Assembly: GCA_013306675.1 (NCBI GenBank)
Contig: JABLUY010000328.1
Span: 1 to 32,870 of the forward strand
Reading direction: 5' to 3'
Length of the DNA: 32,870 nt
From: Thraustochytrium sp. TN22
Taxonomy: Eukaryota; Sar; Bigyra; Thraustochytrida; Thraustochytriidae
The translations under genes were made by a program, and so were the position numbers. The notes under the pieces are model-generated. The model saw nothing but the letters and a program-made list of their open reading frames with translations, made no database searches and had not been told where the DNA came from. Numbering within the stretch: position 1 is the first letter of the stretch; each line of letters starts with the position of its first letter. Below are positions 1 through 32,870 of this stretch, piece after piece.

Positions 1-26
1 GCGAGGCCGCAACCCCTCAGGCTGCT

Positions 27-55
27 GCGCGGCGCGGCGCGGCGCGGCGCGGCGC
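27..55. repeat. GGCGC pentanucleotide tandem repeat
   Basis: About five to six direct copies of GGCGC occur in tandem. The run lies near the left edge of the window, in sequence without a supported gene. Confidence 0.75.
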
Positions 56-591
56 TGGGGCGGCGGCGCGGTGAGGCCGACCTGCGTCGACCCGCGCCGC
101 GCCGGCCGCGCGGCGGAGTTTTCGCGCGGTTTGGCGAGCCGCGCGAGGCCGGCGTCGCGGCGTCGAGCCTCGAGGAGGTGGTCGAGCACGATTCTGCTGC
201 CGCTGTCGAGCACAGGCAGGCAGGCAGGCGAGCGCAGATTGATCGCCCAGGCGCGCTGCGCGCGGCGCTGCGCGGCGAGCGAAGCGAGGCGAGCCCGTGC
301 CGCTGGTGGATTCTGGTGAGACGAGACGGACCATTGGCGCAGGGCGGTGCGGTGCTGCCGCGTATGGTCCCTATGCGCGGCAGGCAGCCAGGTCGAGCGA
401 GCTAGCTCGCTCGCAGACGAAGGGCGGGCGGTCAAACTTGTTGTAGATGGAGCTGACGAAGAGCAAGCTGCGAGCCGCCAGCACGCCGGACAGGCAGGCA
501 GCCGGCCGAGACTCGTCACGCTCAGCGCCGGCGGGTGGATAGAAATTCTCGTCGCCAGCAACGAGAAAGGCGCCAGGCAGGCGGCCAGGCG

Positions 592-593
592 GC

Positions 594-628
<35 letters not shown>
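592..628. repeat. GGCA tetranucleotide microsatellite
   Basis: About nine tandem copies of GGCA, flanked by imperfect copies from about 570. It lies about 125 bp upstream of the coronin start codon. The same tetramer recurs right before the coronin and aldehyde dehydrogenase start codons and upstream of 12810, so it is a repeated feature of leader sequences in this window. Confidence 0.85.
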
Positions 629-753
629 ACCGCCAAGGCAAAAGCGAGGCAGGCAGGCGTGAGCGAGCGAGAGGCCCTGGGCCGGGAGACCGCGCAGCGG
701 GCAGGAAAGCGAGCGAGCAAGCGAGAAGGCAAGCGAAGAAGCGGGCAGGCACA

Positions 754-2109
754 ATGAGCCGCTTCGTGCGCGCGAGCAAGGTGCGGCACGTGTACTGCGA
801 GCCGGCCAAGGCCGAGTTCCAGTACCATGGGCTGCGCACGAGCTCGGCGACGGGCGACCACAACTACATCAAGGCCAACACGAAATTCATGGCGTACGCC
901 GTGCAGACGGGCGGCGGCGCGCTGACCGTGGTGCCGCTGGCCGACTGCGGCAAGCTCGACCCGTGCCTGCCGGTGCTGGACGGCCACAAGGGCGCCGTGC
1001 TGGACTTCGACTTTAACCCGTTCAACGAGCACATGCTGGCGACCGGCGGCGACGACTGCACCGTCAAGGTCTGGGGCGTGCCGCAGGAGGGCCTCAAGGA
1101 CAACCTCATGGACCCATTAGTGAACATGGCCGAGCACCAGAAGAAGGTGACCGTCGTGCGCTACCACCCGAGCGCCGAGAACGTCCTGGCCACCGGGTCG
1201 GCCGACGGCACCGTCAAGATCTGGGACGTGCAGCGCGGCGAGAGCGCTGGCACCTGCACGGACGGCGACCAGCTGCTGCAGGACGTGGTCTGGAGCTACG
1301 ACGGCTCCCAGCTCGCCAGCTCCGCCAAGGACAAGGTGATGCGTGTGATTGACCCGCGCACGGGCTCCACGGTGCAGCAGGTGCTGGCGCACGACGGCTC
1401 CAAGACCTCCAAGCTCACCTACCTCGGCCCCAGCGGCCGCCTCTGCAGCGTTGGCTTCACGCGCAGCAGCAAGCGCCAGTTCAAGGTCTGGGACCCGCGC
1501 GACCTCTCCAAGCCGCTCGCCACCTGCGACATTGACCAGGGCGCTGGCGTCATCATGCCCTTTTTCGATGAGGGCACCAACCTGCTCTACCTGGCCGGTA
1601 AGGGCGATGGCAACATCCGCTACTATGAGATCACCGACGAGGAGCCCTTCCAGTACCACGTCGGGGACTACCGCGCCTCCTCGCCCGCCAAGGGCATGTG
1701 CATCGTGCCCAAGCGCAGCTGCGACGTCCACCGCTGCGAGGTCTCGCGCTTCCTCAAGCTCACCAAGGACTCTGTCGAGCCGCTCTCCTTCATCTGCCCG
1801 CGCAAGTCCGATGTCTTTCAGCCCGACCTCTACCCGGACGACTACGCGGGCAAGGCCGCCATCTCCGCCGACGAGTTCTTTGCCGGCAAGAACGCCAACC
1901 CGGTCCTCGCCTCCCTTGACCCCAAGAACCGCGCCGCCGAGGCTGGCGAGGCTGTTGTCGACGTCGCCGCCTCCTTCAAGCCCCTCAAGTCGGCCCGCGA
2001 GCTCGAGGCCGAGCTCACTGCCGCCAAGGAGTACATCACCGAGCTCCGCTCCAGCCTCGAGCAGCACGGCATCACCGCGCCTGCCGTGCCCGCCACGCTC
2101 ATGGCTTGA
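754..2109 (+). CDS. coronin (short, type-1-like actin-binding WD40 protein)
   Basis: Predicted 451-residue coronin, which binds F-actin and, in characterised members, modulates Arp2/3 and cofilin in the cell cortex. The N-terminus (SRFVRASKVRHVY) matches the coronin N-terminal basic signature. It is followed by WD40 blades such as GHKGAVLDFDFNPFNEHMLA and ATGSADGTVKIWDV. From about residue 319 comes the family-specific propeller closure (CDVHRCEVSRFLKL, then RKSDVFQPDLYPD and WF/FF-GKNANPVL-type motifs). The last 40 residues (ELEAELTAAKEYITELRSSL) form the expected short coiled coil used for oligomerisation. The total length is normal for a short coronin. The frame is open further upstream to 535, but that part is only translated GGCA repeat. 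The ATG at 754 begins exactly where homology starts, in context CACAATGA. No intron is seen. Leu codons shift from CTG near the start to CTC near the end. Confidence 0.97.
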   Translation: MSRFVRASKVRHVYCEPAKAEFQYHGLRTSSATGDHNYIKANTKFMAYAVQTGGGALTVVPLADCGKLDPCLPVLDGHKGAVLDFDFNPFNEHMLATGGDDCTVKVWGVPQEGLKDNLMDPLVNMAEHQKKVTVVRYHPSAENVLATGSADGTVKIWDVQRGESAGTCTDGDQLLQDVVWSYDGSQLASSAKDKVMRVIDPRTGSTVQQVLAHDGSKTSKLTYLGPSGRLCSVGFTRSSKRQFKVWDPRDLSKPLATCDIDQGAGVIMPFFDEGTNLLYLAGKGDGNIRYYEITDEEPFQYHVGDYRASSPAKGMCIVPKRSCDVHRCEVSRFLKLTKDSVEPLSFICPRKSDVFQPDLYPDDYAGKAAISADEFFAGKNANPVLASLDPKNRAAEAGEAVVDVAASFKPLKSARELEAELTAAKEYITELRSSLEQHGITAPAVPATLMA

Positions 2110-2549
2110 GCGCGACCAGCCGATGATGACTTCTACCTGTCACTAACAGCCTTCCTTGCTACATCTTTCAACCTCACGCTGGTGTTGGTGTGATGTGGTG
2201 CCCACCGGGTGTACCACCCTTACCTTACCTGGTGTTCTTTTGGTTATAGAAGAAAGCGAAAACGCCACGATACGTCCACCGCCTCTGCAGAAGCGAGTGC
2301 GTGAGCACCGCCTTGCCCGTGTCGCATCAAATCAGTCGTCTCAGACCAGATCAGATTCGCCTTGCCCCGCTTGCCGCAGAGACGCTCGTTGACCTGCTCG
2401 TGGTCCTCTTCCTAAGAGCTACGAAGTTAGCATAGCTAAGTTAGAATCCTCCTTGCTCGACGCCGAATCGGCGTTGCGGTCCCGACAGAACCATGCAATA
2501 CACGCCGTCGTCCAGTCTCGCCCCGCCTCGCTGTCCCTGGCCACCAAAA

Positions 2550-2663
2550 TGTTTTCCTCCTCGTCCTCCTCCTCGTCTTCCTCCTCGTCCTCCTCCTCGT
2601 CTCCCTCCTCGTCCTCCTCCTCGTCTTGCTCCTCGTCCTCCTCCTCCTCCTCGTCGTCCTCCG
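2550..2663. repeat. CTC/TCG-rich trinucleotide repeat tract
   Basis: About 110 bp of imperfect TCC and TCG triplets, giving a pyrimidine-rich strand. It lies 115-230 bp upstream of the glutaredoxin start codon. Confidence 0.85.
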
Positions 2664-2720
2664 GCAAACCACGAACTCTCGAAGTCCAGACTCGGATCAA
2701 AGTCCTCTCTCGTTCGCGTG

Positions 2721-2757
2721 CGCGAGCGAGCGAGCGAGCGAGCGAGTGAGCGAGCGC
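2721..2757. repeat. GAGC tetranucleotide array in glutaredoxin leader
   Basis: About nine near-perfect copies of GAGC end about 20 bp before the glutaredoxin ATG at 2778. Similar GAGC runs occur in the leaders of the coronin and aldehyde dehydrogenase genes and just upstream of the large gene that starts at 27190. Confidence 0.8.
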
Positions 2758-2777
2758 GCGGCGACGGCGGCGGCAGG

Positions 2778-4335
2778 ATGGAGGTGTCCAGCGCGGAGCA
2801 GCTGCGCGAGGCGATCGCGGCGAACAAGGTAAGTGGCGGCGGCCCGGCGCTCACGTGGGTGGCGGCGGCCCCGGCCGGCAGGGGCATGGACGTGGCGACG
2901 GCGAACTAGTTGGCCTCGGGGCGGGAGCAAGAGCGCTAACTTGGACGGCTCGACGCAGGATGCGCTCGTGGTGGCGTACTTTTGGGCGGACTTCCACGAG
3001 GCATGCAAGGCGGGCGGCCAGATGGACCAGGTGATCGCGCTGCTGCAGGGCAGGCACGGCGCGGCGGTCAAGTTTCTCAAGGCAGAGGCCGAGCAGGTGT
3101 ACGAGGTGGCTGAGGAGCTTGGCGTGTCCATGGTGCCGGCTTTCGTGCTGCTGGCGCAGGGCCGCAAGCTGGACCTCGTGGAGGGCGCCAACCCGCCCAA
3201 GCTGCAGGCGGCCATCGAGAAGAACCTGAGCGTGGCGGCCAAGAGCGCAGCGCCGGCGGCGGCCGCGGCGGCCGCGGGCGGCGCCGAGACCGGCGCGGCG
3301 CCGACGGCGTCCGGCACGGGCGCGGGGCTCGAGGCGCGCCTGCAGCGCCTGACCCAGTCCGGCCCGGTCGTGCTCTTCATGAAGGGCTCGCCGGACGCGC
3401 CGCGCTGCAAGTTCAGCCGCGCCATGGTGGAGTTGCTCAACGAGAAGGAGGTGCCCTTTGTGTCCTTTGACGTGCTGCAGGACCCTGCCGTGCGTGAGGG
3501 TCTCAAGGCTTTCGCCAAGCACGACACCTACCCGCAGCTCTGGGTGGCCGGCAAGCTCGTGGGCGGCACCGACTTGGTCAAGGACATCGCCGCCAAGGAC
3601 GACGGCAAGGGCCTGCAGGCACTCCTGGTGGAGGCGGCCTCGGCCGCTGCGCCGCACCGCCGCTCCGCGGCGCCTGACGCCGTGCCGGCCTCCGCTGGCG
3701 TGGCTCCGCCCGCCGTTGTCGACGACGACTATCTGCGCAAGCTCGTCTCCTCCGCACCCGTCATGCTCTTCATGAAGGGCGTCCCTGGTGCGCCCCGCTG
3801 TGGCTTCAGCTCCAAGATGGTCGCGCTGCTCGAGGAGCACAAGATCAAGTTCAGCTCCTTTGACATTCTTGAGAACGAGGACGTGCGTCAGAAGCTCAAG
3901 GACTTCGCCAATTGGCGCACCTACCCGCAGCTCTGGGTTAATGGATCCCTCGTCGGCGGTCTGGACATCGTCCAGGAGATGGCTGAGGAGGCCGAAGACC
4001 TCGCCGACGAGCTCGGCATCGAGTCTCTCGACAAGCGCCTTGAGAAGCTCGTGTCTCAGGCGCCCAACGTGCTCTTCATGAAGGGCAACCCGGATGAGCC
4101 CCGCTGCGGCTTCTCGCGCCAGATTGTTGAGATCCTGCGCAACGAGGGCATCCCCTTCGCTTCCTTTGACATCCTTGAGGACGAGGAGGTGCGCCAGGGC
4201 CTCAAGGACTTCGCCAGCTGGCGCACTTACCCCATGCTCTTCGCCGACGGCAAGCTCGTCGGCGGTCTCGACGTCATTCGCGAGCTCCAGGAGGAGGGCG
4301 AGCTGAAGGACTCCGTCTCTCAGACTGCCGCCTGA
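2778..4335 (+). CDS. GLRX3: thioredoxin-like plus triple monothiol glutaredoxin (GRXS17/PICOT type), one intron
   Basis: Spliced product of 475 residues: exon 1 at 2778-2828 (17 codons) and exon 2 at 2959-4335, joined in phase 0. The N-terminus through about residue 120 is a thioredoxin-like fold ([20 protein letters not shown], later [17 protein letters not shown]) without a CxxC pair, as is usual for this family. Three glutaredoxin domains follow, each opening with LFMKG. Their active sites are CKFS (Cys167), CGFS (Cys298) and CGFS (Cys400), and each has the downstream TYPQLWV/TYPMLF and GG-D motifs. Cytosolic monothiol glutaredoxins of this class coordinate a glutathione-ligated [2Fe-2S] cluster and act in iron trafficking and cytosolic Fe-S assembly. 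The Trx-Grx-Grx-Grx layout is that of plant-type GRXS17; animal GLRX3 has two Grx domains. The first domain has Lys in place of the conserved Gly. The ATG at 2778 was chosen because it supplies the missing first helix and leads to a consensus splice donor. Confidence 0.95.
2829..2958 (+). other. spliceosomal intron in glutaredoxin gene (130 bp)
   Basis: The donor is AAG|GTAAGT and the acceptor is GACGCAG|GAT. The frame upstream of the donor ends at Asn-Lys and resumes in phase 0 at Asp-Ala-Leu-Val-Val, which is the first beta strand of the thioredoxin-like domain. The downstream frame contains a stop-free read through part of the intron, but it has no homologous sequence there. This is the only intron I can place with confidence in the window. 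Confidence 0.9.
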
Positions 4336-4522
4336 TGGCGTTCGTAGCTCTTTGCATCGAGCGAGCTGGAGAACGAGCGCGCTTTGCTGAGTCCATCGAT
4401 CTCACCTTGACCAAGCCTCGATTCCGCCTTGCTTTAGAATCAAGTACACTCTGCCACTCATAAAATGCTATGTTGCATTGCCACGCATGATCTGAAATTC
4501 CGCGTCACCCGCGACCCTCGAG

Positions 4523-4524
<2 letters not shown>

Positions 4525-4553
<29 letters not shown>
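4525..4553. repeat. GA dinucleotide microsatellite
   Basis: About 14 uninterrupted GA units, extended to the left by imperfect GAGAGC sequence. It lies in the intergenic region. Confidence 0.9.
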
Positions 4554-4557
<4 letters not shown>

Positions 4558-4834
4558 TGGTACTAGTACCTCTAGTACCTCCAGTTGAGCAGGAGAAGGC
4601 GCACGTCGTCCGAGGCACGACCTCGGTCTCCGAAAGCAAAAGAGAGCGAGAGCGAGCGAGCACGTCACTGGCAGCATTATCAACAGGGCGAGTGCCAGCG
4701 CCAGCGCCAGCGCAGAGCCCCAGGCTGGGACGCCCTCCGCGTGAGCACTTCCTTGCTGTCAACGCGACCCTGCTGCGGCGCGTGACCGCAACCTCGGCGC
4801 GCAAACAGCAGCAAGAGCAGCCACAGCAGAACAG

Positions 4835-4858
4835 TAGCAGCAGCAGCAGCAGCAGCAA
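4835..4858. repeat. AGC trinucleotide microsatellite in aldehyde dehydrogenase leader
   Basis: Eight tandem AGC units, followed by AACGGCAGGCAGGCAGGC directly before the ATG at 4882. Confidence 0.85.
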
Positions 4859-4881
4859 GCAACGGCAGGCAGGCAGGCGGG

Positions 4882-6381
4882 ATGCAGGCGGCGCGGCGCG
4901 CGACGGCGGGGCTGGGGCGGCGGCGGCGCGTGGGCGCGCGCTGCCTGAGCAGCGGCGCGCAGTGGCAGGTGGATGACCCCTACACGCGTGAGACCTACTG
5001 CACCGTGAACCTGCAGAACGAGGCGGAGGTGGACGAGCTGGTGGGCCGCGCGCAGCGCGCGCAGGTGGAGTGGAAACATGCCAGCCTGCAAGACCGCATC
5101 GAGGTGTGCGCCAAGTTTGTGGACTACTTCAAGGAGCACCAGGACCAGGTCGCCGCAGATATCACCGGCCAGATGGGCAAGCCGCTCACGCAGGCCAAGG
5201 GCGAGATGCGCGGGCTGAACGAGCGCGCCAAGGCCATGCTCGACCTCGCGCCGACCGCGCTCGCCGACTACGCGCTCGGCGCTACCACCAACAACCAGGA
5301 CACCGACCACTTCCACCGCACCATTGTGCGCGAGCCCGTTGGCGTCGTACTCACGCTGGCGCCCTACAACTACCCGCTGCTCACGGCCGTCAACTCGGTG
5401 CTGCCTGCCGTGCTTGCCGGCAACGCCGTCGTTCTCAATCACGGCTTCCGCACGCCGCTCATCGCGGACCACTTCGAGCGCGCCTTCGCGGCCGCCGGCT
5501 GCCCCAAGGGCCTTGTGCTCGCGCAAAAGTGCGAGTACGACGTCCTGCACAAGAGCATCCGCGCTGCCAAGTACGACTTCGTCAGCTTCACGGGCTCCGT
5601 CGAGGGCGGCACGCTCGTGCAAGCCAGCGTCGCTGCCAGCGCACCAGCCAAGTTCATCGACTGCACGCTCGAGCTCGGCGGCAACGACGCTGCCTACGTC
5701 GCCGCCGACGCCGATCTCGACGTTGCCGTGGCTACCGTCGTCGACGGCGCGCTTTACAACGCCGGCCAGTCCTGCTGTGGCATGGAGCGCGCCTTCGTAC
5801 ACGAGTCGGTCTACGACTCCTTCCTCGAGAAGGCCCGGGCCGAGTACGCCAGCGCCTACGGCAAGGTCGGCGACCCCCGCGCCGCGGACACTGCCCTGGG
5901 CCCCATGGCCCAGCCCACCGCCATCCCGCGCCTCCGCGATCTCGTCGGCGACGCCAAGGCCAAGGGGGCCACCGTCGTGCTCGGCGGCGACACCGGCGAG
6001 GCCGCCGCGCGCGATGGCCCGCGCATCTACAACCCGACGCTGCTCGCCGACTGTGACACCTCCATGCGCATCATGACTGAGGAGTCCTTCGGCCCCGTGC
6101 TCGCCGTGCAAAAGGTCTCCTCCATGGACGAAGCCATTGCCGGTGTCAACGCCTCGCAGTTCGGCCTCACCTCCGCGATCTTCACTCAGGATGAGGACCG
6201 CGCCGCCCGCTACGCCCGCGCCGTCGACGTCGGCACCGTCTTCATGAACCGTGCCGACTACCTTGACCCGTACATGCCTTGGCAGGGCCGCAAGGCCACC
6301 GGCAAGGGCCTCTCCCTCTCCCACCTCGGCTTCAACGCATTTACGCGCCTCAAGAACAACCACTTCAAGCTCCTCAAGTAA
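4882..6381 (+). CDS. aldehyde dehydrogenase family protein, probably mitochondrial
   Basis: 499-residue NAD(P)-dependent aldehyde dehydrogenase that would oxidise an aldehyde to a carboxylate; the substrate cannot be told from sequence. The first 25 residues are Arg/Ala-rich without acidic residues and end RCLSSGAQ, a typical mitochondrial presequence. Catalytic landmarks are the oxyanion Asn in APYNYPLL (Asn163), the FTGS motif of the cofactor site (236-239), the general-base Glu in LELGGNDA (Glu264), the nucleophile in NAGQSCCG (Cys298) and the late EESFGPV motif. The C-terminal GTVFMNRADYLDP and GKGLSLSHLGF resemble, from memory, a mostly bacterial uncharacterised ALDH subfamily rather than ALDH2. 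The Lys that normally contacts the cofactor ribose (VVxK) is replaced by Asn186 in VVLNHGFRTPL. The start at 4882 is the first ATG after a GGCA run and yields the presequence. The stop lies 62 bp from the end of the convergent neighbour. Confidence 0.95.
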   Translation: MQAARRATAGLGRRRRVGARCLSSGAQWQVDDPYTRETYCTVNLQNEAEVDELVGRAQRAQVEWKHASLQDRIEVCAKFVDYFKEHQDQVAADITGQMGKPLTQAKGEMRGLNERAKAMLDLAPTALADYALGATTNNQDTDHFHRTIVREPVGVVLTLAPYNYPLLTAVNSVLPAVLAGNAVVLNHGFRTPLIADHFERAFAAAGCPKGLVLAQKCEYDVLHKSIRAAKYDFVSFTGSVEGGTLVQASVAASAPAKFIDCTLELGGNDAAYVAADADLDVAVATVVDGALYNAGQSCCGMERAFVHESVYDSFLEKARAEYASAYGKVGDPRAADTALGPMAQPTAIPRLRDLVGDAKAKGATVVLGGDTGEAAARDGPRIYNPTLLADCDTSMRIMTEESFGPVLAVQKVSSMDEAIAGVNASQFGLTSAIFTQDEDRAARYARAVDVGTVFMNRADYLDPYMPWQGRKATGKGLSLSHLGFNAFTRLKNNHFKLLK

Positions 6382-6443
6382 TTTTGACCCTGTCCAGGTT
6401 TGCGGCTCTTTCTTTCCGCCAGACGACCAACACGTCATGTAGA

Positions 6444-7829
6444 TTACGGCCTTCGCGCACGCGCCGTCAGCCGTTGCAACGAGCATCCAGGGAGCGTCCG
6501 ACTTCGTCGCCACAACGGCACCTCTTGTGGCGTGCCCACGGGCTTCTGCCGTGTCTCCCTGTGCTGGTTCTTGGAAGTCAAGAGATGGAGGGCGTCTTCC
6601 TTGACCTTGGGCGCAACCGGGCGTCGCGGCTCTTCACAGTCGTGGCGCGGCCGTTTGGGCGGCAGAGGTGGCGATTGCGGAGACAGCGATGGGTGCATCG
6701 CGACTTCCTCTTGCGAAGTGAGCTCGTCTGGGGGCTCTAGATCTTCTTCGTTGACGAGGCAGGGAAGGTCTTCTTCCTCTTGGTCCTCAAGATCATCTTC
6801 GTCTGGGGGGTTGGTGGAGACGGTGGTCGCGGTCGTGGCGATGGCTGGACCGTTCGTTTCCACCTGCGCCATCTCCGTCTGTTTCCCCTCTTCCTCTTCG
6901 TACCTCGCAAACACGTCTTCCCCAATCTCGGGTGGCGCCTGCTTGGGCGGGTCCAGCCTGGTGTCGAACAGCCTCGTCGGGGTCGTCGCGGGCTCCTCGC
7001 GTGGGAGCTCGACATCGAGGTCCTCGCTCTCGGAGTCGCTGCCGTTCATGAGATGCGGATCAATCGTATCTTCAGCCTCCTCGACTGCCGATGGCTCCCG
7101 AGCTGCGGTGTCGTCGCCCGTTGCCAGCTCATGGACATCCTGCGCTTCCGCATCGCTACGGCCATCCTCACTCTCGGTGTCGCACGCTGCTGAAGCAAGG
7201 TCTGCTGGGCCCAGTGGACTGGCGCAGTGACTAACTTTCTCATCCCTGCAGCTTTGCGTTTCGGCGCGCGACGCGCCCGGCTTGCCGAAGGGCTCGTCTG
7301 CCTCGAGGCGTTTCTCTGCCTCGAGGAGCTCCTTTGCCTCGAGAAGCTCCTCTGCATCGTTGTCGTAGTGGCTGACAGTGAAGCCGGTGGCGAAGTGCAC
7401 AGAGCGCGCGAGGGGACTTGGCGACTTGCCGGTGAAGGACAGCAGCTCGTCGTCTACGCGCTGGAACTGCGAGACGACAGAGGTGGGCAGCGGGCTTTGA
7501 AAGCGTACCTGCTGTGCCGCTTCGTGACTGATTTCCCTGCTGGACGCCATTTTGAAAAAGCTGGCAACCTGAAGGTCCGGCTCGAATCGCACGGCGAGCG
7601 ACGGCCTCAGACTGCGTCCGTAGATTCTCTCCCCGCTACGCCTGTACACGGTCCCAGCGAGCCGCGGTGGCGGCGCCCATTTGGACTGTCTTGGCGGCGA
7701 AATCTCCCCCTGCTCGGCATCAGGATTTCCTTGCCGTCGCCGCCGACGACGACGGCGGCGAGGATGCTGGCCGTGTTGAAGGCCGGCTGCAGGAACGCCG
7801 GGCGTCGCACCTGCTCGAGCTCGCTTCAT
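6444..7829 (-). CDS. hypothetical acidic, low-complexity protein
   Basis: A 461-residue frame I do not recognise. The N-terminus is basic, with a run of nine Arg. The middle contains a non-repetitive stretch that looks like true protein (SPLPTSVVSQFQRVDDELL, then a Ser/Pro patch SFTGKSPSPLARSVHF), then a short repeat of LLEAKELLEAEKRLEA. The C-terminal half is strongly acidic (EDTIDPHLMNGSDSESEDLD, DEDDLEDQEEEDLP) with Pro-rich and basic segments at the end. It has no membrane segment or catalytic motif. The composition suggests a disordered, perhaps nuclear, protein; this is inference. The frame stays open upstream to about 8040 without another ATG, so a 5' exon or a later start (an internal Met begins MASSREISHE) is possible. 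It converges with the aldehyde dehydrogenase gene, 62 bp apart. Codon third positions are less GC-rich than in neighbouring genes, which lowers confidence. Confidence 0.5.
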   Translation of the reverse strand: MKRARAGATPGVPAAGLQHGQHPRRRRRRRRRQGNPDAEQGEISPPRQSKWAPPPRLAGTVYRRSGERIYGRSLRPSLAVRFEPDLQVASFFKMASSREISHEAAQQVRFQSPLPTSVVSQFQRVDDELLSFTGKSPSPLARSVHFATGFTVSHYDNDAEELLEAKELLEAEKRLEADEPFGKPGASRAETQSCRDEKVSHCASPLGPADLASAACDTESEDGRSDAEAQDVHELATGDDTAAREPSAVEEAEDTIDPHLMNGSDSESEDLDVELPREEPATTPTRLFDTRLDPPKQAPPEIGEDVFARYEEEEGKQTEMAQVETNGPAIATTATTVSTNPPDEDDLEDQEEEDLPCLVNEEDLEPPDELTSQEEVAMHPSLSPQSPPLPPKRPRHDCEEPRRPVAPKVKEDALHLLTSKNQHRETRQKPVGTPQEVPLWRRSRTLPGCSLQRLTARARRP

Positions 7830-8146
7830 GCTGGCGGCACGTGCGTCTCGTCGCCCAGAGACCTGGCGTTCAGATTCGGGTTCTGCGTTTGTACTTCGGT
7901 CAGCACCGTGACGTTCAAATCCGCCTTTCGAGGAGTGCCAACAGCGAGAACACGATTCGCGTTGACCGACAGTTGGCGGTCCAGACGTCGCTTCTGCCGG
8001 ATTCCGCTTTGCGCTGGCGGCGTCGCAGAGGCCTGGGACCTAGCTCGGGTTCTGCGCTCAAGCTCGGCAGTTCGTCACAATCAAATCCTTTTCGAGGAAT
8101 GGCTATCGGTACATCACACAGAACAGCGGGTGGGGCGGGGCGCACC
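7830..8146. other. gap between BBOF1-like gene and hypothetical gene
   Basis: A 317-bp stretch between two minus-strand genes. It would hold the BBOF1-like 3' untranslated region and the promoter or leader of the hypothetical gene. The reading frame of the hypothetical gene stays open across most of it without a start codon. No regulatory element was recognised. Confidence 0.4.
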
Positions 8147-9610
8147 TCAGGCGTCGCGGACCGCGAGGAGGCCAGAGGGATGATCGGGTCCGGCGGCGTC
8201 GGGAGCACGCACAATGGAGAGGCCAGCAAGGCCGGCCTGCGTGGCGTCGCGAAGCACGTCGCTGGCCTGGTTCTCCACGGCGTTAATGCGCGCAAAGAGG
8301 ATGCGCAGCACGCGCTCGCGGTCGGCCCAGCTGAGGTCCTGCAGGTCAATCTTGAGGTCCTTGCCGAAGGCGTTGCCGAAGACCGGCGCGGAAACCGAGC
8401 CGACCGTGAGGGCGCCCGAAGGCGCGGCAAGTTCGGTCGCGGCGGCTGAGGCGCGCAGCGACGGGAGGCGCGTGGACTTGGAGCGCGCCGAGGAAGGCGG
8501 CGCGTTGGCCGCAAGGCGCACCCGCTTCCGGTGCTCGGCGACGCGGCGGACATGGTCCTCTTGCCTCGCGCGTCGCACCTCCTGCTTGACCTGGTCGAGC
8601 GCCTCGAGGAAGAACTGCTCGGTCTCGGTACGCTGGTCGAGGATGACCTGCGCGAGCTTGCGGATGTTGGCGAGCTCCTTGTTTTTGAGCTGCACGAGCT
8701 GCTTGAGGCCGGTCACCTCGAGCTGCAGATTCTCGGTCTCGCGAGCCGCCTCGGTTCTGTGCTTGTTAAAGCGCAGGTCGGCGTCGCGCACCGCCTGCGC
8801 GAGCGTGCGCTCGAGCCCCTTGATCTTCTGCCGCGCATTGTGCAGCTCGTTCTCCTTGTAGTAGCCGCGCGCGGCGTACTCCTGCTCCTTGCCAGCGGCA
8901 AGCTCCGCGTTGCGGCGAAGGCGCTTGCTTTCCTCCTCCAGCTCGCGATTCTGCACCTGAAGCTCGTCGCAAGTCTGCAATTGGAACTTGAGCTCCTCAC
9001 CCATGCGCTTGTTGTCCGCGATGATCTTGCGCGTGTCCGCGTCCAGCCCCTGCTGAGCGTCCTCTCGCGCCTGTTGCTTGATGCCCTCCACCTTCATCTC
9101 GAACTCGCGCTGCTTGCGCGTGTTCTTCTCAATATACTCGCGCTCCATGGCGTTGATGCGGTCCTGGTGCGCGCGCGCCTGGTCGGCAAGCTGCCGCTCA
9201 GCCGCCTCGAGGCGGGCGTTGAGCACATCGCGCTTGTGCTTGTACTCGGACAGGAGGCCAAGCTCGTCCTCGAGGGCGACCACCTTGGCCTCCAGGGTGG
9301 CGCGCGTTTCCTGCAGCTCCTGCTGCGCTTGCTGCACGGCGGCGGCGCTCGCTTCCTTGGTGGCCTGCAGCTCCTTGGCGGCCTCCTCCTCGTGCCGCGT
9401 TAGCTCCAAGGTGAGCCGCGCGATCGTGGTATCCTTCTTCTCGATCTCGTTTTGGAAGTACGCCACGAACTCATGCGTGTCCTTTTCGCTCTTCGCGGCC
9501 CTGTCCTTGAGTTTGACATTGTCCTCGCGCAGCGCCTCCACGCGCAGGCGCAGGCCATCCGCGCGTGCCTCTAGCGACTGCTGGTACAGCGCGTCCTCCG
9601 CGCTGCCGCT

Positions 9611-9648
<38 letters not shown>

Positions 9649-9718
9649 CGGCGCCGCCTGCCGCCGCGCCGCTGGCCTCGGCCTTGCCGCCCTTGCCGCC
9701 CTTCTTCTTCTTCGCCAT
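8147..9718 (-). CDS. BBOF1: BBOF1-like basal-body coiled-coil protein (DUF4515 family)
   Basis: A 523-residue protein resembling basal body orientation factor 1 (CCDC176), which in animals localises to basal bodies and axonemes of motile cilia. It starts with a Lys/Gly-rich tail (MAKKKKGGKGGK) like the animal protein, then an Ala/Gly linker, then a long coiled coil from about residue 45 to 410. Two family blocks stand out: NKELANIRKLAQVILDQRTE continuing to FFLEALDQVKQEV (about 343-380), and DLSWADRERVLRILFARINA near residue 460, which corresponds to the DLTW-KVLRLLFAKMN block of the vertebrate protein as I recall it. The ATG at 9718 lies in strong context (CCAGCCATGG). The frame is open upstream to 10195, but that part is unlike the family. 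Most of this gene (8443-9718) and its leader is duplicated at 17224-18650 inside the chimeric gene. This copy alone keeps the C-terminal DLSW block, so I regard it as the parent. Confidence 0.9.
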
Positions 9719-9918
9719 GGCTGGGGTCCGCCGCGCGTCCGCTGCAGCGCCGCCCCGCCGCGCCGCCGCCGCGCGCGCGCGCGAAGGCTTGCCGCGCCGC
9801 TCCGCGCGTGGCCGCCTGCCTGCGCTCTCTGATCTCTCTCCTCCCTCTCCTATCACTGCGTCCGCGCTGCATTTTCTCTTCAGGCTCGGCGGCGCGGCTG
9901 CGAACGGCTCTCCGCATG
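8443..9918 (-). repeat. parent B segment of duplication (second copy at 17224-18650)
   Basis: Near-identical over long stretches to 17224-18650 in the same orientation. It begins at the CGGCTG shared with the breakpoint in the chimera (8443-8448) and runs through the BBOF1-like start codon into about 200 bp of its 5' flank, where similarity ends near CGAACGGCT. Differences include small length changes in the Lys/Gly and Ala/Gly runs and scattered substitutions. The identity was judged by eye, not calculated. Confidence 0.9.
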
Positions 9919-10327
9919 GACAGCTCTGGAGCAAGCAAGGAGAGGCCGGCCGGCCAGCTGACGCTCCAAGCTTCGCTACAAACTCAGCTAGGCAGCGAGA
10001 GCGGGCCAGCTCCTGGCTGATGGATGAGCCGGGGGACACCCGAAGCTCGCTCACCTGAAGAATGTGCGGGGGAGGATATGATAGAAGCTTGGCCGGACAG
10101 CGAACGTAGGAGTCTTTGCTTTGGATTGCCTTTTCGTCGACGCTCTGGGCCGGCAGCGCTTCTGGCACTGCGCTTGCTTGGCTGCATGAAATCAAAGTCT
10201 TCTATTACTGTGGTAGTCGAGATTGCTACAAAGGTAAGGTACCGCCCGGCTGTAGCTTGGCTCGGTTGCCGGTCCACCGAGCGAGCGATCGAGCCCAGAT
10301 TGGCTCGTGTCTTGTGATACTCACTCT
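9719..10327. other. intergenic region: BBOF1-like promoter/leader and EsV-1-7 gene 3' end
   Basis: A 609-bp gap between two minus-strand genes. The right part is the downstream flank of the EsV-1-7 gene. The left 200 bp (to about 9918) is the duplicated leader shared with the chimeric gene, with a CGCGCG run and a pyrimidine-rich CTCTCTCCTCC stretch. No gene is supported. Confidence 0.5.
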
Positions 10328-10659
10328 CTATCCCCGCAGGTGATGCTGGCGCTGCTCCATGATGACCAGCGCCTGGTGGGCGCTCTCCTCGGCTTGCTGC
10401 GCGCTCTGCAGCTGCTGCAGAAGTGACTGCGGGAGCTTGTTCGCCTGCTCAATGAGGTTGTGGCGAAGCTCCGGATCAGCGGCGCGCTGCGCCTCGTTGA
10501 GCAGGAGGCTCTGGTAAATGGAAAAGTGCTGCTGCACAGCGAGGCGTTGCAGCTGTGCGTCGTGGATCTGCTTAAGGAGGTGCTCGCGTATTGTCTGCTC
10601 GTCGAGGCCGGCGGCGAGGAGCGCAGCAGGATTGGCCGCAAGCATCTGTGGCTGACCGG

Positions 10660-10711
<52 letters not shown>

Positions 10712-12525
10712 TTGCAGTTGCTGTTGCTGCAGTTGTTGCTGTTGTTGTTGCTGTTGTTGCTGTTGCTGTTGTTGCTGTTGCATCTGCAACTGCATTTGCT
10801 GCTGCATTTGAATCTGCGCAAGCTGCTGCTGATGCTGCTGCTGCTGCTGCTGCATACGCTGGGTATCTGCTGCCGCAACGCTGACGGGAGATTGCGACTG
10901 CTTCTGGGCCTGGCGGCGGCCCGCGCCCTTTTGCGAGCGCTTCGCGCCGGCCGCCTGTGCCTTGGAGGCCGAGGCAGGTCCGGAGGTGCCGTCTGACGCG
11001 GTGGCGGAGCGCTTGGCGGGGCGTTCCGAGGGCGCGCTGTTGGGGCGGTCGCGCTTGCCAGTGCCACCCGAGGCGGCAGCGCCGTCGGCGCGGTTGGAAC
11101 TGGACTTGGGCCTGGGCGGAGTGGCGCCGGACCCACCGGCGCTGGTGTCCACGTCGATCGCCTTGCGCTTTTCGCGCTTTTCGCGCTTCGAGCCCTTGCC
11201 CATATTGGCGCGCGAGCTGGCCCAGGTGGTCTTGACGCCGGCCACGACCTCAGCCATGCACTCTTCACAGTGGGTGGCGCGGTCGTTGCGGCCCACGACG
11301 GCCTTGGATGACTTGCAGCGCATGCACATGCGATAGCCGAGCTCCATGTCGGGCTCGCGGTGCTTGGCGCAATAGTCGCGACGACCCTTATAGCCGTACG
11401 AGGCCGTCTTGGAACAGCTCACGTGCTTGCACAGCCGCTTGGCGACCGTCACCATGCCAGGCTTGCGGCAGGTGGCGCAATGGGTCTTGTTTTTGTTGTT
11501 GGGCCAACCGTACGTGGGCGCCTCCTTCTGGCACACCTTGCACAGCGAGGGCGAAATGGTGCCCATGGTCACCGGCCGGCACGAGTTGCAGTGCGTCTTG
11601 ATGGTGCCGTTGCCGTACGCGGCAACCTTGCAGCCTTCGCCATCGCCGTTGAATAGCAAGTGCACGCAGCCCACGCACGCCCGCTTCCAGTCAGAGAGGT
11701 TCTTGGATTGCAGCGTCTCAAAGCACTCGTGCCCCGGATTCCACTGCACGTAGTCCAGGTGCACGTCGGCGCCCACCGGCCACCACGGGCACGGCACCTT
11801 GGGACTGGGCGCCACCAGGGGCTGCAGCACGTTTGAATCCTTGTACAAGTCGTACCGACAGATCACGTCGAAGCCGCGCAGCTTCATGAAGACTCCCAGG
11901 TCGTTCAGCGCAATGCGCGAAGGCGGCACGTGTCTGCGCCTCGCAATCACCTCCCCGTTCGGGTGCCGCGTCTCCTCCACATAGTAGGGGTCATCCTGGT
12001 TGCCCTCCTCGTCGTTTTGCGCTGCAGCGCTGCCGGCCGGCGTTGCCTCCTCGTCGTCGCCGTCCATGTCGCCGTCCATGTCGCCGTCCTCCATGTCTTC
12101 ATCGTCATCGTCGTCCTCTTCATCCTCGTCCTCGTCCTCGTCCTCATCTATCTCCACCTGCTTTGGCTTTTGCTTCTGGGCCGACGTCTTCTTCTGCTGC
12201 TGCTGTTGCTGCTGCTGCTTCTGCTGCTGCTTGGCCCCGCGCGCGCCGCCGCCCGCCGACAGCCGCGCGAAGGCCGGCACGGCGGCACCCTTGGCCGGCG
12301 TCACCGGCGCCGCCGCCGGCGCTGCTGCCGCCGCCGGCGCCGGTGCGGCCGCCGCCGTCGCCGCCGCGCCGGCGCCACCGCCGCCACCGCCGCCGCGGCG
12401 GCCGTCTGCGCCTGCGCGCCGCTGCCGCCCTCCGCGGCGGCCGCCTGCTCCACCTCGCGCGCGCCTTCCTCCCTCGCGCCTTCCTCGCCCGCGCCGTCGG
12501 GCGGCGGCCCGGCCACCACGCCCAT
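10328..12525 (-). CDS. EsV-1-7-type Cys/His repeat protein with long poly-Gln tail
   Basis: The core of this protein (about 11230-11700) has tandem Cys/His repeats separated by YG-containing spacers. The clearest is CKHVSCSKTASYGYKGRRDY then CAKH and REPDM. This gives C-x4-C-x14-C-x2-H with a trailing Met, the signature of the EsV-1-7 repeat named from an Ectocarpus virus and found in the brown algal IMMEDIATE UPRIGHT family. Flanking repeats have C-x2-C in both halves (CKVCQKEAPTYGW, THCATCRKPGM). Function in this family is mostly unknown; metal binding is likely. An acidic tract lies before the core, and a Lys/Arg patch (KGSKREKREKRKAI) that could be a nuclear signal lies after it. The last 200 residues are mostly Gln. 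The N-terminus is uncertain. The core frame is open to 12712 but reads Arg/Gly there. The ATG at 12525, in excellent context (GCCGCCATGG), is in another frame, and its Ala-rich product flows into the core frame after a probable one-base gap near 12340-12420. Confidence 0.82.
10663..10856 (-). repeat. CAG/CAA poly-glutamine tract
   Basis: Nearly 200 bp of mixed CAG and CAA codons (CTG/TTG on the plus strand) with a few Leu, Met and His codons. It encodes the Gln-rich tail of the EsV-1-7 protein. The mixture of codons argues for selection on protein sequence rather than a recent pure triplet expansion. Confidence 0.9.
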
Positions 12526-13507
12526 GGCGGCGCTCTGCGGGGCGCTCCCCCGCGCCGCGCCGCGCCGCGCGCCGCGCCGCGCGCGCCGCCAGCCAGCAGC
12601 GCCCGGCCGCGGCCCCGCGCGCGCGCCGCCGGCCGCCCGCCCGCCGCCGCGCGCCGGCCGCCTCCGTTTGCGGTTTGTTTGATCGCGCTCGCCGCGGCCT
12701 GCTCCTTCCCACGTAGCTCGCTAGTCGCTGGTCGCTGCTCTAGCCTAGCTAGCTAGCTAGCGGCGACTAGCAGAGCCAACAAGCAAACGCATCAGGCAGG
12801 AGGCAGGCAGCAACTTCCCTTACAGGGGAGCAGCCAGGAGCATCGAATCGAATCGAATCGGATCGACACTCGCTGCTGCATCCTGGTCCTGGGCATGGAA
12901 TGAAGCAAGATCAATGCATGCACGTGCCAGCGCGGGCGATGGATGGATCCTCGCCCGCGCTCGGCCTGCCTCCCGCCCCGGCCTCAGGCTCGCGCGCCCA
13001 GGTTTTTCCACCGAGCCTGTCACTGCGGCGGCGCAGCGCAGCGCAGCGCAGGCGGCTGCTGCACCAACAATCAAATTCTTCGTGAGCTGCAGCGCGAGCT
13101 TGGCCAGGACCGCGGCCTGCGCCTAGAGCGCCTGCCCAGCTTCGAGGCCGAGGCGCCCGGGTTGAAGCGGCCGGCGCCGAGGACAGTGAGGCGGGAATGC
13201 CCTGGCGAGACGGACGCCGGCGGTTGGGTTCTCGCGGCGCGCGAGAGGTGGAAGACTTTGATTGCTTCCGAGGGTTCGCGCCAGCGGCGCCGCCGCAGAT
13301 CTGTAACCGAAAACTGGACGCTTGTGGTTCGAGGTCAACTTCGCCGGGCGGGCCCGGGCGGGGCCGGCGGGCACTGCTAGCTAGATTAGCCCCCTCGCTC
13401 CAGCTCTAGTAGCTAGAGCGTTGCGCGCGCCAGTCGAGTGAAGCCTATCAAAGCGGGAATAAAGAAGGAACGCAAGACCGATTGACGACCGCAAATGACT
13501 GACTGTT
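12526..13507. other. intergenic region between EsV-1-7 gene and chimeric gene
   Basis: Extremely GC-rich up to about 12690, then mixed sequence with short tandem repeats: GCTA (12745-12762), GGCA (about 12792-12810), and GAATC/AATCG (12841-12860). A plus-strand frame across 12943-13380 is open and includes a leucine-spaced stretch (ILRELQRELGQDRGLRLERL), but it lacks a recognisable family. The last 35 bp before the chimeric gene's stop match the downstream flank of the parent gene at 18690-18719. Confidence 0.5.
12841..12860. repeat. AATCG pentamer repeat with adjacent GCTA run
   Basis: About four copies of AATCG. Further left, at 12745-12762, there are four copies of GCTA. Both are short simple repeats in the upstream flank of the EsV-1-7 gene. 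Confidence 0.7.
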
Positions 13508-16331
13508 TCAGGCGCGGTGCTCCAGGAGCTGGAGGAGGTCTAGGGCGTGGAGGTCGAGCTGGAGCTTGGCAATAACGCGGTTTTCGCGGTCGTAGACGTC
13601 GAGTGCCTCGTCGTGGAGGTCGCGCATGTCCTCGAGGACGTCGACGAGGTCGATGCGGGCTCGACCGAGTGCCTTCGTACGGCCGGAGGTCTTGACACCG
13701 ATGAGCTCGAGGGTGAGGATGGCCTTGCCGGCGCGAAGCGCGGACTTGAGCGCCTTGCGCGCCTGGGAGCCCGAGGGCATGGGCACAACCTTGCGGTGCT
13801 CGTACTTGATGGTCTGGTGCATGTGCGTGGCGTCACAGGTGGCCACGGGCGTACGGGCGATGTCGTCACCTGGGAGCCTGCATTGCAGAAAGACGCGGTT
13901 CAGTTCGGTGGGAAGCTTGCCGAGCTTGATGCTCTTGACGTGCAGACTGAGCGCTTCGCCGGGAGCGGGCGCGGCCTCGGCGAGATCGTCCGCATCGCGC
14001 CTGCCCTTGTGGCGACGCGCCTGAGGGCTGCGGCTGCGGCTGGTGGCGCGCGCGTTCGCATCATCGTGACGACGGTCCGATGCGAAGTCAAGGAACTCGT
14101 CGTAGGAGATAAAGCCGTCGCCATCCTTGTCAAAGATGTCCATGAGCACGCGCACCTCGGAGTCCGTCAGCTCGAAGTTGAGGCGGCTCAGGCCGGCGTG
14201 GAAGCTGCGGCGCGAGACGCGGCCCTCGGCGTCACGCTCGAAGTGGCGGAAGGCCTTGCGCACCGATGGGACCCGGCCCAGCATGCGGCGAAACTTATCC
14301 GCCACCTCCGAGGCCGAGGCCTCTTCTGCCGGCGCCACAGCACGCAAGAAGTCGCGGTACCGCACGCGCATGTCCTTGCCGGCGAAGCGCTCAATGAGCA
14401 GGCGCACGTGCTCGGGCTCGACCTGAAACCCGAGCTGCTCCAGGCCGCGCTTGAAGTCGGCTGCATCGATGAAGCCCGCATAGTGCGGGTCAAAGTGCTC
14501 GAAGGACTGCCGGTACGGTACGCCCTTGTGATACGCCTTGCGCACGAGCGCGCGCAGCTTGGTGGCCACCTCGTCGGCGCGTCGGTCCACGTCGCGCCGC
14601 TGAGATCCAGCCACCATGCTGGCGTCCTCCCCCTGTGCGAACGAGACGAACTCCGCAAAGCTGATGCATCCGTTCGCGTTCGTGTCAAACTTGTCCAGAA
14701 GCGCTGCGGTCTCGGCGTCGCTCACGTCAAAGCCGAGCGCCTCCAGGCCCTCACGGAACGCGCCGTGCGACACGAGCCCGCGGCTGTCTGGCCGAAAGTG
14801 CCGGAAGGTCTTCTCCAGGCCACCATGCCCATGTTGCGCCACGCGCTTATGGATCTGCCGCCGCAGCTGATCCGTCAACTCCTCGACCGCGGCCACGTCC
14901 GGCGGTGCGCACTCGCGCAAGAATCGCCGGTACCGGATGGTCTTACGCGAGGATCCGCCAGCGAAACGCCGAAAGAGCTCCTCCACGCTCCGGCGCCCAA
15001 GCTCGAAGCCGAGCGCGCACAGGCCCTCGTCAAATTGCTCGCGCGTGATTTGGCCCGTGCCATCTGCGTCGAAGTGTTCGAATGATTGCCGGTAGTCCAC
15101 GCCACGTGCGTGCGCCTTGGCGAAGAGCTCCTGCAGCCGCTTCAGGGTCCCTTCCACGGTGTCTTCGCGGCTCCCCGCCGCCGCCGCCACCTCCCTGTGT
15201 GTCGACTGCTGCTGCTCTCCATGCGCACTGCCACTGGCCGCAAAATGCGCGCCGCCCGTGAAAAAGTCTGCAAACTCCTGCGCGTCCACCTGGTCGGCCA
15301 GGCCGGCGAACGAGAAGCAGTTCGCCAAAATGTAGACGTCGCGCTCGTCGCGCTCGTCAATCCAGTCAAGCGCGCCCATGAGCTGTCCCACGAAGTCAGA
15401 CCGCGTGCTAACGCCGCCCACGCCGGGCGCCAGGACGTCACCCAGGCTCAAGCGCTGCGCGTGTAGCTGCGCGCGGACTTGGTCCGAGATCGTCACGGCC
15501 TGGCGTGCGAGCTTGAGGCAGCTCTCGAGCCAAGCCGTCACGTCCGCGAGGCGCGCGCTGCCAGCGCCGTCCGGGTCGAAGCGTACGACGACACGCGCTA
15601 ATTCGTCTCGCGAGAGGCTGAGGCCGAGCCGCTTGCACGCGGCGCGCAGCGCGTGGCGGTCCAAGGTGCCCGTGCCGTCCTCGTCTTGGCGCGCCAGCTC
15701 CTTTGCCGGCTCGCGCGACCACTCCTGCGCCAGTACGCTCGACATGATCAGCTTGCGCACGCGGCGCTCCAGCTGCGGCCCAAACTCCGGGTCCTGCACG
15801 AAGCTGGCGAATTCGCCGTAGCTGACCTTCCCGGAGCCCGACTGGTTCAGGTGCACGAAGAGGGCCTCCACCTCGCGCTGCGGCGCGTCCAGCGCCAGGT
15901 CTGCCAGCGCCTGCTTCCACGCCGCCATGTCAAAGTGGCCCTTGCGCCGCCGGTCAAAGTGCGAAAAGGGCACGCGCAGGCTGCCCTGCAGCGCCACCTG
16001 CTCCAAGACCATGGCGCGCACCTGCTCGCCCAGGGCGGCCGCGCGCAGCGCGAGCTCCGAGTCTGCCTCCGCCACGTGTAGCACGCGCGAGAACTGGACA
16101 GCGCCCGTGCTATCCACGTCGAGTGCCGCCGCCAGGCTCTGCAGGCCATCGAGCGCCACCTCCACGTCAACCTTGTGCATGGCGGCCATAAAGCTGTCGG
16201 CGCGCATCGTAAGCACCTGCGCCTGCGCGCCGTGGTGCGCGAAGAGCGCACGGAAGTTCACGCCGCGCCGCCGCCCCGCGTACACCAGTCGCTTGATTAG
16301 CAGCACCTGCTGGTCAGAGAGCGCGAGCGTC

Positions 16332-16387
<56 letters not shown>

Positions 16388-17229
16388 TGGGCTTGGGCTT
16401 GGGCTTGGGCCCGAGTCCATGCTACCTGCGGGCCGCAGCGCCCATGCAAACTCTAGGTACTGCACGAATCCGTCGCCGTCCCGGTCAAAGTGGTCGAAGA
16501 GCGCGACCATGTCCTCGTGCGAGAGGTCACCGAGGCCGAACTGGCGGAGCGCCGCAATAAAGTCCTTACGGAAGTGCTCGGCCGTGCGCCTCGGGTCAAA
16601 GTGCTCCAATACCGTGGTGGTGTTGCTGCTTTGCACGAGTACGCGCAGCTTGTCCAGCACGCTGCGCGCATTAGTGCGCTCCACAGTGCACCAGGCCACA
16701 AAGCCGCGGTAATCGACGCCATCGCCCGCATCAGCGGCGAACATGACAGCGAGCGCGTGCACCTCCGCGAGCGTGAGCGGAAGTCCCAGCATGAAGCAGA
16801 CGCGCTCGAACATGGCTGGAGCAATGCGCCCCGTGCGATCCCAATCGTAGTGCTCGAAGGGTCCGTGCAGCGTGAGGCCGGCGGCGAGCGCGCCGCGCAC
16901 GACGGTCTGCAGCCTCTTGCGCGCCGCCAGGAGCGCCTGCTGGTCCGGCGCAGGCGCCGTGGCGGGCTCCTGGCGCTCCTCCGCGGCGTCCTCCGCGCCG
17001 CCGCCGCCGCCATTGCCCTTCTCGCCACAATGCAGACCGCGCAGAAAGGCCTCGTACGAGACCTTGCCGAAGCGTGCTGGGTCGTACCTGGCAAGCACCG
17101 CCTGTGTCTCCTCGGCGGCGAGGTCGATGCGCAACTCGCGCAGCGTGCGCAAACAGTTGGGGCCCGCCACAGAGCGCGTGGCGGACTTGTCGTGCTGGCG
17201 AAAGGCGTGCGGCAGGTCGACGCCGGCTG
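13475..17229 (-). repeat. copy of parent A 3' half (matches 18690-22962)
   Basis: Near-identical over long stretches to 18690-22962 in the same orientation. It begins in the 3' flank (GCAAATGA-TGACTGTTTCAGGCGCG shared with small changes) and ends at the CGGCTG junction. Main length differences are a roughly 620-bp parental segment (about 21533-22155) replaced here by a hexanucleotide array, and a small in-frame length change near 15350 (GALDWIDERDERDV versus GAQLGLDERDV). Identity was judged by eye. Confidence 0.92.
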
Positions 17230-18505
17230 AGGCACGCAGCGACGGGAGGCGTGCGGACTTGGGGCGCGCCGAGGAAGGCGGCGCGTTGGCTGCAAGGCGC
17301 ACCTTATTCCGGTGCTCAGCGACGCGGCTGACATTGGCTTCTTGCCTCGCGCGTCGCACCTCCTGGTTGACCTGGTCGAGCGCCTCGAGGAAGAACCGCT
17401 CGGTTTCGGTACGCTGGTCGAGAATGGCCTGCGCGAGCTTGCCGATGTTGGCGAGCTCTTCGTTTTTGAGCTGCACGAGCTGCTTGAGGCCGGTCACCTC
17501 GAGCTGCAGATTCTCGGTCTCGCGAGCCGCCTCGGTTCTGTGCTTGTTAAAGCGCAGGTCGGCGTCGCGCACCGCCTGCGCGAGCGTGCGCTCGAGCCCC
17601 TTGATCTTCTGTCGCGCATTGTGCAGCTCGTTCTCCTTGTAGTAGCCGCGCGCGGCGTACTCCTGCTCCTTGCCAGCGGCAAGCTCCGCGTTGCGGCAAC
17701 GGCGCTTGCTTTCCTCCACCAGCTCGCGATTCTGCACCTGAAGCTCGTCGCAGGTCTGCAATTGGAACTTGGACTCTTCACCCATTCCCTTGTCGTCCGC
17801 GACGATCTTGCGCGTGTCCGCGTCCAGCCCCTGCTGAGCGTCCTCTCGCGCCTGCTGCTTGATGCCCTCCACCTTTATCTCGAACTCGCGCTGCTTGCGC
17901 GTGTTCTTCTCAATATACTCGCGCTCCATGGCGTTGATGCGGTCCTGGTGCGCGCGCGCCTGGTCGGCAAGCTGCCGCTCGGCCGCCTCGAGGCGGGCGT
18001 TGAGCACATCGCGCTTGTGCTTGTACTCGGACAGGAGGCCAAGCTCGTCCTCGAGGGCGACCACCTTGGCCTCAAGGGCGGCGCGCATTTCCTGCAGCTC
18101 CTGTTGCGCTTGCTGCACGGCGGCGGCGCTCGCTTCCTTGGTGGCCTGCAGCTCCTTGGCGGCCTCCTCCTCGTGCCGCGTCAGCTCCGAGGTGAGCCGC
18201 GCGATCGTGGTATCCTTCTTCTCCATTTCGTTCTGGAAGTACGCCACGAGCTCATGCGTGTCCTTTTCGCTTTTCGCGGCCCTGTCCTTGAGCTTGACAT
18301 TATCCTCGCCCAGCGCATCCACGCGCAGGCGCAGGCCACCCGCGCGTGCCTCTAGCGACTGCTGGTATAGCGCGTCCTCCGCGCTGCCGCTGCCCGCGCC
18401 TGCGCCTGCGCCCGCGGCGGCGGCGCCGCCGCTTGCCGCCGCGCCGCTGGCCTCGGCCTTGCCGCCCTTGCCGCCCTTGCCGCCCTTCTTCTTCTTCTTC
18501 GCCAT
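13508..18505 (-). CDS. chimeric gene: BBOF1-like coiled coil fused to RPGRIP1L-like EF-hand array and C-terminal C2
   Basis: An uninterrupted 1665-residue frame starting MAKKKKKGGKGG at 18505, the same start as the BBOF1-like gene. Residues 1 to about 425 copy that protein's Lys/Gly tail, Ala/Gly linker and coiled coil but stop before its DLSW block. In frame at 17224-17229 it switches to sequence of the large RPGRIP1L-like gene. That part has many EF-hand-like modules (canonical loops DRDGDGFVQYLE, DTNANGCISFAE, DKDGDGFISYDE, others degenerate), then a C-terminal domain from about residue 1520 (LSLHVKSIKLGKLPTEL onward). This domain resembles the C2-like RPGR-interacting domain of RPGRIP1 proteins. 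A Ser-Pro dipeptide run replaces about 620 bp of EF-hand sequence kept by the parent. The coiled coil carries non-conservative changes (KRRCRN for KRLRRN; EES for EEL). Its predicted place is the basal body/transition zone, by inference from both parents. It may or may not be expressed; its private 5' flank is only about 214 bp. Confidence 0.85.
16332..16411 (-). repeat. GGGCTC/GGGCTT hexanucleotide array encoding Ser-Pro dipeptides
   Basis: About 13 tandem hexamers inside the chimeric gene, first GGGCTC then GGGCTT on the plus strand. They encode a Pro-Ser run between two EF-hand modules. The parent gene at 22125-22145 has only a seed (GAGCCCGGGCCCAAGCCCGA), so the array expanded after duplication, together with loss of about 620 bp. 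Confidence 0.92.
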
Positions 18506-18650
18506 GACTGGGGTTCGCCGCGCGTCCGGTGCAGCGCCGCCGCCACGCGCGCGCGCGATGGCTTGCCGCGCCGCTCCGCGCGTGGCCACTTGCGTGGTCC
18601 CTCTCCGTGCAGCATTTTCTCTTCAGGCTCGGCCGCGAACGGCTTTTAGA
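17224..18650 (-). repeat. copy of parent B 5' part (matches 8443-9918)
   Basis: Near-identical to the BBOF1-like gene from its start codon flank to the junction CGGCTG. The junction hexamer is present in both parents (8443-8448 and 22957-22962). To the left the sequence follows parent A, to the right parent B. The leader similarity ends near 18644, leaving only about 40 bp before similarity to parent A's 3' flank begins. Confidence 0.92.
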
Positions 18651-18719
18651 GGCAGGGAAGCGGGCTGCGGGCAGGCGAGGCTACAGAGACTGATCAACGA
18701 CGGCAAATGATTGACTGTT
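18506..18719. other. compact 214-bp spacer between RPGRIP1L-like gene and chimera
   Basis: The right 30 bp match the 3' flank at 13475-13507. The left 145 bp match the BBOF1-like leader at 9719-9918. Only about 40 bp (18645-18685) are unique. This spacer must hold the parent gene's 3' end signals and the chimera's promoter and leader. The equivalent spacer between chimera and BBOF1-like gene is 3.8 kb and holds the EsV-1-7 gene. Confidence 0.7.
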
Positions 18720-21700
18720 TCAGGCGCGGCGCTGCAGAAGCTGGAGGAGGTCCAGCGCGTGGAGGTCGAGCTGGAGCTTGGCAATAACGCGGTTTTCGCG
18801 GTCGTAGACGTCGAGTGCCTCGTCGTGGAGGTCGCGCATGTCCTCGAGGACGTCGACGAGGTCGATGCGGGCTTGACCGAGTGCCTTCGTACGGCCGGAG
18901 GTCTTGACACCGATGAGCTCGAGGGTGAGGACGGCCTTGCCGGCGCGAAGCGCGGACTTGAGCGCCTTGCGCGCCTGGGAGCCCGAGGGCATGGGCACAA
19001 CCTTGCGGTGCTCGTACTTGATGGTCTGGCGCTTGTGCGTGGCGGTGCAGGCGGCCGCGGGCGTGCGGACGATGTCGTCATCCGGGAGCCTGCACTGCAG
19101 AAAGACGCGGTCCAGTTCGGTGTGCAGCTTGCCGAGCTTGATGCTCTTGACGTGCAGACTGAGCGCTTCGCCGGGAGCGGGCGCGGCCTCGGCGAGATCG
19201 TCCGCATCGCGCCTGCCCTTGTGGCGATGCGCCTGCGGGCTGCGGCTGCGGCTGGTGGCGCGCGCGTTCGGGTCGTCGTGGCGACGGTCCGATGCGAAGT
19301 CAAGGAACTCGTCGTAGGAGATAAAGCCGTCGCCATCCTTGTCAAAGATGTCCATGAGCACGCGCACCTCGGAGTCCGTCAGCTCGAAGTTGAGGCGGCT
19401 CAGGCCGGCGTGGAAGCTGCGGCGCGAGACGCGGCCCTCGGCGTCACGCTCGAAGTGGCGGAAGGCCTTGCGCACCGATGTGACGCGGCCCAGCATGCGG
19501 CGGAACTTGTCCGCCACCTCCTCCGCCGAGGCCTCCTCTGCGGGCGCTACGGCACGCAAGAAGTCGCGGTACCGCACGCGCATGTCCTTGCCGGCGAAGC
19601 GCTCAATGAGCAGGCGCACGTGCTCGGGCTCGACCTGAAACCCGAGCTGCTCCAGGCCGCGCTTGAAGTCGGCTGCATCGATGAAGCCCGCATAGTGCGG
19701 GTCAAAGTGCTCGAAGGACTGCCGGTACGGTACGCCCTTGTGATACGCCTTGCGCACGAGCGCGCGCAGCTTGGTGGCCACCTCGTCGGCGCGTCGGTCC
19801 ACGTCGCGCCGCTGAGATCCAGCCACCATGCTGGCGTCCTCCCCCTGTGCGAACGAGACGAACTCCGCAAAGCTGATGCACCCGTTCGCGTTCGTGTCAA
19901 ACTTGTCCAGAAGCGCTGCGGTCTCGGCGTCGCTCACGTCAAAGCCGAGCGCCTCCAGGCCCTCACGGAACGCGCCGTGCGACACGAGCCCGCGGCTGTC
20001 CGGCCGAAAGTGCCGGAAGGCCTTCTCCAGGCCACCATGCCCATGTTGCGCCACGCGCTTATGGATCTGCCGCCGCAGCTGGTCCGTCAACTCCTCGACC
20101 GCGGCCACGTCCGGCGGTGCGCACTCGCGCAAGAATCGCCGGTACCGGATGGTCTTACGCGAGGCCCCGCCGGCGAAACGCCGAAAGAGCTCCTCCACGC
20201 TCCGGCGCCCAAGCTCGAAGCCGAGCGCGCGCAGGCCCTCGTCAAATTGCTCGCGCGTGATTTGGCCCGTGCCATCTGCGTCGAAGTGTTCGAATGATTG
20301 CCGGTAGTCCACGCCACGTGCGTGCGCCTTGGCGAAGAGCTCCTGCAGCCGCTTCAGGGTCCCTTCCACGGTGTCTTCGCGGCTCCCCGCCGCCGCCGCC
20401 ACCTCCCTGTGTGTCGACTGCTGCTGCTCTCCATGCGCACTGGCACTGGCCGCAAGATGCGCGCCGCCCGTGAACAAGTCTGTAAACTCCTGCGCGTCCA
20501 CCTGGTCGGCCAGGCCGGCGAACGAGAAGCAGTCCGCCAAAATGTAGACGTCGCGCTCGTCGAGCCCGAGCTGCGCGCCCATGAGCTGTCCCACGAAGTC
20601 AGACCGCGTGCTAACGCCGCCCACGCCGGGCGCCAGGACGTCACCCAGGCTCAAGCGCCGCGCGCGTAGCTGCGCACGGACTCGGTCCGAGATCGTCACG
20701 GCCTGGCGTGCGAGCTTGAGGCAGCTCTCGAGCCAAGCCGTCACGTCCGCGAGGCGCGCGCTGCCAGCGCCGTCCGGGTCGAAGCGTACGACGACACGCG
20801 CTAATTCGTCTCGCGAGAGGCTGAGGCCGAGCCGCTTGCACGCGGCGCGCAGCGCGTGGCGGTCCAAGGTGCCCGTGCCGTCCTCGTCCTGGCGCGCCAG
20901 CTCCTTTGCCGGCTCGCGCGACCACTCCTGCGCCAGCACGCTCGACATGATTAGCTTGCGCACGCGGCGCTCCAGCTGCGGCCCAAACTCCGGGTCCTGC
21001 ACGAAGCTGGCGAATTCGCCGTAGCTGACCTTCCCGGAGCCCGACTGGTTCAGGTGCACGAAGAGGGCCTCCACCTCGCGCTGCGGCGCGTCCAGCGCCA
21101 GGTCTGCCAGCGCCTGCTTCCACGCCGCCATGTCAAAGTGGCCCTTGCGCCGCCGGTCAAAGTGCGAAAAGGGCACGCGCAGGCTGCCCTGCAGCGCCAC
21201 TTGCTCCAAGACCATGGCGCGCACCTGCTCGCCCAGGGCGGCCGCGCGCAGCGCGAGCTCCGAGTCTGCCTCCGCCACGTGTAGCACGCGCGAGAACTGG
21301 ACAGCGCCCGTGCTATCCACGTCGAGTGCCGCCGCCAGGCTCTGCAGGCCATCGAGCGCCACCTCCACATCAACCTTGTGCATGGCGGCCATAAAGCTGT
21401 CGGCGCGCATCGTAAGCACCTGCGCCTGCGCGCCGTGGTGTGCGAAGAGCGCACGGAAGTTCACGCCGCGCCGCCGCCCCGCGTACACCAGTCGCTTGAT
21501 TAACAGCACCTGCTGGTCGGAGAGCGCGAGCGTCGCGGTGGCCGCCCCGTCTGCGTCGGCCTTGTCGTGGTCGCCGCCGGCCTCTCCCATGCTCGCGCGC
21601 GACGCCACCACGGTCTGCACAAAGGCCTCGAAGGAGATGCGACCTTGATGCTCCGCGTCGAAGCGCTCAATGAGCGCGTGCACCTCGGCGGGCGCCAGGT

Positions 21701-22962
21701 CGAACTGCAGCGCCTCCACGCCGCGCTTGAAGCCCTCGTACGTGAGCATGCCGTCGGCGGCGTGCTCCTTGAAGTGCGCGAACGGGACAGCCAGGTCGCC
21801 GCCGGCCGCGGACGCGCGATTCACGATCAGCTTGCAAAGCTTGTGTGCCACGCCGTCGATGTACGCCTGGTTCCCGTCCTGCTCGCGCAGAAAGCGCTTG
21901 TACTCCAGCTCGCCCTCGGCGTTGGTCCACGCCGACAGGTCCTCGCTCGCGTCCAGGCCTGCCTCCTGCAGCGCGTCCCGAAAGTCCTCCGCCGAGAGTT
22001 TGCCCCGAAACGAGACGTCGCGTGTTTCCAACGCGGACCGCAGCCTGCGCAGCTCGTCGCGCGGCAAGACCTCAGCGCGCGGGCTCAGCCGCCCAGATGT
22101 CTTCGGCGTGCCTGCGCCAGAGCCCGGGCCCAAGCCCGAGTCCGCCTGGTCCATGCTACCCGCGGGCCGCAGCGCCCGTGCAAACTCTAGATACTGCACG
22201 AAGCCGTCGCCGTCGCGGTCGAAGTGGTCGAAGAGCGCGACCATGTCCTCGTGCGAGAGGTCGCCGAGGCCGAGCTGGCGGAGCGCCGCAATAAAGTCTT
22301 TACGGGAGACCTCGGCCGTGCGGCTCGGGTCAAAGTGCTCAAATACCGTGGTGGTGTTGCTGCTTTGCACGAGTACGCGCAGCTTGTCCAGCACGTCGCG
22401 CGCATTAGCGCGCTCCACGGTGCACCAGGCCACAAAGCCGCGGTAGTCGACGCCATCGCCCGCCTCCGCGGCGAACATGACAGCGAGCGCGCGCGCCTCC
22501 GCGAGCGTGAGCGGAAGTCCCAGCATGAAGCAGGCGCGCTCGAACATGGCCGGCGCAATGCGGCCCGTGCGATCCCAGTCGTAGTGCTCGAAGGGCCCGT
22601 GCAGCGTGAGGCCGGCGGCGAGCGCGCTGCGCACGACGGTCTGCAGTCGCTTGCGCGCCGCCAAGAGCGCCTGCTGGTCCGGCGCAGGCGCCGTGGCGGG
22701 CTCCCGGCCCTCCTCCGCGGCGTCCTCCGCGCCGCCGTTGCCGCCATCGCCCTCCTCGCCACCCTGCAGGCTGCGCAAAAGGCCTCGTACGAGACCTTGC
22801 CGGAGCGTGCTGGGTCGTACCTGGCGAGCACAGCCTGTGTCTCCTTGGCGGTGAGGTCGATGCGCAGCTCGCGCAGCGTGCGCAAAAAGGTGGGGGCGGT
22901 CACAGAGCCCGTGGCGGACTTGTCGTGCTGGCGAAAGGCGTGCGGCAGGTCGACGCCGGCTG
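18690..22962 (-). repeat. parent A segment of duplication (second copy at 13475-17229)
   Basis: The EF-hand and C-terminal C2 coding half of the RPGRIP1L-like gene plus about 30 bp of 3' flank, copied into the chimeric gene. The right limit is the CGGCTG hexamer at 22957-22962. Beyond it the two loci share no further sequence. Confidence 0.92.
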
Positions 22963-25900
22963 CCGCAAGCGCGCGCAGGCCAGCGCCGACACGCGAACGA
23001 ACACGGCGCAATGCAACAGCCAGCGGCTGGCCCGTCGCGAAGCGCACGAGCGCTTGGTAGTCGACATCGCCCGAGGCGTCGGCGTCGAAGATGTCGGCGA
23101 TGGCCTTGACGTCAAAGGACGCCAGCGAGGGCGCCTGCGCGCGCAGGACCTTGACGAAGGCCCTGCGCGGCAGCACGCCGACACGCTGCGTATCGGCCTC
23201 CTGGAAGGGCCGCGCCGATCGAAGCTGCAGCAGAGCGTTGGCTACCTGCGGGGTGAGTGCCGACACGATCCGCGGCTGGAAGCGCGCGAACCGCAGGAAC
23301 TCGTTGTAGTCCACCAGGTCTGGCTTGGCGGCCTCCTCGTCCTCGTCCTTGGGCGAGGACGAGGACGAGGATGAGGACGAGGATGAGGAGAAGTGTCCGG
23401 CCAGCGCCGCAGCGTGCCCCGAGAGGAGCCCGAGGTCAGCCTCAAGCAGCGCGCGCACAAAGTGGGCGCTGGGCAAAAAGCCCGCACGGCGGCCATCGTG
23501 TCGCACGAAGATGGCACGCAGGTCGAAGGACGAGGGCTTCAATGCAAGGCCTTGGCGCAGCGCGTCCTCAGCATCGACCAGAGCAACGGTGGCGGAGTGC
23601 GTGTGGCCACTCTTTACGCGCGAGCGAGTGCGGTAGCTGCGGAAGCGCGACTGGAGGCGCGTGGCGCTCTGGTCGGCCTCCTCACCGTAAGCCGCCAGCA
23701 AAGCATCGCGCTCGGCCGCGAGTGGCATCGTGGCGGCCGCCTGCGAGGCGCGTGCGAGGCGCTCCTGGAAGTCCTGCTTGCGGCGCTCATAGGCGACCAG
23801 GTATGCCTGCTGGTCTTCCTTCGGCCTAAGCTCCTGCTCCTGCTCCTGGTGCTTGGGGCGCGCGTGCTTGCGCAAGCCGGCAGGCCTGTGCGGCATACGC
23901 GCTTGCTCCTGCTCCTGCTGGCGGCGTCGCTTGTCGGCGTCCTCCTGGAAGTCAGGCTCGTCGCGGGGATCTCGCGCAGACGCGAGCTCGTGGAAGTCCT
24001 GCAGACGAAATCCGAGGTCAACGAGGGCGCGGCAAAAGTCTCGCACCGACAGGAGGCCTTCAACCTGGCGGCGTTCAAAGGGCTCGGCCAGATCAGCATT
24101 GGCGTCCGCGGCGCGCAGCGTGCGCATCGCCTTGACGACGCGTGGCTGCACATCGTCCGCTGGACGATCCTCGAGATCATGCACGAAGGCATCGTACGAG
24201 ACGCGACCATCGCGACTGACGTCCATGACTGAGAGGTAGGCACGGAGATCGTCCGCCGGCACCCTCAGGCCGATGTCGTCGAGCGCCGTACGTAGGTCCT
24301 CGAGCGTGACAAAGCCATCTCCGTGCTTGTCCATATGCCTGCAGGCGGCGAGCAAAGAGAGGCCGCTGTCGCGCGCCTGGTCAAGCACGTTGCGCAGACG
24401 CGCCTGGACGGCCTGCACGCGGTCGTCAGCAAGGCGCAGGAAGCGCTGCCAGTCCACGGCGCCGTTAATACCAAAGGTCCTCACGAGCGACTGCACGTGG
24501 TCCTCGGAAAGCGTCATGTTGTCCGTGCTGGCAGCCTGCTCCAGCGTGAGGAGTGGCGAGCGCCACGCGATGCGGACTTGGAGCGAGCCGGCGTCGTGGC
24601 CATCCGCGTCGCGCAGAGGGAACTTGCCGGAGACAGCCTTGCCAAGCGCGAGCGACGCGAGCGGCACGTGCGCCCGGCCGAGCAGCGCGGCATCGTCGTC
24701 ATCCTGATCGTCATTGAGCACGTTGAGCTCGAGCTTCTCGCGCTGCAGGAAGCGAAGAAGGCGGTCGTCGACCAGGAGCGGGAAGGGCGCGCGGAAGTCA
24801 AAGGCCGGGTCCGCGGTGGACTGCAAGATGGGCGTGAAGGTGTCCGGAAAGGAAAGCAGCTGGAAGTGCACGAAGGGGCTGGGCAGCGTCTGGCCGGGCG
24901 CCGGCAGGCTGTCACAGGCGAGAATGGTGATGTCTAGCTGGTTTTGCGCCTTGGCGCGCGCCACGGCGGCGTCGTGGTTGTCCTGGTCGAGCGTCTTGAG
25001 GCGCTCGATGCGCTCGCGCTCACCGGGTACCTCGCGCAAATAGGTCTCAAAGAGCGCGTCGATGGGCAGCGCAAGGCGCACGCAGAGCTTAAAGGTGCCG
25101 AGAACAGAGCCGTCGCGCACCGAGATGATCTGCGCGGCGTCGACCTGCCACTTGCCGGAGCCCTGGAGCAGCGGGCGCAGCGAGAGCGTGGTCTGGCCGA
25201 GGAGCTCGAAGTCGCCGTGGCGCGTGCGGTTGAGCTCGAGCGTGAGCGTGTCGCTGGCCAGGTAACGCAGGAAAAAGTGGTCCACTGCAACGCGGTACGT
25301 GGCGGCGAAGTTGAACTTGGGCTCCAGGCCAGAGAGCAGCGGCGAGGTCTGCGTCTCGTAGTCGTAAAAGTCGAGCATGACAAAGGTCGTGACCCCATGT
25401 TCGAGCTTGCTGGCGTCTAGGCGCGCGTCCTGGATCCAGATCTCCACGAGGTTCTCGCCGGGGCCAAAGTCCGAGGCGGACGCTGCGAGCGAGGCGATGC
25501 TGACGGCGTCGTCGTTGTCGGCGTTTGCCGTGGCACCGTGCGGCGAGGCGGCGGCGCCCTCCGCGGCCGCTTCAGCGGCCGGCTTGCGCTTCAGCTTCTT
25601 GAGAAGCTGCTTGACCTGGGCTTCGAGCGCGTGAATCTTCTGCAGACGGCGCGCGCACAGCGTCTCGTAGTCGTCGAGCTTGCGCAGAAGGTCGTTGTTG
25701 GAGCCCTTGAGCTTGCGCTGCAGGTCAGTGATCTCGTCGTTGAGGTCCTTGTTGATGGCAGTCTGCGCCTTGAGCATGCGCTCGGTCATCTCGAGCTCGC
25801 GGCACGTGCTGAGGTGCGCGACCTGGAGGTCCTGCAGCTTCTTGTCAGAGGCCGGGACGGCCTGCAAAAAGTCGACCTGACCCATGTTTTCGCTTCCACG

Positions 25901-27190
25901 CTTGACCATGGTGAGCGCGCGTTCCAGGTCGGCGGCGTCCACGCCGGCCTCGCCGCTGTAGAGGCGCATCTTGTCCTCGAGCACGCTGGAGCCGCGCTCG
26001 AGCTGCTCGAGTTTGAGCTTGAGCGCGTGATTTTCCTTGAAGAGGTCGTCGCGCTGCTTGCATAGCTGTTCGGAACTGGATTTGAGGGCCAAGATCTCTG
26101 CGTGGTGCATCTTGGCGGTCTCTTTGAGGTGGTCCAGCTGCACCTTTTGCTGACGGTCGGCGCGCTCGAGCGCCAGCAGCTTGTCGACCTTGGAGCGGGA
26201 CTCGAAGGCGTCATTGATGAAGGGGCTCTCGCAGAGCGCTGTGATGCGGTCTTCCAGCGTGCGAGCCTCTTCACGGACGGTGGCCAGCTCCAGCGCCAAC
26301 TCCGCCGCGCGCTCGCGGTGCACGCCGAGCTGCTCGTTCTCGTGCTGCAGCGACTGCACCTTGCGGCGCAGGTCCCGAATTGTGCGGTTGCCCTCTTCCA
26401 TCATGTGCACCGTGCGTTCGTGGATCTCCGCGGCGGCGCGCGCCTTGGCTTCCAGGTGCTCGTACCGGTTGCGCAGGATGCGCAGGTGCGCCGCGTCCGC
26501 AGCAGCCTGTTGCTGCTGGGCCTGCGCGCCCGTATGCGCGGCCGGCGCCAGCGGCATCTCGGCAGCCGGCGCCTTGAACGGGGACGCCCCGTCCCCGCGC
26601 TGCGATCCGGCGTGGTTGTCGCGCGCCATGGTGTTCTCCGCGTCGGCGCGGCTGCGGCGCCGCAGCGCGTTGTTCTCCTCGTGCAGCTTGCGGATTCGCG
26701 TTTCCATGGCAAGGAGCTGCTTGCGCAGCGCCGTGACCGAGGAGGCAGCATCAGAAGCCCGCTTGGGCGCCGGCGCCACCTTGCCGGGCGTTGAGGGCCT
26801 GCGACGCGCCTGCGCCTGTGCGCCTGCGCGCGCCTGCTCGCGTAGGTCGCGGTTCTCCTTGCGCAGGCGCTCATTCTCCTTGCGCAGCGACTCGATCAGC
26901 GCCTCCGCCTCGCGGTCCTGCTGGCGGCTACCGCTCTGCGAGCGCGCCAGCGCCGGGTCCTTGGCAGCCATGGTCTTGTCGATGAGCTGCAACTTGGTAT
27001 GCATCTGCCTCATCACCGTCTGCTGCTCGTTGCTCTGCCGCTTCAGCGCCGCGTGCGCCTCGCGCAGCTTCAGGTACTTGTCCTCCCAGCTCGCTGCATC
27101 GCCGCTGCCATCCTCGCGCCCGCCGCCGCCCGGCACCTGCCGCGCTTTGCCGCGCGACGCCATGGACGCAGCGGACGCTGACAGCTGCAT
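18720..27190 (-). CDS. RPGRIP1L: RPGRIP1L-like ciliary protein with EF-hand array (frameshifted at about 22777)
   Basis: A giant gene of about 2820 codons read in two frames: 27190 to about 22777, then 22776 to 18720. The N-terminus has WEDKYLKLREAHAALKRQ, like the start of RPGRIP1 proteins, then coiled coil to about residue 560. The first C2 domain (about 578-725; VEIWIQDARLD, TTFVMLDFYDYETQTSPLLS, LEPKFNF) closely follows the RPGRIP1L first C2. A second C2 (about 750-880; LDITILACDSL, LLGRAHVPLASLALGKAVSG) follows the second C2. EF-hand-like modules fill the next 1700 residues (DKHGDGFVTLED, DRDGDGFVQYLE, DTNANGCISFAE, DKDGDGFISYDE). The end (LSLHVKSIKLGKLHTEL onward) resembles the RPGR-interacting C2. 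RPGRIP1L (NPHP8) builds the ciliary transition zone. The EF-hand insertion between the second and third C2 domains is unusual to my knowledge. A second Met at 27163 (MASRGKARQ) is an alternative start. The 3' half is duplicated in the chimera. Confidence 0.88.
22775..22781 (-). other. single-base frameshift in RPGRIP1L-like gene relative to chimera
   Basis: On the coding strand this gene reads GAGGCCTTTTGCGCAG where the chimera reads GAGGCCTTTCTGCGCG. One C is missing, so the frame changes directly after KVSYEAF. Downstream the EF-hand sequence continues in the other frame at once. Read literally, the first frame runs out of homology and stops at 22187, giving a product that lacks most EF-hands and the last C2. 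Either a true mutation or a consensus error fits. Confidence 0.9.
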
Positions 27191-27889
27191 CGTCGCTCAC
27201 GCGAGCGAGCGCGCGAGCGCGCGAGCGCGTGAGCGCGCGAGCGGGCGGGCGTACAGGGGTTGCCCTCGCGCGCGGGCGGGCTCGCGAGAGCCCTCGCGCG
27301 CGGCGACTAACGCGATTGTGAATGATGGGACTCGACGCCAGCGGGAGGGATGCCATGCGCAAGCTGACTGACCGTTACGGTGGGGGGACGGCGCTGTCCA
27401 GTCTCGCGCCGCTGCACGTGCCTGACCGGGCTGCGAGGTGTTTGACATCAAAGCCTGCTTTGATTCATGACGCGGGCTTGGGAGCTCGTCTTCTGTGTAG
27501 GAGCAATGGGTTTACAACTTAGCGTCGAAAGAAGGACAGAAGATGCTTCGGTAGAAAGAGACTTGTCGAGAGAAATCTTGAGACACGGGAGTCTTCTTCT
27601 TTTTTGGCGTGCTTTGCACCGGACGGCACGAAAGTCTGGCAGACAGTGGTTTAATACGTTTGACAAAGAAAAGAGTATGGCGTCGCGTCCTCGCGCTGCA
27701 GAGCACTTGCTCGAGCCCCCGTGAAACAGGCAATTTCGCAAGAGCAAGCCAGACGAAAGGCTGCGCAAGATTCATGAAGGCGTTGTAAATGGTCGGTCGC
27801 TCTGCGCCAAGGCGCGCCAGGGGCGTTGACACTGATCTTTGGCTGATGAACTCAATGTACAGGTGGTAAGGTCTAACTAACGGGCTAAG
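27191..27889. other. intergenic region between RPGRIP1L-like and CRAL-TRIO genes
   Basis: Both neighbours are on the minus strand. The first 110 bp upstream of the large gene are GCGAGCGAGCGCGCGAGC-type repeats, like leaders elsewhere here. From about 27430 to 27889 the sequence is noticeably richer in A and T and would be the 3' untranslated region of the CRAL-TRIO gene. No gene is supported in either strand. Confidence 0.55.
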
Positions 27890-29269
27890 TCACTTTGACT
27901 TTTTGGAGCGAAGCGAGGTGTGGACCTCGGGGGGCAAGCCGGGGCGGTCCGCGTGCTGGCGCACGTAGCGATCGAAGTTGCGGTAGTGGTTGGTCCATGG
28001 ATGATCCTTGCTGCAAAAGCAGCCCTCATCGGCGACGTGACCGCCGAAGGTCTCGGGAAGCTGGTGCAGCGGGACGTGGTCCACAAGGTGCTTCTGGTCG
28101 ATGACGAAGAACTTGCGCTTGGTCTCGGGCTGGAGCAGTGGCGAGGCGGTGCGCCAGAAAAACTTGAAGAAGAGGCCAGCGTTGACGACAATGACCTTGT
28201 TGAGCCACTCGTAGTAGAAGAAGTTGTCGATGTCGGCGATGGCGTTGATGACGTCCCAGAAAGAGGGCCGCACGTTGTGGCCTCCAAATCCTTTGAGGTC
28301 GATAAGCATGGTGACACGCGCGGTGGTCTTGCCAGTCATGCGCGAGATTTGCGGGTAGTACACGTTCATGTTGTACTCCATGACCTGCACGTGGTAGCGG
28401 ATGATGTCCGGCAGGCCGACGGTCTTTTTGGCTTCGGCGAGGTCCATGCGGCCAGCTAGGATGATGTAGATGGGGTTGCCCTGGTTGCAGACGCCGCTGA
28501 AGCCGTCAAAGAGGCAGGAGCGGATCTGCTTGAGCGTCTCCTCGGGCAGCGCGTAGCGCATGATGTCGTCCACCTGGTTCTCCTTGCGCCACTGAATGGT
28601 GTCGTCGATGACCTTGCGCGCCTCGGCGACGTTGAACTGGCGTGCTTTGAGCGCACGCACCGCGGCTGCGCGTACGTCGCCATTGACCACAGTGCGTCGC
28701 AGCGCCTCTCGCGTGGCCTCGGGCGCTTCATCACCAAAGTGCGAGTCCATGAGCGCCTGGATGGCCTCCTCTTGCTTGCCGGAGAAGTGCTCCTCGGGCG
28801 GGTTCCACCAGGGCTCCAGGTTGGCGGACGGCAAGAGGGGCGCCACGGACGACTTGTGCCGCTGGAGCGTGCGGTCCGACGGCTGCGATCGCCCGAGACT
28901 GCGGCGGCGGCTGCTGCTGCTTGAAACGCTGCTGCTTTGTCGAATGCTGCTTTGGCTGCTCTGGCTGCTACTGGCCCGCCGCTCCATCTCGCTCATGCTG
29001 GGGCTCTTTTGCATCGTATCCAGGCGCGCGCAGCGCTGCTGCACCTCTTGCAAGTCTAGCACTAGCAGGACGAAGACGAGCACCAAGGCACAGGTGCACT
29101 GGAGGTCCAGGTCCACCTCTAGGCCTGCTCGTCGCAGCAGCACGCGCATGGCGCGGCCCAGCACGGCGTACACCACCGCCACGAAGGCCACCAGGTTGGC
29201 ACCGCCGCTGATGCCCGTTGCCTGCGCCAGGTGCTCGACGAGCGCCCTGGGCGTCACCATGAGGAGCAT
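27890..29269 (-). CDS. SEC14-like CRAL-TRIO lipid-transfer protein with N-terminal membrane segments and KKXX end
   Basis: 459-residue protein. The N-terminus has two hydrophobic segments (about 24-40, NLVAFVAVVYAVLGRAM; about 58-72, ALVLVFVLLVLDL), suggesting a hairpin or double-spanning anchor. A Ser/Arg-rich linker follows (SSSQSSQSSIRQSSS). Then comes a CRAL-TRIO N-terminal helix bundle (RALKARQFNVAEARKVIDDT, IQWRKENQVDDI) and the SEC14 fold (YYPQISRMTGKTTARVTMLI, DLKGF, INAIADIDNFFYYEW, and LPETFGGHVADEGCF near the end). The family binds and exchanges phosphoinositides, phosphatidylcholine or other lipids. The last four residues are Lys-Lys-Ser-Lys, a KKXX dilysine signal for COPI retrieval, so residence in ER/Golgi membranes is plausible (inference). 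Met at 29269 was chosen. The frame is open to 29353, but the extra 28 residues are basic and precede a better-placed Met. The ligand cannot be predicted. Confidence 0.92.
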   Translation of the reverse strand: MLLMVTPRALVEHLAQATGISGGANLVAFVAVVYAVLGRAMRVLLRRAGLEVDLDLQCTCALVLVFVLLVLDLQEVQQRCARLDTMQKSPSMSEMERRASSSQSSQSSIRQSSSVSSSSSRRRSLGRSQPSDRTLQRHKSSVAPLLPSANLEPWWNPPEEHFSGKQEEAIQALMDSHFGDEAPEATREALRRTVVNGDVRAAAVRALKARQFNVAEARKVIDDTIQWRKENQVDDIMRYALPEETLKQIRSCLFDGFSGVCNQGNPIYIILAGRMDLAEAKKTVGLPDIIRYHVQVMEYNMNVYYPQISRMTGKTTARVTMLIDLKGFGGHNVRPSFWDVINAIADIDNFFYYEWLNKVIVVNAGLFFKFFWRTASPLLQPETKRKFFVIDQKHLVDHVPLHQLPETFGGHVADEGCFCSKDHPWTNHYRNFDRYVRQHADRPGLPPEVHTSLRSKKSK

Positions 29270-30003
29270 GGCGCACGACGGCTCGACGCAGAGAGACGCA
29301 GCAGACCCAGACCGGTGCCGCGAAGCGTCACGCGTCCCGAGGCGGCGGCGCACGCTCGCCTTCGGGGCCTGCGCTCTGCGCCGCGCGATTGCGGGCGCGA
29401 AGGCGCTTTGCCTGCAGGCAAGAGGCTGATCGATGGGTCAGCGCTTGTGCGTCAGCGCGGGCCCCAGTCAGCTCCAGGCCCTGCCAGCGCTGACAAAGGG
29501 GGAAAAAGGGGTTGCAGAGACTCTGGCTGATGCCGAGAGAGGAAGAGAGACGTCGTGGCAAGGTGAAGCGAGACCCATGCGTTGTTCCGTCATCCCTCTG
29601 CGATTGACGTCTGCATCGTGGCTCGCGAGCTGTCAAGCTTTTTCATTAGCTTCCCCACATGTGAAGCGGACCACATGGGTCGGTTGTAAATGCTGCTGCA
29701 CCTGTTGGTGAGCTTTTATGAAAGTAAAAACACAGCCGCGAAGTTGCTCTGTTGCTCAAACTAGCAGTGGCTGCATTTTAAGAAGACGACCACGGCCGAC
29801 TACCTCAGCTCTTGCTGATTGCCACCGAGTTCGACCGTCAGCAAGACAATTTGCAAAGGACGATGTCACTTCAGCAACAAAAGGGGGGTATCTACAGTAG
29901 CTAGCTAGCACGAGCTTGGCGACCATGGCCAGCTCAGCTCGTGCAGCGCAAGAAACGTTTAGACTGGTCAATCAGAAAGAGAGGGATGGATCGTGCGTGA
30001 CAG

Positions 30004-30040
30004 ACGTGACGTGACGTGACGTGACGTGACGTGACGTGAC
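30004..30040. repeat. GTGAC pentanucleotide array with overlapping TGACG/ACGTG motifs
   Basis: About seven perfect tandem copies of ACGTG. Each junction forms TGACGTGA, which overlaps the core recognised by many bZIP factors (TGACG, ACGT). It lies in the divergent intergenic region, about 735 bp from the left gene's start and 840 bp from the right gene's start. Confidence 0.85.
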
Positions 30041-30714
30041 GGTGACAGCATTCAAGGTTGTGGTTCGCTGTGGTTCGATCCTCCGGGGGTTCTCGGAGAT
30101 GTTCGCAGCGAGATGATTGTCATGAACGTAATGGGAGTGTGGAAACACACTAGAGTAAGCCTCGTTGAGTTGACGCGCGAGCCGAGGCCCGCGCGTTGTC
30201 AGCATGACTTTGCTTCGGCAAAAGGACCCGCGCTCTTCTTCAGCAGACTCAGCTCCTGCGCCGCGGGCTCACGAGGAGCGCGCTGCGCCGTCTTGGCCTC
30301 CGCGCGCCGCCCGAAGGCAGCGCGCTGCTGCATCCCGCGCGACGGGTGGGTCGCCATCTCTGGCTGGCACTCGCTGCCCTGGTGCCCGAGGACTTTCCCA
30401 CGGCGACTGCGCGCCGGCGGTCGAGCCGCCGGCGGGCGGGCCGCGGCCAGGCCGCGTCCGCCCCGTTCGTGTGCCGTACTGCCGACCTTGATGAGTTTCC
30501 ACACTGCCGCGCTCGCCATCCCACGCCGCGCCGCCGCGCCGCGCTTGCGGCCACCCGTTGCCCTTTTGCCCGCCGCTGCGCCCGCTCCCACGGACGCGGC
30601 CAAAGCGGGTTCCAGCGGTTCCAGTGGTTCCACGGGTGCCGACCGCGGGGGGCGCCGGCTAACCGCGGCAGACGCGCCTCGCGTGCCGGCAGGCGGCGTT
30701 CGCGCGCGCGCGGG

Positions 30715-30768
30715 CGGCGCGGCGCGGCGCGGCGCAACGCGGCGCGGCGCGGCGCGGCGCGGGGGGGG
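30715..30768. repeat. GGCGC-type pentamer runs upstream of Gln-rich gene
   Basis: Imperfect tandem GGCGC units in two blocks, followed by a G8 run. It resembles the pentamer at 27-55. It lies about 115 bp before the start codon at 30882. Confidence 0.75.
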
Positions 30769-30881
30769 TTCGGTCCTGCTGGTGGAGTACGTGCGGTCTG
30801 AGCTTTCGGTTTGGGCCCCTGCCACGCTTGCTCGAGGGGTTGGGGGCGGGAGGCCCCACGCGCCTCGGGGGGGCGCGCGCC

Positions 30882-30917
30882 ATGAACCAAGGTCACGGGC
30901 TTTCCGAGCAGCAGCAA

Positions 30918-30949
<32 letters not shown>

Positions 30950-31246
30950 CATGGAGCTGCAGCAGCACGACCAGCAGCAGCGCGAGTCAGAGCAGGCGCA
31001 CGAGGACGCCGTCCAGGAGCAGCAGCGGCTGGCGAAGCAGTTGCAGCAGCTGCAGCACAGCCAGGTGTCTCCTATGCACGAGCACGATCCGATGCATAGC
31101 GGGCAGCCGCAGGCACCGCAGCATGCTCCCATGCACGGTCACAACGGCCAGGACCAGCTGCACCAGCTGCACCACACGCATACACACCATCCGCACGCGC
31201 ACCATCCGCACGCGCACCAGCATCAGATGCCGCTGGAGCACCACAT

Positions 31247-31283
<37 letters not shown>

Positions 31284-31304
31284 CAACAGCAGCAACAGCA
31301 ACAA

Positions 31305-31343
<39 letters not shown>

Positions 31344-31964
31344 GCTCCGGAACACCCTCACTTCATGCAGACGCCGTCCGCGGACCAGGATGGCATTCCG
31401 GGGCCGCCGCCGCAAGATGACGGCATGGTTGGCGAGGACCAGCACATTGCCGCTGAAGATGAGGAGGATGAGGAGGATGAGGAGGACGGCGACGACAACG
31501 ACGACGACAACGATGGGGCCGGCGACGGGGGCACGCCGCGCGAGGCCGTCGCGTCGGACAAGAACGGCCCGAGCTACGTGAACCTGCGCGGGATCGTGGG
31601 CCGCGTGCACCACGAGAAGCTGACGGGCGACGAGCTGCGCAGGCTCGAAGAGCACGACCTCTGGCCGGCGTCCAAGACTGAGGGCAAGTTCTTCCACGAC
31701 TTCAGCCAGGCGCAGATCGACGCCCTGCACAGCGTGCGCACGGCCGTGTGGCAGCGCAATCTCAAGGAGGAGTTCCCGGACAACGATCGCCTGCGCCAGG
31801 AGCTGGAGCAGAAGCGCCTGCAGCACGAGGAGGAAGTGCGCCAGGACCAGCAAATGCACCCCGAGCTCAGCCTGGACCAGTCCGGCAGCTACGGTGCCTA
31901 CGTGTTGGCGCAGCGCCAGGCCACCGACGAGCACTCGGCGCCGCCACCGCCACCTCACGAATGA
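30882..31964 (+). CDS. Gln/His-rich protein with acidic linker and unrecognised C-terminal module
   Basis: A 360-residue protein I do not recognise. After MNQGHGLSEQ comes a Gln run, then a mixed Gln/Glu/His region with His-Pro-His-Ala repeats (THTHHPHAHHPHAHQHQ), then a second Gln run of about 38 residues encoded by mixed CAG and CAA. Next is an acidic linker (EDEEDEEDEEDGDDNDDDND). The C-terminal 150 residues are non-repetitive and look folded or helical: NLRGIVGRVHHEKLTGDELR, LEEHDLWPASKTEGKFFHDF, and a charged helix ELEQKRLQHEEEVRQ. Poly-Gln plus acidic segments are common in transcriptional co-regulators, but this is only a compositional hint. The frame is open to 30828. The Met at 30882 is preferred for its context (GCGCCATGA) and because the upstream part is GC-rich noise. 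No intron is evident. Confidence 0.75.
31240..31341 (+). repeat. CAG/CAA poly-glutamine tract
   Basis: About 34 consecutive Gln codons with CAG first pure, then mixed with CAA. It is part of the Gln/His-rich gene. The pure CAG part (about 31246-31278) is likely length-polymorphic. Confidence 0.9.
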
Positions 31965-32559
31965 TTTAGAGCTTGTTGCGAGCAAGGCGCGTGCCCCGGG
32001 ACGGCCGCGCTTGTTGCTTCTTCACGCTGGACAGTGACCCAATAATCTAGTTCTTGCGCCGACCCGCTCCGGACTCAACTTCTTTCTTTCCTTCCTTCTT
32101 TCTTTCTTTCCTTTTTTCTTCAAGTTAACGCCTGCCTGTTCGACGAGTTGGTTGAGCTGGCTGCCAGGCAGATGGATTGGCCGCAACTTGAATCGAGCTG
32201 TGCGACTCGTTTCTCCATTCTGACAGCACAAGATCACAAGGCTCCCGCGCCTGGCTGCTCGGGCCTCCCACTGCGGCGCTCACAGGCATCCTGAGCCGGC
32301 GTCCACCGCCAGCCTGCCAGTGCCAGTGAGAGAGAGAGAGAGGGCCGAGGCCGAACGGAACCACCGCAGAAACGCCCCCTCTCGAAGCGCCCAGCCTGAG
32401 CTCACTGTCGAGCAGCTGAGCCAGGCCCCGCCCAGGCCCGGCCAGCCACCACGTCCACCGCCGGGCCCCGCCGGCCGCCGTAGCCTCGTCGCCGCGGCCT
32501 TCACGGAGAGTGCCTGACGCAGGGCGACGCAGGGAGTCCAAGTTAGTTCGGTTGCTGCG
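31965..32559. other. intergenic region at right arm
   Basis: This would hold the 3' ends of two convergent genes. It carries a CTTT-rich tract and a short GA run. A minus-strand frame from 32541 to 32125 is open but looks like noncoding GC-rich sequence, with no family signal. Confidence 0.5.
32079..32119. repeat. CTTT/CCTT pyrimidine tract
   Basis: About 40 bp of TTTC and TTCC tetramers, pure pyrimidine on the plus strand. A separate GA run of about 16 bp lies at 32326-32341. Confidence 0.85.
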
Positions 32560-32870
32560 TCAAGACTCGGACTTGGTGATTAGGCAATAATCGGCGGCCT
32601 CCTCGGCCTCGGCCTCGTCCTCGCTTCCTGCCCAGTCGGCGCCGTCAGTCGCCGCGTCGTCGCCGCGGCTCAAGTCGAGTTCCCGGCGTTCCGACGCCGT
32701 GCGCCTCCGAGTCGATCGTGGCGCTCGTTGAGTCGGGGCTCGGGCGGCGGGTGCTCCCCGCCTCGCGCCGCGGCGCGCCGCCCGCGGCGCGCGTCCGCTG
32801 CCCGCTGCCCGCTGCCCGCTGCCCGCGCGCCTGCCGCGCGTCTCCCGCTCCCGGCCGCGCGCGCGCGGCG
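32560..32870 (-). CDS. 3' end of a gene running off the right edge, unrecognised acidic C-terminus
   Basis: Translated by hand: a stop (TGA) at 32560-32562 is preceded by a frame open to the end of the window, 103 codons without a stop. The last 40 residues look like genuine protein: LDLSRGDDAATDGADWAGSE, then DEAEAEEAAD, then YCLITKSES. Codons there follow the G/C-ending usage of the other genes. Further upstream the translation becomes Arg/Ala/Gly-rich and carries a GCTGCCC repeat, which may be low-complexity protein, an intron or a frame slip. No start lies in the window and no family can be named. Its 3' end faces the Gln/His-rich gene. Confidence 0.4.
   Translation of the reverse strand, partial: PRARGRERETRGRRAGSGQRAAGSGRAPRAARRGARRGAPAARAPTQRAPRSTRRRTASERRELDLSRGDDAATDGADWAGSEDEAEAEEAADYCLITKSES
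32795..32824. repeat. GCTGCCC heptanucleotide repeat
   Basis: Four tandem copies of GCTGCCC close to the right edge, within the open frame of the partial minus-strand gene. Confidence 0.8.

What the first reader, a model, noticed from the sequence alone, without database searches (positions are those of the whole stretch)
8147..27190. A new chimeric ciliary gene made by one tandem duplication between a BBOF1-like and an RPGRIP1L-like gene
Seen: the gene at 13508-18505 equals the 5' part of the gene at 8147-9718 joined in frame to the 3' half of the gene at 18720-27190, all on the minus strand. The order is full A, B5'-A3' chimera, full B. A tandem duplication of one segment running from mid-A to mid-B leaves exactly this order and only one new junction. 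The spacers on both sides share their ends, as the model predicts. The result is an intact 1665-residue frame that pairs a basal-body coiled coil with a Ca2+-binding array and a transition-zone C2 domain. This is gene birth caught with both parents still adjacent.
Basis: partly seen in the sequence, partly recalled or inferred. Interest (0 to 1): 0.88.

Follow-up and report, generated by a model that had tools for sequence, protein, structure and literature searches.

The report
Chimeric flagellar gene between its parents
In a protist related to the thraustochytrid Hondaea, a duplication seems to have joined the front of one flagellar-base gene to the back of its neighbour, giving a still-open fused gene that lies between its two parents but whose protein changes faster than theirs, so it may be a young new gene or one that is fading.

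Summary
The gene at 13508-18505 (C, 1665 codons, minus strand) is the 5' part of BBOF1-like gene A (8147-9718) joined in frame, at a 6-base microhomology (17224-17229), to the 3' part of RPGRIP1L-like gene B (18720-27190). Silent divergence is about 0.09-0.14 on both sides outside one low tract, as one event predicts. Four corrections. (1) One duplication is not the whole story: the A-C spacer (3.8 kb) holds an EsV-1-7 gene, the C-B spacer is 214 bp without it; a Hondaea BBOF1 record has EsV-1-7 motifs in front, so loss of that copy is likely. (2) B is not one open frame as assembled: a one-base frameshift lies near 22776. (3) C lost about 0.6 kb of B's EF-hand array, now a Ser-Pro repeat, and shares a conversion-like tract with B. 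(4) Polarised replacements fall 29 on C, 5 on the parents, some at near-invariant sites; C lacks BBOF1's C-terminal motif and RPGRIP1L's coiled coils and C2 domains. C is probably real, young and weakly constrained; expression and function are unknown. Sdic of Drosophila is a close parallel.

The parts
8147..9718 (-). Parent A: BBOF1-like coiled-coil gene, 523 codons, open
   Evidence: ORF; 29 homologues, some named Basal body-orientation factor 1 or DUF4515 protein, one named CFAP157; aligned with 12 relatives
8435..9830 (-). Part of A, with upstream DNA, that is duplicated in the chimera
   Evidence: BLASTN 92.8% to 17215-18604
10328..12712 (-). EsV-1-7 cysteine-rich-motif ORF in the A-C spacer; no copy in the C-B spacer
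   Evidence: Pfam PF19114, 2.3e-10; Hondaea BBOF1 record P0005 carries the motif N-terminal to its BBOF1 part
13508..18505 (-). Chimera C, 1665 codons: A-derived to about residue 425, B-derived from there on
17224..17229 (-). A/B junction at 6-base microhomology CAGCCG
   Evidence: alignments of C with A and with B
16332..16410 (-). 6-base tandem repeat coding Ser-Pro in C, where about 0.6 kb of B (about 21535-22148) is missing
14391..16299 (-). Difference-poor tract between C and B, likely gene conversion
   Evidence: 29 differences in 1900 compared sites, permutation P 0.0002; longest identical run in the B part 329, P 0.0005; dS 0.023-0.040 against 0.09-0.14 elsewhere
18506..18719 (-). 214-bp spacer between B and C: A-upstream homology beside B-downstream homology, 42 bp unaligned between them
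18720..27190 (-). Parent B: RPGRIP1L/fantom-like with EF-hand array, in two overlapping frames as assembled
   Evidence: C2-C2_1 8.2e-44, C2 1.8e-8, EF-hands, RPGR1_C 9.4e-7; homologues P0001-P0003
22775..22779 (-). One-base frameshift in B relative to C
   Evidence: alignment; frames; relatives P0001-P0003 are recorded as single proteins through this place

Best explanation
C is a real chimeric gene of a thraustochytrid-like stramenopile. A segment from inside A, across the spacer, to inside B was duplicated in tandem, with the ends joined at a 6-base microhomology that happened to keep the frame (the sequence relations are shown, the mechanism is inferred). Afterwards (inferred) the EsV-1-7 gene copy was lost from the C-B spacer, C lost about 0.6 kb of EF-hand array and gained a Ser-Pro repeat, and part of C and B was homogenised by gene conversion. 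The predicted product is a coiled coil lacking BBOF1's C-terminal motif, followed by part of an EF-hand array and the RPGR1_C domain. If made, it would most likely go to the flagellar base of zoospores under A's short upstream region, as a calcium-responsive but dispensable or partly redundant variant (inferred from the parents' families). Its protein is under weaker constraint than the parents', so it is at least as likely to be on the way out as on the way to a function.
For: Three collinear matches and shared spacer ends. Order along the minus strand is B, C, EsV, A; a fused transcript in that order could not give A5'-B3', a tandem duplication does. dS is 0.092 in the A half and 0.094, 0.136 and 0.099 in three B segments outside the low tract. 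1665 codons without a stop; under neutrality about 4.5 nonsense changes expected on C, P(0) 0.011. Gaps inside the A half are 12 and 6 bases, the one gap in the B part after the Ser-Pro repeat is 9 bases, so C's frame is kept. Polarised replacements: A half 18 on C to 2 on A (P 0.0004), B before the frameshift 3 to 0 (P 0.25), B after it 8 to 3 (P 0.23); pooled 29 to 5, P 4e-5. At 81 columns conserved in at least 11 of 12 relatives, C departs at 8 and A at 1, that one being shared.
Against: No reads, RNA or related genome could be examined, so the junction and the frameshift in B both rest on one assembly. That A and B are neighbours in a relative was not shown: the two Hondaea proteins are only recorded with the same longest contig length, 460565. 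dN/dS between C and A is 0.36 (0.21-0.65), between C and B 0.29-0.44 in four segments of 205 or more codons (upper bounds 0.56 to 1.94) and 0.68 in a 59-codon one, so some constraint on C is not excluded. In the B half alone the excess of replacements on C is not significant, and 53 of 87 replaced sites were not polarised. The most distant relative, P0022, also departs at 7 of the 81 columns.
Confidence: 0.75

Rival explanations
1. Assembly artefact: two diverged haplotypes or copies were joined, A(1)-EsV-B3'(1) to A5'(2)-B(2), and no chimera exists.
For: Only one assembly was available, and the two spacers differ as haplotypes might.
Against: Four stretches were searched in the 37.9-Mb assembly: 8435-9830, 18687-22970, 23000-30000 and 1-7900 (searches scored 40 of 71 and 40 of 500 candidates). 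No second allelic copy showed outside the locus: only short, mostly repeat-like matches, a 136-base match at 71% and a match of about 1050 bases at 75% to the coronin-like gene. Silent divergence of about 0.1 is high for alleles (another thraustochytrid was estimated at 0.98% heterozygosity, passage of PMC12258536). The join keeps frame (1 in 3 by chance), and replacements are one-sided between the copies, which alleles would not be expected to show.
Confidence: 0.1
2. C is a young functional gene kept by selection (a new ciliary protein), its fast change being adaptive.
For: Open frame of 1665 codons against P 0.011 under neutrality; pairwise dN/dS 0.36 in the A half, interval 0.21-0.65; keeps three EF-hand loops that fit a canonical pattern and an RPGR1_C match of 33 bits.
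Against: Changes hit near-invariant residues of the BBOF1 part (F86L, N238D, R240G, L245S, R355G, Q370R, K380N) and the glycine of an EF-hand-like loop (G444R), as relaxed constraint would give.
Confidence: 0.2
3. C is a decaying duplicate, neutral since birth, not yet broken by chance or because conversion from B resets it.
For: 29 to 5 polarised replacements; conversion-like tract.
Against: No stop in 1665 codons where 4.5 would be expected (P 0.011; conversion would lower the expectation).
Confidence: 0.35
4. The EsV-1-7 gene was inserted into the A-C spacer after the duplication, so the single-event model stands unamended.
For: The short spacer consists of A-upstream and B-downstream ends with 42 bp between.
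Against: A Hondaea record has EsV-1-7 motifs directly in front of BBOF1 (P0005), so the neighbour is probably older than this duplication, which no Hondaea protein found here shows.
Confidence: 0.12

Closest known systems
Sdic of Drosophila melanogaster (AnnX/Cdic chimera)
   Same: Chimera born by duplication of two neighbours plus deletions, flanked by both parents, whose product is in the sperm tail, with gene conversion with a parent (passages of PMC3395120, and of PMC7475035).
   Different: Sdic's coding region is said to come from Cdic alone, it is multicopy, expressed, and affects sperm competition; here both parents give coding sequence, there is one copy, and there are no expression data.
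BBOF1/CFAP157-like basal-body coiled-coil family (DUF4515)
   Same: A, and C up to the junction, align with members so named.
   Different: C lacks the conserved C-terminal motif (VLR-LFA-IN; in A and 12 of 12 aligned relatives, not in C).
RPGRIP1L (fantom)
   Same: B has C2-C2_1, C2 and RPGR1_C and is like Hondaea 'Protein fantom'. [quoted passage not shown]
   Different: B has both an EF-hand array and RPGR1_C; C has only part of the array and RPGR1_C.

Membership tests
Chimeric gene by tandem duplication (Sdic-type) | Two halves match two different neighbouring genes that are still present | tested here: met
   (B is present but frameshifted as assembled)
Chimeric gene by tandem duplication (Sdic-type) | Same age of both halves | tested here: met
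   dS 0.092 in the A half against 0.094, 0.136 and 0.099 in B segments; two B segments are lower, 0.040 and 0.023, read as conversion
Chimeric gene by tandem duplication (Sdic-type) | Complete second copy of the duplicated spacer | tested here: not met
   214 against 3789 bp; only the ends match. Needs a later loss; Sdic too is described with later deletions
Chimeric gene by tandem duplication (Sdic-type) | Absent from relatives | tested here: inconclusive
   No protein with both halves in two searches, each scoring only 8000 candidates; no related DNA was available
Chimeric gene by tandem duplication (Sdic-type) | Chimeric transcript | not testable with these tools
   no RNA data
BBOF1 (DUF4515) | Pfam DUF4515 at its cut-off | tested here: not met
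   A matches only DUF4618 at 22 bits, below its cut-off of 34.9; 3 of 14 members of A1 match DUF4515 at 0.001. The assignment rests on homologues so named
BBOF1 (DUF4515) | C-terminal VLR-LFA-IN motif (defined here from the alignment, not from a published rule) | tested here: not met
   For C. In A and 12 of 12 relatives present, in C absent
RPGRIP1L | C2-C2_1, C2 and RPGR1_C domains | tested here: not met
   For C: only RPGR1_C at 0.001. For B all three, spread over its two frames

The most novel reading that the evidence does not exclude
C is expressed in zoospores and has become a working protein that ties a calcium-sensing EF-hand array and the RPGR-binding-type domain to a basal-body coiled coil, while B, as assembled, has lost its frame at a place where C keeps it: a chimera partly taking over from a parent soon after its birth.
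Probability: 0.12. Interest if true: 0.65.

Novelty: new member of a known kind. Interest (0 to 1): 0.42.

Why it matters
A chimera that still lies between both parents, with halves that can be dated against each, lets the order of events be read. This one, in a stramenopile protist, shows junction microhomology, probable loss of a neighbour, a repeat at a deletion and a conversion-like tract in one locus. It also shows why an open frame alone does not prove gene birth. That such cases are uncommon is my general knowledge, not a result of these calls.

Tried and rejected
Rejected: retrocopy or read-through fusion, because the order of transcription is B to A and C is A5'-B3'. Rejected: C as the ancestral gene that split into A and B, because A's relatives go on past the junction into the C-terminal motif (12 of 12), B's relatives P0001-P0003 go on upstream of it, and most polarised replacements are on C.

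Led nowhere: solved-structure search with A (one weak match at 0.018) and with the BBOF1 alignment (no match at 0.01). A zoospore proteome paper (PMC12221091) was searched for four words on the flagellar base, none found. Search listings for RPGRIP1L with EF-hand and BBOF1 (7 listed), BBOF1 (10 of 12 listed), thraustochytrid genomes, protist chimeras and Labyrinthulea with RPGRIP1L (8 of 44 listed) showed no title or abstract start on this gene; of the papers only passages were seen, of PMC7093003, PMC3395120, PMC7475035 and PMC12258536.

Void or replaced: the B-half dN/dS used a wrong frame; one search replaces it. A first polarisation (A half 19 to 2, B half 24 to 7) let gaps and the Ser-Pro region in; one search replaces it. 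In one search, 34 C residues at the repeat and 16 at a 3-residue insertion were excluded, and 10, 5 and 38 replaced sites stayed unpolarised because the two outgroups differ, have a gap or match neither copy.

Full report
What is there. The window lies in a 37.9-Mb, 453-contig assembly. The closest protein relatives that bear a name are from Hondaea fermentalgiana, a thraustochytrid. A is 64% identical to the Hondaea record and 71% to an unnamed one, so this is a related but distinct organism; I take it for a thraustochytrid-like stramenopile. The ribosomal RNA search that could have placed it did not complete in six tries.

The chimera. C (13508-18505) follows A for its first 425 codons or so and B for the rest. 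The junction at 17224-17229 is the six bases CAGCCG, present in A and in B at that point. Leaving out gaps, C and A differ at 57 of 1262 sites, C and B at 55 of 800 and 69 of 2784 sites.

One age. Silent divergence is 0.092 in the A half (421 codons), and in B segments 0.094 (59 codons), 0.136 (205) and 0.099 (296); two middle segments are lower, 0.040 (324) and 0.023 (307). The low stretch, 14391-16299, has 29 differences in 1900 compared sites, where the poorest such window of shuffled data averages 57.8 (5000 shuffles, P 0.0002); the longest identical run in the B part is 329 (2000 shuffles, P 0.0005), in the A half 150 (P 0.036). A conversion tract between C and B explains it best; stronger local constraint is not excluded, and the A half is mildly clumped too.

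More than one event. A clean duplication from mid-A to mid-B would copy the whole spacer. The A-C spacer is 3789 bp with an EsV-1-7 ORF. The C-B spacer is 214 bp: A-upstream DNA, 42 bp unaligned, then B-downstream DNA; the stretch round the unaligned part scores no better against the long spacer than shuffled sequence does. In Hondaea one 888-residue record holds EsV-1-7 motifs followed by BBOF1 (P0005), so the EsV neighbour is probably older, and its copy was lost from the short spacer (inference; the record may be a fused gene model, which would still mean neighbours). That Hondaea's fantom and BBOF1 records share a longest contig length of 460565 suggests linkage but does not show adjacency. 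C also lacks the stretch matching B 21535-22148 and has a Ser-Pro repeat there. Relatives P0001 and P0002 have the stretch, so C lost it; the more distant P0003 lacks it too.

State of B. B's two frames overlap because it is one base short relative to C near 22776. Relatives are recorded as single proteins through this place. Replacements after the frameshift fall 8 on C and 3 on B (P 0.23), which hints that B's downstream part was constrained until recently; the frameshift is then recent or a sequencing error.

State of C. Polarised with two relatives per half, replacements fall on C 18 to 2 in the A half (421 compared residues, 10 unpolarised, P 0.0004), 3 to 0 in B before the frameshift (58 compared, 5 unpolarised, P 0.25) and 8 to 3 after it (1126 compared, 38 unpolarised, P 0.23). 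The pooled 29 to 5 (P 4e-5) is carried by the A half. Of 81 columns conserved in at least 11 of 12 BBOF1 relatives, C departs at 8 and A at 1, a site they share; the relatives, which define the columns, depart at 0 to 7. If silent change is split evenly between the copies (an assumption; my arithmetic), the A half of C has a dN/dS of roughly two thirds and A one below one tenth. Against pure neutrality stands the open frame: 4.5 nonsense changes expected on C, none seen, P 0.011; this assumes dS/2 per segment on C and Poisson counts.

What it would do. C keeps a coiled coil without BBOF1's C-terminal motif, three EF-hand loops that fit a canonical pattern (the pattern, written from memory, hits 4 places in C, one of which, at 660, looks like helix rather than loop), and an RPGR1_C match (33 bits against a cut-off of 22.9). 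B's C2 domains were not found in it, and B's N-terminal part lies outside the copied stretch. In Paramecium an RPGRIP1L without its EF-hands localised like the full-length protein and the EF-hands were reported as not involved in deciliation, while a section heading names the coiled-coil and C2 regions as required (passages of PMC7093003). By analogy C could not replace B. A role at the zoospore flagellar base is inferred from the parents' families only.

Compared with what is known. Birth by duplication and deletion between neighbours, with conversion with a parent, is the history given for Sdic (passages). This is a new case of that kind. EF-hand-bearing RPGRIP1L is not new either. The combination of the two halves was not found among the 8000 candidates scored in each of two protein searches.

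Odds.

Noticed in passing
window 30143-30499 (-): RNase MRP RNA above Rfam's gathering score (58.7 against 50), opposite an ORF at 30113-31099 without a Pfam match at 0.001.
   Followed up: no
window 18720-27190; P0001-P0003: RPGRIP1L with a long EF-hand array between its C2 domains and RPGR1_C; the array's best solved-structure match is EFCAB6 (1.7e-18). Perhaps an older fusion shared with Hondaea.
   Followed up: partly
P0003 against P0001, P0002: The distant relative P0003 lacks the same EF-hand stretch that C has lost; whether by a separate loss is open.
   Followed up: partly
window 2836-4332 (+): Protein with a thioredoxin match near its N-terminus and three glutaredoxin stretches.
   Followed up: no
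window 10328-12712 (-): EsV-1-7 ORF with Gln repeats; the ATG at 12525 is in another frame, so its start, or an intron, is unresolved.
   Followed up: no
window 2555-2662 (+): TCC-rich repeat (24-base unit) with matches on many contigs of the genome; a simple repeat.
   Followed up: yes
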